DNA of 64,000 bases from Paracoccaceae bacterium (GTDB lineage Bacteria > Pseudomonadota > Alphaproteobacteria > Rhodobacterales > Rhodobacteraceae): contig JANSXS010000001.1 of NCBI GenBank assembly GCA_024742835.1, positions 62,001-126,000 on the forward strand, read 5' to 3'. The number at the start of each line of letters is the position of its first letter. Positions within the stretch are counted from its first letter, which is position 1. A program made the translations under genes and the position numbers. Below, piece after piece: positions 1 to 64,000 of this stretch. Below the pieces are notes generated by a model. The model had not been told where the DNA came from, searched no databases, and saw only the letters and a program-made list of their open reading frames with translations.

Positions 1-1181
1 ATGCCGGACGCGATGCAAAGCGTGGCAAGGCCCGTCTCCTTGTCCGATCTCTCCAGCTCATCCAACAGCGTGCCGATAATGATCGCGCCCGTGGCCCCAA
101 GCGGATGCCCCATGGCAATCGAGCCGCCATTGACGTTCACGCGGTCTGGGCCCACCTTGAACGCCTGCATGAAGCGAAGCACGACAGCGGCAAAGGCCTC
201 GTTCACCTCGAAAAGGTCGATATCGCCGATCTCCATGCCGCTATCGGCAAGGATCTTTTGCGTGGCGGGCACCGGCCCGGTCAACATGATCGTCGGATCG
301 GTGCCGATCTTGCAGGTCTGGCGAATGCGCGCGCGCGGCTTCAGCCCCCATGTCTCGCCAAACGCCTTGCTGCCGATCAACACGCCCGCTGCACCGTCGA
401 CGATCCCCGAAGAGTTTCCGGCGTGGTGGATATGGTTGACCCGATCCAGATGCGGGTATTTCAGCTTGGCCACAGCGTCAAAGCCCGGCATCACCTCGCC
501 CATCTGCTTGAAACTGGGATCGAGGCTGCCCAACGCCTGCATATCGGTGCCAGGGCGCATGTGCTCGTCATGATCGAGGATCGTCAGCCCGTTCTGGTCC
601 GTGACCTCGATGATGGAGCGGGTAAAACGTGTATCCTGCCACGCGGCCGCCGCGCGTTTCTGGCTTTCCACGGCCAATGCGTCTGCCTGATCGCGGGTAA
701 ACCCGTATTCGGTGGCGATGATATCGGCGCTGATGCCTTGAGGCACGAAATAGCTGTCCACCGCCACGCTGGGGTCCACGGCAATGGCCGCGCCATCGCT
801 GCCCATGGCGACCCGGCCCATCATCTCGACACCGCCTGCGATATAGGCATCGCCCGCCCCACCACGGATCTGGTTGGCGGCCAGGTTCACCGCCTCCATG
901 CCGCTGGCGCAAAAGCGGTTGATCGCAAGGCCGGGGATGCTCTCGTCCAGATCCGAGGCCAGCACGGCGGTCCGCGCTAGACAGCCGCCCTGTTCCATCA
1001 CTTGCGTGACATTGCCCCAGATCACGTCCTCGACGGCGTGGCCCTCAAACCCGTTGCGCGCCTTTAACGCGTTGAGCATCTGCGCACTCAACCTGACCGC
1101 GGTCACCTCGTGCAGCGCGCCGTCCTTGCGGCCTTTGCCGCGCGGACTGCGCACGACATCGTAGATATAGGCGTCAGACAT
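1..1181 (-). CDS. Acetyl-CoA acetyltransferase (thiolase), 3' end cut by window
   Basis: Thiolase-superfamily enzyme that either condenses two acetyl-CoA or cleaves 3-ketoacyl-CoA in beta-oxidation. The 393 visible codons start with MSDAYIYDVVRSPRGKG. The nucleophilic Cys lies in NRFCASGMEA near residue 90, the catalytic His in NGGSIAMGHPLGATGA near residue 350, and the second Cys in TLCIASGM where the window ends, so only about 10 residues are missing. It is the last gene of a minus-strand block with a GST and two acyl-CoA dehydrogenases, which favours a fatty-acid or branched-acid degradation role. The start at 1181 lies 13 bases after the GST stop. FadA-like versus PhaA-like specificity cannot be settled from sequence alone. 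Confidence 0.93.
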   Translation of the reverse strand, partial: MSDAYIYDVVRSPRGKGRKDGALHEVTAVRLSAQMLNALKARNGFEGHAVEDVIWGNVTQVMEQGGCLARTAVLASDLDESIPGLAINRFCASGMEAVNLAANQIRGGAGDAYIAGGVEMMGRVAMGSDGAAIAVDPSVAVDSYFVPQGISADIIATEYGFTRDQADALAVESQKRAAAAWQDTRFTRSIIEVTDQNGLTILDHDEHMRPGTDMQALGSLDPSFKQMGEVMPGFDAVAKLKYPHLDRVNHIHHAGNSSGIVDGAAGVLIGSKAFGETWGLKPRARIRQTCKIGTDPTIMLTGPVPATQKILADSGMEIGDIDLFEVNEAFAAVVLRFMQAFKVGPDRVNVNGGSIAMGHPLGATGAIIIGTLLDELERSDKETGLATLCIASG

Positions 1182-1194
1182 GATGTTTCCTTTC

Positions 1195-1830
1195 TCAGGC
1201 CCGATCCGACGGATTGCCGGGCATCAGGTCGTAGGGATGTTTCCACCCCGGTTGCGCCGCGATGTGCGAAAGCCACCGGTCGATATTGGGCCAGCCCTTG
1301 CGATCGAAGCCGAAAGGCTCGGGGTAGAACAGATAGGCACAGCAGGACATGTCGGCATTGGTGATGCCGTTGCCGACAATCCAGTCGCGGTCTGTCAGAT
1401 GGACATCGAGCGCGGTATACGCGGCCTTGAGCCTGTCCTGCATGAAGCCGATCACCTCTGCCGGGCGCTTTTCTTCGGGCAGGAAATTCACCAGGAAACG
1501 CGTCATACCGACCTGAGAACTGAGCTTGTGATTGTCCCAGAACACCCATCGCATAACCTCGCGTGCCTCTTCCGGGGTCGCGCCGCCGAACTTTCCGGTC
1601 TTCTCGGTGATATACATCTGCATGACCCCCGATTGGGTCAGCGTCACATCGCCATCGACCATCACTGGCACCTCGCCCATGACGTTGATCTCGCGGAACT
1701 CTTCCCTGCGGGTTTCGCCACCGAAAAAGTCGACAAACACTGGCTCCCATTCAAGCCCTGACAGTTCCAGTGCCAGCGCCGCCTTGTAGGCGTTGCCGGA
1801 CTCGCCCATGCAGTAAAGTTTAATGCTCAT
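1195..1830 (-). CDS. Glutathione S-transferase family protein
   Basis: 211-aa cytosolic GST. The N-terminal thioredoxin-like domain has the beginning MSIKLYCMGESGNAYK, a cis-proline in EVPVM (V54-P55) and the Gln-Ser glutathione gamma-glutamyl contact TQSG (residues 65-68). An all-helical C-terminal domain follows (FLVNFLPEEKRP, then the WIVGNGITNADMS helix, typical of GSTs). The start at 1830 is chosen over an upstream ATG because a GGAGATACCC ribosome site precedes it. It is transcribed with the thiolase and probably with the upstream acyl-CoA dehydrogenase. The substrate is unknown; GSTs in such operons may detoxify reactive acyl or enal intermediates, which is inference. Confidence 0.9.
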   Translation of the reverse strand: MSIKLYCMGESGNAYKAALALELSGLEWEPVFVDFFGGETRREEFREINVMGEVPVMVDGDVTLTQSGVMQMYITEKTGKFGGATPEEAREVMRWVFWDNHKLSSQVGMTRFLVNFLPEEKRPAEVIGFMQDRLKAAYTALDVHLTDRDWIVGNGITNADMSCCAYLFYPEPFGFDRKGWPNIDRWLSHIAAQPGWKHPYDLMPGNPSDRA

Positions 1831-2097
1831 AGGGTATCTCCTGTTGGCGGTGTCGGATCTGGATATTTCTTGCAAGATGAAGCCTGGGGCGTTCATACTT
1901 AATTAAGCTTGCTCGGGTTTGATGGAGGGGCGTTACAGGCTGGGAAGCCGATGGGCGTGCAAGGTGAAGCCCCGCCGCCGCGCCTGATGCCAAGGGGCCC
2001 GTGCGCACGGCGGGGTGGACCTCCGCTGCTTCATCTTGCAAGAAATATCCCCGCCGGAGGCGGTCTGATGGTGCGGCAGGTGCCGCCGTTTGAAAAG
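1831..2097. other. Intergenic stretch with inverted-repeat element and AT-rich island
   Basis: 267-base gap between the GST start and the acyl-CoA dehydrogenase stop. No convincing gene. It holds a 190-base element bounded by perfect 23-bp inverted repeats (separate entry) and an AT-rich palindrome CTTAATTAAG near 1899-1908 that could be part of a promoter for the GST-thiolase pair. Confidence 0.5.
1861..2050. repeat. Element bounded by perfect 23-bp inverted repeats
   Basis: Bases 1861-1883 and 2028-2050 are exact reverse complements over 23 bp; each contains TTTCTTGCAAGATGAAGC or its complement. The 144-base interior is GC-rich apart from a short AT-rich patch, and carries no transposase or credible ORF. 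The arms are too far apart for a simple terminator. The motif resembles TTGCAAGATGAAGC-type dispersed sequences I associate with Rhodobacterales intergenic regions (memory, not checked). It could be a MITE-like unit or two independent copies of a short repeat in opposite orientation. Confidence 0.7.
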
Positions 2098-3237
2098 TCA
2101 TAGCGACCTTGAAATCAGGTCTTTCATGATCTCGTTCGTACCCCCGTAGATCCGCTGCACGCGGGCATCCGCCCACATCTCGGCGATGTCGTATTCGGCC
2201 ATGTAGCCATAGCCTCCATAGAGTTGCACGCAGGCGTCCAGCACCTCGAACTGGGTGTCCGTGAGCCAGTATTTCACCATCGCCGCCGTCTCGACGTTCA
2301 GCTTGCCGGCCATGTGTTCTGTGATGCATTGGTCCAGAAACGCGCGGCAGACCCGCGTCTTGGTCAGGCATTCCGTTAGCGTGAATCGGATCGTCTGGAA
2401 CTTGTCGAAGATCGGCCCGCCAAAGGCCTCGCGTTCCTTGGCATAGGCGATGGTGCGCTCCACCGCGCCTTCAAGCGCGCCTTGCGCGCCGCAGGCGATG
2501 ATCAGGCGCTCCTGAGGCAGTTGTTTCATCATCTGGTAAAAGCCGCGCCCCTCCTCACCGCCAAGGATGTTCTCGGGCGGCACATCGACATTGTCGAAGA
2601 AAAGCTCCGAGGTGTCCGCCGCTTTCAACCCGCTCTTTTCGAGGTTGCGCCCGCGTGCAAACCCCTCTGCCCCCCTGGTTTCCAGCGCGACGAGCGAAAT
2701 TCCCCGCGCGCCCGCGTTCGGGTCGGTCTTGGCGGCCACGAGGATCAGGTCCGCGTGCTGGCCGTTGGTGATGAAGGTCTTTTGCCCCGACAGCCTGTAA
2801 GCGTTGCCATCGCGCACGGCCCGTGTCTGGATCCCTTGCAGGTCCGATCCGGCGGCGGGTTCGGTCATGGCAAGTGCGCCGACCATCTCGCCCGAGGCCA
2901 TCCTGGGCAGCCAGTTCTGTTTCTGCGCCTCGCTGCCATAGGCGAGGATGTAATGTGCGACGATGCCGGAATGGATCGGGTTGCCCCAACTGGCCAGATT
3001 GGCGCGGCTTTGCTCGATGCAGATCACCGCCTCATGGCCGAAATCGCCGCCCGCGCCGCCATATTCCTCGGGGATAGAGGGGCAGAGCAGGCCAAGCCCG
3101 GCGGCCTGCTGCCAGATTTCGCGGTCCATGATGCCGGCCTTGCGCCAGCGGTTGAAATGCGGTTGCCATTCCTCGGCGATGAATCTGGCCGTCATTTCTG
3201 CCAGCATCTGGTGGTCTTCGGTCATCCATGCCGACAT
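2098..3237 (-). CDS. Acyl-CoA dehydrogenase, long-chain/isovaleryl-type
   Basis: 379-aa flavoprotein that oxidises an acyl-CoA to the trans-2-enoyl-CoA and passes electrons to ETF. It has the N-terminal helical domain ([20 protein letters not shown]), the FAD-binding signature [14 protein letters not shown], and the C-terminal signature [10 protein letters not shown]...[10 protein letters not shown]. The position used as the catalytic base in medium-chain enzymes is Gly here (IYGGT, not IYEGT), which is characteristic of the long-chain and isovaleryl branches, where the base is a Glu in another helix; the LPQERL segment is close to that in long-chain enzymes. It lies in the minus-strand acyl-CoA block. 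An ATG four codons downstream is an alternative start. Confidence 0.93.
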
Positions 3238-3252
3238 CGGGTAGTGCCTCCC

Positions 3253-3465
3253 TTATTTCTTGCGCTCTTCAAGTTCGGAGTTGAAGATCCGAAGCCTGTG
3301 GCCGAATGTTTCCCCGTCGATCACGCTGTCGAAATTCTCGAAGAGGAAAGACAGCGCCTCTCCCTCGTCCAGCCCCGCTTCCTGGGCGAAACGGCGCAGG
3401 CGGCGGTAGCCGTCTTCTGTCATCGCGGCATTAAATCGGCGCGTCAGGCGAAAACGTTTCGGCAT
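3253..3465 (-). CDS. Small basic protein of unknown function (70 aa)
   Basis: Begins MPKRFRLTRRFNAAMTEDGY and ends SELEERKK. The start at 3465 is preceded by GGAGGGGACCAC, a strong ribosome site, and the gene fills the gap between two acyl-CoA dehydrogenase genes with only 15 and 38 bases on either side. Codon third positions are GC-rich like its neighbours, so it is likely real. The N-terminal basic strand followed by two predicted helices (EDGYRRLRRFAQEAGLDEG, EALSFLFENFDS) recalls a small ribbon-helix-helix protein, but no family signature is certain. No function is assigned. Confidence 0.7.
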   Translation of the reverse strand: MPKRFRLTRRFNAAMTEDGYRRLRRFAQEAGLDEGEALSFLFENFDSVIDGETFGHRLRIFNSELEERKK

Positions 3466-3503
3466 GTGGTCCCCTCCGTAGGGTGGGTTTCAACCCACCC
3501 TTG

Positions 3504-5282
3504 TTAAAACGCCGCGTCTTCCAGGTCCATCACCGGGTCCGCGCCGCTTTGGATCCGGGCCAGGTGCATCGCGGTCGCGGGCAGGCGGCGCGCCATGTAA
3601 TAGCGCCCTGTCTTGATCTTGGACTGGTAAAAGCCCGCGTCGCCGTCGCCAGCCTGGATGCCCTCCTGCGCGGCCTTGGCCATCTGCGCCCACATGAGCC
3701 CAAGGCAGACATGGCCGAAAAGATGCATGAAATCATAAGACCCCGCGAGCGCCGCATTGGGGTTTTTCATGCCATGCTGCATGAAATACATCGCTGCTTG
3801 TTGCAGATCCTTGGACGCCGCTTTGAGCGGATCGAGGAAATCGGCCTTCAGCGCCTCGTTGCCTTCGTTCTTCTTGATGAAGCTCTTCACTATCTCGAAG
3901 AAAGCCATGACGTGCTTGCCACCATCCTGAGACAGCTTGCGCCCCACAAGGTCAAGCGCCTGAACACCGTTCGCGCCTTCGTAGATCATGGCGATCCGGG
4001 CGTCGCGCGCGAATTGGGACATGCCCCAGTCCTCGATATAGCCATGCCCGCCATAGATCTGCTGGGCGCGGATCGTCATGTCAAAGCCTTCGTCGGTCAG
4101 GAACCCCTTGATGATGGGGGTGAGCAGGCTGACGATGCCCTCGGCGGCCGCGTCGCCGCCGCGGTGGCTTTGGTCGATCATCTGGCTGCCCCAGAGCAGG
4201 AAGGCGCGCGCGCCTTCGACAAAGCTTTTCTGATCCAGCAGCGCGCGGCGGATGTCGGGATGCACGATCAGCGGATCGGCGGGGCCTTTGGGGTTCTTGA
4301 CGCCGGTCGCGTCACGGCCCTGAAGCCGGTCCTTGGCATAGGCGCGCGCGTTCTGATAGGCGACCTCGGCCTGTGCCACGCCTTGCATTCCCACGCCGAT
4401 GCGCGCTTCGTTCATCATGGTGAACATCGCGCGCCTGCCCGTGTGCTCGGTGCCAAGCAAATATCCCGTCGCCTCGTCATAATTCATCACGCAGGTGGAG
4501 TTGCCGTGGATGCCCATCTTGTCTTCGAGCTTGCCGCAGGCGACGCCATTGCGCGCGCCAAGGCTGCCATTCTCGTTCACAAGGACCTTGGGCACGATGA
4601 ACAGGCTCACACCCTTGATGCCGTCCGGCCCACCGGGGATCTTGGCCAGCACCAGATGGATGATGTTGTCGGCCATGTCATGCTCGCCCGACGAGATGAA
4701 GATCTTTTGCCCGGTGATCTTGTAGCTGCCGTCATCCTGCGGCACGGCCCTGGTGCGCATGAGGCCCAGATCGGTGCCGCAATGTGGCTCTGTCAGGTTC
4801 ATGGTGCCGGTCCATTCGCAGGACGTCATCCTTGGCAGATAAGTGTCTTTCTGCCGCTCAGAGCCATGCGCCAGAATGGCCGAGGCCGCGCCATGCGTCA
4901 GCCCCTGATACATCGTGAAAGCCTGATTGGCCGCCGAGGAAATCTCGCCCACGGCCGTATACATGATATAGGGCATGTTCTGCCCACCGTATCGCTCTGG
5001 CTGGTCAAGGGCTGTCCAGCCGCCCCCGCGCACCTGATCGAACGCTGCCTTGAAGCCGGTGGGCGTGCGCACGACCCCGTTTTCCAGCAAACAGCCCTCC
5101 TTGTCGCCGACCGGGTTCAGCGGGGCCAGCACATCCGAGGCGATCTTGCCGGCCCCTTGCAGCACCGCCCCCGTGAAATCCGGCTCAAGCTCGGCATAGC
5201 CGGGTGTGCCGGTTTCGCTGACTTTCAGCACGTCATGCAGGATGAACTGCATGTCCTTTACGGGGGCCTTGTAGCTGGGCAT
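3504..5282 (-). CDS. Acyl-CoA dehydrogenase, DmdC-like (C-terminal extended)
   Basis: 592 aa. Members of this long acyl-CoA dehydrogenase branch include DmdC, the 3-methylmercaptopropionyl-CoA dehydrogenase of DMSP demethylation. Visible are the N-terminal [18 protein letters not shown] typical of the branch, the FAD signature [14 protein letters not shown], the C-terminal core [18 protein letters not shown], and [13 protein letters not shown], which holds the catalytic Glu. About 130 extra residues follow as in DmdC. The start is placed at 5282 because GGAGAACAGG gives a good ribosome site there; the ATG 12 bases upstream lacks one. Several DmdC paralogues per genome are usual in roseobacters, and no dmdB or dmdD is adjacent, so substrate identity is open. 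Confidence 0.9.
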
Positions 5283-5318
5283 CCTGTTCTCCATGGAAGC
5301 GCCGGTTGGTTTACACGT

Positions 5319-5720
5319 TCATTCGGCGGCTTTCGGTGTCTGCTGAAGCGAGGCGATCATCTTTTCCCCCCATTTCATCTGGTCCTGCAAGTCGGCAACG
5401 GCCGCGTTCAACTCGTCGCGTTGGCGCACAAGGTCATCAAGCCGTCGTTGCGCCAGCTCGTAGGTCCGGGTGAGCTGGGTCAGTTGCTGGTCGCCCTTGT
5501 AATACAGATCCAGAAGCTGGCGGATCTCCTCCAGGCTGAAACCGAAGCGCTTGCCGCGCAGGATCAGCTTGAGCCGTGCGCGGTCGCGCTTGGTGAACAG
5601 CCGTTTCTGGCCCCGGCGTTCCGGGAAAAGCAGCTCCTTGCTTTCGTAGAAGCGAAGGGTGCGCGGGGTCACGTCAAAAGTGTCGCACATTTCGCGGATT
5701 GTCATGGTTTCGTCGGTCAT
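5319..5720 (-). CDS. MerR-family transcriptional regulator
   Basis: 133 aa. The winged-helix DNA-binding domain is at residues 6-75 (MTIREMCDTFDVTPRTLRFYESKELLFP, then KRDRARLKLILRGKRFGFSLEEIRQLLDL), followed by a coiled coil to about residue 125 (QRRLDDLVRQRDELNAAVADLQDQ). It lacks the metal-binding Cys of classical MerR. Its 5' position next to acyl-CoA dehydrogenase genes fits the regulators of branched-chain or fatty acyl-CoA breakdown (LiuR/PsrA-like role). It is likely autoregulated and acts on the ACGT-containing sites in the 5721-6064 gap. Family assignment is firm; the target set is inferred. Confidence 0.92.
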   Translation of the reverse strand: MTDETMTIREMCDTFDVTPRTLRFYESKELLFPERRGQKRLFTKRDRARLKLILRGKRFGFSLEEIRQLLDLYYKGDQQLTQLTRTYELAQRRLDDLVRQRDELNAAVADLQDQMKWGEKMIASLQQTPKAAE

Positions 5721-5791
5721 CGTCTTGCTCGCTGCTCGTTTGAACTTGCGGCGTATTTGTGGGCGTTGACCCTTGGTTACAATAGCTCTTC

Positions 5792-5836
5792 ACGTTGACG
5801 TAACTGCTACGTCGCGTCACTTTCGTATTGACGTAA
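5792..5836. promoter_or_regulatory. Candidate MerR/LiuR-type operators upstream of the regulator
   Basis: Two direct copies of TTGACGTAA (5795-5803 and 5828-5836) are spaced 33 bp apart, three helical turns. The first is part of ACGTTGACGT, an ACGT-N2-ACGT dyad resembling published LiuR-type sites, and another ACGT lies at 5809-5812. They sit between the MerR gene (minus) and the thioesterase operon (plus). The remainder of the gap to 6064 holds no recognisable gene. Confidence 0.45.
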
Positions 5837-6064
5837 GATCAGGCAAGGTAAACAGGGGTTTTACACAATTTTATGACAGGCAGGGTCGCAAGCGGGCGTG
5901 GCGCTCGCAATGCGGTGTCGCCTGTCAGGCTGTGCCGGGTGGCCCACATGCGCTGTTACGCAAATGCGCAGCCATTGGCCGACCTCTTTCAGGGCAACGG
6001 CAACCCTTGCAGCCCCCGCGCATTCGGGCCCATAAAGGTGCCGGATTTCAGGCCGGAGCAAGGC

Positions 6065-6484
6065 ATGGACAAAAAGCAGATAGCCGAACAGTTCATAAGC
6101 GCGATCCCGCATTCCAACGCCTTGGGTATGCGGCTGACGGATGTGGGCGAGGGCACGGCGGAAATCGAGATGCCTTATGACGCGCGCTTTGTCGGCGACC
6201 CGGAAACCGGCGTCATTCATGGCGGGGCGGTTTCGGCGCTGATGGACACCTGCTGTGGTGCCGCCGCCATGAGCCACCCCGCTTCGCCCGGTGGCACGGC
6301 CACGATCGACCTGCGGATCGACTATATGCGCCCGGCCACGCCGGGGCAAAAGATCCGCGCCCGCGCGGAATGCTATCATATTACCCGTTCGGTGGCGTTC
6401 CTGCGCGCCACGGCCATGGATGACGACGCGGATCGCCCCGTCGCACAGGCCACCGGCACCTTTACGGTGGAAGCAAAGCCATGA
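6065..6484 (+). CDS. PaaI-family hotdog thioesterase (first of a pair)
   Basis: 139 aa, single hotdog fold. The signature HGGAVSALMDTCCGAA (about residues 56-71) matches the HGG motif of PaaI/YbgC-type acyl-CoA thioesterases, with the catalytic acid Asp within LMDT, and the C-terminal strand is ATGTFTVEAKP. The start at 6065 follows GGAGCAAGGC; upstream in-frame ATGs lack a ribosome site and give a non-conserved leader. The stop overlaps the next gene in ATGA, so the two thioesterases are translationally coupled and may form a heteromer or act on different acyl-CoAs. They presumably support the divergent acyl-CoA block by freeing CoA. Confidence 0.88.
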   Translation: MDKKQIAEQFISAIPHSNALGMRLTDVGEGTAEIEMPYDARFVGDPETGVIHGGAVSALMDTCCGAAAMSHPASPGGTATIDLRIDYMRPATPGQKIRARAECYHITRSVAFLRATAMDDDADRPVAQATGTFTVEAKP

Positions 6485-6993
6485 GCGCGCGCCGTCCCCC
6501 CGACCCGGTTCAGGTGGTCAAGCAGCGCCGCGACGCGGCGCTGCGCGCGCTGGTGCAGGGCGTACCCTATATCCAGTTCATGGGAATAGAGTTCGACCGG
6601 CGCGGTGATGAGCTTACAGCGGTCATGCCCTTTGACGAAAAGCTGATTGGCAACCCGCTTTTGCCGGCGCTGCATGGCGGTGCGACGGCGGCGTTCCTGG
6701 AGGTGACGTCGATCATCGGGCTCAGCTGGGCGATGCTTTGGGACGATATCGAAAGCGGCACGCTCGACCCCGAGGCGCTGGTGGCGGGCAACCTGCCGCG
6801 CTTGCCCAAGACGATTGATTTCACTGTGGATTACCTGCGGTCGGGCCTGCCCCGAGATGCCTATGCGCGTGCTCAGGTCACGCGCTCGGGCCGGCGCTAT
6901 GCCTCGGTGCGGGCAGAGGCGTGGCAGGACAATCGCGCCCGGCCCATCGCTCAGGCGACCGCGCATTTCGTGATGCCGCGCGGAGATGGCTGA
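6481..6993 (+). CDS. PaaI-family hotdog thioesterase (second of a pair)
   Basis: 170 aa. Hotdog fold with HGGATAAFLEVTSIIG as the active-site helix; the acidic residue is Glu (FLEVT) where its partner has Asp. An extra 30-residue loop (DDIESGTLDPEALVAGNLPRL) separates the helix from the sheet, making it longer than the first copy. The start overlaps the preceding stop by 4 bases, and its own end overlaps the MATE gene start by 8 bases, so the three are one transcription unit. The substrate is unknown. Confidence 0.87.
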   Translation: MSARRPPDPVQVVKQRRDAALRALVQGVPYIQFMGIEFDRRGDELTAVMPFDEKLIGNPLLPALHGGATAAFLEVTSIIGLSWAMLWDDIESGTLDPEALVAGNLPRLPKTIDFTVDYLRSGLPRDAYARAQVTRSGRRYASVRAEAWQDNRARPIAQATAHFVMPRGDG

Positions 6994-8320
6994 TATCCTG
7001 CCGCCGCGCGCTGCGATCACGCATCGTCGGGTTTTGGCGATCTCGATCCCCATCGTGCTGTCAAACGCCACCGTGCCGATCCTTGGCGCTGTCGATACGG
7101 CCGTTGTGGGCCAGTTGGGGCAGGCCGCGCCTATCGGCGCGGTCGGTATCGGTGCCATCATCCTCAGCGCGATCTACTGGGTGTTCGGCTTTCTGCGCAT
7201 GGGCACCACCGGGCTGACCAGCCAGGCGCATGGCGCGGGCCAGACCGGCGAGGTGGCGGCCATGCTGACCCGCGCGCTTATGGTCGCCTTTGCGGGCGGT
7301 GCCGCGATCATCGCCCTTCAATCGCTGATCTTTCGCGGCGCGTTCCTGCTATCGCCCGCCAGTCCCGAGGTCGAGACGCTGGTGCAACAATACATGGCGA
7401 TCAGGGTCTGGAGCGCCCCGGCCATCATCGCACTTTACGGCGTCACCGGCTGGCTCATCGCACAGGAACGCACCAAGGCGGTTCTGGTTCTTCAGGTCGT
7501 GATGAACGGCGTCAACATCCTGCTGGATCTGGTGTTCGTGCTGGGGCTCGACTGGGGTGTGCCGGGCGTGGCCTGGGCCACGTTCATCGCGGAGTGGAGC
7601 GGGCTTGCGCTGGGCCTTTGGCTTTGCCGAGGCGCCTTCCGCGTGGCCGCGTGGCGCGACTGGCCAAGGGTGTTCGACCCCGTGCGCCTGCGGCTGATGA
7701 TGGCGGTCAACCGCGATATCCTGCTGCGGTCGCTGATGCTCCAGGGAATCTTCGTGTCGTTTCTCTTTACGGGCAGCGACTTCGGCGATGTGACGCTGGC
7801 CGTCAATCAGGTTCTGCTGCAATTCCTCCAAATCACGGCCTATGCGCTGGATGGGTTCGCCTTTGCCGCCGAGGCGCTGGTCGGGCAGGCCTTTGGCCGG
7901 GGAGACCGGGCAACGCTGCGGCGCGGTGCGATCCTGTCGAGCCTGTGGGGTGTGATTGTCACGCTGGGGCTGTGTGCCGTCTTCGCAATTTTCGGGGGGA
8001 TGATCATCGACCTGATGACGACGGCGGAAAACGTCCGGGCCGAGGCGCGTGTGTTTCTCGTCTACATGGTCCTTGCCCCCGCTGTCGGGCTGGCCCCGTG
8101 GATGCTGGATGGCATCTTTATCGGGGCCACACGGACGGCGGACATGCGCAACATGATGGCGATCAGTCTGATGATCTACATCGCGGCCGTGCTGGCGCTG
8201 GTGCCACTTTTGGGCAATCACGGGCTGTGGCTGGCGCTGTTGATCAGTTTCATGGCGCGCGGTGTCACGCTTGGCCTGCGGTATCCCAGTCTTGAGCGCA
8301 GCGTTGTGCAGCGAATTTGA
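6986..8320 (+). CDS. MATE-family multidrug/cation antiporter, DinF-like
   Basis: 444-aa inner-membrane protein with 12 predicted helices in two homologous halves. The first helix begins ISIPIVLSNATVPILGAVDTAVVGQLG, the typical MATE/DinF opening, and the second half starts at about residue 235 (NRDILLRSLMLQGIF). It exports organic cations or toxic metabolites using H+ or Na+ gradients. The start overlaps the thioesterase gene, so it is co-expressed. The DinF-type assignment rests on overall pattern; the transported compound is not predictable. Confidence 0.92.
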   Translation: MADILPPRAAITHRRVLAISIPIVLSNATVPILGAVDTAVVGQLGQAAPIGAVGIGAIILSAIYWVFGFLRMGTTGLTSQAHGAGQTGEVAAMLTRALMVAFAGGAAIIALQSLIFRGAFLLSPASPEVETLVQQYMAIRVWSAPAIIALYGVTGWLIAQERTKAVLVLQVVMNGVNILLDLVFVLGLDWGVPGVAWATFIAEWSGLALGLWLCRGAFRVAAWRDWPRVFDPVRLRLMMAVNRDILLRSLMLQGIFVSFLFTGSDFGDVTLAVNQVLLQFLQITAYALDGFAFAAEALVGQAFGRGDRATLRRGAILSSLWGVIVTLGLCAVFAIFGGMIIDLMTTAENVRAEARVFLVYMVLAPAVGLAPWMLDGIFIGATRTADMRNMMAISLMIYIAAVLALVPLLGNHGLWLALLISFMARGVTLGLRYPSLERSVVQRI

Positions 8321-8403
8321 TCATGCGGCGCAATCGGTGCTGGAATTCGGCCCAAGGGGCGGTAAGGGTCGGCACCGAAAGCCCGCTAAACCTCGGAGGT
8401 TCC

Positions 8404-9402
8404 ATGCCCAAGCCCCCCATTCGCATCGCGATCAACGGTTTCGGCCGGATCGGGCGCACGCTGTTGCGGATCCTGCTGCGTGACGCGCCGGATTTTGAGC
8501 TTGTGTGCATCAACGAGATCGAGCCGCTGGCGACCTGCGCCTATCTGTTCCAGTATGACAGCGTGTTCGGCCCGTGGCCCGAAGAGGTGCGCGGCGAGGC
8601 GGGCGTCTTGCGCGTCGGCGACCGTGCGATCCCCTTTCACGCCGAGGCCGATCTGCGCGCGCTGGATCTGGGCGGCGTAGACATCGTGCTGGAATGCACC
8701 GGCATGGGCGGCAAACGCGCCATGGCCGAACGCGGCATCGCGGCGGGGGCGGGCAAGGTGCTGGTCTCCGGCCCTTCGGCGGAGGCGGATGTGACGCTGG
8801 TGATGGGCGCGAATGACCAAAGCTATGCGGGCGAGGCGATCGTTTCCAACGCGTCCTGCACCACCAACGCGCTGGCGCCGCTTGCACGCCTGCTGGACGT
8901 GGCGTTCGGGCTGGAAAGTGCGCAGATGACGACTGTGCATTGCTACACTGGCAGCCAACCCACCGTGGACAAGCCCCGCGCCGCTCCCGAGCGCAGCCGC
9001 GCCGCCGCCCTGTCGATTGTGCCGACCACGACAAGCGCACAGCATCAGACGGGCCTTGTCCTGCCGCATCTGAAAGGTCGGATCGAGGCGCGCGCGATCC
9101 GTGTGCCCACCGCCAGCGTCAGTTGCATAGACCTCACCGCCGCATTACGCGCCCGCCCGACCGAGGCAGAGATCAATGCGGTGTTGCAGGACGCGGCCAA
9201 GGGCGGCGGCGTCTTCGGCTGGACGGAGGCACCGCTTGTCAGTTCCGATCTGCGCGGGCGGGCCGAATCTCTTGTGATGGTCGGGCCTGAAACCTCCGTC
9301 TCCAATGGCGGTTTGGCGCGGGTCTTTGGCTGGTATGACAACGAGTGGGGCTTTTCGTGCCGTATGCTCGATATGGCGCGCAGGATGGCCGGTCGCGGCT
9401 GA
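8404..9402 (+). CDS. Divergent glyceraldehyde-3-phosphate dehydrogenase family protein
   Basis: 332 aa. It has the Rossmann opening IRIAINGFGRIGRTLLRI, catalytic Cys in SNASCTTNALAPL, catalytic His in TTVHCYTGSQ, and the C-terminal WYDNEWGFSCRM. The start at 8404 follows GGAGGTTCC. It departs from housekeeping GAPDH in the cofactor loop (CINEIEPLATCAYLFQYDS, Glu instead of the NAD-selecting Asp) and in the loop after the His (QPTVDKPRAAPERSRAAALS), shorter than in GapA. It is probably an accessory GAPDH or related sugar-phosphate/aldehyde dehydrogenase. No other glycolytic gene is adjacent; the upstream neighbour is the MATE exporter. Confidence 0.82.
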   Translation: MPKPPIRIAINGFGRIGRTLLRILLRDAPDFELVCINEIEPLATCAYLFQYDSVFGPWPEEVRGEAGVLRVGDRAIPFHAEADLRALDLGGVDIVLECTGMGGKRAMAERGIAAGAGKVLVSGPSAEADVTLVMGANDQSYAGEAIVSNASCTTNALAPLARLLDVAFGLESAQMTTVHCYTGSQPTVDKPRAAPERSRAAALSIVPTTTSAQHQTGLVLPHLKGRIEARAIRVPTASVSCIDLTAALRARPTEAEINAVLQDAAKGGGVFGWTEAPLVSSDLRGRAESLVMVGPETSVSNGGLARVFGWYDNEWGFSCRMLDMARRMAGRG

Positions 9403-9422
9403 CCGTATTCCGCGGGGGCGCG

Positions 9423-11282
9423 TCAGGCCCAATCGCTTTCGGAAATGTCCATCTTTCTGATCCGGGAATAAAGCGTTGTCGGCTTTATACCAATCAATTC
9501 GGCGGCTCCTGACGGGCCGGACACGCGTCCGCCCGTCTCGCGCAGAGCGGCGACAAGGTTATTTCGCTCCAGCTCCTGCATCTGCGCCTCTGTCCTGACC
9601 ATCAGGCTTTGCGCATGGGCCGGTGCCGAGCCTGTCAATTCGATCGCCAGCTTTCTTTCGGGCGAGACGATCGCCGCGCGCTCCATCACGTTGTGCAATT
9701 CGCGTACATTGCCGGGCCAGTCATAGGCGTTGAGCTGTTTGACCACCCCCTCAGTCAGAACGGGGACGGGGCGGTTCAGCCTGCGGCAACTGATCGACAG
9801 AAGGTGGCTTGCCAGAAGCGGGATGTCTTCCTTGCGCTCTCGCAAGGGCGTGCAGAAGATCGGGAACACGTTGAGATAGAACAACAGGTCCTCCCGTAGC
9901 CGCCCGGTCTTGACCGCCTGTTCGGTTGTTTCCTTCATCGCGGCAATGACGTGCAGATCCAGCGATCTGGCGCGCGTATCGCCAAGCCGCGTGACGCTGC
10001 CGTCCTGAAGCGATTGCAAAAGCCGCCCCTGAACCTCTGCGGGCAGGTCCGACACATCGTCAAGAAACAGCGTGCCGCCATGCGCCAGTTCCAGTTTGCC
10101 CGGCTTGTCGCGCATCGCGCCCGGAAAAGCACCCCGGACCTGTCCGAACAACTCCACCTCGATTTCGTCAGCGGAAAACGCGCCGCATTTGAAATGGATC
10201 ATCGTCCGCCGCGCCCGCCCGCTGGCCTTGTGGATTGCGTTGGCGACAAGCGCCTTGCCGGTGCCCGTCTCTCCGGTGATGAGCACAGTGGCATCGGTGG
10301 GCGCGACAAGGTCGATCCGCGCGCGGATCTGGCGGAGCGCGGCAGACGTGCCGATGATGTCGTGATGCGCCCGTTCGGACGTGATCGCCTCTTGCAGATA
10401 GGCGTTTTCCTCTTCCAGCTTGTCGCGCAGTGAGGCCACCTCGGCCAGGGCTTCATGCAGCTTGCGTTCGTTTTCCTTGCGTTCGGTGATGTCCCGAAAG
10501 ATGACGACCGCCCCAACCAGCACCTGCTGATCGTAGATCGGCGTCGACACATACTCCACGCGGATCGGCTTGCCATCCTTGCGCCAGAACACCTCGTTAT
10601 CGAAGCGGTTCACCTGTTCGAAACGGAATGACTGGTAGATCTTGCACTCATGCGCCGGGTATATTTCCCCGTCCAGATGGTGATGGTGGATCATGGAATG
10701 GATGTTGCGGCCAAGCAGATCCTCTCCGGTCCAGCCAAGCATCTCGCGCGCGGCGCGGTTGACGAAAGTGGTCTTGCCCTCGGCATTCACCCCGTAGATG
10801 CCTTCCCCGGCGGCATTCAGGATCAACTGGTTCTCGCGTTCGAGTTCGGTAAAGAATTTTTCGGCCCGCTTCCATTCGGTCAGCCCCGCGCGATGCATGG
10901 CCGCGGTTTCGGCAACCGCCGTGCGCCTTTCAAAAGCGTCGAGATCGGTCAGAATGATCAATGTGCGGCGCGAGGTGTCGCCAAGGCAGCGCGCGCGTAT
11001 CTCGCAGCGCAGCGTCTCGCCCTTCGCGTTGCGCAGGTCCACGTCGCGGCTCCAGCCTTGGCCGCGATACTCTACCTCTTCCAGAAAGACGATGAATCGG
11101 GCCAGCGCCGGGCCGATATAGGTGGAAAAGGGCAGTGGTGGCGGCGCATCGTCCCGCCCACTCAGAAGATTGGCGGCGGCGTCGTTCCACGTGGTCACGC
11201 GATCCGTCGAGGCATCAAGCACAAGGGCCGCGTCGGGCAGTATCCGGATCAGGGAATCAAATTCATGCGGGTCGTCAAGCAT
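9423..11282 (-). CDS. PAS-domain AAA+ sigma-54-type transcriptional activator
   Basis: 619 aa. Two PAS domains (about 1-115 and 150-265; the second has HHHHLDGEIYPAHEC, a His-rich patch seen in this regulator family) and a coiled coil (270-305) precede the AAA+ domain: Walker A GETGTGKA at 337-344, Walker B TLFLDD near 404-409, arginine-finger region LREDLLFYLNVF. A Fis-type helix-turn-helix ends the protein (ELIGIKPTTLYSRIRKM). The sigma-54-contacting loop reads GAFPGA (384-389) instead of GAFTGA. It is divergent from the cyanate operon and is the likely regulator of it, with an A/T-rich control region between. Confidence 0.9.
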   Translation of the reverse strand: MLDDPHEFDSLIRILPDAALVLDASTDRVTTWNDAAANLLSGRDDAPPPLPFSTYIGPALARFIVFLEEVEYRGQGWSRDVDLRNAKGETLRCEIRARCLGDTSRRTLIILTDLDAFERRTAVAETAAMHRAGLTEWKRAEKFFTELERENQLILNAAGEGIYGVNAEGKTTFVNRAAREMLGWTGEDLLGRNIHSMIHHHHLDGEIYPAHECKIYQSFRFEQVNRFDNEVFWRKDGKPIRVEYVSTPIYDQQVLVGAVVIFRDITERKENERKLHEALAEVASLRDKLEEENAYLQEAITSERAHHDIIGTSAALRQIRARIDLVAPTDATVLITGETGTGKALVANAIHKASGRARRTMIHFKCGAFSADEIEVELFGQVRGAFPGAMRDKPGKLELAHGGTLFLDDVSDLPAEVQGRLLQSLQDGSVTRLGDTRARSLDLHVIAAMKETTEQAVKTGRLREDLLFYLNVFPIFCTPLRERKEDIPLLASHLLSISCRRLNRPVPVLTEGVVKQLNAYDWPGNVRELHNVMERAAIVSPERKLAIELTGSAPAHAQSLMVRTEAQMQELERNNLVAALRETGGRVSGPSGAAELIGIKPTTLYSRIRKMDISESDWA

Positions 11283-11317
11283 GAACCCAGCTTAGGGAAT
11301 TGCGGCCACACCCCAAA

Positions 11318-11349
11318 ACGAAATTTCGTAAAGTACCATTTTTCGTAAA
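11318..11349. promoter_or_regulatory. Candidate upstream activator sites for the cyanate operon
   Basis: A perfect 12-bp palindrome ACGAAATTTCGT (11318-11329) and two direct copies of TTTCGTAAA (11324-11332, 11341-11349) spaced 17 bp lie 90-100 bases upstream of the putative sigma-54 promoter. This is where enhancer-like sites of a Fis-HTH activator would be expected. The following segment to 11400 is very A/T-rich and could bend. Confidence 0.4.
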
Positions 11350-11416
11350 ATCCGCCTATGTGCGTTACCTTCTAAGATATTGTTATAATTATATATTCAC
11401 GCTTCGATTAAAGTTT

Positions 11417-11431
11417 ATGCACCGGCTTTGC
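11417..11431 (+). promoter_or_regulatory. Weak candidate sigma-54 promoter of the cyanate operon
   Basis: ATGCAC-N5-TTGC has the exact spacing of the -24/-12 consensus TGGCAC-N5-TTGC, with two mismatches in the -24 box, including one of the two near-invariant G residues. It lies about 70 bases before the first gene. Assigned because the divergent gene encodes a sigma-54-type activator; the mismatch keeps confidence low. Confidence 0.3.
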
Positions 11432-11502
11432 CCGTCCCGAAAATCCTGTGAAGCTATATGCATAAAGCCAAAATCGTTCTGCGACGTCTGAAAGGATAGC
11501 CG

Positions 11503-12891
11503 ATGACCATCAAGAGCCTTGGAAACCCCTTCTCCGAAAAAACAGATTTGCGCCACGGTGCGGATTGCGGCTGTGATAGCTGCGCGTCGGGACATGCGCA
11601 TGTCAAGCACGAGCTTGACCCCACGCATATGTCGTCCGAACAGATGCTGGAGCGTGCCGTCGAAAACGCCGTGGTGCGCTCTGTCTTCGGTCAAAGCGAT
11701 ATCGGCCGTCGCTCTTTCATGGGCATGCTGGGCGGCGGCACGGTGGCTGCGGCGCTTGCGTCTGTCTTTCCGCTCGACAAGGCAAAGGCCGCCATTCTCG
11801 ATAATCTTGGACCGCCAGAAAAGACAGACCTGAACATCGGCTTCGTGCCGATCACCTGTGCCACCCCGATCATCATGGCGCAGCCGCTTGGCTTTTATGA
11901 GCGTTACGGGTTGAACGCGCAGGTCATCAAGACCGCCGGTTGGGCCGTTGCGCGCGACAAGTCGCTGTCGGGCGAATATGACGCGAGCCACATGTTGACG
12001 CCGATGCCGCTGGCCATGACCCTTGGTGCCGGGTCTGTCGCGGAACCCTACATCATGCCCGCCGTGGAAAACATCAATGGTCAGGCGATCGTGCTGTCCA
12101 ACGAACACCTCGACAAGCGTGATCCGAAGCAGTGGAAAGGCTTCACATTCGGCGTGCCGTTCGAATATTCGATGCACAACTTCCTTCTGCGGTACTACGT
12201 GGCGGAATTCGGGCTGGACCCGGATGTCGATATTCAGATCCGCGTCGTGCCGCCGCCAGAGATGGTTGCCAACCTGCGTGCCGGTAACCTTGACGGCTAC
12301 CTCTCACCCGACCCGTTCAACCAGCGCGCGGTCTGGGAAGGCATCGGCTTTATCCACATCCTCACCAAGGAGATCTGGGAGGGTCATCCCTGCTGCGCCT
12401 TCGCCGCGCCGCTGTCCTTCGCCGAGGAATTGCCCAACACCTATGGCGCGCTTCTGAAGTCGATCATCGACGCGACGCAATACGCGTCGAACCCCGAGAA
12501 TCGGATCGAGATTTCAGAGGCAATCGCGCCGACAAACTATCTCAACCAGCCGGTGCCGGTGATCCAGCAGGTGCTGACAGGCACCTATGCCGACGGGCTG
12601 GGAGAGGTGCAGAACGTGCCGGACCGGATCGATTTCGACCCGTTCCCGTGGCACTCTATGGGTGTGTGGATCCTGACGCAGATGAAGCGGTGGGGCTATA
12701 TCGAAGGCGATATCGACTACCGCGCCGTGGCAGAGCAGGTCTATCTTGCGGCGGATGCGAAGAAGGTGATGAACGATCTGGGCTACGATGCGCCCGACGT
12801 GACCTACAAGTCGCACACGATCATGGGCAAGACCTTCGATCCGGCGGAACCGGAGGCGTATGTGTCCAGCTTTCCCATTGGCAAGGGTTGA
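11503..12891 (+). CDS. cynA: NrtA/CmpA-family ABC substrate-binding protein, cyanate operon
   Basis: 462 aa. Periplasmic binding protein of the nitrate/bicarbonate/cyanate group (LNIGFVPITCATPIIMAQPLGFYERYGL begins the mature domain; NFLLRYYVAEFGLDPDVD and PDPFNQRAVWEGIGF are typical). A twin-arginine signal (RRSFMGMLGG, RR at 69-70) is followed by an Ala-rich h-region. Unusually about 68 residues precede the RR pair, with a Cys/His cluster (CGCDSC at 22-27, HAHVKH at 31-36). It is first gene of an operon with permease, ATPase, DUF1348 protein and cyanase, so cyanate is the likely ligand. The gene symbol follows context and not a proven ligand. Confidence 0.85.
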   Translation: MTIKSLGNPFSEKTDLRHGADCGCDSCASGHAHVKHELDPTHMSSEQMLERAVENAVVRSVFGQSDIGRRSFMGMLGGGTVAAALASVFPLDKAKAAILDNLGPPEKTDLNIGFVPITCATPIIMAQPLGFYERYGLNAQVIKTAGWAVARDKSLSGEYDASHMLTPMPLAMTLGAGSVAEPYIMPAVENINGQAIVLSNEHLDKRDPKQWKGFTFGVPFEYSMHNFLLRYYVAEFGLDPDVDIQIRVVPPPEMVANLRAGNLDGYLSPDPFNQRAVWEGIGFIHILTKEIWEGHPCCAFAAPLSFAEELPNTYGALLKSIIDATQYASNPENRIEISEAIAPTNYLNQPVPVIQQVLTGTYADGLGEVQNVPDRIDFDPFPWHSMGVWILTQMKRWGYIEGDIDYRAVAEQVYLAADAKKVMNDLGYDAPDVTYKSHTIMGKTFDPAEPEAYVSSFPIGKG

Positions 12892-12894
12892 TCC

Positions 12895-13731
12895 ATGCTG
12901 GACAACCTTTCCGTAAATCAACGCGCGGCGATCCTTTCGGTCGCGATGCTCATAGGAGGTCTCCTGATATGGGAGGCCTCCATCCCGGCGCAGAAACTGG
13001 CGACGGAACTGACGGAATACGAGCGGCTCATGGGTCTTGGCCAGGAGCGCGCCGGTGTGCCCCCGCCCTCTGCCGTGCTGGAAAAGGCGTGGGAGCAACT
13101 GAGCAATCCGTTCTACGATGCCGGCCCCAACGACAAGGGCATCGGCATCCAGATCGGGTATTCGATCTACCGCGTGCTGACCGGCTATTTCCTTGCCGCC
13201 ATCGTCGCCATTCCGCTCGGCTTTCTCATCGGGATGAGCCAGGTGGCCTACAAGGCGTTCAATCCGTTCATTCAGGTTTTGCGGCCCATCTCGCCCCTGG
13301 CATGGATGCCCTTGGCGCTGTTCATCATCCAGGATTCAGAGGCGAGCGCGATCTTCGTCATCTTCATATGCTCGATCTGGCCCATGCTGATCAATACCGC
13401 CTTCGGTGTGGCGGGCGTCCGGGCCGACTGGGTGAACGTGGCGCGCACGCATGAACTTGGCAGCTTCAAGACCGCCATGACGGTGATCCTGCCCGCCGCC
13501 GCCCCCACCATCATCACGGGGATGCGCATTTCCATCGGCATCGCGTGGCTGGTCATCGTGGCGGCAGAGATGCTCGTGGGTGGCACCGGGATCGGCTATT
13601 ACGTCTGGAACGAGTGGAACAATCTCGACCTCACCTCGGTCATCTTTTCGATCCTCATGATCGGCGTTGTCGGCATGTTGCTGGACGCGGCCTTCGGCGT
13701 GCTTCAGCGCGCCGTGGCCTATGCAGAATAA
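12895..13731 (+). CDS. cynB: ABC transporter permease, cyanate/nitrate type
   Basis: 278 aa with about six membrane helices. The BPD_transp_1 signature EAA-like loop is VARTHELGSFKTAMTVILPAAAPTIITGM. The N-terminus begins LSVNQRAAILSVAML, with an amphipathic periplasmic stretch before the core, as in NrtB/CmpB/SsuC permeases. It starts 4 bases after the binding-protein stop and ends 11 bases before the ATPase. Channel-forming subunit of the cyanate importer by operon context. Confidence 0.88.
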   Translation: MLDNLSVNQRAAILSVAMLIGGLLIWEASIPAQKLATELTEYERLMGLGQERAGVPPPSAVLEKAWEQLSNPFYDAGPNDKGIGIQIGYSIYRVLTGYFLAAIVAIPLGFLIGMSQVAYKAFNPFIQVLRPISPLAWMPLALFIIQDSEASAIFVIFICSIWPMLINTAFGVAGVRADWVNVARTHELGSFKTAMTVILPAAAPTIITGMRISIGIAWLVIVAAEMLVGGTGIGYYVWNEWNNLDLTSVIFSILMIGVVGMLLDAAFGVLQRAVAYAE

Positions 13732-13742
13732 GGAGCGAGCCC

Positions 13743-14648
13743 ATGTCTAAACCATTTCTCAGTATCGAACGGCTCACGCAGCAATTTTCGGATGGCTCTG
13801 GCGGTACGCTGACCGTGTTCGAGAATGCCAGCTTCGGGATCGAAAAGGGCGAGTTCGTGTGCATCCTCGGCCACTCGGGCTGCGGCAAGTCCACCATCAT
13901 GAACATCCTCGCCGGGCTGGCAGAGCCCACCTCCGGCGTGGTAAAGATGGACGGGAAGGAAGTGTCCGGCCCCTCGCTCGACCGGGGCGTGGTGTTCCAG
14001 AACTACTCGCTCCTGCCTTGGCTGTCGGCGCTGAAAAACGTCACGTTCGGCGTCAAGGCGCGCTATCCGAATTGGTCCAAGGACAAGGTAGAGGCCCACG
14101 CCCGCGAGTTTCTGGCCAAGGTCGGTCTGGAGGGCGATGTGATCCACCGCAAGCCAAGCCAGCTTTCCGGCGGCATGCGGCAACGGGTGTCCATCGCGCG
14201 CGCCTTTGCCAACCAGCCCAAGCTTTTGCTACTGGACGAGCCTTTCGGCGCGCTGGACGCGCTGACGCGGGGCACCATTCAGGACGAGCTTCTGAAGGTC
14301 TGGGGCGAGACGGAACAGACGGTGTTCATGATCACCCATGACATCGACGAATCCATCCTGCTGGCGGATCGCATCCTGCTGATGACCAACGGACCGCTCG
14401 CAAGGGTGGCGGAATCGGTGGAAATCACCCTACCCCGCCCCCGTACGCGCACCGAGATCGTGGAGCATCCGAACTACTACGCGATCCGCAACCACCTGGT
14501 GCAGTTTCTTGGCAAGCGTTCCAAGGAATTGGCCGGGCAGAAAATGGATGCCGAAGACCTGCGGCCCGAAACCGTCCGCATTGATGTCGCAGGCGAAAGC
14601 GACGCGTCCAAAGACAGCAGCCCCGCGCTGCGCGCCGTCAATCACTGA
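13743..14648 (+). CDS. cynD: ABC transporter ATP-binding protein, cyanate/nitrate type
   Basis: 301 aa. Walker [10 protein letters not shown] (43-51), Q-loop [11 protein letters not shown], signature [14 protein letters not shown], Walker [13 protein letters not shown] and switch His in MITHDIDES, as in NrtD/SsuB. A 60-residue C-terminal tail rich in charged residues follows the core. The start at 13743 is supported by AAGGAGCG. It energises the importer formed with the two preceding gene products. Confidence 0.9.
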
Positions 14649-14660
14649 GGGCGCGCAGCC

Positions 14661-15140
14661 ATGACCGTTCAAGACATGCCACGCCCCCCTTTGCCGCCTT
14701 TCAGCCGCGATGACGCGGTGCGCAAGGTCCGCATGGCCGAGGACGCGTGGAACACCCGCGACCCTGCCAAAGTGGCACTGGCCTATACGCCCGACACACG
14801 CTGGCGCAACCGGGATGAATTCCTGACCGGGCGCGCCGAGGTGGAAGCCTTTCTGACCAGTAAATGGGCAAGGGAAAACGGCTATCGCCTGATCAAGGAG
14901 ATCTGGGCGCATGACGACAACCGGATCGCGGTGCGGTTCTGCTACGAATGGTACGACGCGTCCGGCCAGTGGTTTCGCGCATATGGCAACGAGAATTGGG
15001 AGTTCGACGCGAACGGATTCATGGCGCGGCGCCATGCCTCGATCAACGACGTGCCGATTGCCGAAGCCGACCGAAAATTCCGCTGGCCGCAGGGGCCGCG
15101 GCCCGAAGATCACCCCGGCCTGACAGAGCTTGGCCTTTGA
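14661..15140 (+). CDS. NTF2-like protein of the DUF1348 family
   Basis: 159 aa. The region [32 protein letters not shown] and [18 protein letters not shown] is typical of nuclear-transport-factor-2-like DUF1348 proteins, which form a cone-shaped alpha+beta fold with a hydrophobic pocket. It sits between the cyanate transporter ATPase (12-base gap) and cyanase (38-base gap), so it is part of the operon. Its biochemical role is unknown; a role in cyanate handling, for instance as a small binding or decomposition factor, is inference from position only. Confidence 0.85.
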
Positions 15141-15178
15141 AACCCGACGCAAGACCCAGTGACTAAAGGAGACGACCC

Positions 15179-15649
15179 ATGAAAGATACGTTCCAGGTGC
15201 CGACCATGATGACCAAGGAGGACGTCACGATGATGATCCTTTCCGCCAAGAAGCAGGCGGGCCTGACATGGGAGCAGATCGCTGAGAAGATCGACATGTC
15301 ACCGGTCTGGACCCATTCCGCCTGCATGGGCATGAACGGGTTCTCCAAGGACAAGGCCGAGGCGCTTGTGACCGCGCTCGCCTTGCCACAGGAAGCCGCC
15401 AGCGTGCTGGAAGAGCCGCCCACCAAGGTCTGGGAACAATCCGTGCCGACCGATCCGTGCATCTACCGCTTTTACGAGATCGTGGGCGTCTACGGCCCTA
15501 CGCTCAAGGCGCTGATCGAGGAAAAGTTCGGCACCGGCATCATGTCGGCGATTGATTTCGAGATGTCCGTGCAGCGGGTCGAGAACCCCAAGGGCGACCG
15601 CGTGAAGGTCGAGATGTCTGGCAAGTATCTTTCCTATAACGCGTGGTAA
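15179..15649 (+). CDS. cynS: Cyanate hydratase (cyanase)
   Basis: 156 aa, the usual length. It converts cyanate and bicarbonate to CO2 and carbamate, the latter giving ammonia and a second CO2, in the cytoplasm as a decamer. The catalytic triad aligns with E. coli Arg96, Glu99 and Ser122 as Arg97, Glu100 (IYRFYEIVG) and Ser123 (GIMSAIDFEMS). The N-terminal helical domain resembles a lambda-repressor HTH (LTWEQIAEKIDMSPVW). The ribosome site AAAGGAGACG precedes it. It is the final gene of the cyanate operon and the strongest evidence for the substrate of the upstream transporter. Confidence 0.97.
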   Translation: MKDTFQVPTMMTKEDVTMMILSAKKQAGLTWEQIAEKIDMSPVWTHSACMGMNGFSKDKAEALVTALALPQEAASVLEEPPTKVWEQSVPTDPCIYRFYEIVGVYGPTLKALIEEKFGTGIMSAIDFEMSVQRVENPKGDRVKVEMSGKYLSYNAW

Positions 15650-15723
15650 GCGGCGGCCCCGCGTGACAGCCTGAACCACTGCCATCGCGTGACAGCGTGC
15701 TGTGGTTCACCTGAAATATCCGT

Positions 15724-15740
15724 CCCGGCTCAAGACCGGG
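15724..15740. repeat. Short GC palindrome after cyanase
   Basis: CCCGG and CCGGG separated by 7 bases in the 143-base gap between two convergent genes. Similar in form to the longer palindrome at 24687-24707; such CCGG-rich palindromes are common dispersed repeats in alphaproteobacteria. No T-tract follows, so its terminator role is uncertain. Confidence 0.4.
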
Positions 15741-15792
15741 GCGGGTGGTCTGAACCCCGCCGAGTGCGGCTTGCAAAAGGCGTCTGCGAGGG

Positions 15793-16578
15793 TCAGCCCT
15801 GCAAAAGCGCCAAAGCTTCGGACAGCCGGCAAGGATCGCCCGCGGCAATCACAGTGCCTGTCATGTCAAAAGACAGCGGGGCCCCTTGCCAATCGGTGAC
15901 ACGGCCACCGGCACCTTCGATCACCGCCGCGCAGGCGTAGACATCGAACGGGGCCAGCCCGCCGTCAATGGCCAGATCCGTATGCCCCGAGGCCAGTACC
16001 CCGTAGGCATAGCACGACCCGCCATATTGCACGTAACGGGCGCGCTGCCGGATGCGCGCGAACCGGGCCTGATCGGCGGGCGACATGAAATCGACATTGC
16101 TGCAGGTGACGAAGGCCTCTTGCAGCGCGGCGCAGGGCCGGACCCGGACGGGCGCGCCGTTGCGGGTGGCGAAGCGGCTCGATACGCCACACCAGCGGTC
16201 GGCGGTGACGGGGTGATCCATCACGCCCAGAAAGGGCCGGCCCTGCCACGCCAGTCCGATCAGCGTGCCGTAAACCGGAATGCCCGCTATGAAAGGCGCG
16301 GTGCCGTCGATTGGGTCCAGCACCCACACAAATTCAGCGTCAGTGTTCACATTATCGAATTCCTCGCCCAGAATTCCGTGGTTGGGAAACCGGGCCATGA
16401 TCATGTTGCGCAGCGCGGTTTCGACGGCCCGGTCGGCACTGGTCACGAAAGAGGCATCCGCCTTGATCTGCACCTGCGGCCTGTGCTGGCACGCCTCCAG
16501 AAGCATGGCGCGGCTTGTGTCGGCCAGATGGTCGGCGAAGATCAGGAAGTCGTCATGGGCGGGTTGCGCGGTTGTCAT
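15793..16578 (-). CDS. Inositol-monophosphatase-family phosphatase (HisN-like)
   Basis: 261 aa. Metal-dependent phosphatase with GEEFD (71-75) and DPIDGTAPFIAG (88-99), which supply the Mg-binding Glu and Asp ligands, and the downstream motif GGLAPFDVYACAAVIEGAGG with the third-metal Asp. The pattern matches the histidinol-phosphate phosphatase branch better than true inositol monophosphatases. The start at 16578 is used because upstream sequence is not conserved-looking. It is the last gene after an amino-acid ABC transporter, 13 bases from the ATPase stop, so it may act on a phosphorylated metabolite linked to the imported compound. Substrate unproven. Confidence 0.85.
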   Translation of the reverse strand: MTTAQPAHDDFLIFADHLADTSRAMLLEACQHRPQVQIKADASFVTSADRAVETALRNMIMARFPNHGILGEEFDNVNTDAEFVWVLDPIDGTAPFIAGIPVYGTLIGLAWQGRPFLGVMDHPVTADRWCGVSSRFATRNGAPVRVRPCAALQEAFVTCSNVDFMSPADQARFARIRQRARYVQYGGSCYAYGVLASGHTDLAIDGGLAPFDVYACAAVIEGAGGRVTDWQGAPLSFDMTGTVIAAGDPCRLSEALALLQG

Positions 16579-16591
16579 GTCATGACGCCTT

Positions 16592-17338
16592 TCAGTGCTG
16601 CAATATCTGGCTGAGGAACTGCTTTGTGCGGCCCCGTCGCGGGTTTTGAAAGAAATCCAGCGGCGGGGCCTGTTCCAGTATCCTGCCCTCATCCATGAAA
16701 ATCACACGGTCTGCGACCGACCGGGCGAACCCCATCTCATGGGTGACGCAAATCATTGTCATACCGTCCTTTGCCAGATCGACCATCACATCGAGAACCT
16801 CGTGGATCATTTCCGGGTCCAGCGCCGATGTGGGCTCGTCGAACAGCATGACCTGCGGCTTCATGCATAGCGCGCGGGCAATGGCCACCCGTTGCTGTTG
16901 CCCTCCCGAAAGCTGGATCGGGTATTTCTTTGCCTGTTCGGGGATCCTGACCCTCTCCAGGTAGTGCATCGCGATATCCTGCGCCTCTTGTCTGGTTATT
17001 TTGCGCACCAGCCGCTGTGCCAGCATCAGGTTCTTCAATACGGTCATATGTGGAAACAGGTTGAAGCTTTGAAACACCATGCCGACCTCGCGGCGCACCG
17101 CGTTCAGATCTTCCATTGCGTCCGTCAATTCTGTCTGGCCGATGAAAATTCGGCCCGCGTCATGCTTTTCCAGCCGGTTGATACAGCGGATCAGCGTGGA
17201 TTTGCCCGATCCCGACGGACCGCAAACCACGATACGCTCGCCGCTTGTCACGGTCAGGTCGATGTTTGCCAATGCCTGAAAATTGCCAAAGCGCTTGCCA
17301 ACGGCCTGCATCCGGATCAGCGGTGCATCGGATGTCAT
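16592..17338 (-). CDS. Polar amino-acid ABC transporter ATP-binding protein
   Basis: 248 aa, GlnQ/HisP size. Walker [12 protein letters not shown]-loop [17 protein letters not shown], signature [15 protein letters not shown], Walker [13 protein letters not shown] and switch His in VTHEMGFAR are all present and nearly canonical for the polar amino-acid uptake family. It is 1 base from the permease stop. It dimerises to drive import through the two permeases encoded just upstream. Confidence 0.94.
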
Positions 17339-17339
17339 G

Positions 17340-18035
17340 TCAGCCCTCTTTCAACGTGTAGCGGCCCAGATGACGTTCGATCCGGGCCACCAGTTTTTGG
17401 ATGAGGAATGTCAGGACCATGTAGACAATCGCCAGGGAAATGAAGATTTCATAGGGCGCATAGGTTTGCGCCACGATGGTGCGCGCGATGCCTGTCATTT
17501 CCATCAGGGTTATGGTGCTGGCCAGAGCGGTCGATTTCAGCAGGCTGATGATATCGTTGCCATAAGCGGGCAGGGCCAGCCGCGTGGCGATGGGGGTGGT
17601 CAGATAGACGAAGCGTTGTGTTTTCGACAGTCCCAATGCCTCGCCCGCCTCCAGCATACCGCGATCCACGCCCAGAACACCGCCGCGCAGGATTTCAGAG
17701 ACATAGGCCCCTGCGTTCAGGCTAAGCGCGAATACCGCGCAGCCGAACGGCTCCCGGAATACCGGCCAGAGAACGCTCTCGCGGATCACCTCAAGCTGTG
17801 GAAACCCGTAATATACGATGAAAATCTGCACCAGGATCGGCGTGCCGCGAAACACATAGATGTAGACTTGCGCAGGCCAGGACAGCCACCACTTGCCACT
17901 GATCCGCATCAGCATGAGCAGGGTGGCAAGGATCAACCCGAAGACAGCCGACAGGACCAACAATTGAAATGTCAGCCCGATCCCCATCAGCATCTTTGGC
18001 AGGGACTCGACGATGAGCGCCGTGTCAAAGCTCAT
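17340..18035 (-). CDS. Polar amino-acid ABC transporter permease (second)
   Basis: 231 aa, HisM/GlnP type with about five helices. The loop that contacts the ATPase is [35 protein letters not shown]. The start overlaps the stop of the first permease (ATGA at 18032-18035), indicating coupled synthesis of the heterodimer. It ends [17 protein letters not shown]. Confidence 0.92.
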
Positions 18036-18727
18036 GTGCCTTGCCTCAAATGGCGGTTTCCGTAACGCTCCAGCCCCATTACGGTCAGTGTGATGATGGT
18101 GGAAAAGCCCAGGTAAATCAGGCCGACGACGATATACATGGTGAAGGGCTGGCCGGTTGCGCCGATGGCCTGCTTGGCGACGAACAGCGTCTCGTTGAGG
18201 CCGATGATAGAAATCAGGGCCGTGTCCTTGATCAGCGACAGCATGTGATTGCCAAAGGCGGGCAGGGCCAACCGCCACATTTCCGGCACCCGGACATAGA
18301 AAAAGACCTGAAGGTTTGACATCCCGAGCGCGTGGGCGGCCTCGATACTGCCGGGCGTCACCCCCAGAAACGCGCCACGGAAGGTTTCGGTGGCGTAGGA
18401 GCCGACGATCAGCGCAATCGCAAAGGTGCCGGCCCAGAAGGGAGGCACATCGATGAACCGGATTTCGGGATTGAAGAGCTGCGCGATCGCGGTCAACGTG
18501 AGGGCGGTGCCGAAATACAGCAGCAGGATGACAAGGATTTCAGGCGTTCCGCGAAACACAACCGTGTAGGCCCCGGCAATGGTCCGGGCCAGCCGGTTGC
18601 CCGACAATTTGGCGGCCGCGCCGATGAGGCCGAAGATCACCATCAGGATCAGGGACGCGACAAACACCTGTGCCACCACCACAGAGCCTTGGAAAAAGTC
18701 GTCCCCCCATCCTGACAAGGCCTCCAA
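18032..18727 (-). CDS. Polar amino-acid ABC transporter permease (first)
   Basis: 231 aa, HisQ/GlnP type. The EAA-like loop reads EAAHALGMSNLQVFFYVRVPEMWRLALPAFGN. It pairs with the next gene product. It is separated from the upstream binding-protein gene by 88 bases that contain a strong hairpin (18768-18802), which suggests that binding protein is made in excess over the membrane subunits. Confidence 0.92.
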   Translation of the reverse strand: MEALSGWGDDFFQGSVVVAQVFVASLILMVIFGLIGAAAKLSGNRLARTIAGAYTVVFRGTPEILVILLLYFGTALTLTAIAQLFNPEIRFIDVPPFWAGTFAIALIVGSYATETFRGAFLGVTPGSIEAAHALGMSNLQVFFYVRVPEMWRLALPAFGNHMLSLIKDTALISIIGLNETLFVAKQAIGATGQPFTMYIVVGLIYLGFSTIITLTVMGLERYGNRHLRQGT

Positions 18728-18767
18728 TTGCTGTCCCTCTTGTGATCGTCAAACCGTGCAACGGCAA

Positions 18768-18802
18768 AAGGGCGGCGCGCCATCACTCTGCGCGCCGCCC
18801 TT
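18768..18802 (-). terminator. Hairpin between binding-protein and permease genes
   Basis: AAGGGCGGCGCGC (18768-18780) and its exact complement (18790-18802) form a 13-bp stem with a 9-base loop; four T residues follow on the minus strand. It probably acts as a partial terminator or 3' stabiliser for the binding-protein mRNA, since the permease genes are in the same orientation just downstream. Confidence 0.7.
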
Positions 18803-18815
18803 GCTGGCTATGGGC

Positions 18816-19622
18816 TTAGCTATCGCCCCAGTCTTCGTTGTGGATGGGGAAAGGGAAATATTGCAGGGCGTAGTCGGTCAGCTTGCCGTCATTGATCAAC
18901 TGCTTGATCGCCCCGTTCAGACGCGCCTTCAGCTCGGGCTGGCCCTGCCTCAGACCGATCCCGACACCGACGCCGAAGTACTCGACCTCGTTGATAGCGG
19001 GGCTGATGAATTCAAATCCGCTTCCGTTTTCCTGCGACAGGAACCGCAGATGGGCTTTCATCGGGTTGGTGATGATGGCATCCACCCGGCCATTGACCAG
19101 ATCGAGATACATTTCCTCGTTGCCGTCATAAAGCACGATATCGGCATCCGGCAGCTTGGCGTTGAACCAGTTCTCATAGGTGGAGGCCCGCTCGACCCCG
19201 ATGCGCAGCCCGTCGAAATTGGCCGCGATAGGCGCGCCCGCGTCGTCGAACAAGTTCATGTCCTGACCCGATTTGCCGATGATGCGGCCGACGGAGTCAC
19301 GATATGGGCTGGAGAAGTCGATCTTTTCAAGACGGCTTTCGGTGATCGACATGGAGGCGACGATCAGGTCAAACTTGTTGGCCAGAAGCGCCGGGATCAT
19401 CCCGTCCCACTGCTGACACACGAATTCGAGATCGGCGCCGATAATATCGGCGACGCCCTTTGCGACGTCGACGTCATAGCCCGCCAACTCGCCGGTTTCG
19501 GTCTTGTAGTTGAAAGGCGCATAGGTGCATTCCATGCCCACGCGCAGCGTTTCGGCCGAGGCCGGCGCGCCAAGCGCAACCGCCGTGACAGCGGCGGCGA
19601 TCAGATGTTTCAGTGACGTCAT
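18816..19622 (-). CDS. Polar amino-acid ABC transporter substrate-binding protein
   Basis: 268 aa. A Sec signal peptide (MTSLKHLIAAAVTAVALGAPASA) precedes the mature start ETLRVGMECTYAPFNYKT, typical of SBP family 3 binding proteins. Ligand-site segments include GYDVDVAKGVADIIG, LIVASMSITESRLEKIDFSSPY and the ANFDGLRIGVERASTYENW lobe. First gene of the minus-strand transporter operon. Lysine/arginine/ornithine-type ligand is plausible, but the specificity cannot be fixed by eye. Confidence 0.92.
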   Translation of the reverse strand: MTSLKHLIAAAVTAVALGAPASAETLRVGMECTYAPFNYKTETGELAGYDVDVAKGVADIIGADLEFVCQQWDGMIPALLANKFDLIVASMSITESRLEKIDFSSPYRDSVGRIIGKSGQDMNLFDDAGAPIAANFDGLRIGVERASTYENWFNAKLPDADIVLYDGNEEMYLDLVNGRVDAIITNPMKAHLRFLSQENGSGFEFISPAINEVEYFGVGVGIGLRQGQPELKARLNGAIKQLINDGKLTDYALQYFPFPIHNEDWGDS

Positions 19623-19740
19623 GGTCCTATGACCCTCTTTTTGAACTGTTTGTAGATTGCGTGTAGCTGGCGTCTGTAACGTCTTTTTGAAGTGCATGGG
19701 CAAAGCCTGCTTTGGCGATGTCGCCTCGGCCCCGTGGATG

Positions 19741-20106
19741 TCACAGACTGCTGGCATATCGCGTCAGCCACTCATGCTGATGGTCGTTTTCCACCGTCTT
19801 GGGAAATTGGCGGCGCAGCAGGCGCAGTGCGGTTTCGGTTTCATACCCGGCGTCGATCAAGTGCATGGCGGCGACCGCCCCGATCCGGCCTGCACCATGG
19901 TGACGGCACACCCCGACACAGGCACCAGAGGCAAACACCCTCCCGAAGGTGGCAGACAGCCGTCGCCAGGCCTGCATGAAGCCCGCGCCGAGGACGGAAT
20001 AACTCGCGATGGGCAAGACGTTACAGCGCATACCTCTGGCATTGACCGCCCGCCACAACATGGCGATCGTGTCCCCGGGGCGTTCAGCGGGCTGGGTCAG
20101 GACCAC
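19741..20106 (-). pseudogene. Degenerate dual-specificity-phosphatase-like gene
   Basis: 121 codons. The order of elements follows small bacterial protein-tyrosine/dual-specificity phosphatases: RAVNARGMRCNVLPIA (where LPIRD normally carries the general acid), then CRHHGAGRIGAVAAMHLI (P-loop helix, normally HCxxGxGRxG), and ENDHQHEWLTRY near the C-terminus. The catalytic Cys position relative to the GxGR element is shifted (aligned Arg), and the general-acid Asp is absent. The N-terminal third of the family is missing and no ribosome site precedes the first ATG. Most likely a decaying gene; a non-catalytic pseudophosphatase is possible. Confidence 0.5.
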
Positions 20107-20145
20107 AAGCAGCCTGACCTGCTCCTCTTGGAGTACGCGTTTCGT

Positions 20146-20255
20146 AAAGCGTTTCGCCTTTAACCCGAGGCATCAATTGAAGGCGAAACACCCGCAATGC
20201 TGGTCTGTTGCGTGCGCTTCACAAGGTGTGATTCAGGTTTTTCGCGAAACGCTTT
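20146..20255. repeat. 110-base element with 12-bp terminal inverted repeats
   Basis: AAAGCGTTTCGC (20146-20157) is repeated in exact inverse as GCGAAACGCTTT (20244-20255). Inside, GTTTCGCCTT (20151-20160) pairs with AAGGCGAAAC (20180-20189). There is no coding potential. Related imperfect copies are at 45777-45843 and, more loosely, 55900-55947 and 46187-46196. It resembles a REP/MITE-type intergenic repeat. Confidence 0.6.
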
Positions 20256-20302
20256 GGTTAGCTCTGTTCAGGGTTTGGTCCTCTCCTGACCGTTTGTGAT
20301 AC

Positions 20303-20356
20303 TCCCGTGGGGGTGAGCCCGTCACGCAATCCGTGGGATGAGTCCGTCCGGGGAAA
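20303..20356 (+). repeat. Imperfect tandem duplication of 27 bases
   Basis: The two units (20303-20329 and 20330-20356) share CCGTGGG, TGAG and CCGTC in the same order. No coding or structured-RNA assignment could be supported. Confidence 0.35.
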
Positions 20357-20413
20357 GGGGAACCTCCGCCATCACCCGATTTGTGCAACGTAGCCTCGGA
20401 AAGGTGGCAGGGA

Positions 20414-21151
20414 TCAGCCCGTGCCGCCAATCCTGGAGAGGATATCCTTGAGGTTTGTATCCCCGTGCGGTCGCTCGCGCAGATCAAGTGCCGACACGAT
20501 GTCGACAAGATGAGATGTCATCAGGGCTTCGGCTTCTTTCCCGTCGGCGGCCCGGAACGCCTCCATCAGCGCGTGATGCGCGTGCTTGTCGCACAGTGCG
20601 CTTTGCCGTTGCCAGTAAAGCGCGATGACCAGAGAAGAGCGCGCGATTAGCTGCTCGATAAAATTGGCGATGATGGTCTGATCGGCAAGGCGCGAGATTT
20701 CGATGTGGAACTGTCCCGACAGGCGCAGCGCCTTGCCGGCCTCTCCGGCGGCCAGCGCCTTGTGCTCCGCCTCGATATGGGCTTCGAGGATGGCAAGACC
20801 TTCCGGCGTCATGCGTTCCGCCGCAGAACGCGCGGTGCGCGGCTCCAGCAGGGCGCGCGCCTCGAACACCTCGCGGGCCTCGCGAATGGTGGGGCGCGCC
20901 ACGAACGCGCCGCGATTGCGTTTGAGTTCCACAAGGTTTTCGTGGGCCAGCGATTGCAACGCCGAGCGAACCACCGTGCGGGATACGGAAAACACATCGC
21001 TCAACTCATCCTCGCCCAGCTTGGTGCCCGGCGCCAGATGATGTTCGTGAATGGCTTGCGACAGGGCCTGCACCATGCGGTCGCGCGGTGTCTCGCGGTT
21101 CGCCGTTGGAGATAGGGAAGTCTCCATCGGGTGGTGAATGAGGTTGTCCAT
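20414..21151 (-). CDS. GntR-family (FCD) transcriptional regulator
   Basis: 245 aa with the chosen start. The winged HTH is at about residues 25-90 (PGTKLGEDELSDVFSVSRTVVRSALQSLAHENLVEL), followed by an all-helical FCD effector domain with metal-ligand pattern residues such as FHIEISRLADQ and HHALMEAFRAADG. The start is uncertain: ATGs at 21160, 21151 and 21127 all lack a clear ribosome site. Divergent from the ureide transporter/catabolism operon and therefore its probable repressor, with an ureide or intermediate as effector (inference). Confidence 0.9.
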   Translation of the reverse strand: MDNLIHHPMETSLSPTANRETPRDRMVQALSQAIHEHHLAPGTKLGEDELSDVFSVSRTVVRSALQSLAHENLVELKRNRGAFVARPTIREAREVFEARALLEPRTARSAAERMTPEGLAILEAHIEAEHKALAAGEAGKALRLSGQFHIEISRLADQTIIANFIEQLIARSSLVIALYWQRQSALCDKHAHHALMEAFRAADGKEAEALMTSHLVDIVSALDLRERPHGDTNLKDILSRIGGTG

Positions 21152-21217
21152 GGGAATCATTTTGTATGTATGCACGGCCCGGTACAAGCATTTGACAGAT
21201 AACATGCAGTAATATCC

Positions 21218-21235
21218 AAAACTGTATACAATTTT
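21218..21235. promoter_or_regulatory. Candidate GntR operator
   Basis: AAAACTGTATACAATTTT is a near-perfect 18-bp palindrome centred on TGTATACA, a form typical for FadR/FCD-type GntR operators. It lies between the divergent GntR gene and the transporter ATPase gene. A related TTGTATGTATGCA lies at about 21163-21175 next to the regulator start. Confidence 0.6.
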
Positions 21236-21375
21236 GTGCACGAGATTGTCGCAGATACAAGAATCTTCGCCTAAATATTGTGCTTTTGCGGAATTGTCCG
21301 GTTCGCGCGCAGGCCGGGCGTTGTGCGATGGCGGGTGTCGTCCTCTGCTGGGCCTGTGCAACGCCGGAACACCAC

Positions 21376-22356
21376 ATGACACCTGCCGATCTTGAACTTG
21401 TTTCGCTGACCAAACGCTACGGTTCCACCGTTGCGGTGGATGCGGTCAATCATCATTTCAAGGCGGGCACCTATGCCTGTCTTCTGGGGCCGTCGGGCTG
21501 TGGCAAGTCGTCGACGCTGCGGATGGTCGCCGGGCACGAGAATGTCTCGGACGGGGCCGTGTTGCTGGGCGGGCGGGATATTTCCCACCTGTCTCCAGCC
21601 AGGCGCGGCACCGCGATGATGTTTCAGAACTACGCGCTGTTTCCGCATCTTAGCGTCCGGGACAATGTGGCCTTCAGCCTCAAGATGGCTGGCGTGGACA
21701 AGGCTACGCGCCACGGCAGGGCGGGCGAAATGCTGGAACTGGTGGATATGTCCGCCTATGCCAACCGGCTGCCCGCGCAGCTTTCGGGCGGGCAGCAACA
21801 GCGCGTCGCGCTGGCCCGCGCGCTGATCACCCGTCCGCAGATCCTGTTGCTGGACGAACCCCTGTCGGCGCTTGATCCGTTCCTGCGGGTGCGGATGCGG
21901 GCCGAGTTGAAGAAATTGCAACGCGAGCTTGGCATCAGCTTTCTGCATGTCACGCACGGGCAGGACGAGGCGCTGGCGCTGGCCGACGAGATCGTGGTGA
22001 TGAATGACGCCCGCATAGAACAGGCCGGCTCCGCGCGCGAGGTGTTCAACGCGCCGCGGACAGAATTCGTGGCGCGCTTCATGGGGGGGCACAACGTCAT
22101 CGCGCTGCCCGAGGGGCATGTCGCGCTGCGCACGGATGCGATGCAACTGATCGACCCCGCGCAGGCAAAGGTCGAAGGGGTCGTTACCGCCATCGAATAC
22201 CAGGGAACCCATGTCGCGCTGACCGCGCGTGTTGCGGGCGATCAGGACGTGACCGCGCTGATGCCTGACGCCGCGTTTTTCGCGGCTCCGCAGGATATCG
22301 GGCAGACGGTGGGCCTGTATTGGGATCCGGGCGCGGCGCACAAGCTAAAGACCTGA
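21376..22356 (+). CDS. PotA-like ABC transporter ATP-binding protein
   Basis: 326 aa. Walker A GPSGCGKSS, Q-loop MMFQNYALFPHLSVRDN, signature [15 protein letters not shown], Walker B LLLDEPLSALD, switch His HVTHGQDEA, then a C-terminal TOBE-like domain (HVALRTDAMQLIDPAQ). The order ATPase, binding protein, two permeases is common for spermidine/putrescine-type (PotABCD) importers. Start chosen at 21376 by family alignment; ATG at 21328 is possible. The catabolic genes downstream suggest the cargo is a ureide or purine derivative, not a polyamine (inference). Confidence 0.9.
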   Translation: MTPADLELVSLTKRYGSTVAVDAVNHHFKAGTYACLLGPSGCGKSSTLRMVAGHENVSDGAVLLGGRDISHLSPARRGTAMMFQNYALFPHLSVRDNVAFSLKMAGVDKATRHGRAGEMLELVDMSAYANRLPAQLSGGQQQRVALARALITRPQILLLDEPLSALDPFLRVRMRAELKKLQRELGISFLHVTHGQDEALALADEIVVMNDARIEQAGSAREVFNAPRTEFVARFMGGHNVIALPEGHVALRTDAMQLIDPAQAKVEGVVTAIEYQGTHVALTARVAGDQDVTALMPDAAFFAAPQDIGQTVGLYWDPGAAHKLKT

Positions 22357-22396
22357 AAAGCCGAAGTAAAAAGTAACCAACAGAGAGGAAAGCATC

Positions 22397-23671
22397 ATGA
22401 CAACAATCAGCAAGGTAAGATACAGCCGTCGGTCCCTTCTCAAGGCGGGGGGCGCGATGGCTGCGGCCTCGGCGCTGCCCGCTCCGATGGTCTGGGGACA
22501 AGAGACGAAAAACATCGTGCTGCGCCAGTTCGGCACTGGCGTATCCAACCTCAACGAGGTGGCGCAGAAGGTGAAAGAGGATCTGGGCATCACGCTTGAG
22601 ATGACCGCGCTTGACACCGACAGCGTCACGCAGCGCGCCGCAACCCAGCCCGACAGTTTCGATATCGCCGATATCGAGTATTTCGTGTGCAAGAAGGTCT
22701 GGCCGACAGGCAATCTGCAGGCGATGGATACCGCCAAGATCGACAATTACGACAAAATCGTGGGCATCTTCCGCGATGGCAAGCTGACCCCCGAAAGCGA
22801 GATTGCCCAAGGCACCGCGCCGCATTCCGTGGGCTTTGTCGACGGGCCGGGCGGGACCGACTTTGCGGATAATGAGAGCGGCTGGATGACCCTGATCCCG
22901 ACGATCTACAACGCCGACACGCTGGGTATCCGCCCCGACCTGATCGGGCGTCCGATCGAAAGCTGGACGGAATTGCTGAACCCCGAATTCAAGGGCAAGG
23001 CGTCGATCCTCGACATTTCCTCGATCGGGATCATGGACATGGCCATGGTCTGCGAGGCGATGGGCGAAATCACCTATGGCGATAAGGGCAACATGACCCG
23101 AGAGGAAATCGACAAGACCATTGCTATCTTCACAGAGGCCAAGAAAGCCGGGCAATTCCGTGCTTTCTGGAAGAGCTTTGACGAAAGCGTCAACCTGATG
23201 GCCTCGGGCGAGGTGGTGATCCAGTCGATGTGGTCGCCCGCGATCACCGCCGTGCGCTCGCGCGGGATCCCGTGTGTCTACCAGCCGCTCAAGGAAGGCT
23301 ATCGCAGCTGGGGCGGCGGCATCGGCCTGTCGTCCAGCCTGTCAGGGATGGAGCTGGATGCGGCCTATGAATACATCAATTGGTATTTGTCGGGCTGGGT
23401 CGGCGGCTTCTTGATGCGTCAGGGCTACTACTCCGCCGTGCCGGAAACCTCCAAGGCGTTCATGTCCGAAAACGAATGGGGCTACTGGTTCGAGGGCAAG
23501 GAAGCCACCGACACGATCACGTCCCCCTTCGGCGACGCATTGGCAGAGGCGGGCGAGATCCGCGACGGCGGCTCGTTCAACGACCGAATGGGTGCCGTGG
23601 CGTGCTGGAACTCGGTGATGGACGAGAACCAGTACATGGTGCGCAAGTGGAACGAGTTCATCTCGGCTTGA
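22397..23671 (+). CDS. Extracellular solute-binding protein, PotD-like, Tat-exported
   Basis: 424 aa. A twin-arginine signal (YSRRSLLKAGGAMAAA, RR at 11-12) with cleavage near VWGQE. The mature protein shows the SBP family 1/PotD fold pattern: NIVLRQFGTGVSN, FDIADIEYFVCKKVWPTGNLQ, SGWMTLIPTIYNADTLGI, and ASGEVVIQSMWSPAITAVRSRG. Tat export implies folding before secretion. It lies between ATPase and permease genes; a hairpin follows it. Ligand unknown, ureide-type by context. Confidence 0.9.
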   Translation: MTTISKVRYSRRSLLKAGGAMAAASALPAPMVWGQETKNIVLRQFGTGVSNLNEVAQKVKEDLGITLEMTALDTDSVTQRAATQPDSFDIADIEYFVCKKVWPTGNLQAMDTAKIDNYDKIVGIFRDGKLTPESEIAQGTAPHSVGFVDGPGGTDFADNESGWMTLIPTIYNADTLGIRPDLIGRPIESWTELLNPEFKGKASILDISSIGIMDMAMVCEAMGEITYGDKGNMTREEIDKTIAIFTEAKKAGQFRAFWKSFDESVNLMASGEVVIQSMWSPAITAVRSRGIPCVYQPLKEGYRSWGGGIGLSSSLSGMELDAAYEYINWYLSGWVGGFLMRQGYYSAVPETSKAFMSENEWGYWFEGKEATDTITSPFGDALAEAGEIRDGGSFNDRMGAVACWNSVMDENQYMVRKWNEFISA

Positions 23672-23680
23672 TCGCGCAAG

Positions 23681-23715
23681 GGCCTGTCCCGGCCATCTGC
23701 GGGTCGGGGCAGGCC
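23681..23715 (+). terminator. Hairpin between binding-protein and permease genes
   Basis: GGCCTGTCCCG (23681-23691) pairs with CGGGGCAGGCC (23705-23715), one mismatch. No T-tract, so an mRNA-stabilising or attenuating hairpin is more likely than a full terminator. Confidence 0.5.
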
Positions 23716-23750
23716 ATCCCAAGCAATATCACAGGCACTGGTCTTTCAGA

Positions 23751-24608
23751 ATGCTCAGGTCAAAAGACACAATACTTGCCTGGATTCAGGCCGCACCGCT
23801 GGCGGTCGTCCTGCTGGGCTTTCTGGTGGCGCCGATCATCATGATCGTGATCGTCAGCTTCTGGGGTGCGACGGAATATTCCATCTATCCCGATTTCCAG
23901 TTCGACAATTACGCCTTCCTGTTGACTTCGCCGGTCACCTACACGGTCTTTTTCAACACGTTCAAATATGCGCTGATCACCTGGGCCTTTACCCTGACCA
24001 TCGGCTTCACGGTCGCCTATTTCCTGGCCTTCGAGCTGCGCAGCCTGAAATGGCAGATAGCGCTCTTTTTGATTTGCACGATTCCCTTCTGGACGTCGAA
24101 CATCATCCGCATGATCAGCTGGATACCGTTTCTGGGGCGCAATGGCATCGCCAACCAGACACTTATTTCATGGGGCGTCATCGACGAGCCGCTTGATTGG
24201 CTTCTGTTTTCGGATTTCTCGGTGATCCTGGCCTTTGTGCATCTTTACACGCTGTTCATGGTCGTGCCGATCTTCAATTCGATGATGCGCATCGACCGCT
24301 CGTTGATCGAGGCGGCGCGCGACAGCGGTGCGACCGGGTTTCAGACGCTGTGGAACGTGATCATCCCGCTATGCAAGCCGGGGATCATGATCGGCACGAT
24401 CTTTGTCGTGACATTGGTGATGGGCGATTTCATCACCGTGCGGTTCATGAGCGGCTCTCAACGGGCCAATGTCGGACGGCTTATTTCAAACGATATCAGC
24501 CTGTTGCAATATCCCTCCGCCTCTGCCACCGCCGTGGTGCTGCTATGCACCGTACTGCTGGTGATCGCCATCCTGTTGCGTTTCGTCGATATCAGAAAGG
24601 AGCTGTGA
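23751..24608 (+). CDS. PotB-like ABC transporter permease
   Basis: 285 aa with six predicted helices. N-terminal helix APLAVVLLGFLVAPIIMIVIVSFW; the ATPase-coupling loop is IEAARDSGATGFQTLWNVIIPLCKPGIM. First membrane subunit of the PotABCD-like importer. A 109-base spacer with a CCGG palindrome separates it from the second permease. Confidence 0.92.
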   Translation: MLRSKDTILAWIQAAPLAVVLLGFLVAPIIMIVIVSFWGATEYSIYPDFQFDNYAFLLTSPVTYTVFFNTFKYALITWAFTLTIGFTVAYFLAFELRSLKWQIALFLICTIPFWTSNIIRMISWIPFLGRNGIANQTLISWGVIDEPLDWLLFSDFSVILAFVHLYTLFMVVPIFNSMMRIDRSLIEAARDSGATGFQTLWNVIIPLCKPGIMIGTIFVVTLVMGDFITVRFMSGSQRANVGRLISNDISLLQYPSASATAVVLLCTVLLVIAILLRFVDIRKEL

Positions 24609-24686
24609 TCCATGCCGTACGCCGTCAATGCCAACCGCTGCGCCCCGTGCCTGACCGTTCGGCTTGACCGGCACCTGCGCAAGGAG

Positions 24687-24707
24687 GCCCCGGATCAGGT
24701 CCGGGGC
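24687..24707. repeat. CCGG-type palindromic repeat between permease genes
   Basis: GCCCCGGA (24687-24694) and TCCGGGGC (24700-24707) around a 5-base loop. It matches the general form of a widespread alphaproteobacterial intergenic palindrome. It is inserted inside the operon just upstream of the second permease start. Confidence 0.55.
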
Positions 24708-24717
24708 GGGTGATCCC

Positions 24718-25572
24718 ATGGAGCAACGCGGACGCAGCTTTTACGTGCTTGGTGCCTTTTTCGGCCTTTTTGTCCTGTTCCTTTACGGGCCGATCATCAC
24801 CATCGGGGTTCTCAGCTTTCAGGGGCCACAAGGCGGGCTGACCTTTCCGATGAACGGCACCTCGCTGCACTGGTTCCGCGATCTGTTCGAGCAGCAGGCG
24901 GTGGGCGATATCTGGGGCAGTTTCCGGCGGTCGCTGGCGCTTGCGCTGATGGTGATGGTCACCACCGTCGTGGTGTCGGTTCTGGGCGGTCTGGCCTTTC
25001 GCAAGCGGTTTCGCGGGTCGGGCGCGCTGTTTTACCTTGCCATCGCTTCGCTGGTGATCCCGTCGATCCTTGTGTCGCTTGGTGTCGGGCTGATCTTCAA
25101 CCAACTGGGTTTTCGGGTGCATTGGGCCAGTTCCGGCTATGGCTCGCAGCTGACATGGACGCTGCCATTCGGGTTGTTGATCATGTTCGCGGTCTTCAAC
25201 CGTTTCGATAAAAGCTATGAGGAGGCCGCCCGCGATCAGGGTGCCAGCCCGTGGCAGACCTTTGCCCATGTCGTCCTGCCGATCATCGCGCCCTCGCTTC
25301 TGGGGGTGGCGCTGTTCGGCTTCACGCTCAGCTATGACGAGTTCGCCCGCACGCTGCTGACCGCCGGAAGCTACAATACCCTGCCGCTGGAAATCTTCGG
25401 CATGACCACCAATGTGACCTCGCCGGTGATCTATGCGCTTGGCACGCTGACCACGGTGTTTTCCCTGCTTGTGATCGGTTTGTTCTTTCTGGTGGTGTGG
25501 CTTATTGAACGCAGCAAGGCTCGAAAGGCGGCGGCCCCGGTACGCCGCCCCAATACCCGGAGGGCGGGATGA
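24718..25572 (+). CDS. PotC-like ABC transporter permease
   Basis: 284 aa with six predicted helices (first SFYVLGAFFGLFVLFLYGPI). The coupling loop is YEEAARDQGASPWQTFAHVVLPIIAPSL. The stop overlaps the racemase start (ATGA at 25569-25572), which ties transport and catabolism in one operon. Confidence 0.92.
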   Translation: MEQRGRSFYVLGAFFGLFVLFLYGPIITIGVLSFQGPQGGLTFPMNGTSLHWFRDLFEQQAVGDIWGSFRRSLALALMVMVTTVVVSVLGGLAFRKRFRGSGALFYLAIASLVIPSILVSLGVGLIFNQLGFRVHWASSGYGSQLTWTLPFGLLIMFAVFNRFDKSYEEAARDQGASPWQTFAHVVLPIIAPSLLGVALFGFTLSYDEFARTLLTAGSYNTLPLEIFGMTTNVTSPVIYALGTLTTVFSLLVIGLFFLVVWLIERSKARKAAAPVRRPNTRRAG

Positions 25573-26309
25573 AGCTTTTACTTATCAATCCCAACACCAC
25601 CCGATCCATGACCCGCAAGGCCGAAGTCGCGGCGCGCAGAGTGGCGCGCCCCGACACCGAAATCATCGCGACGAATTCCCGCGAGGGGCCCTACAGTATC
25701 GAAGGCTATTACGACGTTGCGGCCTGCCTGCCCGGCCTGCTGCAAGAGGCCCGGCTGCATCGCGATGTGGATGCTGTGGTGATCGCGTGTTTCGACGACA
25801 CCGGGCTTGATGCAATCCGCTGTTTGTTCGACGTGCCGGTAATAGGCATCGGCGAAGCGGGCTATCACGCGGCGGCGATGCTATCGCACCGGTTTTCCGT
25901 TGTCACCACGCTCAGCCGGTCGGTGGCGGGCATCGCTGACAATCTCAAACGTTACGGGCTGGAGGCCAAATGCGCCAGCATCCGCGCCACTGATATCCCG
26001 GTGCTGAAGCTGGAAGAGGGCGATCCGGCCAGCCTTGACCAGATCCGCGCGGAGATCGGCGTAGCCATCGCACAGGACAGGGCAGAGGCGGTCGTACTGG
26101 GTTGCGCCGGCATGGCTGACCTGATGCAGCAGCTTTCAGACGAATTCGGCATCCCCATGATCGACGGGATTTCCTGTGCCGTCGGCATGGCCGAGGCGCT
26201 GGTGGCGGCGGGGCTGTCCACCTCCAAGGTGGGGGCCTATGCCCCGGCCGTCGACAAGCAGGCCGCCACACAGCCATCCCCGGCGCATCTGCGCGTCGGC
26301 AACGAATGA
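25569..26309 (+). CDS. Hydantoin/allantoin racemase family protein
   Basis: 246 aa Asp/Glu-racemase superfamily member. The opening MKLLLINPNTTRSMT and the two catalytic Cys in VIACFDD (C74) and VLGCAGM (C179) match hydantoin racemase (HyuE/HpxA). Next to allantoinase it most probably interconverts (R)- and (S)-allantoin so that both enantiomers are used. Its start overlaps the permease stop; 28 bases separate it from puuE. Confidence 0.87.
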   Translation: MKLLLINPNTTRSMTRKAEVAARRVARPDTEIIATNSREGPYSIEGYYDVAACLPGLLQEARLHRDVDAVVIACFDDTGLDAIRCLFDVPVIGIGEAGYHAAAMLSHRFSVVTTLSRSVAGIADNLKRYGLEAKCASIRATDIPVLKLEEGDPASLDQIRAEIGVAIAQDRAEAVVLGCAGMADLMQQLSDEFGIPMIDGISCAVGMAEALVAAGLSTSKVGAYAPAVDKQAATQPSPAHLRVGNE

Positions 26310-26337
26310 TCCTGACCCGGCACGCATAAGAAATCAG

Positions 26338-27555
26338 ATGACATATCCAAGAAACATGCGCGGCTACGGGCAACACACGCCCGATCCGAATTGGCCCGGT
26401 GGCGCGCGGATCGCCGTGCAATTCGTACTGAATTACGAGGAGGGCGGCGAAAACTGTATCCTGCACGGGGATGCCGCGTCAGAGGCGTTCCTGTCGGATA
26501 TTCCGGGCGCGGCACCGTGGCCGGGGCAGCGGCACTGGAACATGGAATCTGTCTATGAATACGGGGCGCGCGCCGGGTTCTGGCGGCTGCACCGGCTGTT
26601 GACCGAGGCGGGTATCCCCGTCACGGTCTACGGGGTCGCCAGCGCCTTGGCGCGCAGCCCCGAACAGGTCGAGGCGATGCAGGCCGCAGGCTGGGAAATC
26701 GCCAGCCACGGGCTGAAATGGGTCGAACACAAGGACATGCCCGAGGCCGAGGAGCGCGCGGCCATCGCACAGGCCATCCGCCTGCACACCGAGGTCGTGG
26801 GCGACCGCCCACGCGGCTGGTATACGGGGCGGTGCAGTGTCAACACCCTGCGCCTAATCGCGGAAGAGGGTGGTTTCGACTATATATCAGACAGTTATGA
26901 CGATGACCTGCCCCATTGGCGCGAAGTCAGCGGGCACTCGCAGCTTGTCATCCCCTACACGCTGGAGGCCAACGACATGCGCTTTGCAATGGCCCCCGGC
27001 TATGCGACGGGCGCGCAGTTCTTTGAGTATCTCAAGGACAGCTTCGATGTGCTTTACGCCGAAGGGACGGCGGGCGCGCCCAAGATGATGAGCATCGGCC
27101 TGCATTGCCGCCTGATTGGCCGGCCTGGCAAACTGGCCGGGTTGCAACGCTTCATCGACTATATCGCGCGGGTCGATCATGTCTGGTGCCCGCGCCGCAT
27201 CGACATCGCGCGGCATTGGGCCACGCATCATCCCCCGGCCCCCGGCATCCGCGTCTCGGACATGGCGGACGAGGCTTTGGCCGCCTTCCTGCAAAAGCTG
27301 ATCGGCGACATCCCCGAGGTGATCGCGCGGGCCGTGGCGCTGGAACGCGGGCCCGCGCATGATTGCGCCGACGGGGTCCACAGCCTGCTTTGCCGTGCCC
27401 TTCGGCAACTGCCCGACAGCGCCCTGCCGTCTGTGGCAGCACGGCTTGATCCGCAGGCCGCGCCAAGCAGGCCGGAGCTGCGCCAGCGGATCGAGGCGGC
27501 CTGCCGCGCCCGTGTGACAGCCCATTTCGCCGAGGCCGACAATGCACAGGCTTGA
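26338..27555 (+). CDS. puuE: Allantoinase PuuE (polysaccharide-deacetylase fold) with C-terminal extension
   Basis: 405 aa. The first 300 residues match metal-independent allantoinase PuuE, which opens allantoin to allantoate: MTYPRNMRGYGQHTPDPNWPGGARIAVQFVLNYE region, EYGARAGFWRLHRLLTE, EIASHGLKWVEHKDM, GWYTGRCSVNTLRL, SIGLHCRLIGRPG and RRIDIARHW. The remaining 105 residues (LAAFLQKLIGDIPEV, HSLLCRALRQLP, ALPSVAARLDP) look like a shortened OHCU-decarboxylase (UraD) domain, known as a fusion partner of PuuE, but the HSPW-type motif and the second half are missing. Start at 26338 by homology. Confidence 0.9.
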   Translation: MTYPRNMRGYGQHTPDPNWPGGARIAVQFVLNYEEGGENCILHGDAASEAFLSDIPGAAPWPGQRHWNMESVYEYGARAGFWRLHRLLTEAGIPVTVYGVASALARSPEQVEAMQAAGWEIASHGLKWVEHKDMPEAEERAAIAQAIRLHTEVVGDRPRGWYTGRCSVNTLRLIAEEGGFDYISDSYDDDLPHWREVSGHSQLVIPYTLEANDMRFAMAPGYATGAQFFEYLKDSFDVLYAEGTAGAPKMMSIGLHCRLIGRPGKLAGLQRFIDYIARVDHVWCPRRIDIARHWATHHPPAPGIRVSDMADEALAAFLQKLIGDIPEVIARAVALERGPAHDCADGVHSLLCRALRQLPDSALPSVAARLDPQAAPSRPELRQRIEAACRARVTAHFAEADNAQA

Positions 27556-28036
27556 GGCGCACAGGATCACGCAAGCCGCGTTCGCGCGGTTCGGTGATCT
27601 GATCGCCGCCTCCGGCGCGGCACCCGATCTGCTGATCAATCAGGGGCGCTGCGGGCGGTTCCACGATCTTGCGGCGCTTGACATCATCGGCGGGCGGGCG
27701 GGCATCAGCCTGTTTCAGTCCGAGACGTTCCAGCCCCCGTTCCGCATAGAGATGCTGGAGCGCCACCCGCTTGGCAGTCAGGCGTTCATCCCGCTGAACG
27801 GCACGCCCTACCTGTTGATCGTGGCAGAAGATCGCGGCGGTGTTCCGGCGGAAATGCGGGCCTTTACGGTTGCGGGGGATCAGGCGGTAAACATCCACCG
27901 CGATATCTGGCACGGTGTCCTGACCCCCATCGGTGAGGGCACGGCGCTTTATGCGGTGATCGACCGGATCGGAGAGGGCCGCAACCTGCAAGAACATTGG
28001 TTCGATGCGCCGCTTGACGTAACATTCCCCGCATGA
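27542..28036 (+). CDS. allA: Ureidoglycolate lyase
   Basis: 164 aa, normal length for AllA. It splits ureidoglycolate to glyoxylate and urea in the cytoplasm. Typical segments are FARFGDLIAASG, NQGRCGRFHDLA, GISLFQSETFQ, MLERHPLGSQAFIPL and the active-site region NIHRDIWHGVLTPI. Overlaps the end of puuE by 14 bases. It performs the last step of ureide breakdown in this operon. Confidence 0.94.
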   Translation: MHRLEAHRITQAAFARFGDLIAASGAAPDLLINQGRCGRFHDLAALDIIGGRAGISLFQSETFQPPFRIEMLERHPLGSQAFIPLNGTPYLLIVAEDRGGVPAEMRAFTVAGDQAVNIHRDIWHGVLTPIGEGTALYAVIDRIGEGRNLQEHWFDAPLDVTFPA

Positions 28037-28072
28037 CGCCGCGCGTGGCACATTCCATGAAAGGACAGGACC

Positions 28073-28903
28073 GTGGCTGACAACCGCTACCACAGGCTTC
28101 CCGCCGGTTTGCCGCCCCAGACCCGGCTTCTGACGGATCGTGCCGTGTTCACCGAGGCGTATGCCGTCATTCCCAAGGGCAGCTTCAGTGATATCGTCAC
28201 CAGCTACCTGCCGTTCTGGGACAAGGCGCGCTTCTGGGTCATCGCGCGCCCGCTGTCGGGCTTTGCCGAGACGTTCTCGCATTACATCGCCGAGGTAGAG
28301 CCGGGCGGCGGTAGCGACCGCCCCGAAACCGAAGATGGCATAGAGGCGGTTCTGTTCGTCACCAGCGGCGCGGTTGCGCTGACCGTCGAGGGGGAGCATC
28401 ACGCCATGACGGAAGGCGGCTATGCCTATCTGCCGCCGGGCGCGGACTGGAGCCTGAAAAACCACACCTCCTGTCCTGTGCAATTTCACTGGATTCGCAA
28501 ACGATACCAGCCTGTCGCGGGGCTTGACCGGCCCGCGCCCCTTGTCACGAACGAAAGCCTGCACGCGCCGGTCGACATGCCCGACACGATGGGCGCATGG
28601 GCAACCACACGGTTTGTCGATCCCGCCGACATGCGCCACGACATGCATGTCAATATCGTCACCTTCCAGCCCGGCGGCGTGATCCCCTTCGCGGAAACCC
28701 ACGTGATGGAACACGGGCTTTACGTGTTGCAGGGCAAGGCCGTTTACCGGCTCAACCAGGACTGGGTCGAGGTGGAGGCAGGCGATTACATGTGGTTGCG
28801 CGCCTTTTGCCCGCAAGCCTGCTACGCGGGCGGTCCGGGGCCGTTTCGCTATTTGCTGTACAAGGATGTGAACCGGCACATGCCGATGATGGGCAGCGGA
28901 TGA
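28073..28903 (+). CDS. (S)-ureidoglycine aminohydrolase (bicupin)
   Basis: 276 aa, two cupin domains. It releases ammonia from ureidoglycine to give (S)-ureidoglycolate, the AllA substrate. The first cupin has FVTSGAVALTVEGEHHAM and PGADWSLKN; the second, which binds Mn(II), has MHVNIVTFQPGGVIPFAETHVMEHGLYVLQGKA with His/Glu/His ligands. Starts with GTG at 28073, preceded by AAAGGACAGG. The enzyme between PuuE and this one, allantoate amidohydrolase (AllC), is not in the window. Confidence 0.92.
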   Translation: MADNRYHRLPAGLPPQTRLLTDRAVFTEAYAVIPKGSFSDIVTSYLPFWDKARFWVIARPLSGFAETFSHYIAEVEPGGGSDRPETEDGIEAVLFVTSGAVALTVEGEHHAMTEGGYAYLPPGADWSLKNHTSCPVQFHWIRKRYQPVAGLDRPAPLVTNESLHAPVDMPDTMGAWATTRFVDPADMRHDMHVNIVTFQPGGVIPFAETHVMEHGLYVLQGKAVYRLNQDWVEVEAGDYMWLRAFCPQACYAGGPGPFRYLLYKDVNRHMPMMGSG

Positions 28904-28945
28904 CGGCCATAGGCCGTCAGCGCCTGCCAGCGGTGTTGCCGGATG

Positions 28946-29848
28946 TCACGACGCAACGCCTCGTTGCGTGGCCTGAATAACAAGATCGGCCAGCCCGGTG
29001 AATTTCTCGGCCAAAGGGCTGTTGCGCCGCCAGATCATGCCGACGGTGCGGGACGGCTGCGGGTCTTGAAAAGCCGACACCCGCACATCCGCCGATCGCG
29101 TCTCGACCTCCGCCGCCATCTCTGGGATCAGCGTCACGCCGATACCCGCGCCCACCATCTGCACCAGTGTCGACAGCGATGTGCCCTCCAGCCCGTCGCG
29201 CGCGACCACGCCCGGCAGGTTGCAAAAAGACAACGCCTGATCGCGGAAGCAGTGACCTTCCTCAAGCAACAGCACGCGAAGCCCGGTCAGATCCTGTGCC
29301 GTGCGCGGTGCCGCCCCGGTCGCGCCTGCCGGGCGCACCAGCATCAGCGTTTCATCCAGAATGGGCACTTCCTGCAATGTGGGGTCCGAAATCGGCAATG
29401 CGACGATAGCGGTGTCCAGACGGCCTTCGCCCAGTTCGGTCAGCAGGCGCGGTGTCACGCTTTCCCGGATCTGGATATCCAGATCCGGATAGGTCTGTGA
29501 CAGCCGGGGCAACAGGCGTGGCAAAAGATAGGGCGCGATTGTGGGGATTACCCCGACGCGCAACCGCCCCGCCAGCGTATTGCCCGCGGCGCGCGCCACC
29601 TCTGCGATTTCGTCCACCCCGCGCAGCACCTCGCGGGCGCGCGTGGCCACGGCCTCTCCCAGCCCGGTCAGACGCACATCGCGGGGGCCCCGTTCGAAAA
29701 GCTGCGCGCCAAGCGTGGCTTCAAGCTCTTTGATCTGGATCGAAAGGGCCGGTTGGCTGATCGCGCAATGTTCCGCCGCGCGCCCGAAATGGCCGGTTCG
29801 GGCAAGGGCATCCACGTAGCGAAGCTGTCGCAGAGTGATTTTTGTCAT
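28946..29848 (-). CDS. oxyR: OxyR-type hydrogen-peroxide-sensing LysR regulator
   Basis: 300 aa. N-terminal LysR HTH (LRQLRYVDALARTGHFGRAAEH, then ISQPALSIQIKELEATLG). The peroxide-sensing Cys pair is in EGHCFRDQALSFC at C200 and C209, equivalent to E. coli Cys199 and Cys208. Divergent from katG, which it very probably activates under oxidative stress. A TTATG-N8-CATAA dyad in the shared promoter region is a candidate binding site. Confidence 0.95.
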   Translation of the reverse strand: MTKITLRQLRYVDALARTGHFGRAAEHCAISQPALSIQIKELEATLGAQLFERGPRDVRLTGLGEAVATRAREVLRGVDEIAEVARAAGNTLAGRLRVGVIPTIAPYLLPRLLPRLSQTYPDLDIQIRESVTPRLLTELGEGRLDTAIVALPISDPTLQEVPILDETLMLVRPAGATGAAPRTAQDLTGLRVLLLEEGHCFRDQALSFCNLPGVVARDGLEGTSLSTLVQMVGAGIGVTLIPEMAAEVETRSADVRVSAFQDPQPSRTVGMIWRRNSPLAEKFTGLADLVIQATQRGVAS

Positions 29849-29857
29849 TTGGAAAAC

Positions 29858-29875
29858 TTATGGGTTCGATCATAA
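29858..29875. promoter_or_regulatory. Candidate OxyR/LysR binding dyad, oxyR-katG region
   Basis: TTATG (29858-29862) and CATAA (29871-29875) form a T-N11-A-containing dyad of LysR type immediately upstream of oxyR. An A/T-rich patch (ACTTATATATAT) follows at about 29882-29893 and may contribute a -10 element for katG. Confidence 0.45.
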
Positions 29876-29937
29876 ATTGCAACTTATATATATCGCGCTG
29901 GTCTGTTAGACCGATTCCAAATTGAAGGGCGTGGTGA

Positions 29938-32229
<2,292 letters not shown>

Positions 32230-32255
32230 TCCACGGCTGAAAGCCGGGAAAAACG

Positions 32256-32288
32256 CGGCACCGGTCCCATTGGGGCTGGTGCCGTTTT
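32256..32288 (+). terminator. Intrinsic terminator of katG
   Basis: CGGCACC (32256-32262) pairs with GGTGCCG (32278-32284), with further partial pairing inside the loop; TTTTGCGTTTT follows. It lies 27 bases after the katG stop. Confidence 0.75.
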
Positions 32289-32382
32289 GCGTTTTCTGGG
32301 TGATTTTGTACAAAACGCCGCAGGCGTGAAGTTTATCCAATCCGACCCCGCGTTACCTACGTATTCGTTACAGGAGGTCGAC

Positions 32383-32970
32383 ATGGAACAACCCTTGGAA
32401 GATCCCACGCTCCTGATCGTGGAGAATGACACCGTGTTTCGGGACCAGTTGGCCAAGGTCATGGCCAATCGCGGGTTTACCCCGCTTAAGGCGTCTGGCG
32501 TGACAGAGGCAGGTGCCGCTATCGCCGAGCGTGAACCGGCCTATGCGGTGATCGACCTGCATCTTGATGACGGCTCGGGCCTTGAGGTGATCGAGATGCT
32601 CAAGCAACAGGGCAGCAAGGCCCGCGTGATCGTGCTGACCGGCTATGGCAACACACCCACCGCTGTGGCTGCCGTCAAGCTGGGCGCGATTGATTATCTG
32701 GCCAAGCCGGCGGACGCGGATGAAATCGTCGATGCGTTGATGGTGGGCGAGGGGGGCTTACCGCCCGCGCCCGACAATCCCATCTCGCCCGAAGAGGCGA
32801 AACGCCAGCATATCGAGCGGTTTCTGGAACGCACCGATGGCAATATCACCCGTACGGCGCGGCTGTTGAAAATGCACCGGCGCACCTTGCAACGTATTCT
32901 CAAGCGCGCGCCCGAACCGGGCGAAGCAGATGACGGAGGCGGATATGACCAAAACGCAGACCACCGATGA
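32383..32970 (+). CDS. ActR/PrrA/RegA-family response regulator (orphan paralogue)
   Basis: 195 aa. Receiver domain with phosphoacceptor Asp58 (YAVIDLHLDDGSGL), Thr/Ser in VLTGYGN and Lys108 (YLAKPADADE), then a Pro-rich linker and a Fis-type HTH at 153-174 (NITRTARLLKMHRRTLQRIL). RegA/PrrA controls redox-responsive photosynthesis, fixation and respiration genes. Here no regB/prrB kinase or senC is adjacent, and a 20-residue acidic tail follows the HTH, so this is probably a paralogue. Start chosen at 32383 after CAGGAGGTCGAC. It overlaps the DCC gene. Confidence 0.88.
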   Translation: MEQPLEDPTLLIVENDTVFRDQLAKVMANRGFTPLKASGVTEAGAAIAEREPAYAVIDLHLDDGSGLEVIEMLKQQGSKARVIVLTGYGNTPTAVAAVKLGAIDYLAKPADADEIVDALMVGEGGLPPAPDNPISPEEAKRQHIERFLERTDGNITRTARLLKMHRRTLQRILKRAPEPGEADDGGGYDQNADHR

Positions 32971-33346
32971 TCTGACCGTCTATTTCGACGGGGCCTGCCC
33001 GCTTTGCCGGGCGGAAATCTCTATGTACAAGACACAGGACGGGGCAGAGGAGATCGCCTTTGTCGATATAACCGACGCGGCGGATCTTGGCGAAAATCTT
33101 GATCTCGAACAGGCCGCGTCGCGCTTTCATGTGCGCCGGTCCGATGGATCGCTGGTGTCCGGTGCCGAAGGCTTTGTCGAGATATGGCTGCGGATGCGTG
33201 GCTGGCGCTGGCTGGCGGCGATGGCGCATATACCGGGTATGCTTTGGCTGATGGAAATGGCCTATCGGGGCTTTCTGCCGCTTCGCCCGTTTCTTGCCCG
33301 CAAACTGGGCCGCCACCTGACCAAGGACGAGACGGCGAACGCATGA
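32945..33346 (+). CDS. DCC-family thiol-disulfide oxidoreductase-like protein (DUF393)
   Basis: 133 aa. The opening TVYFDGACPLCRAEISMY has the DxxCxxC motif (C18, C21) that defines the family, followed by the conserved LRMRGWRWLAAMAHIPGM helix. Such proteins resemble thioredoxin-like redox enzymes, function poorly known. The start at 32945 overlaps the response-regulator end by 26 bases and uses GGAGGCGGAT as ribosome site. The context suggests a redox link to the regulator. Confidence 0.88.
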   Translation: MTKTQTTDDLTVYFDGACPLCRAEISMYKTQDGAEEIAFVDITDAADLGENLDLEQAASRFHVRRSDGSLVSGAEGFVEIWLRMRGWRWLAAMAHIPGMLWLMEMAYRGFLPLRPFLARKLGRHLTKDETANA

Positions 33347-33382
33347 TCCCATTCCTTTTGTCGCGCGGCGAGGCGCTGTCCA

Positions 33383-34711
33383 TTGGCCGACAGTGACAGC
33401 TCGGGCCACCAGCGCGCCGTCGCTGTGCCTCGCGGGCGTATCAATCGCATGGTGCGAATGGGCGGGCTGACCACATCGCTTGCCGGAAACGTCGCGGCGC
33501 GTGGCGGGCTGGAGCTGTTGCGCGGGCGCAAACCCGTGCTGTCCGATCTGCTGATGACGCCGGGCAATGCTGCCCGCGTTGCGGATCAACTGGCTCGGAT
33601 GCGCGGTGCGGCGATGAAGGCCGGACAGCTTTTGTCGATGGAAACCGCCGATCTGATGCCGCCCGAGATGGCCGCAATCCTGTCTCGGTTGCGCTCTGAA
33701 GGGCATTTCATGCCACCCGCGCAGTTGAAAAAGGTGCTGGCGGCGGAATGGGGCAAGGATTTTCTGCGCCATTTCAAGCGCTTTGATGTCAAGCCGATTG
33801 CCGCCGCCTCTATCGGGCAGGTGCATCGCGCGCAAACCAGGGATGGGCGCGATCTTGCCATCAAGGTGCAATATCCTGGCGTGCGCGACAGCATCGACAG
33901 CGACATGCGCAATCTGGGCATGGTTGCGCGGGCCTCTGGCATGGTGCCCAAGGGCTTTGACATGGACCGCCTGCTGACCGAGGGAGCGGCGCAATTGCAC
34001 GAGGAAACCGATTACCTGCGCGAGGCAGAGGCGCTGCGCAGGTTTGGCGCGCATCTGGCAAACGATCCGCTTTTCGTCGTGCCCCATGTGCAGCCGGACC
34101 TGAGCACGCGCAACATTCTGGCGATGGATTTTGTCGCGGGCCATCCCATCGAAAAGCTGGCCGAGGCCCCGCAAGTGACGCGGGACAAGGCGGCAACGGC
34201 CATCATCGACCTGACATTGCACGAGCTTTTCGTGTTGCGCGACATGCAGACCGACCCGAATTTTGCCAATTACCTGTACCAGCCCGACAGCGGGCGGATC
34301 GTGCTGCTGGATTTTGGTGCCACGCAGATCTTTGATCCTGACATGGTGTCGCGCTATGCCGCGCTGTTCGCGGCGGCGGTGTCTGGTGATGATGCGGCCG
34401 CTTTCGATGAAATGGTGCGGATCGGGCTGATACCAGCGGATATGGACATAGCGGATCGGGCCAGGATACTGGAGCTTTTCGGCATGGCCGCAGAGCCGCT
34501 GCGTCAGGGCGGCGTGCTTGATTTCGGCACCTGCGGCCTTTTGGGGCGGTTGCGCCGGGCAGGGTTGGTTCTGGCGGAAGAGCGGGTCGAGATCCACGCC
34601 CCGCCCACCCAGACCTTGTTGCTGCAACGCAAGGTGCTTGGCTGTTACCTTTTGGCCGAACGCCTGCGCGCGCGGGTGGATCTGGACCCGCTGATTGCGC
34701 GCTACACCTGA
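33383..34711 (+). CDS. ABC1/UbiB-family atypical kinase
   Basis: 442 aa. It has the ABC1 signatures [15 protein letters not shown] (KxGQ), [15 protein letters not shown] (Ala-rich nucleotide loop), LAIKVQYPG (Lys), [15 protein letters not shown] (catalytic loop Asp) and VLLDFGAT (DFG-like). Relatives act in ubiquinone biosynthesis or quinone/lipid homeostasis. The start is a TTG at 33383; the next ATG would cut off the conserved [14 protein letters not shown] segment. It follows the DCC gene by 36 bases and converges on the DUF2256 gene with a 10-base overlap. Confidence 0.87.
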
Positions 34712-34857
34712 TCGCGGCGCGGTTTTTCGCGGCGGCACCGATCCGAACAATAGCGCACCTCGGCCCAGACCTTTTCCCATTTCTTGCGCCATGTGAAGGG
34801 GCGCCCGCAGGTGGCGCAGGTTTTGGTCGGCAGGTCGGCTTTGCGGCGCATTTTCAT
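34702..34857 (-). CDS. DUF2256 small zinc-ribbon-like protein
   Basis: 51 codons, a gene easily missed because of size. It begins [20 protein letters not shown] and has the DUF2256 pattern [21 protein letters not shown], i.e. two CxxC/CxxxC pairs able to bind one zinc. The ATG overlaps the photolyase stop in ATGA (34854-34857), so translation is coupled. The 3' end overlaps the convergent ABC1 gene by 10 bases. DUF2256 next to photolyase/cryptochrome genes is a recurrent arrangement; function unknown. Confidence 0.9.
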
Positions 34858-36383
34858 GACGATCCCCCGTCCAGTGGCAACGACATCTGTGCAGGGTCCG
34901 CTTTGCGCCCGCGCCGTTGGCCACGATTGGCAATGCCACTTTTGCGGCTGCCATGTTTGGTCTGAATATCCTGAGCGGCAGCGCGATACGCCCCGCCGCG
35001 CCGCACCGCCCAGACCTTGTCACGGGCATGGCGCGCGGCTTCCAGATGATCGACGATTGGGTGCGGATAGGTTTTGCCCAGAACCGTGCCCGCGTTTTCG
35101 GCTTTCCAGGGTTCGTGCAAATGGGCATTGGGGATCGCTGCCAGTTCAGGCAGCCAGCGGCGAGTGAACGCGCCGTCTGGATCTTGGTCCTTGCCCTGCT
35201 TGACGGGGTTGTAGATCCGTACAGTGTTGATGCCAGTGGTGCCTGATTGCATCTGTGTCTGGCTCCAGTGGATGCCCGGCTCGTAATCGGTGAACATCCG
35301 CGCCAGCGACAGGCCGGGCGCGCGCCAGTCCAACCACAAGTGATAGGACGAGACGGCCATCACCATTGCCCGCATCCGGAAATTCAGCCAGCCGGTATGG
35401 CGCAGCGACCTCATGCAGGCATCCAGAAAGGGCAGGCCGGTTTCGCCTGTCTCCCATGCGGCCAGCCGCGCCGCATCTGGCTGCGAAGGGCGCAGGCCAT
35501 CATAGGCGCGGTGCAGGTTTTCAAATTCAAGACTTGGCTCGTCTTCCAGCTTTTGGATGAAGTGACAATGCCAATGCAGCCGCCCGGTGAAGGAGTGCAG
35601 AGCAGGCCGCCAGCCGCCGGTTTGCCCCGTCTCTGCCTTGAGCGCGCGTTGCCGCGCCCATGTCGCCTGCGCCGCCTCGCGCATTGAAAGCGTCCCCCAG
35701 GCCAGATGCGGCGAAAGGCGCGAACAGGCCTGCGCGCCCGCCAGCGGCGAGGACATGGCGCGCCGATAGCTTTCGCCGCGCGTGTGCAGGAAACTGTCGC
35801 GACAGGCCAAGGCCGCCCTGCGCCCGCCGTGTTGCCGGTCGGGGCAGGGATCATCGGACAGGGCCAGATCACGCGCCGTCGGGATGTGCCCCGGATCATG
35901 GGCAAGCGGCGTCAGGGCAGGAGCCGGGGTGACAGGTTCGGCCATGAAACGGTCCCATTGCGTCGCCCAGCCATTGCGCGACCCCAGCCGTCGGATCACC
36001 CCGTGGTTCTGAATCTCGTGCCACGGGATGCCATGCGCGCGGCACCATGCGCCCACTTGTCTGTCGCGGCGATAGGTCCAGCCATTGCCGGTTTCCTCAT
36101 GCGACCAAAGCGCGGTTATTCCGCAACTATTCTGCAACCCGCCCAGAATCTCGGCCATTTCGCCCTGGCGGATGATCAGGGGTTGGCCAAGTTTGGCCAG
36201 ATCGTTTTGCAACTCGGCAAGGCTTTGGGCGATAAAGCCCCAGTGACGCGCCGACATGTCCGGCTGTGCCCAAAGATCTGGCTCGACCACGTAAAGCGGC
36301 AGGACAGCGCCGCGCCTTGCGGCTTCGGCCAGTGGGCGGTGGTCTTGCACCCGCAAATCCCTTTTGAACCACACCACCTGCAT
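34854..36383 (-). CDS. Cryptochrome/photolyase family protein
   Basis: 509 aa. N-terminal Rossmann antenna-binding domain ([21 protein letters not shown]) and C-terminal FAD-binding domain with [40 protein letters not shown], and the Asp-Tyr segment [18 protein letters not shown]. It repairs cyclobutane dimers with blue light or senses light. Start at 36383 follows AGGCGGCGGC. A basic C-terminal tail ([19 protein letters not shown]) is present. Whether it is CPD photolyase or a cryptochrome of the same branch is not resolvable by eye. Confidence 0.92.
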
Positions 36384-36485
36384 GTGCCGCCGCCTCGCGT
36401 TGCGCCCTGTTTGTTGCACGAGATAGCGGCACAGTGCCGGGTTTCACGGTCGCGGCGACAGTTTTTGTGGGTATACGCGCATGAA

Positions 36486-36514
36486 AAAGGCCGGCGAGAC
36501 ACCCGCCGGCCTTT
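36486..36514 (-). terminator. Intrinsic terminator of the TRAP operon
   Basis: AAAGGCCGGCG (36486-36496) and its exact complement (36504-36514) form an 11-bp stem with a 7-base loop; on the minus strand it ends in TTTTT. It lies 20 bases downstream of the TRAP large-subunit stop. Confidence 0.88.
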
Positions 36515-36534
36515 GGTTCAGACTGTGTCGCCGA

Positions 36535-39177
36535 TCAGAAGTTCAGCGAGATATCGCGATGCTCGGCGCTGCACGATGCCACGAAGAGCGCCTGTTCGCG
36601 GGGCAGGCGCGGCTGCTGGCGCAGACCGATCGTGTCCCGAATGCCCTCGTCATAGGTGCGCAGGCCAGGCAGCAGGTCATCCTCGGCGCGGCTGCGCCAG
36701 GCAACCTCGGCGGTAAGGATGGCTTGCGCCTCGGCGATGTTTTCCAGTGCCTCGTCCACATCGGGTGTGCGCGCGTCGATCTTGCGGCGCGCATCGGACA
36801 ACAGGCTGCGGATGTCACCCGCACCCGCCACATCGCCCACAAGGCGTTCGACCGTCTTGAATCGCTCCTCGGCTGTGTCGGCGTCCATACCCCGTGCATC
36901 GGCGGCCAGCGCGTCGATCTGGGCCTCAAGCGCGGCGAGCTTGTCGGCATCGCCGATGATCTCTTGCAGCTCTTCGATCGGTTTATAAGCCTGATCGACC
37001 GTGCGCCGATACATGCCACGCGCCCGACGGTCCTGCGCGGTGAGCTGGCCATAGGCTGTCTGGACCTCTTCCCAGCCATCAGGGATTTGTGCCAGCAGCG
37101 CGTCGCGCTCTTCCTCCATCTCTGCCCTGCGCTCGCGCTGCGCGTCGGTGTCGCCGAAACCGCGTTCAATCGCTGTGTCCAGATCGGCGATCTGGCTTGA
37201 CAGGCGGCGTGCGTCACGCTGCAAGGCCCGCACGACCGTATGCTGCGGACGGTAGTCCACCGCCTTGTCGGCCAGCTCGTCCTTCAGGGTTTCGATTTCG
37301 TCCATCAGGGTGAAGGCTTCGCGCGACTTTTCGATGCTGTCGCGGAAATCATCCTGAAGATTTTCGGGCAGGTAAGACACGTTCAGCGATGCCGCCCGGT
37401 CAATGGCTGCCTTGATCTCATCGCCGTTCTGCGCAAATTCCTGTGCCACGTAGTTTTCCACGCAATATTGCAGCGCCGGGTTGATCGGCGGTGGCGCGGT
37501 ATCCGCCGTCAGCGAACTTCGCATCGGCAGGTAGTTCACCAAGGGCGGATAGGACGCCACAATGAACAGGGCCACGATCTGCAAGGCGATGAATGGCAGC
37601 ACACCGATATAGATCTGGATCGTCTTGACGGCCTTGGACGCAACGCCGCGCAGATAGAACAGCGCAAAGCCGAAAGGCGGTGTCAGGAACGAGGTCTGGA
37701 TGTTCAGACCGATCATCACACCCAGCCACACAGCGGTGATGTTCGCCTCAGGGTCGGCCAGCAGGATCGGAGCCACGATCGGCACCACGACCACGGCGAT
37801 CTCGATGAAGTCAAGAAAGAAGCCAAGAATGAAGATGACCAGCATGACGATGGCGAACTTGGTCCAGAAACCGCCGGGCAGACCTTCGAGAAAATGCTTG
37901 ACCAGTTCCTCGCCGCCAAAGGCGCGGAAGGCCGCTGTCAGCATCGCGGCACCCAGCAGGATGATAAAGACCAGTGCCGTTGTCTTGGCGGTGTCCACCA
38001 TAACGCCGATCAGCGCGCCGTTGTTGAAATAGGCACGGAAACCGCTCCAGACCACGGAAACCATGGTGAGGCCCACGCCGAAGCTGGCCAGACGAATGGC
38101 AAACAGATCTTCGGCGTTGCGGATGTTCTGCACGTTCGGGCTGTAATTCGACAACACATAGGTGATGACCCCGAGCCCCAGGAGCGCCAGAACAGCGGGC
38201 ACGTATCGCAGGCGTCCGCCCGGATGCAGGCGGTATCCGGCCATGACAAGCGCACCGACCGCGCCGATCGCCCCGGCCTGGTTCACGGTGGCGATGCCGC
38301 CGATGATGGAGCCCAGAACCAGAACGATCAGGGCAAGCGGCGGGAACATGGCAATAAAGACCTGCCCCATGAATTTGAAGTCGTACCCGCCCTCAAACGG
38401 CACAGCCGGGGCAAGTTTTGGCCGGATCAGCGCAACTGCGAGAATAAAGACGATATAAAGCCCGACAAGCACGAGGCCCGGCACCAGCGCGCCGAGGAAC
38501 ATGTCGCCCGCACTGGTTGAGACCACGCCGAATTCCGACGGCATGACGATCTCGCCGGTGACTTCCTTGTACAGATCCTGACGCGCCTGCCCTGCCTGAT
38601 CCACGGCGGATGAAAGCTGATCCGCCAGAATGATCAGCACGATGGAGGGCGGGATGATCTGCCCCAACGTGCCGGAAGAGGCGATGATGCCTGACGACAA
38701 GGAGTTGGAATAGCCGTTGCGCATCATGGCGGGCAGCGAGATCAGGCCCATGGCGACCACGGTCGCGCCTACGATACCCGTCGTGGCGGCCAGCAGCGCG
38801 CCCACGACAACGACCGAGATCCCCAGACCGCCGGGGATCGGCCCGAACAGTTGCGCCATCGTCACCAGCAGGTCTTCGGCGATCTTGGAGCGCTGAAGCA
38901 TGATGCCCATGAAGATGAACAGCGGAATCGCGATCAGCGTATCGCGTTCAGGCTCCCAATAGACCCCGCGCAAATTCGTGACACCCGCGCTGAGCCATTG
39001 AGAGGGCCCACCGGACTCGAAAAACGCGTCGGTGTCGCCTGTAAAGAGATACCCTGCACCCGCTGCGGCCAGAATGGTGATGATCGCCGCACCGGGAAGC
39101 GAGAAGGCAACCGGATAGCCGGAGCCGAGCGCGCCGGCCATGATGACGATCAGAAGGAGGAGAAAAAATAGTTCCAT
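36535..39177 (-). CDS. TRAP transporter large permease (DctM/TakM-like) with coiled-coil extension
   Basis: 880 aa, about twice the usual 430. Residues 1-560 are the DctM membrane domain (PGGLGISVVVVGALLAATTGIVGATVV; SSGTLGQIIPPSIVLIILADQ; the second-half IGLNIQTSFLTPPFGFALFYLRG), with an insertion of two extra helices near residues 310-385 (RYVPAVLALLGLGVITYVLS; LASFGVGLTMVSVVWSGF). After TM end near LPMRSSLT, about 310 residues of mostly charged helical sequence follow (DEIETLKDELADKAVD; RRLSSQIADLDTAIERG; LAALEAQIDALAADARG), a likely coiled coil. It transports an organic acid with the DctQ and DctP partners encoded upstream. The extension's function is unknown. Confidence 0.92.
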   Translation of the reverse strand: MELFFLLLLIVIMAGALGSGYPVAFSLPGAAIITILAAAGAGYLFTGDTDAFFESGGPSQWLSAGVTNLRGVYWEPERDTLIAIPLFIFMGIMLQRSKIAEDLLVTMAQLFGPIPGGLGISVVVVGALLAATTGIVGATVVAMGLISLPAMMRNGYSNSLSSGIIASSGTLGQIIPPSIVLIILADQLSSAVDQAGQARQDLYKEVTGEIVMPSEFGVVSTSAGDMFLGALVPGLVLVGLYIVFILAVALIRPKLAPAVPFEGGYDFKFMGQVFIAMFPPLALIVLVLGSIIGGIATVNQAGAIGAVGALVMAGYRLHPGGRLRYVPAVLALLGLGVITYVLSNYSPNVQNIRNAEDLFAIRLASFGVGLTMVSVVWSGFRAYFNNGALIGVMVDTAKTTALVFIILLGAAMLTAAFRAFGGEELVKHFLEGLPGGFWTKFAIVMLVIFILGFFLDFIEIAVVVVPIVAPILLADPEANITAVWLGVMIGLNIQTSFLTPPFGFALFYLRGVASKAVKTIQIYIGVLPFIALQIVALFIVASYPPLVNYLPMRSSLTADTAPPPINPALQYCVENYVAQEFAQNGDEIKAAIDRAASLNVSYLPENLQDDFRDSIEKSREAFTLMDEIETLKDELADKAVDYRPQHTVVRALQRDARRLSSQIADLDTAIERGFGDTDAQRERRAEMEEERDALLAQIPDGWEEVQTAYGQLTAQDRRARGMYRRTVDQAYKPIEELQEIIGDADKLAALEAQIDALAADARGMDADTAEERFKTVERLVGDVAGAGDIRSLLSDARRKIDARTPDVDEALENIAEAQAILTAEVAWRSRAEDDLLPGLRTYDEGIRDTIGLRQQPRLPREQALFVASCSAEHRDISLNF

Positions 39178-39195
39178 CGGGCTGACCTGCTCTTT

Positions 39196-40164
39196 TTACA
39201 TCACGTCGGCGTGCGTCACGCGCGCGCCGGGTTCACCGCGTTTGTCGGCGATGGATTCAAGGAACTGGGCGATGAACTGGATCATCATGGTGACCGCGAA
39301 AACGCCCAGAAAGCCTGCCATGAAGTATTTCACGTAAAGGCCAAAGCCCGATTGCGTGACCTCGAACACAAGGATCGGGCCGACAATGGCGCTGGATGAG
39401 CCGCCAAAGCCGATGATCAGGATCGTCCAGCACAAGAGCATCCCCAGCAGGATGGACCCGACCGCGTTGACCTTGCCTTGGGTCTTGCGGCGCATGCCCG
39501 CGTAGAACAGGTCGACCCGCACATGCCCGTCCTCCAGCAGCGTGTAGGCCGACGCGAACAGGAACAGCGCCCCATACCAGAAGCGTACAAGATCGGCCAT
39601 GAAGGCCTGCTCATAGGAAAAGACAAAGCGGCTGATCACGATCAGCAATTCCGCCAAGACCACGAGCAGCGCGAGCCAGATGAACCCGAGCGACCGGGTC
39701 ACAGAAGCGATCAGGATGCCAAGTGCCACCAGCGGGAGGTGAAAATACATGCCGCGAAATACCGCGCGGCCCAGGTTGCCTGCAAGCTCACTGCCGACCA
39801 ACGCCTCAAGCGAGCCGTTGACGCGCAGGAACGAGACAAGCGCATCGCCAAGTCCGACTAGAACGACGACCCAGAAAGCCGCGCGCACCAAAAAGGTGTT
39901 GATGCCTGTGATGCGCGCCGCGTCTTCACGCAGGGTCGTTCCGGGCGTTCGGTTCACGCTGACAAGCGCCGCGGTGACGGTCAGGACGTAAATCGCGATT
40001 TGCAAGGCTGACTTCATGCCGCCACCTGACAAAATCGCCATGACGCCCGGGAAGTCGAACCAGAATTTCAGAATGGCGTTGACCAGAAACGCGGTCATCA
40101 CAGCCAGCATGACCCAAGCGAAAGAGCGCGAAACCAAGGCTGGCGCGCCATACGTATCCGACAT
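39196..40164 (-). CDS. TRAP transporter small permease (DctQ/TakQ-like), extended
   Basis: 322 aa against the usual 160-200. The C-terminal part has the DctQ features (FLFASAYTLLEDGHVRVDLFY, then four-helix pattern). The N-terminal 150 residues add about four helices (SFAWVMLAVMTAFLVNAI; SALQIAIYVLTVTAALVSV; FLVRAAFWVVVLVGLGDAL). The start at 40164 (MSDTYGAPAL) is preceded by GGGGGGAATCCGG. It lies 18 bases upstream of the large subunit. Together with the large subunit it forms the membrane complex. Confidence 0.9.
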   Translation of the reverse strand: MSDTYGAPALVSRSFAWVMLAVMTAFLVNAILKFWFDFPGVMAILSGGGMKSALQIAIYVLTVTAALVSVNRTPGTTLREDAARITGINTFLVRAAFWVVVLVGLGDALVSFLRVNGSLEALVGSELAGNLGRAVFRGMYFHLPLVALGILIASVTRSLGFIWLALLVVLAELLIVISRFVFSYEQAFMADLVRFWYGALFLFASAYTLLEDGHVRVDLFYAGMRRKTQGKVNAVGSILLGMLLCWTILIIGFGGSSSAIVGPILVFEVTQSGFGLYVKYFMAGFLGVFAVTMMIQFIAQFLESIADKRGEPGARVTHADVM

Positions 40165-40206
40165 CCGGATTCCCCCCTGATTGGTTTCTCGAAACTCTAT
40201 ATGTGG

Positions 40207-40235
40207 ATCGGGCCAGATTGACAATCTGGCCCGAT
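40207..40235 (-). terminator. Perfect hairpin between TRAP binding-protein and permease genes
   Basis: ATCGGGCCAGATT (40207-40219) and its exact complement (40223-40235) flank a 3-base loop. No T-tract. It probably stabilises the upstream binding-protein mRNA or attenuates read-through to the permeases. Confidence 0.75.
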
Positions 40236-40276
40236 CACGGCCGGCATGGTTTCAGCCGACGATCCGGTATCTCGGT

Positions 40277-41359
40277 TTATATGCCGAGGAAACGGTTCCG
40301 CTTGGCGACATAGGGCGCATCGGAATAGTTGGTCCAGACACCCACGTTGTTGCGTGCCGCAAGGAAGCTGTCGATGATCTCTTTTGCAAGCGCACTGTGA
40401 TCGCGGGTCTCTTCGATCACTTCGGTGGCCGCTTCGCCGAACGCCTCGTAGACATCGTCGTTGAACTCGCGCAGCTCGACACCATACTCGTTGATCAGGC
40501 GGTTGAGGTAGATGCCGTTCTGATAGTTCGTCTCGGCCGGCTGCCTCGCGTTCTCTTCTGCACAGGCCACGGTGATGATGAGCTTGTCGCTCTCGCTGAG
40601 ATTCGACCAGAAGTTGGCATTCATGCCAAGGCTGACCTGGCTTGCGGGCTCGTGCATACCGGGCCAGTAGTAGTACTGCGCAGCTTCATAGAGCTTGAGG
40701 AAGAAGTCGTTCCACGGACCCACCCATTCGGTTGCGTCAATGGCACCCGAGACCAGGTTTTCGTAGATCTGGCCACCCGGCAGGGACACGGGCGACGCGC
40801 CGACCTTCGACATAACATCGCCGCCAAGACCGGGAATACGCATCTTGAGACCCTTGAGGTCCTCGGGCGAGTTGATTTCCTTGTTGAACCAGCCGCCCAT
40901 CTGAAGGCCGGTGTTGCCGCAAGGAATACCCTTGATGCCGAATTCTGCGCCGATCTTGTCGAGCAGGGCCTGACCGCCGCCAAACTTCATCCACGCGTCA
41001 ATCTCGGTGTAGGTCAGGCCGAACGGTACGGCGGTGAACGGTGCCCAACCGGGGTGCTTGCCCTTCCAGTAGTAGTCTGTGCCGATATAGGCATCCGCGT
41101 TGCCAGAGGCGACCTCGTCAAAGCTGTCGAACGCACCGACGCGCTCGCCGGCGGCGAAATACTGAACCGCGATGCGGCCCGCTGTCAGTTCCTCGATGCG
41201 GGCGGCCACGCGCTGTGCGCTGGTGCCTAGGCCGGGAAAGTCACGGCCCCATGTTGACACTATGACCATGTCGATACGGTCTTGCGCGATGGCCGGTGCC
41301 GCCAGTGCGGACGCCGCCGCGCCGCCGGTGGCGACCTTCAGAAACTTACGTCTTTCCAT
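40277..41359 (-). CDS. TRAP transporter substrate-binding protein (DctP family, TakP-like)
   Basis: 360 aa. Export signal MERRKFLKVATGGAAASALAAPAIAQ with a twin-arginine pair; mature start DRIDMVIVSTWGRDFPGLGT. TakP-like features are ATEWVGPWNDFFLKLYEAAQYYYWPGMHEP and PFGLTYTEIDAWMKFGG. Relatives bind 2-oxoacids such as pyruvate as a dimer with a cation, and a similar ligand is likely. Start 41359 chosen because AAGGAGG lies 9 bases upstream; the ATG three codons earlier is too close to it. Confidence 0.9.
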   Translation of the reverse strand: MERRKFLKVATGGAAASALAAPAIAQDRIDMVIVSTWGRDFPGLGTSAQRVAARIEELTAGRIAVQYFAAGERVGAFDSFDEVASGNADAYIGTDYYWKGKHPGWAPFTAVPFGLTYTEIDAWMKFGGGQALLDKIGAEFGIKGIPCGNTGLQMGGWFNKEINSPEDLKGLKMRIPGLGGDVMSKVGASPVSLPGGQIYENLVSGAIDATEWVGPWNDFFLKLYEAAQYYYWPGMHEPASQVSLGMNANFWSNLSESDKLIITVACAEENARQPAETNYQNGIYLNRLINEYGVELREFNDDVYEAFGEAATEVIEETRDHSALAKEIIDSFLAARNNVGVWTNYSDAPYVAKRNRFLGI

Positions 41360-41790
41360 TGAGTTCATCCTCCTTGTTGACCCTGTCGTTGCCGACGTAG
41401 CGTAAGGTAGGCAGTTTTTTCTCTTCGCCCACATTTTTCCACGACGCCAGCTTTGCAGTCTGTCGGGGCGCACCTGCCGAGAACAGGCCCGAGCGACACA
41501 CGCTGCGCGAACTTGGAGCGTCAGGCGGGCCAGCTTGCAAGAGCAGATTGCAAGAAAGATTAAAAAATAGGCATAAATGCGGCCGCCAAAGCCCTTATGT
41601 TGAAAATATAGACGTTAATTGCCTGTCAGGATAGCCATCGCAAAGCTAAGGCGAGGCCCTTGGGTGGTCTTCCCGTGTGTTTCGCCATCTCTAAAGACAC
41701 GGGTTTGTTCAAAAGACCGGCACGGCAGGATTTACTAAGACCAACGGATAAGGCACAGACCCGGGATCCCGGAAAGAAGGAAATCGTGAC
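41360..41790. other. Divergent intergenic region, TRAP operon / GGT-like gene
   Basis: 431 bases between divergent genes. It must hold two promoters. It contains two TTGCAAGA direct repeats (about 41535 and 41550) and an A/T-rich patch at 41557-41625. No additional gene is convincing here. Confidence 0.5.
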
Positions 41791-43374
41791 GTGATCGAAA
41801 CAGCTTTTGGCCTGCGCAGCGCCTTCACCGCCCCACACCGTCTTGCCACCAAGGCCGGTGCGGATGTGCTGGAATCCGGCGGCAGTGCGATCGAGGCGAT
41901 GGTCGCTGCGGCTGCTACCATTGCCGTGGTTTACCCGCATATGAACGGGATCGGCGGCGATGGGTTCTGGCTGATCAAGCGGCCGGGTCAGGCGCCGGTG
42001 GGTGTGTTCGCCTGCGGCCAGGCGGCTGGGCTGGCGACGCCGGAATGGTATGCTGATCAGGGTTTTACCATGGCCTTGCCGTCGCGTGGCGGGCTTGCCG
42101 CGCTGACCGTGCCCGGCACGATCGGCGGTTGGGGCCGGGCGCTGTCGCTGGTTGAGGGCGGGCATCGCCCGCTGGCAGAGCTTTTGGCACCCGCGATTCG
42201 CTATGCCCGTGACGGCATCGCCGTGACCCGCAATCAGTCGGCCACGACGCGCGAGAAACTTGACGGTCTGGCGGATGTGCCGGGCTTTGCCGAGGCGTTT
42301 CTTGTTTCGGGCAAGGTGCCCGAGACCGGCAGCCCGTTACGCCAGACCATGCTGGCCGAGACGCTGGCGCGTCTGGCCGAGGCGGGGCTGGAGGATTTCT
42401 ATAGCGGCGATCTGGCGGCGACCCATGCCGCGTTTCTTGAGCGTGCGGGCAGCCCGCTGCGGGCCGCCGACTTTGCCGACTATGCCGCCCGTCAGGTCAC
42501 GCCGCTGACCATCCAGACCCGGCAGGGTCAGCTTTACAACATGATCCCGCCGACCCAAGGCATGGCCGCGCTTGGCATTCTTGGCACGTTCGACCGTCTG
42601 GGCGTCGAAAAGGGAGAGACATTCGCCCACTGGCACGGGCTGGTCGAATCCACCAAGCAGGCCTTTATCACCCGCAACAGCGAACTGGGTGACGAACGCA
42701 TGATGCGCCAGCCCGCGCAGGAGTTCCTCACGGATGCCGAGCTAGACCGCATGGCGGGTGAGGTGGACATGACCCGCGCCGCGCCGTGGCCGCATGATCC
42801 GGTGCCGGGTGACACCATCTGGATGGGTGCCGCCGATGCCGATGGCACGGTTGTCAGCTTTATCCAAAGCGTGTTCTGGGAATTCGGATCGGGTCTGACC
42901 TGCCCGGAAACGGGTGTCTTCTTCCAGAACCGTGGCGCGGGCTTTTCTTTGAAACCCGGCCCCAACCAGCTTGCCCCCGGCAAGCACCCGTTCCATACGC
43001 TGATCCCCGGTATGGCGGAACTTAATGACGGGCGGGTGTTTTCCTATGGCACCATGGGCGGCGAGGGCCAGCCCCAGACACAGGCCGCCGTGTTCAGCCG
43101 CTACGCGATGTTCGGCCAGCCCCTGCAACAAGCGGTCAGCGCGCCCCGGTGGCTTTTGGGCAAGACATGGGGCGACAGCACCGACAGTCTCAAGATAGAG
43201 GCCAACGCCGACCCCGCGCTGGTGCAAAGCCTTCGCGATGCAGGCCACGATATCGAATTGCTGGACCCGTTCTCCAGCCTTGCGGGCCACGCGGGCGGGG
43301 TGGTGCGCCACGCTGACGGGCGCACCGAGGCGGCCAGCGATCCGCGGAGCGATGGTGTGTCCTTCGCGGAATAA
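41791..43374 (+). CDS. Gamma-glutamyltransferase-family hydrolase (oxamate-amidohydrolase-like)
   Basis: 527 aa Ntn-hydrolase. GGT-type opening FGLRSAFTAPHRLATKAGADVLESGG, oxyanion region AVVYPHMNGIGGDGFWLI, and the autoprocessing nucleophile Thr342 (PGDTIWMGAADADGTV). The variant HMNGIGGDGFWLI and the absence of a signal peptide fit the cytoplasmic HpxW/oxamate-amidohydrolase branch better than periplasmic glutathione-degrading GGT. Starts with GTG at 41791 after GAAGGAAATC. It is divergent from the 2-oxoacid-type TRAP operon. HpxW would connect to purine breakdown encoded elsewhere in the window, but that is inference. Confidence 0.8.
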   Translation: MIETAFGLRSAFTAPHRLATKAGADVLESGGSAIEAMVAAAATIAVVYPHMNGIGGDGFWLIKRPGQAPVGVFACGQAAGLATPEWYADQGFTMALPSRGGLAALTVPGTIGGWGRALSLVEGGHRPLAELLAPAIRYARDGIAVTRNQSATTREKLDGLADVPGFAEAFLVSGKVPETGSPLRQTMLAETLARLAEAGLEDFYSGDLAATHAAFLERAGSPLRAADFADYAARQVTPLTIQTRQGQLYNMIPPTQGMAALGILGTFDRLGVEKGETFAHWHGLVESTKQAFITRNSELGDERMMRQPAQEFLTDAELDRMAGEVDMTRAAPWPHDPVPGDTIWMGAADADGTVVSFIQSVFWEFGSGLTCPETGVFFQNRGAGFSLKPGPNQLAPGKHPFHTLIPGMAELNDGRVFSYGTMGGEGQPQTQAAVFSRYAMFGQPLQQAVSAPRWLLGKTWGDSTDSLKIEANADPALVQSLRDAGHDIELLDPFSSLAGHAGGVVRHADGRTEAASDPRSDGVSFAE

Positions 43375-43381
43375 CAACGGC

Positions 43382-43413
43382 CCGCGCCCTCTTTTGGTGG
43401 GGGCGCGGCTTTT
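43382..43413. terminator. Bidirectional terminator between convergent genes
   Basis: CCGCGCCC (43382-43389) pairs with GGGCGCGG (43401-43408); CTTTTG follows on the plus strand. It separates the GGT-like gene (stop 43374) from the convergent MscS gene (stop 43415). Confidence 0.65.
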
Positions 43414-43414
43414 G

Positions 43415-45736
43415 TCACTCGCCCCGGCTGGTCGCGGCCTCATCAGAGGCCGCGTCACCCATCGTCACCTCCTTGGCATCCGACAGATCGCCCTTCAGAC
43501 GTGGTGCCTTTGATGGGGCGTCTTTCGTGTCGCCGAAATAGATCGTCTGATGTGGGAACGGGATTTCGATGTCGCGAGCATCGAAAATACGCTTGAGAAT
43601 GCCGTTATAGGCCCGGCCCACGCCCCATTGCTGGCCCGGTACCGTCTTGATCCGCGCCCGCAGCACCACCGCGCTGTCGCCAAAGCTGTTCAGCCCGAAC
43701 CATTCCAGATCCCCCAGAAGCAAGGGGCGTTGATCGGGATCGCGGCGCAGCTCTTCGTAGGCGTCGAACATGGCTTGCTGCGCCTTTTCGATATCCTCGC
43801 CATAGGCCACGCCCATGTCGCACACGAAATAGGAAAAATCGCGCATGAAGTTCGACACCATATCGACGGACGAAAACGGAATGATGTGGAAGGTGCCTTG
43901 CAGGTCGCGCAGCGACACCGAGCGCACGGTCAGTTTTTCGACCGTGCCGGTGGTTCCGGCAACGGTGACCACGTCACCCACATTGATCGCGTTCTCGAAC
44001 TGGATGAACACGCCGGTGATGATGTCCTGTACGAATTTCTGCGCGCCGAAACCGATGGCCAGACCCAGCACACCCGCCGAAGCCAGAAGCGGCCCGATAT
44101 CCAGACCGATTTCCGACAGGGTCAGCATCAGCGTCAGCACCAGAAGCGCGATGGTCACGGCATTGCGCAACAGCGTCAGCAATGTCGTCTCGCGCGAGGT
44201 GGGCGCGGTGCCGTAATCGGGGTTGAGCTTGTAATCCACCCACGAATTCAGCGCGAGCCAGATGATCGCGGCAACCGCCAGTATGCCGACCACGGACATC
44301 AGCGTGCCCGAAAAAGAGATGCCTGCGGCCGAAGACAGCCAGCCGCCCACATCCACGAGATGGATCACATCCAGCGTATAAGCCACTACCGCCAGCGCCA
44401 CGAGGCTGCGCAACACGGTCAGGATCTTGGGCACGATACTGTTCAGACGCGGCTCCAGCAGGGGGATCTTGCGGCGCAGATCCTCGGGCAGGCGCACACC
44501 CGCGCGCAGCGATTTGCCGATGGTTCTGATCACCAGCGATGCCAGAAGCGCGGCAAGCACCACCTTGCCTGATCCGATCAGGTAGTCGACCACCACATGG
44601 GTCGGGCGCGATACCACCAGAAAGAACATGAAGACCAGATAGCCAAGCATGACCCAGTGCCATGTCCGGGTAAGGGTGCCAAGCACTCCGCCCAACCGTT
44701 GCCTGTCGTCGCGCGGATCGTCGGTTTCCGCGTCGTCGTGCTGGGCTGTCAGGCGGCGCGCGATCCAGTTGGCAACGGCCTCGCGGTGGCGGATCACCAG
44801 CACGATCAGGTAGATCAGCACGAATACCGACAACAGCGCCGAAACCCCAAGCCCCGCCGCGAAAGAGGCGTTGCGATTAATGATCGGCACCACCAGAAGT
44901 TGGCCGTAACCAAGCACGCTGACCAGCAGGCTGGCATGTCGGTTCAAACGTCCGGCGGCATGGTTCGACAGATTGATCAGCCGCAGACCGCCCGTGCTTG
45001 GGGAAATGACGGCCCGAATGGCCACCTTGACCAGTTCGACCAGCAGGAACGCATTGAGGTACAGCGCCTGCCGGAACCCGATCTGCGCATAATCCCCCAG
45101 CGCCAGCAGCGTGATCGCATAGCCAAGCGCCCAGGCGAGCAGCACGATCATCACATCCAGAGCCGTCGAGCCCAGAAAAAGAAAGACGGACCGCAGGATA
45201 TTCGAATCCGAGGCCCGTGCGCCCAGATGTTGAAAGACCGGGCGCAGCACCCGGCGCAGTGTCAGGTAGACCGCGACGGTGATCACGATCACCAGGGCAA
45301 GCTCTTTGAAGCTGTCCATCAGCACGATCAGCTCCGCGCCGGACAGGCCATCAAAAACACTGCCGCTTCTTTTGATGGCCTGCGTCACCGAGGCAAAGCC
45401 CTCGGCTAGTTCCTGTGCGATGTTTTGCGTGATTTCTGCCACCTGCGCCCCGATCGTGGGTGCCCGCGCGGGCTGAGAAGAAACCCCAGCCGCCGTGTCG
45501 CCGTCTGGCGCGCGCTGGCCCGCCTGTTCAAGGGCGGCGATAAAGGAGTCCCGCGCGGCATCATCGCGCAGCACCTCCAGCAGGGCCTCTATCGGTGCTG
45601 CGGCAAACGCGTCTGCGCCTGTTTCACCGCCGTCTTGCGCGTTTCCGCCATGCGGGATCAGCATCATCGCGGCCAGAACGACCGCCAGCATGGCGCGTGC
45701 GACGGACAGCCAGACGGAAGGACGGGATAAAGACAT
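43415..45736 (-). CDS. MscS-family mechanosensitive channel (large, YbiO/MscK-like)
   Basis: 773 aa. Signal peptide (MSLSRPSVWLSVARAMLAVVLAAMML region) and a 100-residue periplasmic part, then about ten helices, then the MscS core: pore helix GPLLASAGVLGLAIGFGAQKFVQDIITGVF, beta domain FENAINVGDVVTVAGTTGTVEKLTVRSVSLRD and C-terminal IPFPHQTIYFGD. It relieves hypo-osmotic stress. Start at 45736 follows AAAGAGGTTTACCG; an ATG at 45778 gives 14 extra residues but lacks a ribosome site. A repeat element lies directly upstream at 45777-45843. Confidence 0.92.
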   Translation of the reverse strand: MSLSRPSVWLSVARAMLAVVLAAMMLIPHGGNAQDGGETGADAFAAAPIEALLEVLRDDAARDSFIAALEQAGQRAPDGDTAAGVSSQPARAPTIGAQVAEITQNIAQELAEGFASVTQAIKRSGSVFDGLSGAELIVLMDSFKELALVIVITVAVYLTLRRVLRPVFQHLGARASDSNILRSVFLFLGSTALDVMIVLLAWALGYAITLLALGDYAQIGFRQALYLNAFLLVELVKVAIRAVISPSTGGLRLINLSNHAAGRLNRHASLLVSVLGYGQLLVVPIINRNASFAAGLGVSALLSVFVLIYLIVLVIRHREAVANWIARRLTAQHDDAETDDPRDDRQRLGGVLGTLTRTWHWVMLGYLVFMFFLVVSRPTHVVVDYLIGSGKVVLAALLASLVIRTIGKSLRAGVRLPEDLRRKIPLLEPRLNSIVPKILTVLRSLVALAVVAYTLDVIHLVDVGGWLSSAAGISFSGTLMSVVGILAVAAIIWLALNSWVDYKLNPDYGTAPTSRETTLLTLLRNAVTIALLVLTLMLTLSEIGLDIGPLLASAGVLGLAIGFGAQKFVQDIITGVFIQFENAINVGDVVTVAGTTGTVEKLTVRSVSLRDLQGTFHIIPFSSVDMVSNFMRDFSYFVCDMGVAYGEDIEKAQQAMFDAYEELRRDPDQRPLLLGDLEWFGLNSFGDSAVVLRARIKTVPGQQWGVGRAYNGILKRIFDARDIEIPFPHQTIYFGDTKDAPSKAPRLKGDLSDAKEVTMGDAASDEAATSRGE

Positions 45737-45776
45737 CGGTAAACCTCTTTTCGGGGCGGGCAGCGTCATGGCCACC

Positions 45777-45843
45777 AAAGCGTTTCACCCGAAACCCGAG
45801 ACAGCGGTGACAGGCCGTGTTTCAGGTTTTCGCGCAACGCCTT
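45777..45843. repeat. Repeat element related to the 20146-20255 unit
   Basis: Starts AAAGCGTTTCACCCGAAACC and ends in the imperfect inverse GGTTTTCGCGCAACGCCTT; 67 bases. It shares the AAAGCGTTTC terminus and the CAGGTTTTCGCG arm with the element at 20146-20255 (there CAGGTTTTTCGCG). Located in the 5' region of the MscS gene. Confidence 0.5.
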
Positions 45844-46216
45844 AATCCCATGCGCCCGAACTGTCGAGGGGCGGAGGATGCAGGGGGCACAACCGCCGCA
45901 CGATTGATGCATCATGCGTGATCTTTCTGCCGTGACCGTCGTCCTGCAACGCGTGACAGGGGGATTGGTTGCATGTTTGCGGCTGATCGCCGAACTTGAC
46001 TGGAGCGCCATGCCGCCCGATGCCTGCCGAAAGACGTGCCGTGATTGTCTGACCGGGTCGCAAACTGGCGATGCAGCGCGGCCACGGCCCGGTATGGTGG
46101 GGCACAGGACCGCGACAGAGTTGCGCCAGTGACCCGAGATATCGGCAACGGACGCAGCGCGTTCAAACAGTGGACAAAACACCGCGTTTCGCGAAATGCG
46201 TCAGGAAAGGCCCCGA
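45844..46216. other. Intergenic region between MscS and DMT genes
   Basis: 373 bases. A 72-codon frame (45914-46132, plus, starting MRDLSAVTVVLQRVTGG, with Cys-rich CRKTCRDC) is open but lacks a ribosome site and family match, so it is noted only. A perfect palindrome TTTCGCGAAA (46187-46196) sits close to the DMT gene start and resembles the core of the nearby repeats. Confidence 0.35.
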
Positions 46217-47134
46217 ATGACTGCGCTCCCGCCCGCCGCCCCGCCTGCCGCTGCACATAAATACGGCGTGATCTTCGTCTTTCTTGCGGGGGTCTTGTGG
46301 TCGACCGTCGGGCTTGGCATCCGCCTGATCGAAGAGGCAACGGTCTGGCAGATCCTGCTTTACCGGTCGATCAGCATGTCGCTTTTCCTGTATGTCGTCA
46401 TTCGCCTGCGCTCTGGTGAAAGCCCGTTTGCCCAGATCTGGCGCATCGGGATGCCCGCGGTTGTCGCCGGGCTGTCGCTTGTGGCGGCCTATTCGGGGGG
46501 CATCTACGCGATTCAGACCACCTCTGTCGCCAATGCGATGTTGCTGTTTGCAACCGCACCCTTTCTCGCTGCCCTGCTGGGCCGCATGGTGCTGCGCGAA
46601 TCCGTGCGTTTGGCCACATGGATCGCGATTGCCGTGGCCATCGGCGGCATTGCGATCATGGTTGCCGACAAATCCGGTAGCGTGGCGTTCAAGGGCAGTC
46701 TTGCCGCGCTGGGGTCTGCGCTTGGATTTGCGGTGTTCACCGTCGCCCTGCGCTGGGGCCGGACCGGAGAGATGCTGCCAGCGGTCTTTCTGTCGGGTCT
46801 TTTCGCGATCGTGATCACCTTTGGCATCTGCATGGTGTCGGGCCTGACGGTGATCCTTGGCCCGCAGGATGGCGCGATCGCCATGGGCATGGGCGTGTTC
46901 CAGGTCGGCGCCGGGCTGATCCTTTACACGCTTGGGTCGCGCAGCCTGCCCGCGGCCGAGCTGGCGCTTTTGTCTTTGGCCGAGGTACTGCTTGGCCCGG
47001 TCTGGGTGTGGCTGGTCCTTGGCGAGACGGCGAGCGTTAACACGCTGATCGGGGGCGCCGTTTTGCTGGTGGCGATTGCGGGCAACGCGATGTCCGGCAA
47101 ACGCCGAAAACCACCGCCCATCACCGCGCCCTGA
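46217..47134 (+). CDS. EamA/DMT-superfamily transporter
   Basis: 305 aa with ten predicted helices in two EamA repeats (first GVIFVFLAGVLWSTVGLGIR; second GSLAALGSALGFAVFTVALRWG). The motif SLAEVLLGPVWVWLVLGE at the ninth helix is typical of EamA exporters. Start at 46217 follows AGGAAAGGCC. It exports amino acids or other metabolites; specific cargo unknown. Ends in a basic tail (SGKRRKPPP). Confidence 0.92.
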   Translation: MTALPPAAPPAAAHKYGVIFVFLAGVLWSTVGLGIRLIEEATVWQILLYRSISMSLFLYVVIRLRSGESPFAQIWRIGMPAVVAGLSLVAAYSGGIYAIQTTSVANAMLLFATAPFLAALLGRMVLRESVRLATWIAIAVAIGGIAIMVADKSGSVAFKGSLAALGSALGFAVFTVALRWGRTGEMLPAVFLSGLFAIVITFGICMVSGLTVILGPQDGAIAMGMGVFQVGAGLILYTLGSRSLPAAELALLSLAEVLLGPVWVWLVLGETASVNTLIGGAVLLVAIAGNAMSGKRRKPPPITAP

Positions 47135-47153
47135 GCCGTTCAGACGCGGCGCG

Positions 47154-48065
47154 CTATTCCCATTCCATCTGTTCGTAGGTGGTTTGCGCGTTGCGGCCCG
47201 CAAGACTGTCGAACTGCTTGAGATAGGCCCAGTCGGATTGATCTATGCCCGGCGCATCCATGATGTCGCCGCCCGTGTCGATGACCGCGCCGATGCGGGC
47301 GCGCAGGTTCTCAAGATAGTCCAGCGTGTCGCGCCGCGCTGTATCCAGATCCGTCACCGGCCCATGGCCCGGCACGATATGGGCGGGGGCATGGGCGGCC
47401 ATAACCTCGAACGCGTCGATCCAGTCCCGGACATTGGATTGCGGGCCAACGCCAAGGATGCGGTCCACATAGACGATATCGCCCGAGAACATCACATCGC
47501 GCGCCTCGATCCAGACAAAGCTGTCGCCGGGTGTGTGGGCCGGGCCGGGATTGGTGATGTCCAGCCGCAGCCCGCCGATTTCCAGCCTGTGATCCGCCTC
47601 AAAGGTGATGTCGGCATAGGCCGGCTCTGTTCCCTCCAGCGCGTTGCCGAGAAACCGGGCAAGCGCGCTCATCTGCTGGGTGCCGCGCGCCGTCTGATCC
47701 GCGACCGCCGCTTGCGAGGCGATGATCGTGGCACCCTCGGCGCGCCAATATCCGTTGCCGAGCCAGCGATGATCCTGGCCGCCGGTGTTGATGACATGCG
47801 TCACGGGCTGGTCGGTCAACTCACGGATCACCCGGTGCAGCGCCTCGGCCCCCTGCCACGAACCGCCGGGATCAATCAGAACCGCCCCGTCGGGGGTGGC
47901 GATCAGGCCGAAACTTGCATTGTTGGCCAGGTTTTCGGGGCTGCGCTGTTCGGTTTCGCCGATGATGGCCCAGATATCTTTGGCAACGGGCTGTACCTGC
48001 AACGTCTCTGCCGTGGCCAGACCGGGCAGGACAAGGGCCAGGGCGGTGACAACGGCCCGGATCAT
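47154..48065 (-). CDS. Exported MBL-fold protein with altered metal motif
   Basis: 303 aa. Signal peptide MIRAVVTALALVLPGLATAE. The metallo-beta-lactamase fold is recognisable (NASFGLIATPDGAVLIDPGGSW; PGPAHTPGDSFVWI; DVMFSGDIVYVDRIL; AHIVPGHGPV), resembling quinoprotein-relay/SoxH-type exported MBL proteins. The usual HxHxDH zinc motif is replaced by GGQDH (NTGGQDHRWLGN, residues 93-104), so two His ligands are lost, although later metal-ligand positions (H, D, H) remain. It may bind a single metal, or act non-hydrolytically. Transcribed toward the DMT gene; a divergent 325-base region separates it from dctB. Confidence 0.85.
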   Translation of the reverse strand: MIRAVVTALALVLPGLATAETLQVQPVAKDIWAIIGETEQRSPENLANNASFGLIATPDGAVLIDPGGSWQGAEALHRVIRELTDQPVTHVINTGGQDHRWLGNGYWRAEGATIIASQAAVADQTARGTQQMSALARFLGNALEGTEPAYADITFEADHRLEIGGLRLDITNPGPAHTPGDSFVWIEARDVMFSGDIVYVDRILGVGPQSNVRDWIDAFEVMAAHAPAHIVPGHGPVTDLDTARRDTLDYLENLRARIGAVIDTGGDIMDAPGIDQSDWAYLKQFDSLAGRNAQTTYEQMEWE

Positions 48066-48390
48066 GCGCTGTGCCGATCTGCAAGCGGTGTCACGGCGCG
48101 CATCACGCGTTTGGTGGAACGGCGCGGTTTGTATGCTGTCCTGTAGACCTGAACCTGTGTCACGGGCTGTCCTTTCGACGTGAAGCCGCATCATTAACGG
48201 TGTTGGCGGCCCGCACCCTGCCTTGCGTGGACCGGAGCGACCTTGATCTGTCTCAAGTACCGGTCCGGGCACAAGATGCGCAAGGCCCTGACGTGGCCCC
48301 TTGTTTCATTAGTAGGGCCCGTGTCAGGCTCGTGTCAGGCCAGTGGCAAACTGCCCTTGATCGCCCGGACGGGCTTGTGAACGCACGGGA
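48066..48390. other. Divergent control region, MBL gene / sensor kinase
   Basis: 325 bases with no gene evident. It contains a TTGAT-N4-CTCAA dyad (separate entry) and short GTGTCA direct repeats near 48325-48345 (CGTGTCAGGCTCGTGTCAGG). Confidence 0.45.
48243..48256. promoter_or_regulatory. Possible FNR/FnrL-type box
   Basis: TTGATCTGTCTCAA matches the TTGAT-N4-ATCAA consensus with one change. By chance about one TTGA-N6-TCAA is expected in a window of this size, so only position between two divergent genes lends weight. Confidence 0.25.
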
Positions 48391-50274
48391 ATGGCCGCAT
48401 CTTGGGTGATGTTTCAACCAGGTGAAAAGGGGCTGCGCTTGCGCAAACGACATTGGACCGCCGGTCTTGCCCTTGGTGCGGCGGGGCTGTTTCTGGCGGC
48501 GCTTTTGCTGGTCTTTCCGGTGCTGGAGCGGGTTTACCTCAATCAGCTTGGGCAGCGCGAATCCTCTACGCTGACCCTTGCGGTCGAGGGGCTGAAAGGC
48601 TCTTTGCGCCGGTTCGAGGCGTTGCCCGCACTGATTGCCGACACCCCCGGTCTGGCGCAGGCGCTGCGCGATCCCGCCGATCCCGCGTTGCTTGAACGGG
48701 TCAATGCGGATCTGCGGCGCACCGCCCGCGAGGTGGGCCTGTCGGATATCTTCCTGATCGATACCGACGGGCTGACCATCGCCGCCAGCAATCACTGGAA
48801 AGAGCTATCCTTTGTCGGCCAGAATTTCGCCTATCGCCCGTATTTTACTGGCGCGCTGTCCGGCGAGCAGGGCCGCTTCTTCGCGCTGGGCACGACCTCG
48901 GGCGAGCGCGGGTATTTCTTTGCCGAGCCTGTGCGGGACGGCGCGGAAATCCTTGGGGTGCTGGCGGTCAAGTTCACCGTCGATGGCTTTGAAAAGGCCT
49001 GGCGCGACGGCACCAATGATATCATCGTTCTGGACGAGGCCGGGGTGATCTTCATGGCCAGCAGGCCTGATTGGCATTTCCGCGCGCTGGAGCCGCTGAC
49101 CCGTGCGGCGCTTGCCCGGATCGAACAGACCAAGCAATATCCGATGGACCAGCTACGCCAATTGCGGACCACGCGCCGCGCGGCCGAGGCGGGGTTCGAG
49201 CAACTGCAAATCACTGGTGCCACCGGCACCACGGAAACCTTCATTGTCCAAAGCCAGATGATTCCCGAGGCGGGCTGGCAGGTGTCGTTGCTGACCCCGG
49301 CGGACCCGGCATGGACACGCGCGGCGGGCACCTTTGCACTGTCGGCCCTGCTGCTTGTGCTGATCGGGCTGGTCGCGACAGTGGTCCTCTTGCGCCGGAT
49401 GCAGTTGCAGGAACGCATCAATGCCGCCCTGTCCATGCAAGTGGAACTGGAACACCGGGTCACGCAGCGCACCGCCGAATTGAAGGCGGCCAATATCCAC
49501 ATCACTCAGGAGGTCGAGGAACGCCGCGCCGCCGAAACGCTTTTACGGCAAACGCAGACCGAGCTTATCCAGGCTGGAAAGCTGGCCGCGCTGGGGCAGA
49601 TGTCGGCGGCGCTCAGCCATGAATTCAACCAGCCGCTCGCGGCGGTGAAATCCTTTGCGCGCAATGCGCTGGCCTATCTTGACCGGGGCGAGGCGGACAA
49701 GGTGCGCCAGAATGTCGGCATGATCGACGACATGGCCGACAGGCTGGCCGCCATTTCCACGCATCTGCGCAGTTTTGCGCGGCGTCCCGGCGAAAGGACC
49801 GAACCGATCCGGCTTGACCGCGCCATCGACGGCGCGCTGGCCATCGTCGAGCCAAAGATGCGCGCCGCCGGCTGCCGGGTAGACCGCCAAGGCAACAGCG
49901 CGGCGCTTAGGGTGCTGGGCGGCCAAGTCCGGCTGCAACAGGTTTTCGTCAACCTGCTCAGCAATGCGGTGGATGCCATGGCCGACGATCCCGAGCCTGT
50001 CATCGGGCTGCATATCGTCACGGATGCGACCCATGCGCGTGTCACCGTGCGCGATCACGGCGCGGGCATGACCGCGGATGAAATCGCCCAATTGTTCGAT
50101 CCGTTCTTTACCACAAAGGAGCCGGGCAAGGGGCTTGGGCTGGGGCTGTCGATCTCTTATAACATCGTGCGCGACTTCGGTGGTATGCTGGAGGGGCGCA
50201 ATCACCCGCAGGGCGGGGCGGTGTTTTCGGTGACGCTGTCACTGGCGCCTGTGGCGATGGAGGCGGCGGAATGA
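48391..50274 (+). CDS. DctB-family membrane sensor histidine kinase
   Basis: 627 aa. TM1 near 22-43, a periplasmic double-Cache sensor (about 45-305; FLIDTDGLTIAASNHW, GRFFALGTTSGERGYFFAEP), TM2 near 313-335, a coiled coil (350-395), then HisKA with the phosphoaccepting His410 (ALSHEFNQPLAAVKSFARNAL) and the ATPase N, G boxes (NLLSNAVDAMAD; VRDHGAGM; GLGLGLSISY). Start could be 48391 or the ATG at 48409. Stop overlaps the regulator start (ATGA). DctB relatives sense C4-dicarboxylates; the TAXI-TRAP genes downstream are the presumed target. Confidence 0.92.
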   Translation: MAASWVMFQPGEKGLRLRKRHWTAGLALGAAGLFLAALLLVFPVLERVYLNQLGQRESSTLTLAVEGLKGSLRRFEALPALIADTPGLAQALRDPADPALLERVNADLRRTAREVGLSDIFLIDTDGLTIAASNHWKELSFVGQNFAYRPYFTGALSGEQGRFFALGTTSGERGYFFAEPVRDGAEILGVLAVKFTVDGFEKAWRDGTNDIIVLDEAGVIFMASRPDWHFRALEPLTRAALARIEQTKQYPMDQLRQLRTTRRAAEAGFEQLQITGATGTTETFIVQSQMIPEAGWQVSLLTPADPAWTRAAGTFALSALLLVLIGLVATVVLLRRMQLQERINAALSMQVELEHRVTQRTAELKAANIHITQEVEERRAAETLLRQTQTELIQAGKLAALGQMSAALSHEFNQPLAAVKSFARNALAYLDRGEADKVRQNVGMIDDMADRLAAISTHLRSFARRPGERTEPIRLDRAIDGALAIVEPKMRAAGCRVDRQGNSAALRVLGGQVRLQQVFVNLLSNAVDAMADDPEPVIGLHIVTDATHARVTVRDHGAGMTADEIAQLFDPFFTTKEPGKGLGLGLSISYNIVRDFGGMLEGRNHPQGGAVFSVTLSLAPVAMEAAE

Positions 50275-51614
50275 TCCCGGCGGGACCGATCCTTTTTGTC
50301 GATGATGAAGAGCCCCTGCGCATCGCGGCGCAGCAAACGCTGGACCTGGCGGATCTTGAGTGCCTGTGTTTCGACCGCGCCGCCGACGCGCTGGCGCGGA
50401 TAGACCCCGAGTTTCCCGGTATCCTGGTCAGTGACATCCGGATGCCGGGGATGGATGGCACCGCACTTTTGCGGGCCGCGCTGCAAAAGGATCCCCAATT
50501 GCCGGTGATCCTTGTGACCGGGCATGGTGATCTGGATCTGGCGGTGTCGATGATGCGCGAAGGGGCCTATGATTTCATTGAGAAACCCCATGCGCCCGAA
50601 CGTCTGGTGGATGCGGTGCGCCGCGCGCTGGCGATGCGCCGCCTGACCATCGAGAACCGGCAATTGCGATCCGAGGTCGCGCCGCTGATCGCCAGCAAGG
50701 ACGGGCTGCGCGGCTTCAGCAAGGAAATGGAGACCGTGCGCAAACAGATCACCGCCGTTGCCGCGAGTGACGCGGATGTGTTGATCGTGGGCGAAACCGG
50801 CACCGGCAAGGGGCTGGCTGCACAGGCGCTGCACGCGGCCAGCGCGCGGGCCGACCGGCCCTTTGCGGCGATCAATTGCGCCGCCTTGCCGGACACCATG
50901 ATAGAAAGCGAGCTTTTCGGGCATGAACCCGGTGCCTTTGCGGGGGCGGCACGGGCGCGCGCGGGCAAGTTCGAACATGCCCGGCGCGGCACCATCTTTC
51001 TGGACGAGATCGACAGTCTGCCGCGCGCGCTTCAGGCCAAGCTTTTGCACGCGGTCGAGACCCGCGCGATCAGCCGGCTTGGCTCGCACGAGCGGATCGA
51101 CCTTGACGTGCGGTTCATCGCGGCGTCGAAATCCGATCTCGAAGCGGCCGCCGCACAGGGCACTTTTCGCAGTGATCTGCTCTACCGGCTCAACGTGGTG
51201 ACGATTCGGATGCCGCCGCTGGCCGCGCGGCGCGAGGATATCCCGATGCTGTTCCTGACCTTCGTGGGGCAGATGGCCGAACGCTACAAGCAGCCGGTGC
51301 CACAGGTGCCGGGTGCGGTGCTGGATGCCATCGCTGCCCGTGCCTGGCCCGGCAATGCCCGTGAATTGCGCAACGCGGCAGAGCGCTATGTGCTTGGCCT
51401 GCCGGATGTCGCCGATCAGCAGGGGCCGCCACCGGGCACGTTGGTGGAACGGGTCGCCGAACACGAGCGCGCGCTGATCGCCGCCAGCCTGGCCGTCAAT
51501 GCGGGAAGGCTCAAGGACACGTATGAGGCGCTGGGCATTTCGCGCAAGGCGCTTTACGAAAAGATGCAGCGCCACGGGCTGGACCGCGAGTCGTTTGTCG
51601 ACCCGGACGGTTGA
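50271..51614 (+). CDS. DctD-family sigma-54-type response regulator
   Basis: 447 aa. Receiver (DDEEP; phosphoacceptor Asp55 in VSDIRMPGMDG; Lys in FIEKPHAPE), AAA+ with Walker A GETGTGKG (174-181), Walker B TIFLDEIDSL, and a Fis-type HTH (YEALGISRKALYEKMQRHGL). The sigma-54 loop reads GAFAGA (221-226) instead of GAFTGA. It is cotranscribed with the sensor kinase. No good -24/-12 promoter was found upstream of the TAXI-TRAP operon, so the mode of activation is open. Confidence 0.92.
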   Translation: MIPAGPILFVDDEEPLRIAAQQTLDLADLECLCFDRAADALARIDPEFPGILVSDIRMPGMDGTALLRAALQKDPQLPVILVTGHGDLDLAVSMMREGAYDFIEKPHAPERLVDAVRRALAMRRLTIENRQLRSEVAPLIASKDGLRGFSKEMETVRKQITAVAASDADVLIVGETGTGKGLAAQALHAASARADRPFAAINCAALPDTMIESELFGHEPGAFAGAARARAGKFEHARRGTIFLDEIDSLPRALQAKLLHAVETRAISRLGSHERIDLDVRFIAASKSDLEAAAAQGTFRSDLLYRLNVVTIRMPPLAARREDIPMLFLTFVGQMAERYKQPVPQVPGAVLDAIAARAWPGNARELRNAAERYVLGLPDVADQQGPPPGTLVERVAEHERALIAASLAVNAGRLKDTYEALGISRKALYEKMQRHGLDRESFVDPDG

Positions 51615-51840
51615 GCGCAAGGCGCTTTCGCGCTACGCAGTTGGGGATGTGTCGGGTTCGACCCAAGAAACGCGGGCTTTGTTCCCGTCGTGACCCACCG
51701 GGTCGAAAAACTTGCCCTTGTCCGAAATGTTTGCGGAAACGGTGCTAGGCGATCCACGCTTCGGCATGGTTGCTAAGCCGCGACCCGGCAGGGAGCAACG
51801 GTCCGGGCATATCATCAACAGACGCATTCGGGAGGAACCA

Positions 51841-52830
51841 ATGCAGAAACTCACAGCACTCACCTTTGCCGCGACCGTCGCGGTTACAGGCCACGCCTTT
51901 GCACAGGACGATGTGGACCGCACCGGCTGGCCGGACAGCTTTACCGTTGGCACCGCGTCGCAGGGCGGCACCTACTTCGCCTATGGCTCGGGCTGGGCGA
52001 ATCTTGTCGCCGACGAGCTTGGCGTGTCGGGCGGCGGCGAAGTGACCGGCGGGCCGATGCAGAACATGGCGCTGGTGCATACCGGCGATGCGCAATTCGG
52101 CATGACGACCATGGGCCCTGCGGCGGAATCTCTTGCCGGAACCAACCCGATCGCTCCGGGTCTGGCCATGAGCAATGCCTGCGCAATGTTCCCGATGTAT
52201 CAGACACCGTTCAGCGTAACGGCGCTGTCGTCTTCGGGCATCACAGCGGTGGCCGATATCCCTGACGGGGCGCGCATCGGCTTTGGCCCCGCCGGTTCGA
52301 CCTCCGACACCTATTTCCCCCGCATGATGGAAGAGCTGGGTGTGGATTTCGAGCGCCGCAACGGTGGCTGGTCCGACCTTGGCGGTCAGCTTCAGGACGG
52401 TCTGCTGGACGTGATCGCCTTTGCCGCCGGTGTGCCGGTTCCGGCCGTCAGCCAGCTTGAGGTGCAGACGGATGTGAACATCATCGAGTTCACCGAAGAA
52501 GAGCAGGCCAAGATCATGGCGGCGTTCCCCGTCTCTGCCTTCGAGATCGCCGCCGATACCTACACCACGCTGGAAGCGCCCGCGCGCTCGGTGTCGATGT
52601 GGAACTTCGCCATTGCCAATTGCGACCTGCCCGCCAGCTTTGTCGAGGCGGCTGTCGATGTGGTGATGTCCGACAACGAGCGCATGGTGAACATCCACCG
52701 TGCCGCGCGCTCGACCCTGCCCGAGAACTGGGACAAGAACGGCGTGCTCAAGTGGCATCCCGGCGCGGCCCAGTGGTTCAAGGAAAATGCGGGGGCCGAT
52801 ATCCCCGATGACATGATCCACGGCATGTAA
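51841..52830 (+). CDS. TAXI-family TRAP transporter substrate-binding protein
   Basis: 329 aa. Sec signal MQKLTALTFAATVAVTGHAFAQ, mature TAXI features SFTVGTASQGGTYFAYGSGWANLVADEL, VHTGDAQFGMTTMGP and the GGWSDLGGQLQDGLLDVIAFAAG lobe. TAXI proteins bind small organic acids (glutamate/2-oxoacid type). It follows the DctBD-like pair and precedes a fused TRAP permease, with a hairpin between. The start is supported by GGGAGGAACC. About 225 bases separate it from the regulator; nothing else was seen there. Confidence 0.92.
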   Translation: MQKLTALTFAATVAVTGHAFAQDDVDRTGWPDSFTVGTASQGGTYFAYGSGWANLVADELGVSGGGEVTGGPMQNMALVHTGDAQFGMTTMGPAAESLAGTNPIAPGLAMSNACAMFPMYQTPFSVTALSSSGITAVADIPDGARIGFGPAGSTSDTYFPRMMEELGVDFERRNGGWSDLGGQLQDGLLDVIAFAAGVPVPAVSQLEVQTDVNIIEFTEEEQAKIMAAFPVSAFEIAADTYTTLEAPARSVSMWNFAIANCDLPASFVEAAVDVVMSDNERMVNIHRAARSTLPENWDKNGVLKWHPGAAQWFKENAGADIPDDMIHGM

Positions 52831-52841
52831 ACAAAACAGAG

Positions 52842-52871
52842 GGCGCGGCGTGCCGTCAGGTGCGCCGCGCC
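52842..52871 (+). terminator. Hairpin between TAXI binding-protein and permease genes
   Basis: GGCGCGGCG (52842-52850) pairs with CGCCGCGCC (52863-52871) around a 12-base loop; GTGTTTGTTT follows. It may be a partial terminator that raises binding protein over permease. Confidence 0.65.
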
Positions 52872-52977
52872 GTGTTTGTTTCGTCTCCCCCGCGCAGCGC
52901 GGGCATGGGGGCGGGTTTTGTTCGGAACATCGAAGCGCCGACGCGAGGGCCAAGGCGGCTTTGCCAGGGAGGTGGCT

Positions 52978-55251
52978 ATGGTTCAGCAGACAACACAAGC
53001 CGAAGAGGCCGTGATCGCAGACGGCATTGATGAAGAGCCGGTCGAGAATAACCGGCGCAGTTTTGATGGGTGGCGGATGCAGGCCGTGGCCGGTTTCGCC
53101 GCGCTTTACGCCCTGTTTCACATGGCTGCGCTCAATGGTGTGTCGATCTCGGATTATACCGGAATCACCATTCCGTTCCTGCCGCAATTCCCCATGGAAA
53201 CATGGAATTTCCGCATTGTGCATATCGCCGGGGCGCTGGCCCTTGGCTTTGTCGTCTATAACGCGATGATGTTTTCTGACAGCGACGAGCCATCCGCCAA
53301 CGAAAGCAATATCTGGGGCAAGGTCGCCTATGTGCTGTTGCTGCCCGCATTGCTGGCGGTGGGCGCGGGGCTTTGGTTTGCGCGCAACATCGCCTCGGGT
53401 ACGCTGCCGGAAATGGGCGGGCTGGTGACATGGCCGGCCTTTGCGGGCTCGCCGCTTCAGATGCAGGAAATCTGGTATTTCGGCCTCCCTTTGCTGGCGG
53501 CGACGGCAGGGGGGATCATACTGGGCTGGCTGGAAAAGGCCCCGCGCGACCGGTTCCGGGTCTCGGATATCGTGCTGGCGATCTGCGGTGTCGCGGTCGC
53601 CGTGTATCTGATCGCGGTTTACGGGACCGCCGCGCGCAACGCGGTCGGCACGCCGTTTGTGCCCATGGGCGTGGCCTTTGCCGCGACCGCAGGCTCCGCG
53701 CTGATCCTGGAACTGACGCGCCGTGTCGCGGGGCTGGCGCTGGTGATCATTACCGGCGTTTTCCTGCTTTACACCTTTGTCGCGCATATGTTGCCGGGTA
53801 TCCTTGCCGTGCAAAGCGCCTACACATGGCAGCGGTTTTTCGGCCATGTCTATTCGGACGCGGGCATCCTTGGGCCGACAACGGCGGTGTCATCGACCTA
53901 TATCATTCTGTTCATCATCTTCGCGGCCTTTCTTCAGGCTTCCAAGGTGGGGGATTATTTCGTCAACTTCGCCTTTGCCGCCGCCGGGCGGGCGCGGGGC
54001 GGCCCGGCCAAGGTCGCGATCTTTGCCTCTGGCCTGATGGGCATGATCAACGGCACCTCGGCGGGGAATGTGGTGGCAACCGGGTCCCTGACCATTCCGC
54101 TGATGAAAAAGGTGGGTTACCGCCCGACCACCTCCGGCGCGGTAGAGGCCGCCGCCTCCACGGGTGGGCAGATCATGCCGCCGATCATGGGGGCAGGGGC
54201 CTTTATCATGGCCGAGATCACCGGCATCCCTTATCAGGAGATCGCCATTGCCGCGATCATCCCGGCGGTGCTGTATTTCGTGTCGGTCTATTTCATGGTC
54301 GATTTCGAAGCCGCCAAGCTGGGTATGCGCGGTATGCGCGAAGACGAGCTGCCCAAATTCAACAAGCTGGTCCGGCAGGTCTATCTGTTCATCCCGATTG
54401 TGATCCTGATCGCGGCGCTGTTCATGGGCTATTCGGTGATCCGCGCGGGCACGCTGGCCACTGTTGCGGCGGCCGTGGTGTCCTGGCTGACACCCAACCG
54501 CATGGGGTTGCGCGCGATCCTGAAAGCGTTCGAGCTGGCAGGCATCATGTCGATCCAGATTATTGCCGTCTGCGCCTGCGCGGGTATCATCGTCGGGGTC
54601 ATTTCGCTGACCGGGGTGGGCGCGCGGTTTTCGTCGGTGCTGCTGGATCTGGCCGGTGTCAGCCAGCTTCTGGCGCTGTTCTTTGCCATGTGCATCGCGA
54701 TTCTGCTGGGCATGGGGATGCCCACGACGGCAGCCTATGCGGTTGCGGCCTCGGTCGTGGCACCGGGCCTTGTGCAGCTTGGTATTCCGATGCTGACAGC
54801 GCATTTCTTCGTGTTCTACTTCGCGGTCCTGTCGGCGATCACGCCGCCTGTGGCGCTTGCAAGTTACGCGGCGGCGGGCATTTCGGGGGCCAACCCGATG
54901 GAGACGAGCCTTGTCAGCTTCAAGATCGGGATCGCCGCCTTCATCGTGCCGTTCATGTTCTTCTACAACTCGGCGCTGTTGATGGATGGCACCTGGTACG
55001 AGGTCGGGCGCGCCGGGCTGACCGCAGTCTTTGGCGTGTTCCTGTTGTCGGGCGGTGTGCAGGGCTGGTTTCTTGGACGGCGCGCGGCCTGGTTCATCCG
55101 GGCGGGCCTTGTGCTTGCGGCGCTGTTCATGATCGAGGGTGGATTGGTGACGGACCTTGTCGGCGTGGGCACCGTGGTAGGCGTGTGGCTGGTGCAACGG
55201 GTGTTCCGTCCCAGCCCCGACGCCACGATCCCGGTGCGCGGCGCGGATTGA
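52978..55251 (+). CDS. Fused TRAP transporter permease (DctQM type, TAXI-associated)
   Basis: 757 aa. N-terminal DctQ-like four-helix part (about 30-290) fused to a DctM-like domain (SAGILGPTTAVSSTYIILFIIFAAF; INGTSAGNVVATGSLTIPLMKK; ASTGGQIMPPIMGAGAFIMAEITG; LLGMGMPTTAAYAVAASV). The fusion is the norm for TAXI systems. It forms the Na+-coupled membrane channel working with the preceding binding protein. Start at 52978 follows GGGAGGTGGCT; further upstream in-frame ATGs give an unlikely Arg-rich leader. Confidence 0.94.
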   Translation: MVQQTTQAEEAVIADGIDEEPVENNRRSFDGWRMQAVAGFAALYALFHMAALNGVSISDYTGITIPFLPQFPMETWNFRIVHIAGALALGFVVYNAMMFSDSDEPSANESNIWGKVAYVLLLPALLAVGAGLWFARNIASGTLPEMGGLVTWPAFAGSPLQMQEIWYFGLPLLAATAGGIILGWLEKAPRDRFRVSDIVLAICGVAVAVYLIAVYGTAARNAVGTPFVPMGVAFAATAGSALILELTRRVAGLALVIITGVFLLYTFVAHMLPGILAVQSAYTWQRFFGHVYSDAGILGPTTAVSSTYIILFIIFAAFLQASKVGDYFVNFAFAAAGRARGGPAKVAIFASGLMGMINGTSAGNVVATGSLTIPLMKKVGYRPTTSGAVEAAASTGGQIMPPIMGAGAFIMAEITGIPYQEIAIAAIIPAVLYFVSVYFMVDFEAAKLGMRGMREDELPKFNKLVRQVYLFIPIVILIAALFMGYSVIRAGTLATVAAAVVSWLTPNRMGLRAILKAFELAGIMSIQIIAVCACAGIIVGVISLTGVGARFSSVLLDLAGVSQLLALFFAMCIAILLGMGMPTTAAYAVAASVVAPGLVQLGIPMLTAHFFVFYFAVLSAITPPVALASYAAAGISGANPMETSLVSFKIGIAAFIVPFMFFYNSALLMDGTWYEVGRAGLTAVFGVFLLSGGVQGWFLGRRAAWFIRAGLVLAALFMIEGGLVTDLVGVGTVVGVWLVQRVFRPSPDATIPVRGAD

Positions 55252-55293
55252 CGCGCCTTGCCTTGCCCTTGGCCGGGCGGGTAGCATAAAGCA

Positions 55294-55324
55294 GGCCATC
55301 GCCGGACATGGCCCGGTGATGGCC
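55294..55324 (+). terminator. Hairpin after the TAXI-TRAP operon
   Basis: GGCCATCGCCGG (55294-55305) pairs with CCGGTGATGGCC (55313-55324), 11 of 12 positions. No T-tract; a transcription end or RNA-stabilising stem is likely. Confidence 0.5.
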
Positions 55325-55416
55325 CGTGGCGCTTCCATTTGGAACGCGCTTTTTCTGTACCGGCACTTGTGCGCTCTTGCTTGCGATGGTCCGGTAACCT
55401 CTGCAACTGTGACGAC

Positions 55417-55797
55417 ATGCAATCAAACTCGCAACGCCCCCCCGAGCCACGCCTGCGCATCCGTATCGTCTTTGACGCGGACGAGATGATCGGGCCTGGC
55501 AAGGCGGATCTTCTGGAACGTATCGACCGGTGCGGTTCGATTGCGGCGGCGGGCCGGGAAATGGGCATGAGCTACAAGCGCGCTTGGGAATTGATCGGCA
55601 CGCTGAACGCGATGTTTCGCGCGCCGCTGGTCGAGAGCACCCGAGGCGGGCCGGGCGGCGGCGGTGCGGTGCTGACCGATCTGGGGCGCGAGGTGGTGGC
55701 GCAGTATCGCGCGTTCGAAGAAGAGGCCGCCGCCGCGGGCGCGGCGCGTCTGGCGACCCTTGGTGCGATGCTCAGGGATATTCCCGACGGAAAATAA
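55417..55797 (+). CDS. ModE-like winged-helix molybdate-operon regulator
   Basis: 126 aa. LysR-type wHTH as in ModE N-terminus: GPGKADLLERIDRCGSIAAAGREMGMSYKRAWELIGTLN, followed by VESTRGGPGGGGAVLTDLGREVV. The molbindin (Mop) domains of classic ModE are absent, as in many alphaproteobacterial forms. It precedes modABC by 174 bases that contain a long hairpin. It probably controls molybdate uptake; whether it senses molybdate itself without Mop domains is unknown. Confidence 0.9.
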   Translation: MQSNSQRPPEPRLRIRIVFDADEMIGPGKADLLERIDRCGSIAAAGREMGMSYKRAWELIGTLNAMFRAPLVESTRGGPGGGGAVLTDLGREVVAQYRAFEEEAAAAGAARLATLGAMLRDIPDGK

Positions 55798-55899
55798 CGC
55801 TTGACCCTGCAATCTTTGGCTTGCGATATGTTTCAGGTGGGCTGCCTTTGACCTGAGCCATCAGGGCCCGGCGGAACGCGTGCAACAATGGGGCGGAGT

Positions 55900-55947
55900 A
55901 CAGCGTTTCCCTAAAATCTGCGCGGCAGATTTTTCGCAGAACGCTGT
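55900..55947. repeat. 48-base imperfect hairpin in the modA leader
   Basis: ACAGCGTT and AACGCTGT at the ends and AAAATCTGC/GCAGATTTT inside pair around a 3-4 base loop, with an unpaired bulge between. It ends 24 bases before modA. It shares AGCGTTTC and TTTTTCGC with the repeat units at 20146-20255 and 45777-45843. Could be a repeat copy, a ModE target or a leader control element. Confidence 0.5.
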
Positions 55948-55971
55948 GGCGAAACGTAACATAATCAGGAC

Positions 55972-56751
55972 ATGTCATTGATGGTCGCGTCAAGCTTTGT
56001 CAAAATCGTTGCACCGGGTATTGGCGTGGCCCTGGCCGGTTTTGCGCAAGCGGACGACGTTACCGTCTTTGCCGCGTCCAGCATGACGAATGCCCTGGCC
56101 CGGATCGAACCCGGGTTCGAGGCCGAGACGGGCCATGACCTCACCGTGTCGCTGGCGGGATCGTCGGCGCTGGCCCGTCAGATCCGGCAGGGCGCACCGG
56201 CGGATATCTTCATATCGGCCAATCCCGACTGGATGGACATGCTGGAAGCAGACGGGCTGCTACAGGAGGGCACGCGGTTTGACCTTGTGGGAAATTCCCT
56301 CGTGCTGATCGCGGCAGACGCAGCGGCAGCCCCTGTCGAGATCGGCCCCGATATGGATCTTGCGGGGCTCTTGGGCCAGGGGCGGCTGGCCATGGCCCAT
56401 GTCGATGCGGTACCAGCGGGCATATATGGCAAGGCGGCCCTGGACACCCTCGGCCAGTGGGCGAAGGTCGAAACGCGGGTTGTGCAAACCAAGAATGTGC
56501 GCTCTGCCCTTGCGTTCGTAGCCTTGGGCGAGGCCCCTTACGGCATCGTTTACGCCACCGACGCGGAAGCGGAAAAAAAAGTGACCGTCGTGGGCCGTTT
56601 CCCGGCCGAGACGCATCCACCCATCGTCTACCCGGCTGCCCGCGTCGCGGGCCGTAGCGGGCAGGCCGTGGACGCGTTCCTGTCATACCTGGCTGGACCG
56701 GCAGCGCGCGCCGCTTTCGAAGCCGAGGGCTTTGAAATGGCGGGCAGGTAG
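55972..56751 (+). CDS. modA: Molybdate ABC transporter substrate-binding protein
   Basis: 259 aa. Signal peptide to about QADD (residue 27). Ligand contacts of the ModA family are visible as VFAASSMTNALARI (Ser), LAGSSALARQIRQGAPADIFISANPDWM (Ser) and the later DAVPAGIYGKAAL and APYGIVYATDA segments. It captures molybdate or tungstate in the periplasm. First gene of modABC; 7-base gap to modB. Confidence 0.95.
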   Translation: MSLMVASSFVKIVAPGIGVALAGFAQADDVTVFAASSMTNALARIEPGFEAETGHDLTVSLAGSSALARQIRQGAPADIFISANPDWMDMLEADGLLQEGTRFDLVGNSLVLIAADAAAAPVEIGPDMDLAGLLGQGRLAMAHVDAVPAGIYGKAALDTLGQWAKVETRVVQTKNVRSALAFVALGEAPYGIVYATDAEAEKKVTVVGRFPAETHPPIVYPAARVAGRSGQAVDAFLSYLAGPAARAAFEAEGFEMAGR

Positions 56752-56758
56752 CACTGAC

Positions 56759-57457
56759 ATGTCGGATTGGCTTTCTCCGGCTGAATGGGAGGCGGTGCAG
56801 TTGTCGCTGCGGGTGGCGTTCTGGGCCACGCTGTTCAGCTTGCCGGTGGGCGTGACGGTGGCCTATGCGCTGGCGCGCTGGCGGTTTCCGGGGCGCGAGC
56901 TGCTGAACATTGTCGTGCATCTGCCGCTGATCATGCCGCCCGTGGTGACCGGCTACCTGCTTTTGCTGACCTTTGGCACACAGGGGCCGGTCGGAGGTTT
57001 TCTGGACCGCACGCTGGGCTTTACCTTTGCGTTCAGATGGACCGGTGCGGCGCTGGCCGCCGGGGTCATGGCGTTTCCCTTCATGGTGCGGGCGGTGCGA
57101 TTGTCCATCGAAGCCGTCGATCCGAAACTGGAGCAGGCCGCGTCGACGCTGGGGGCGTCACGGGGCTGGATCTTTCTCACGGTCACCCTGCCCCTGATCC
57201 TGCCGGGCATCATCGCGGGCACGGTGCTGACCTTTGCCAAGGGCATGGGCGAATTCGGGGCCACCATCACCTTTGTCTCGAACATTCCCGGCCAGACCCA
57301 GACGATCCCGCTGGCCATTGACCTCGCCCTGGAAACGCCGGGCGGAGAAGCGCTGGCGGCTCGGCTTGCGGTCCTTTCCATCGTTCTGGCGGCCACGGCG
57401 CTGGCGCTGTCGGAATGGATTTCGCGCCGCGTGGCGGCCCGTGTTGGGGGCACGTGA
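56759..57457 (+). CDS. modB: Molybdate ABC transporter permease
   Basis: 232 aa, typical ModB length, about five to six helices. Opening WEAVQLSLRVAFWATLFSLPVGVTVAYALAR and coupling loop EQAASTLGASRGWIFLTVTLPLILPGI are classic. The stop overlaps the modC start (TGATG at 57455-57459). Confidence 0.95.
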   Translation: MSDWLSPAEWEAVQLSLRVAFWATLFSLPVGVTVAYALARWRFPGRELLNIVVHLPLIMPPVVTGYLLLLTFGTQGPVGGFLDRTLGFTFAFRWTGAALAAGVMAFPFMVRAVRLSIEAVDPKLEQAASTLGASRGWIFLTVTLPLILPGIIAGTVLTFAKGMGEFGATITFVSNIPGQTQTIPLAIDLALETPGGEALAARLAVLSIVLAATALALSEWISRRVAARVGGT

Positions 57458-58551
57458 TGCTGGAGGTGTCCTTGCGCCACGCCTTTGCCGGTTTCACGCT
57501 GGATGCCGAGTTCAGCGCACCTGCGGGGGTGACGGTGCTTTTCGGCCGTTCCGGCTCTGGCAAGACGACCATCGTCAACGCGGTGGCGGGCCTGCTGATG
57601 CCGGATGAGGGCCGTATCACCTCGGGCGACTGGACCTTGCTGGATACGCAAAAGCGCATCCGACTGAAGCCGCATCGCCGACGGCTGGGCTATATCTTTC
57701 AGGAGGGACGGCTGTTTCCGCATATGACCGTGCGGCAGAACCTGGCCTATGGCGCGTGGTTCGCCCCGAAAGACGCCCCGCGCGAGGACATGCCGCGCGT
57801 GGTCGAGATGCTGGGCATCGGCCCGTTGCTGGATCGCCGCCCCGGCGCGCTGTCGGGTGGCGAAAAACAGCGGGTCGCCATTGGGCGCGCCCTGCTGTCC
57901 GCGCCGCGCCTGATCCTTGCCGATGAACCGCTGGCCGCGCTGGACGAGGCGCGCAAATCCGAAATCCTGCCGTATTTCGAACGGTTGCGCGACGAGGTCA
58001 GCGTGCCGATCCTCTATGTCAGCCACTCGGCATCCGAAGTGGCGCGTCTGGCGACGACGGTTGTGGCTCTGCGCGACGGGCGCGTGGCGTCTGCCGGTCC
58101 GCCCGAACAGGTGCTGGGCGATGTCGGGGCGATGGGAACCCGCGGCGCGGCCTCGATCCTGACCGCGCGTGTCGTGGCGCATCATGCCGACGGAATAACA
58201 GAGTTGTCCGGTGCCGCCGGAACCTTGTGGCTACCCCGCGTCAAGGCCCGCGAAGGGGCCACGATCCGGGTGCGCGTGGTCGCTCAGGATGTGATCCTGT
58301 CGCGGGCGCTGCCCGACGGGCTGTCGGCGCTGAACATCCTGACCGGCACCGTGGCCGGGCTGCGCCCCGGTCAGGGACCGGGTGCCATGGTCACGCTGGA
58401 TATGGGCGGCGAACGGCTGGTGGCGCGGGTCACCCGGCGCTCTGCCGATGCGATGGGCCTGGCCCCCGGCCAGCCCTGTCACGCCATCATCAAGGCCGTG
58501 TCCGTGGCACCCCAGGACGTTGGGCAGACCTTTGGGGATGCCCATGGCTGA
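57457..58551 (+). CDS. modC: Molybdate ABC transporter ATP-binding protein
   Basis: 364 aa. Walker A FGRSGSGKTTIVNA, Q-loop YIFQEGRLFPHMTVRQN, signature LSGGEKQRVAIGRALL, Walker B LILADEPLAALD. A C-terminal Mop/TOBE domain (LSALNILTGTVAGLRPGQGPGAMV, ARVTRRSADAMGLAPGQPCHAIIKAVSV) binds oxyanion and can feed back on transport. Converges on phnM with a 68-base gap. Confidence 0.96.
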   Translation: MLEVSLRHAFAGFTLDAEFSAPAGVTVLFGRSGSGKTTIVNAVAGLLMPDEGRITSGDWTLLDTQKRIRLKPHRRRLGYIFQEGRLFPHMTVRQNLAYGAWFAPKDAPREDMPRVVEMLGIGPLLDRRPGALSGGEKQRVAIGRALLSAPRLILADEPLAALDEARKSEILPYFERLRDEVSVPILYVSHSASEVARLATTVVALRDGRVASAGPPEQVLGDVGAMGTRGAASILTARVVAHHADGITELSGAAGTLWLPRVKAREGATIRVRVVAQDVILSRALPDGLSALNILTGTVAGLRPGQGPGAMVTLDMGGERLVARVTRRSADAMGLAPGQPCHAIIKAVSVAPQDVGQTFGDAHG

Positions 58552-58560
58552 CAGGGCACG

Positions 58561-58586
58561 GGCGTGGGGATTGCTGTACCCACGCC
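58561..58586. terminator. Hairpin between convergent modC and phnM
   Basis: GGCGTGGG (58561-58568) and CCCACGCC (58579-58586) form a perfect 8-bp stem with a 10-base loop. It can serve both strands although no T-tract is present. Confidence 0.5.
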
Positions 58587-58619
58587 ACCGCACCGATGCC
58601 GCGTCCGGAGCGCGCCGCC

Positions 58620-59813
58620 TTACGCGACGCGGTTGCCGGCTGTCCAGACGCCCTTGACAAACGGGGTGGGCGCGGTGTCGCGGACCCGGATCACATCGCC
58701 CCGCAAGCCCGCCACCAGCGCACCGCGATTGTCCAGACCGGCGGCGCGTGCCGGGGCTGCTGTCACCGTGGCGACGGCGCGCGGCATGTCTTGCCAGATC
58801 GCGGCCAACCGGAAGGCCGCCAGCAACAGGGCAGAGGGCACGTAATCCGAGGACACGATATCCAGCAATCCCGCTTCTGCCAGCTCGTGGGCCGCGACAT
58901 TGCCGGAATGCGACCCGCCCCGGATCAGGTTTGGCGCGCCCATCATAACGGCGATTCCGTGCGCGCGGCAGGCCTGCGCGGCCTCCATCGTGGTGGGGAA
59001 CTCGGCAAAGCCCACGCCATGGGCCGCAGAGGCGGCGACCTGTTCGGTCGTGGTGTCGTCATGGCTGGCCAGAACGGCTCCGACGCGCCGGGCCGCGGCC
59101 ACCGCGCCGGTCTGATGGGCGTCGCCATAACGGCGCTGAAGCGCCTTGAGATTGTCGACGTGATCGACGAAATCCGCGTCACTCATCGCGCGTTTCTTGC
59201 TGACATAGGTTTTCAGCGCGCTGAGATCGCGGAACTGGCGCTGGCCGGGGGTGTGATCCATCAAGCTGACCACGCCGACCCGGTCCTCTGGACCGAAACA
59301 GGCCAGTTCCTCCAACAGGGTTTCCGAACAGATCTCGGCGCGCAGATGCAAGAAATGGCTGATCCGGAAATAGCCCGCATCCCGTGCCCGCAGCATTTCA
59401 TCGGCAAGCTGCCGGGCATATTCGCCATATCCAGCCTTGCCAGTATGGATCGAGCCGACGCGTAGCGCGTCGAAAACGGTGGTGATCCCGGTCGAGGCCA
59501 GCTCGCCATCATGTGCCAGCAATGCGGGTAGATACGGCCAGTCCACGTCCGGGCGCGGCTCCATATGGCGCTCAAGATTGTCGGTATGCAATTCCACCAG
59601 CCCCGGCAGCACCAGATCGGCGCGGCAATCAAGCGCCCCTGCGGGCACGCCGCCGCCTTCGGCGATCTCGGTGATCTGCCCGTGTTCTATGGTCATCCGC
59701 CCGTGCAGCACCGTGTCGGGCAGAACCAGCCGCGCATTGGCAAGCTGCACCGACCCGATTTCAAGCTGTGTTTCAAGGGCCGGGTCCGGGCCGGGACGGA
59801 GGGGGGTATTCAT
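58620..59813 (-). CDS. phnM: Alpha-D-ribose 1-methylphosphonate 5-triphosphate diphosphatase
   Basis: 397 aa amidohydrolase-fold enzyme. In the C-P lyase pathway it removes pyrophosphate from the PhnI product to give the 5-phosphate used by PhnJ. Metal-site segments are GLVELHTDNLERHMEP (HxDN), ASHDDTTTEQV and SSDYVPSALL. Start at 59813 because of AAAAGGTACG upstream; an ATG at 59849 is possible. It lies 46 bases after phnN on the minus strand. Confidence 0.95.
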   Translation of the reverse strand: MNTPLRPGPDPALETQLEIGSVQLANARLVLPDTVLHGRMTIEHGQITEIAEGGGVPAGALDCRADLVLPGLVELHTDNLERHMEPRPDVDWPYLPALLAHDGELASTGITTVFDALRVGSIHTGKAGYGEYARQLADEMLRARDAGYFRISHFLHLRAEICSETLLEELACFGPEDRVGVVSLMDHTPGQRQFRDLSALKTYVSKKRAMSDADFVDHVDNLKALQRRYGDAHQTGAVAAARRVGAVLASHDDTTTEQVAASAAHGVGFAEFPTTMEAAQACRAHGIAVMMGAPNLIRGGSHSGNVAAHELAEAGLLDIVSSDYVPSALLLAAFRLAAIWQDMPRAVATVTAAPARAAGLDNRGALVAGLRGDVIRVRDTAPTPFVKGVWTAGNRVA

Positions 59814-59859
59814 CTTGCGTACCTTTTCGAGTTCGGTGGCATGTCGCAATGCGGTGACA

Positions 59860-60411
59860 TCAGGGGCGGACTGTCATTTGGTTCAGGGCTGCCACGGCGC
59901 TGGCCACGGCATCCGGCAACGGGCCGTCGTTTCGGATCGTGACCGTATCGCCGCCCGGTGCAAAGCCCATCTGTGCCCGCTCCAGCCGCTGGCGGATCTC
60001 TGCCGGGGTTTCGCGTGCGCGCCCGGCCAGCCGGGCCGCCAGCGTTTCCGGCGAGGCGGTTATGTTGAGCACCACGAACCTGTCAAACAGGGCTGCGGCC
60101 TCTGGCAGGGCGCGGCGCGACAGGTTGGCAAGGCAATCGGTGCCCGTGCGGGTGGCATCCACGACATCCGTGGGAATGCCGTAGCACAGACCGTGCGCGG
60201 ACCAGTGCAGGCAAAACGCGCCGGCGCGCGCCATCTGGTCAAAACGCTCGGGGCTGACCGGGTCGTAATCCTCTCCGCCCAAACCGGGGGGGCGAGTGAT
60301 GATGCGGCGCACAAGCCGGACCTGCGGCAGGCCAGCCTTGATCCCGGCCATGATGGAATCCTTGCCCACGCCAGAGGGGCCGACCACGGCGATGAAGCGG
60401 CCCTGGCTCAT
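59860..60411 (-). CDS. phnN: Ribose 1,5-bisphosphate phosphokinase
   Basis: 183 aa, guanylate-kinase-like fold. P-loop VVGPSGVGKDSIMAG, then RRIITRPPG and the FCLHWSAHGLCYGIP segment typical of PhnN. It converts ribose 1,5-bisphosphate to PRPP, linking phosphonate breakdown to nucleotide synthesis. The start overlaps the phnL stop by 4 bases. Confidence 0.94.
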   Translation of the reverse strand: MSQGRFIAVVGPSGVGKDSIMAGIKAGLPQVRLVRRIITRPPGLGGEDYDPVSPERFDQMARAGAFCLHWSAHGLCYGIPTDVVDATRTGTDCLANLSRRALPEAAALFDRFVVLNITASPETLAARLAGRARETPAEIRQRLERAQMGFAPGGDTVTIRNDGPLPDAVASAVAALNQMTVRP

Positions 60412-61091
60412 GCAGCCTGCACCCCGGCAAAGCGCGACACGTCGATTTCGCGGTCGCAGACGCGGGCGCGGGCGGCCTCGTCGTGGAAGATGCCGATGAT
60501 CGCCGCGCCGCGCGCCTTGGCCCCCTCGATCAGGTCGAGAACGATCTCGCGGTTGACTGCGTCAAGGCTGGCGGTGGGCTCGTCCAGCAATAGCGCGGGA
60601 TAGTCATGGACAAAGCCGCGCGCGATGTTCACGCGCTGCTGTTCGCCGCCTGAAAAGGTGGTGGGCGACAGCGACCAGAGCCGCTCTGGAATGTTGAGCC
60701 GCGCCAGCCGCTCTTCGGCCCGGTGCCGGGCCGTTTCGCTGTCCTGTCCGATCGCGCGCAGCGGTTCGGCCACAACGTCAACGGTGGGGACGCGCGGCAC
60801 GACGCGCAGGAACTGGCTGACATAGCCGAGGGTTTCGCGCCGCAGCCGGATGATGTCGCGCGGCAGGGCGCGGGTCACGTCCATGTCGCCGATGAAGATA
60901 TGGCCCGAGGCGGCCACGTAATTGCCGTAGATCATCCGCATCAGGGTGGATTTGCCGGCGCCCGAAACGCCGGTCAGCGCGACGCATTCGCCCTGGGCCA
61001 CCGACAGGTCTGCGCCGGTCATCACCTGGATGACCGCGCTGCCCTGATTGTGCAGGGTGAAACTTTTGCAGAGGTTTTCGATCCGGATCAT
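60408..61091 (-). CDS. phnL: C-P lyase ATP-binding subunit PhnL
   Basis: 227 aa ABC-type ATPase. Walker A LTGVSGAGKSTLMRMIYG, signature FSGGEQQRVNIARGF, Walker B LLLDEPTASLD. PhnL associates with the C-P lyase core with PhnK and is not a transport ATPase. It lies 14 bases after phnK. Followed by phnN in ATGA overlap. Confidence 0.95.
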   Translation of the reverse strand: MIRIENLCKSFTLHNQGSAVIQVMTGADLSVAQGECVALTGVSGAGKSTLMRMIYGNYVAASGHIFIGDMDVTRALPRDIIRLRRETLGYVSQFLRVVPRVPTVDVVAEPLRAIGQDSETARHRAEERLARLNIPERLWSLSPTTFSGGEQQRVNIARGFVHDYPALLLDEPTASLDAVNREIVLDLIEGAKARGAAIIGIFHDEAARARVCDREIDVSRFAGVQAA

Positions 61092-61105
61092 GGGATGTGC
61101 CTTTC

Positions 61106-61882
61106 TCAGACCTGAAGGACGCTGGAAACAAGCAGTTGCGTGTAGCCGTGTTGCGGATCGTCGAGCACCTGATCGGTCAGCCCGCTTTCCACCACATGGC
61201 CGGATTTCATCACCATCAGCCGATCCGCCAGCAGGCGCACAACCGCCAGGTCATGCGTGACGATGATCGCGCTCAGCCCCATGTCGCGCACCAGCCCGCG
61301 CAGCAGGTCGAGGATGCGCGCCTGCACGCTGACATCCAGCCCGCCCGTCGGCTCGTCCATGAACACCAGGCGCGGCCCGGTCACAAGGTTGCGCGCGATT
61401 TGCAGGCGTTGCTGCATACCGCCCGAAAAGGTGCTTGGCCTGTCGTCGATCCGGTCCGTGTCAATTTCGACCCGGTCAAGCCAATCGGCGGCTTTGCCCC
61501 GGATATCGCCGTAATGCCGCGCGCCCACGGCCATCAGCCGTTCGCCCACATTGCCGCCCGCCGACACGCCCATGCGCAGGCCGTCGCGCGCGTGCTGGTG
61601 GACAAAGGCCCAATCGGTGCGCCCCAGCATCCGGCGTTCGGGCTCTGACATGGTGATCGTGTCGCGCGGGCCGTGGCCGCGGGTGTCGAACACGACCTGC
61701 CCCGCATCGGGGGCAAGATGCCCGGCCAGGCAATTCAGCAGGGTTGATTTGCCGGAGCCGGATTCGCCCACGATGCCCAGAACTTCGCCGGGATATAGAT
61801 CAAAGGACACGTCGGCGCAGCCAATATGCGCGCCGTAACGCTTGGTCACGCCGGTGACTGACAGAAGGGGATGATCGCTCAT
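61106..61882 (-). CDS. phnK: C-P lyase ATP-binding subunit PhnK
   Basis: 258 aa. Walker [18 protein letters not shown], the PhnK-specific insertion RRMLGRTDWAFVHQHARDGLRMGVSAGGNVGERLMAV region, signature FSGGMQQRLQIARNLV, Walker B LVFMDEPTGGLD. It binds the core complex next to PhnJ. The start overlaps the phnJ stop by 4 bases (61879-61882). Confidence 0.95.
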   Translation of the reverse strand: MSDHPLLSVTGVTKRYGAHIGCADVSFDLYPGEVLGIVGESGSGKSTLLNCLAGHLAPDAGQVVFDTRGHGPRDTITMSEPERRMLGRTDWAFVHQHARDGLRMGVSAGGNVGERLMAVGARHYGDIRGKAADWLDRVEIDTDRIDDRPSTFSGGMQQRLQIARNLVTGPRLVFMDEPTGGLDVSVQARILDLLRGLVRDMGLSAIIVTHDLAVVRLLADRLMVMKSGHVVESGLTDQVLDDPQHGYTQLLVSSVLQV

Positions 61883-62754
61883 GCCGCGTCCTTTCCACGA
61901 TGGCCCTGCGCCTGGCGTTCTTCGCAGTAATCGGTATCCGAGCAGACGAAAAGCCGCCCGCCCTTGTCGTCGAGGATGACCTCGTCGAGATAGCTGTCCT
62001 CGGCCCCGCACAGCCCGCAGGGATGCGCGGCTTTTGATGGGTCGAACGGGTGATCCTCGAAATCGAGGCTGACGGATTTCGTGTAGGGCGGCAGGGCATA
62101 GATACGCTGTTCGCGCCCCGCGCCGAAAAGCTGGATCGCCGGGCAGTCATCGAGCTTGGGATTGTCGAATTTCGGGATCGGGGAGGGGTCCATCACGTAA
62201 CGCCCCTCGACCCGTACGGGATAGGCATAGGAAGTGGCGATATGGCCATGACGGCTGATATCCTCGTAGAGTTTGACGTGCATCAGCCCGTATTCCTCCA
62301 GGCTGTGCATCTTGCGCGTCTCGCTTTCGCGCGGCTCAAGAAACCGCAGCGGTTCGGGAATGGGGACCTGATAGACGAGGATCTGATCCTCGGTCAGCGC
62401 CGCCTCGGGGATGCGGTGGCGGGTCTGGATCACCGAGGCAAGGGCGGTTTTCGTGGTGGTTTCCACCCCCGCCGTGCGTTCAAAGAAGCTGCGGATCGAG
62501 ACGGCGTGGGTGGTGTCGTCCGCGCCCTGGTCGATCACCTTGAAACGGTCATCGGGCGTAAGTACCGCGGCAGAAACCTGCACACCGCCGGTGCCCCAGC
62601 CATAGGGCATGGGCATTTCGCGGCTGGCGAACGGCACCTGGTAGCCGGGAACAGCCAGCCCCTTGAGGATCGCGCGGCGGATCATCCTCTTGGTCTGTTC
62701 GTCGAGATAGGCGAAATTGTAGGCCGGTTCGGCCTGATAATCCTGCACGGTCAC
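61879..62754 (-). CDS. phnJ: C-P lyase radical-SAM subunit PhnJ
   Basis: 291 aa. It cleaves the carbon-phosphorus bond by radical chemistry. Four Cys (C246, C249 in HPCGLCGAED; C271, C277 in VCSDTDYCEE) match E. coli Cys241, 244, 266, 272; the glycyl-radical position G37 (AVPGYQVPF) matches Gly32. The offset of +5 is constant, so all catalytic residues are conserved. Overlaps both the upstream HAD gene and downstream phnK. Confidence 0.97.
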   Translation of the reverse strand: MTVQDYQAEPAYNFAYLDEQTKRMIRRAILKGLAVPGYQVPFASREMPMPYGWGTGGVQVSAAVLTPDDRFKVIDQGADDTTHAVSIRSFFERTAGVETTTKTALASVIQTRHRIPEAALTEDQILVYQVPIPEPLRFLEPRESETRKMHSLEEYGLMHVKLYEDISRHGHIATSYAYPVRVEGRYVMDPSPIPKFDNPKLDDCPAIQLFGAGREQRIYALPPYTKSVSLDFEDHPFDPSKAAHPCGLCGAEDSYLDEVILDDKGGRLFVCSDTDYCEERQAQGHRGKDAA

Positions 62755-63347
62755 AAGAGCCCCCTTTGTGCCAGATCGGCTTCCAGCGTCTCTGGCGTGG
62801 TGAAATGATGGGTCTGCCAGCCTGCTGCGCGCGCGCCCTCGATATTGGCCGGGCTGTCGTCGATGAACAGGCAGTCACCCGGTGTCAGGCCGGCGCGGCG
62901 GCACAGAAGATCGAAAATCGCCTTCTCAGGCTTGGCAAGCCGGACTTTGCCCGACACGATGGTGATGTCGAACGCGTCATGCAGGCGCGGATGCAGGGTC
63001 ATGCCGATGGGCCAGGTTTCCGCCGACCAGTTGGTGATTGCGTGAACAGGCATGGCGCGGCGGTGCAGATGCTGGATGATGCGCCATGTGCCGTCGATCG
63101 GCTCCTGTACGGTCAGCGCGAAATGATCGACATAGGTGGAAAACAACAGGCGGTCGTCGGGATCGTCGATCTCCTGCGCCAAGGCGCCAAAACGTTCGCC
63201 CCGGTCGGCGCGCTGGTTGCGGGCAAAGAAATCGGTCCGCTCCAGAAAGGCGTCGACCTCGGCCTCGCTTTCAAGCGCGCGGCGAAAGGCCGGGCGTGGA
63301 TCCCACTTGACCAGCACATTGCCGATATCAAAGACGATGGCGGTCAT
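62751..63347 (-). CDS. HAD-family hydrolase embedded in the phn operon
   Basis: 198 aa. HAD motif I IVFDIGNVLVKWD (Asp7), motif II in HAITNWSAE, motif III Lys in KVRLAKPEKAIF, motif IV FIDDSPANIEGA. The type is a small-cap HAD-IA phosphatase/haloacid dehalogenase. Its start overlaps the phnI stop and its stop overlaps the phnJ start (ATGA junctions at 63344-63347 and 62751-62754). It is thus a translationally coupled part of the C-P lyase operon, likely acting on a sugar-phosphate intermediate; substrate unproven. Confidence 0.9.
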   Translation of the reverse strand: MTAIVFDIGNVLVKWDPRPAFRRALESEAEVDAFLERTDFFARNQRADRGERFGALAQEIDDPDDRLLFSTYVDHFALTVQEPIDGTWRIIQHLHRRAMPVHAITNWSAETWPIGMTLHPRLHDAFDITIVSGKVRLAKPEKAIFDLLCRRAGLTPGDCLFIDDSPANIEGARAAGWQTHHFTTPETLEADLAQRGLL

Positions 63348-64000
63348 TCCGCGGCCTCTTGGGATTGGGCGGCCTGCACCGTGCGGCGCAGTTTGCGCAC
63401 CAGTTCAAGTTCGGACTGGAAGTCCACGTAATGCGGGAGTTTTATGTGTTCCAGAAAACCCGTGGCCTGAATGTTGTCGGCATGGCTGAGCACGAATTCC
63501 GCGTCCTGTGCGGGTGCACCGACGTAATCCTCTCCCAGCTCTTCCCACCGCAGGGCACGGTCCACCAGCGCCATGGCAATCGCCTTGCGCTCGGTCTGTC
63601 CGAAAACAAGCCCGTAGCCACGGGTGAACTGCGGCGGCTCGGTTTTGGAGCCCTTGAACTGGTTGACGGTTTCACATTCGGTCACGGTCATATCGCCGAT
63701 CTCGATGGCAAAGCCCAGTTCGGGGATCTCCATCTCGATGGCGACCATGCCGATGCGCAATTCGCCGACAAAGGCATGGTTGCGCGCGTAGCCGCGCTGT
63801 GTGGAATAGGCCAGGCCAAGGGTGAAACCCTCGTCGGCGCGGGTCAGCGCCTGAAGCCGCAAGGCGCGCTCGGCAGGCATTTCCAGCGGTTCGCGGGTCA
63901 GGTCGGGGGGCGCTTTGCCGGTGCGGGCGGTTTCCTCGATCAGGCCCTCGTTGTTCAGGAATTCCGTGACATGCGGCACTTCGCCTTGGGTGGCGGGCTG
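63344..64000 (-). CDS. phnI: C-P lyase subunit PhnI, C-terminal part (5' end beyond window)
   Basis: 219 codons of about 365; the start lies outside the window. PhnI with PhnG, PhnH and PhnL attaches the phosphonate to ATP ribose. Typical segments are AERALRLQALTRADEGFTLGLAYSTQRGYARNHAF, EVNE-region equivalent ELGFAIEIGDMTVTECETVNQF and the C-terminal DFQSELELVRKLR. Its stop overlaps the HAD gene start. phnG and phnH are expected just upstream. Confidence 0.95.
   Translation of the reverse strand, partial: QPATQGEVPHVTEFLNNEGLIEETARTGKAPPDLTREPLEMPAERALRLQALTRADEGFTLGLAYSTQRGYARNHAFVGELRIGMVAIEMEIPELGFAIEIGDMTVTECETVNQFKGSKTEPPQFTRGYGLVFGQTERKAIAMALVDRALRWEELGEDYVGAPAQDAEFVLSHADNIQATGFLEHIKLPHYVDFQSELELVRKLRRTVQAAQSQEAAE

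Follow-up and report, generated by a model that had tools for sequence, protein, structure and literature searches.

A TakP-type TRAP operon whose M subunit carries a C-terminal helical arm, very probably periplasmic

The closest described system is TakPQM of Rhodobacter, a 2-oxoacid TRAP transporter for whose binding protein, TakP (2hzk/2hzl), six Na+-pyruvate ligands have been reported (PMC1839085). DctP-type membrane units are represented by the cryo-EM structures of SiaQM/HiSiaQM and IseQM. In the TAXI-TRAP system VcGluQM, a periplasmic claw is predicted to grip or dock its binding protein (PMC11574862). Among the matches listed from the open-access literature, no title or abstract opening described a DctP-type TRAP subunit with a helical or periplasmic tail, and the words "extension" and "coiled" are absent from the text of a TRAP review (PMC5812351).

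The window, meaning the whole stretch of 64,000 nucleotides that was analysed, comes from a Paracoccaceae bacterium (GCA_024742835.1, contig JANSXS010000001.1, positions 62,001 to 126,000). Among its open reading frames, the genes of P, Q and M are adjacent on one strand:

36535..39177, minus strand: M subunit (DctM/TakM-like), 880 aa (ORF, Pfam, fold of SiaM)
39196..40164, minus strand: Q subunit, 322 aa (ORF, Pfam, AlphaFold2)
40277..41359, minus strand: P subunit, TakP-like DctP-family binding protein (Pfam, match to TakP)

M matched Pfam DctM (PF06808) at 207 bits (cut-off 23.8, E 5.6e-61) and NCBIfam TIGR00786 at 249.5, under the cut-off of 268.45. Q matched DctQ (PF04290) over residues 174-305 only (39.6 bits, cut-off 28.3) and had no match in the NCBIfam scan. 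P matched PF03480 at 163.7 bits (cut-off 23.4), and a Tat-like signal (Pfam TAT_signal) scored 17.5 bits, under its cut-off of 22.7. A DctM-family M, a DctQ-family Q and a DctP-family P are thus found in the same operon, which is the composition of a DctP-type TRAP transporter; judged from sequence, it most likely encodes a Na+-coupled importer of small 2-oxo acids.

AlphaFold2 was run on full-length M and full-length Q with family alignments. The following parts of M were distinguished:

36538..37521, minus strand: C-terminal tail, residues 553-880, a helical arm placed in the periplasm (AlphaFold2, homologues, topology)
37462..37464, minus strand: Cys572, arm start, invariant in 30/30 and 64/64 homologues
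36571..36573, minus strand: Cys869, arm end, invariant in 30/30 homologues and in 62/62 rows reaching it
38026..38214, minus strand: residues 322-384, mid-protein insert with two additional helices (AlphaFold2, relatives)
38503..38580, minus strand: region 200-225, periplasmic loop on the assigned topology (loop comparison)
38992..39060, minus strand: region 40-62, periplasmic loop on the assigned topology (loop comparison)

SiaM (7qha_B, residues 1-427) superposed on residues 6-557 of the M model (Z 35.6, rmsd 3.4 Å, 422 aligned), and the core was superposed a second time with 9pym_A (Z 33.9). Because SiaM aligns up to residue 557, the tail starts at the end point of a normal M. A sequence-only reading of this DNA had described an 880-residue M with a two-helix mid-insert and a helical tail of about 310 residues, and the ORF and the AlphaFold2 helices bear this out. 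The tail is helical from 567 to 871, with ten-residue pLDDT blocks mostly at 84-95 (two at 79-80, the last at 78), and its longest helix has 68 residues, or about 100 Å by helix arithmetic. The membrane core is partly less confident than the tail, with blocks down to 51-69. A disordered, low-confidence prediction with no coiled coil had been named as a sign against this reading; the model is instead confident and helical there.

The mean hydrophobicity over 64 homologues had a period of 3.4-3.6 residues in all six sub-windows of 613-754, read against no null model, and the periodicity was lost near the C-terminal end. Such a period is compatible with a coiled coil, and alone it would not tell a coiled coil from other amphipathic helices. 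Matches of the tail to coiled-coil families (KASH_CCD, SMC and others) were weak and all under cut-offs, the same Pfam and NCBIfam scans gave no peptidoglycan-binding or other named domain above cut-off, and no hydrophobic segment exceeded the threshold used. Solved helical folds aligned to model residues 739-836, such as a designed cage and BRIL chimeras (Z 8.9-9.8, 83-93 residues aligned), were rejected, these scores being too low to mean anything for helical bundles. Judged by its predicted helices, the tail appears to combine a coiled-coil hairpin with several shorter helices; of the coiled-coil tail proposed earlier, a helical, coiled-coil-like character is supported, whereas a single long coil appears not to be.

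Since the tail starts where PpSiaM ends, and PpSiaM is N-out/C-out (PMC9971032), the tail should be periplasmic. The existence of natural M-P fusions (PMC9352664) was counted for the same side, and K+R per residue in M was 0.157 in the loops assigned cytoplasmic and 0.054 in the periplasmic loops. We are highly confident of the anatomy of the arm and of its location outside the inner membrane. That the arm directly follows the last membrane helix, is predicted to be all helix and has one invariant cysteine per end is strongly supported.

The spacing between Cys572 and Cys869 stays within 297-312 residues in 62/62 homologues, and a C-terminal motif resembling HxDxSLxF comes after Cys869, with departures in loci L054, L057 and L070. 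No further cysteine occurs in 22/30 M proteins of the first set and 21/64 of the second. Because a cysteine at each arm end is invariant, a disulfide between the two is proposed, and we consider it probable. Conservation is concentrated at the arm base and C-terminus, with near-invariant PPP-N-P and C-terminal residues, and the arm middle is weakly conserved. Mean pairwise identity is 28.5% in the tail and 70.8% in the core of M; the tail is not a chance addition, since it is kept across the clade at this identity with nearly constant length.

The mid-insert (helices at 326-344 and 355-384, AlphaFold2 and family alignment) was present in 26/28 tail-less relatives, these being the 28 of 36 tail-less M that scored >330 bits, and by this comparison it is a separate feature, not tied to the tail. 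Both periplasmic loops differ in the tailed clade, region 200-225 being enlarged (26 residues vs a median of 12) and region 40-62 slightly larger (23 vs 18).

The tail marks one clade in the tree, 91/127 M rows set apart by one split (SH-aLRT 99) with no tail-less row inside. The tree was made by a quick method, has long branches (L131 worst) and omits L082 and the tailed cores under 480 residues (L090, L103); L103 was also omitted from A2. The clade is mainly alphaproteobacterial, SAR11 included, with 14 Pelagibacteraceae rows plus SAR116 and Rhodobacteraceae. Its presence in all standard DctM families had been named as a sign against this reading; the tail is instead seen in one M clade, and most matching genomes lack it. 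A long match up to residue 692 in L100 was discarded as read-through beyond a stop codon. Among the marine bacteria sampled the tailed clade is frequent, and it thereby bears on organic-acid uptake in the sea.

The Q subunit is enlarged as well, with about 160 extra N-terminal residues, because its DctQ match covers residues 174-305 only:

39685..40164, minus strand: residues 1-160 of Q, N-terminal extension with four additional helices (AlphaFold2, locus comparison)

AlphaFold2 predicted eight long helices for Q, of which the extension supplies four, in agreement with the enlarged Q that the sequence-only reading had described. In the loci compared here the extension was seen only alongside a tailed M. 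Across 385 genomes of the window's class, 32 had an extended Q, 32 a tailed M and 31 both; the two without coincidence, of 33 with either feature, are contig ends. Sixty-one named tailed loci have a Q, and the 59 that are uncut and uninterrupted are 316-381 aa long; Q of 16 tail-less loci is 153-260 aa. Lengths were counted from the first start codon of each ORF, which makes some of them overlong, and no usable Q came from 4/20 tail-less loci (L127, other-strand match; L131, none; L132 and L135, overlong ORFs). Since the two features occur together, the joint evolution of M tail and Q extension is well founded; the suggestion that the enlargements co-evolved is supported for this pair and not for the mid-insert. 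An internal DctQ duplication was rejected as the origin of the extension, as hhalign probabilities between the halves were 0.14 and 0.50%, no sign of one. A PDB fold search with Q returned nothing better than E 1.1.

P closely matches TakP (E 3.5e-66), and the TakP Na+/keto-acid ligands Tyr100, Gln156, Arg177, Glu214, Trp215 and Glu240 are all kept in 56/56 tailed P. A TakP-like P lies beside 58/64 named tailed loci, and 5 of the 6 misses are contig ends; the tailed L070 (Roseibium aggregatum) has no P within about 4.9 kb upstream and 6 kb downstream. Such a P is also found in 12/16 named tail-less loci, so the arm is not required for it. Position 198 of P, equivalent to the known docking residue E172 of HiSiaP, is glutamine in 56/56 tailed and 0/23 tail-less proteins, and the two groups also differ at positions 79, 83, 85, 88 and 90 of the alpha2-equivalent stretch. 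The changes are modestly enriched at docking stretches (p = 0.03 on the stricter null, with regions chosen post hoc). This comparison used 55 of the 58 named tailed P plus the window's P; two cut P and the distant P of L080 were omitted. Divergence of P, Q and M together as one clade may alone explain the P changes.

No dedicated partner gene was constant in tailed loci, the most frequent neighbour cluster being found in 13/61 tailed flanks. Next to the operon in the window lies a gamma-glutamyltranspeptidase gene. A putative gamma-glutamyltranspeptidase cluster, its name read from sequence alone, was found in 10/61 tailed and 0/16 tail-less flanks.

Three roles had been suggested for the tail: a tether, control of gating, or contact with another protein. 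Cytoplasmic gating control is unlikely because the tail lies outside, and contact with another protein is the likeliest. With the VcGluQM claw as a precedent, we put docking of P as the main role of the arm at about an even chance. The proposed Cys572-Cys869 disulfide would fasten the two arm ends to each other at the surface of the membrane and leave the arm middle, the 68-residue helix and return strand of about 100 Å, to project into the periplasm. Arm, extended Q and the two enlarged M loops would then provide a larger platform for docking, on which the binding protein is captured, oriented or retained during elevator cycling. The TakP-like P at 58/64 tailed loci, with no other neighbour gene near that figure, and the changed docking positions of P were counted for docking; the weakly conserved arm middle, unlike a typical specific binding surface, the P-less flank of L070 and the TakP-like P of tail-less loci were counted against it.

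That same poor conservation at constant length would also suit a structural arm, pairing with that of a second QM unit or bracing M on the extended Q in an oligomer, without direct contact with P. The coiled-coil type of periodicity and the co-occurrence with extra Q helices are consistent with this, and HiSiaQM can dimerise through Q (PMC10942642). However, the two cysteines point to a hairpin closed within one molecule, which goes better with an antiparallel than with a homodimeric coil, and the clade-specific P changes lie near docking helices; we regard this alternative as possible, well short of an even chance. The length of the 68-residue helix, together with the adjoining gamma-glutamyltranspeptidase gene and its look-alikes, could instead indicate a periplasmic tether or spacer to an outside partner, whether peptidoglycan, an outer-membrane porin or an enzyme such as that neighbour. 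Against such a tether stand the lack of a constant neighbour gene, of a named domain above cut-off in the tail and of a convincing solved fold, and it appears unlikely. The low identity of the tail interior would fit a stable, dispensable appendage hitch-hiking on a successful operon, but the invariant cysteines and their spacing, the near-invariant base and C-terminal residues and the lack of tail-less rows within the clade make this very improbable.

A bolder form of the docking proposal, which we consider doubtful, is that the arm permanently holds a dimeric TakP-type binding protein on the membrane unit. The hairpin could roughly match the height of two stacked binding proteins, and could therefore support the outer monomer during delivery to the elevator by the inner one. 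If true, this would turn a shuttling binding-protein system into a fixed receptor, the membrane-bound pathway proposed as a model for TakP (PMC1839085). The arm bears on the capture and release of TRAP binding proteins and on the reason why TakP is a dimer, and a clade with a conserved built-in arm allows a clean deletion experiment. Beyond the sequence-only reading, this analysis adds the periplasmic side of the tail, its pair of invariant cysteines and P as the likely partner.

Compared with known systems, the operon resembles TakPQM in P sequence and ligands, and P here aligns with most of the C-terminal region that makes up the swapped helix of TakP (up to residue 350 of 365 in 2hzk). The Q domain of SiaQM has four helices (PMC9352664, PMC9971032) versus eight here. 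The M membrane core superposes on those of SiaQM/HiSiaQM and IseQM, whereas PpSiaM (427 aa) is without the mid-insert and ends where the tail begins. The coiled coil of the osmosensory porter ProP is cytoplasmic and short, and its family is unrelated to TRAP. ProP parallels M as a secondary transporter extended at its C-terminus, by a coiled coil in the case of ProP (PMC4272814). The VcGluQM claw (DUF3394), like the arm, is a C-terminal addition with a soluble domain on the periplasmic face, but it is mainly beta and is placed between the second and third of three additional membrane helices (PMC11574862). DUF3394 is absent from the Pfam matches of M at E <= 1, and the arm, all-helical and placed after the last normal core helix, would be analogous to the TAXI-TRAP claw and unrelated to it.

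The TRAP operon is encoded on one strand of the window by three genes:

40277-41359, minus strand, binding protein P, DctP (Pfam)
39196-40164, minus strand, small membrane subunit Q, DctQ (Pfam), 322 aa
36535-39177, minus strand, large membrane subunit M, DctM (Pfam), 880 aa

A gamma-glutamyltranspeptidase gene (PF01019; 41791-43374, plus strand) diverges from the operon. The only other DctM-model match in the source genome was a 791-aa protein (window 52876-55251), in which DctM begins at residue 274 and which is probably a fused QM. It belongs to a second TRAP system (51712-55251, plus strand), where it follows an NMT1_3-family binding protein that we take to be of the TAXI type. Directly upstream (48391-51614, plus strand) are a Cache-domain histidine kinase and a sigma-54 response regulator, which by domain order appear DctB/DctD-like and likely control this second system.

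The entire PpSiaM structure (7qha_B, residues 1-427) superposed on M residues 6-557 (Z 35.6, rmsd 3.4 Å, 422 residues), and the M sequence beyond 557 is therefore extra. In the AlphaFold2 model of M (64 homologues, mean pLDDT 82.9, pTM 0.73), helices of this tail, or arm, were predicted at 567-596, 605-672, 677-696 and 702-742, followed by shorter ones up to 871, with pLDDT blocks mostly of 84-95. The same model placed the two helices of the mid-insert, a second addition inside M, at 326-344 and 355-384. The AlphaFold2 model of Q (50 homologues, pLDDT 85.8) had eight long helices, the first four being its N-terminal extension; comparison of one half of Q with the other detected no relation between them. 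The tailed clade also has two larger M loops, 200-225 (26 residues versus a median of 12) and 40-62 (23 versus 18), and both would be periplasmic on the topology taken from PpSiaM. Two M relatives without the mid-insert, L125 and L128, carry C-terminal extensions of 125 aa (Pro/Ala-rich) and 45 aa, respectively, that are unlike the arm.

When the class of the window (385 genomes, apparently Alphaproteobacteria to go by named relatives) was searched with full-length M, 222 genomes matched (E ≤ 1e-20), with a full-length match in only 30 among the matches listed; two further partial matches extended to residue 744 and, at a contig end, to 368. The tail was found in 48 of 295 genomes of the window's own family (E ≤ 1e-8), and had no match in the one further genome of the genus that was searched. 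A phylum-wide search of 398 genomes with the tail profile A4 gave eight matches in seven of them, one of the seven being the genome of the window. All eight sit in open frames of 885-903 residues, so the tail was not found apart from M in these 398 genomes. Our named locus set, the best 80 of 582 confirmed, comprised 64 tailed loci (one with more than half of its tail cut off) and 16 tail-less loci, which according to their record titles come from Rhodobacteraceae, Rhizobiaceae, Roseibium, Rhodospirillales, Pelagibacteraceae, SAR116, some Gammaproteobacteria, and bins labelled Desulfofustis and Deltaproteobacteria. In a tree of the M core with the tail removed (127 rows; quick method, long branches), the 91 tailed rows formed one side of a single branch (SH-aLRT 99). 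The tail may have a single origin, and this tree requires no loss. A putative gamma-glutamyltranspeptidase cluster, recognized by the look of the sequence, was present in 10 of 61 tailed flanks versus 0 of 16 tail-less flanks.

Q was present at 61 of the 63 tailed named loci that reach past residue 700, and measured 316-381 aa in 59; L054 was cut by a contig end and L078 was interrupted. Q in the 16 tail-less named loci was 153-260 aa. A second set gave complete Q proteins of 331-369 aa at 27 of 29 tailed loci, and usable Q proteins of 167-222 aa at 16 of 20 tail-less loci. Within the 385 genomes of the class, the Q extension and the tailed M each marked 32, with 31 in common; the contig of G109 stops just upstream of M, and that of G036 ends 116 residues into M. 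The mid-insert behaves differently from this package of tail and Q extension, being present (52-67 residues) in 26 of the 28 tail-less M proteins examined and absent from two. The broken Q of L078 (SAR11; 5013-5693, a 226 aa ORF), which precedes a full-length tailed M, could be a frameshift, an error or a pseudogene. The tailed transporter is a real, conserved variant of a transporter whose basic kind is already known.

A periplasmic location of the tail is well supported by several lines taken together: PpSiaM is reported as N-out/C-out by cryo-EM (PMC9971032), a periplasmic C-terminus was inferred for FnSiaQM by authors who state that they had no direct observation of it (PMC11801797), natural M-P fusions have been described (PMC9352664), and K+R per residue was 0.157 in cytoplasmic loops versus 0.054 in periplasmic ones, with sides assigned from the M model on the PpSiaM topology. 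Cys572 was found in 64/64 rows and Cys869 in all 62 extending that far, 297-312 residues apart (280-307 in a first set of 30); elsewhere in the M alignment no column exceeded 26/64 cysteines. Because these two invariant cysteines sit at opposite ends of a periplasmic helical domain, they likely form a disulfide. Conservation was strongest at the arm base (PPP-N-P-L-Q-x-C) and end (G851, R853, Q855, C869, H873, D875, S877, L878, F880), and low between them apart from islands at 642-650, 699-702 and 723-728, plus G785 and W827-R828. Any docking surface could be confined to the base and these islands and need not cover the entire arm.

P is TakP-like (matches to 4pet, 5cm6, 2hzk and 7ug8), and its gene was found at 58 of the 64 tailed named loci, five of the six misses being contig ends. 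L070 (Roseibium aggregatum; 3213-8661) has a long Q and a tailed M with both cysteines and an atypical C-terminal end; its available flank contains an MFS transporter gene upstream and no P. The six TakP residues reported as ligands of Na+ and pyruvate (PMC1839085) are shared by P, with equivalents conserved in 56/56 tailed P proteins, so the likely cargo, judged from sequence, is a 2-oxo acid carried together with Na+. In seven Pelagibacteraceae (L061, L062, L063, L065, L071, L072 and L075), a gene that looks like ketopantoate reductase, whose substrate would be a 2-oxo acid, adjoins the tailed M just downstream on the other strand.

Tailed-clade P differed from 23 tail-less P proteins at 24 well-conserved positions, eight of which fall in stretches that alignment coordinates equate with alpha2 and alpha5. 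These two helices are reported as the parts of the binding protein that dock on M in SiaPQM (PMC9971032). Position 198 (P numbers are one too high, the sequence used beginning one codon upstream of the likely ATG) is Q in 56/56 tailed and 0/23 tail-less proteins; it corresponds to E172 of HiSiaP, where substitution by Arg gave a growth defect reported among the strongest (PMC9352664). Enrichment in the docking stretches, which were chosen after the list of changed positions was known, was p = 0.0006 against all positions and p = 0.03 against conserved positions only. This clustering is suggestive, not proof, of an altered interface in the tailed clade.

A hairpin pinned by the likely disulfide, on the face where P docks, together with the extended Q and the changed P, points to a platform for docking and retention. 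The extended Q would act as a scaffold and the changed P interface would act with it and the arm, giving an enlarged platform on which P is docked and retained. In the main rival reading the arm serves as a brace, for an oligomer or as part of a scaffold; this would explain the coupling with Q equally well, and equally the weakly conserved middle of the arm with its constant length. A role of the arm in P docking is plausible, and its nearest functional precedent is the claw of the TAXI transporter VcGluQM, a domain for which a role in gripping the binding protein is predicted (PMC11574862). As that claw is described, the arm is unlike it in fold and in position.
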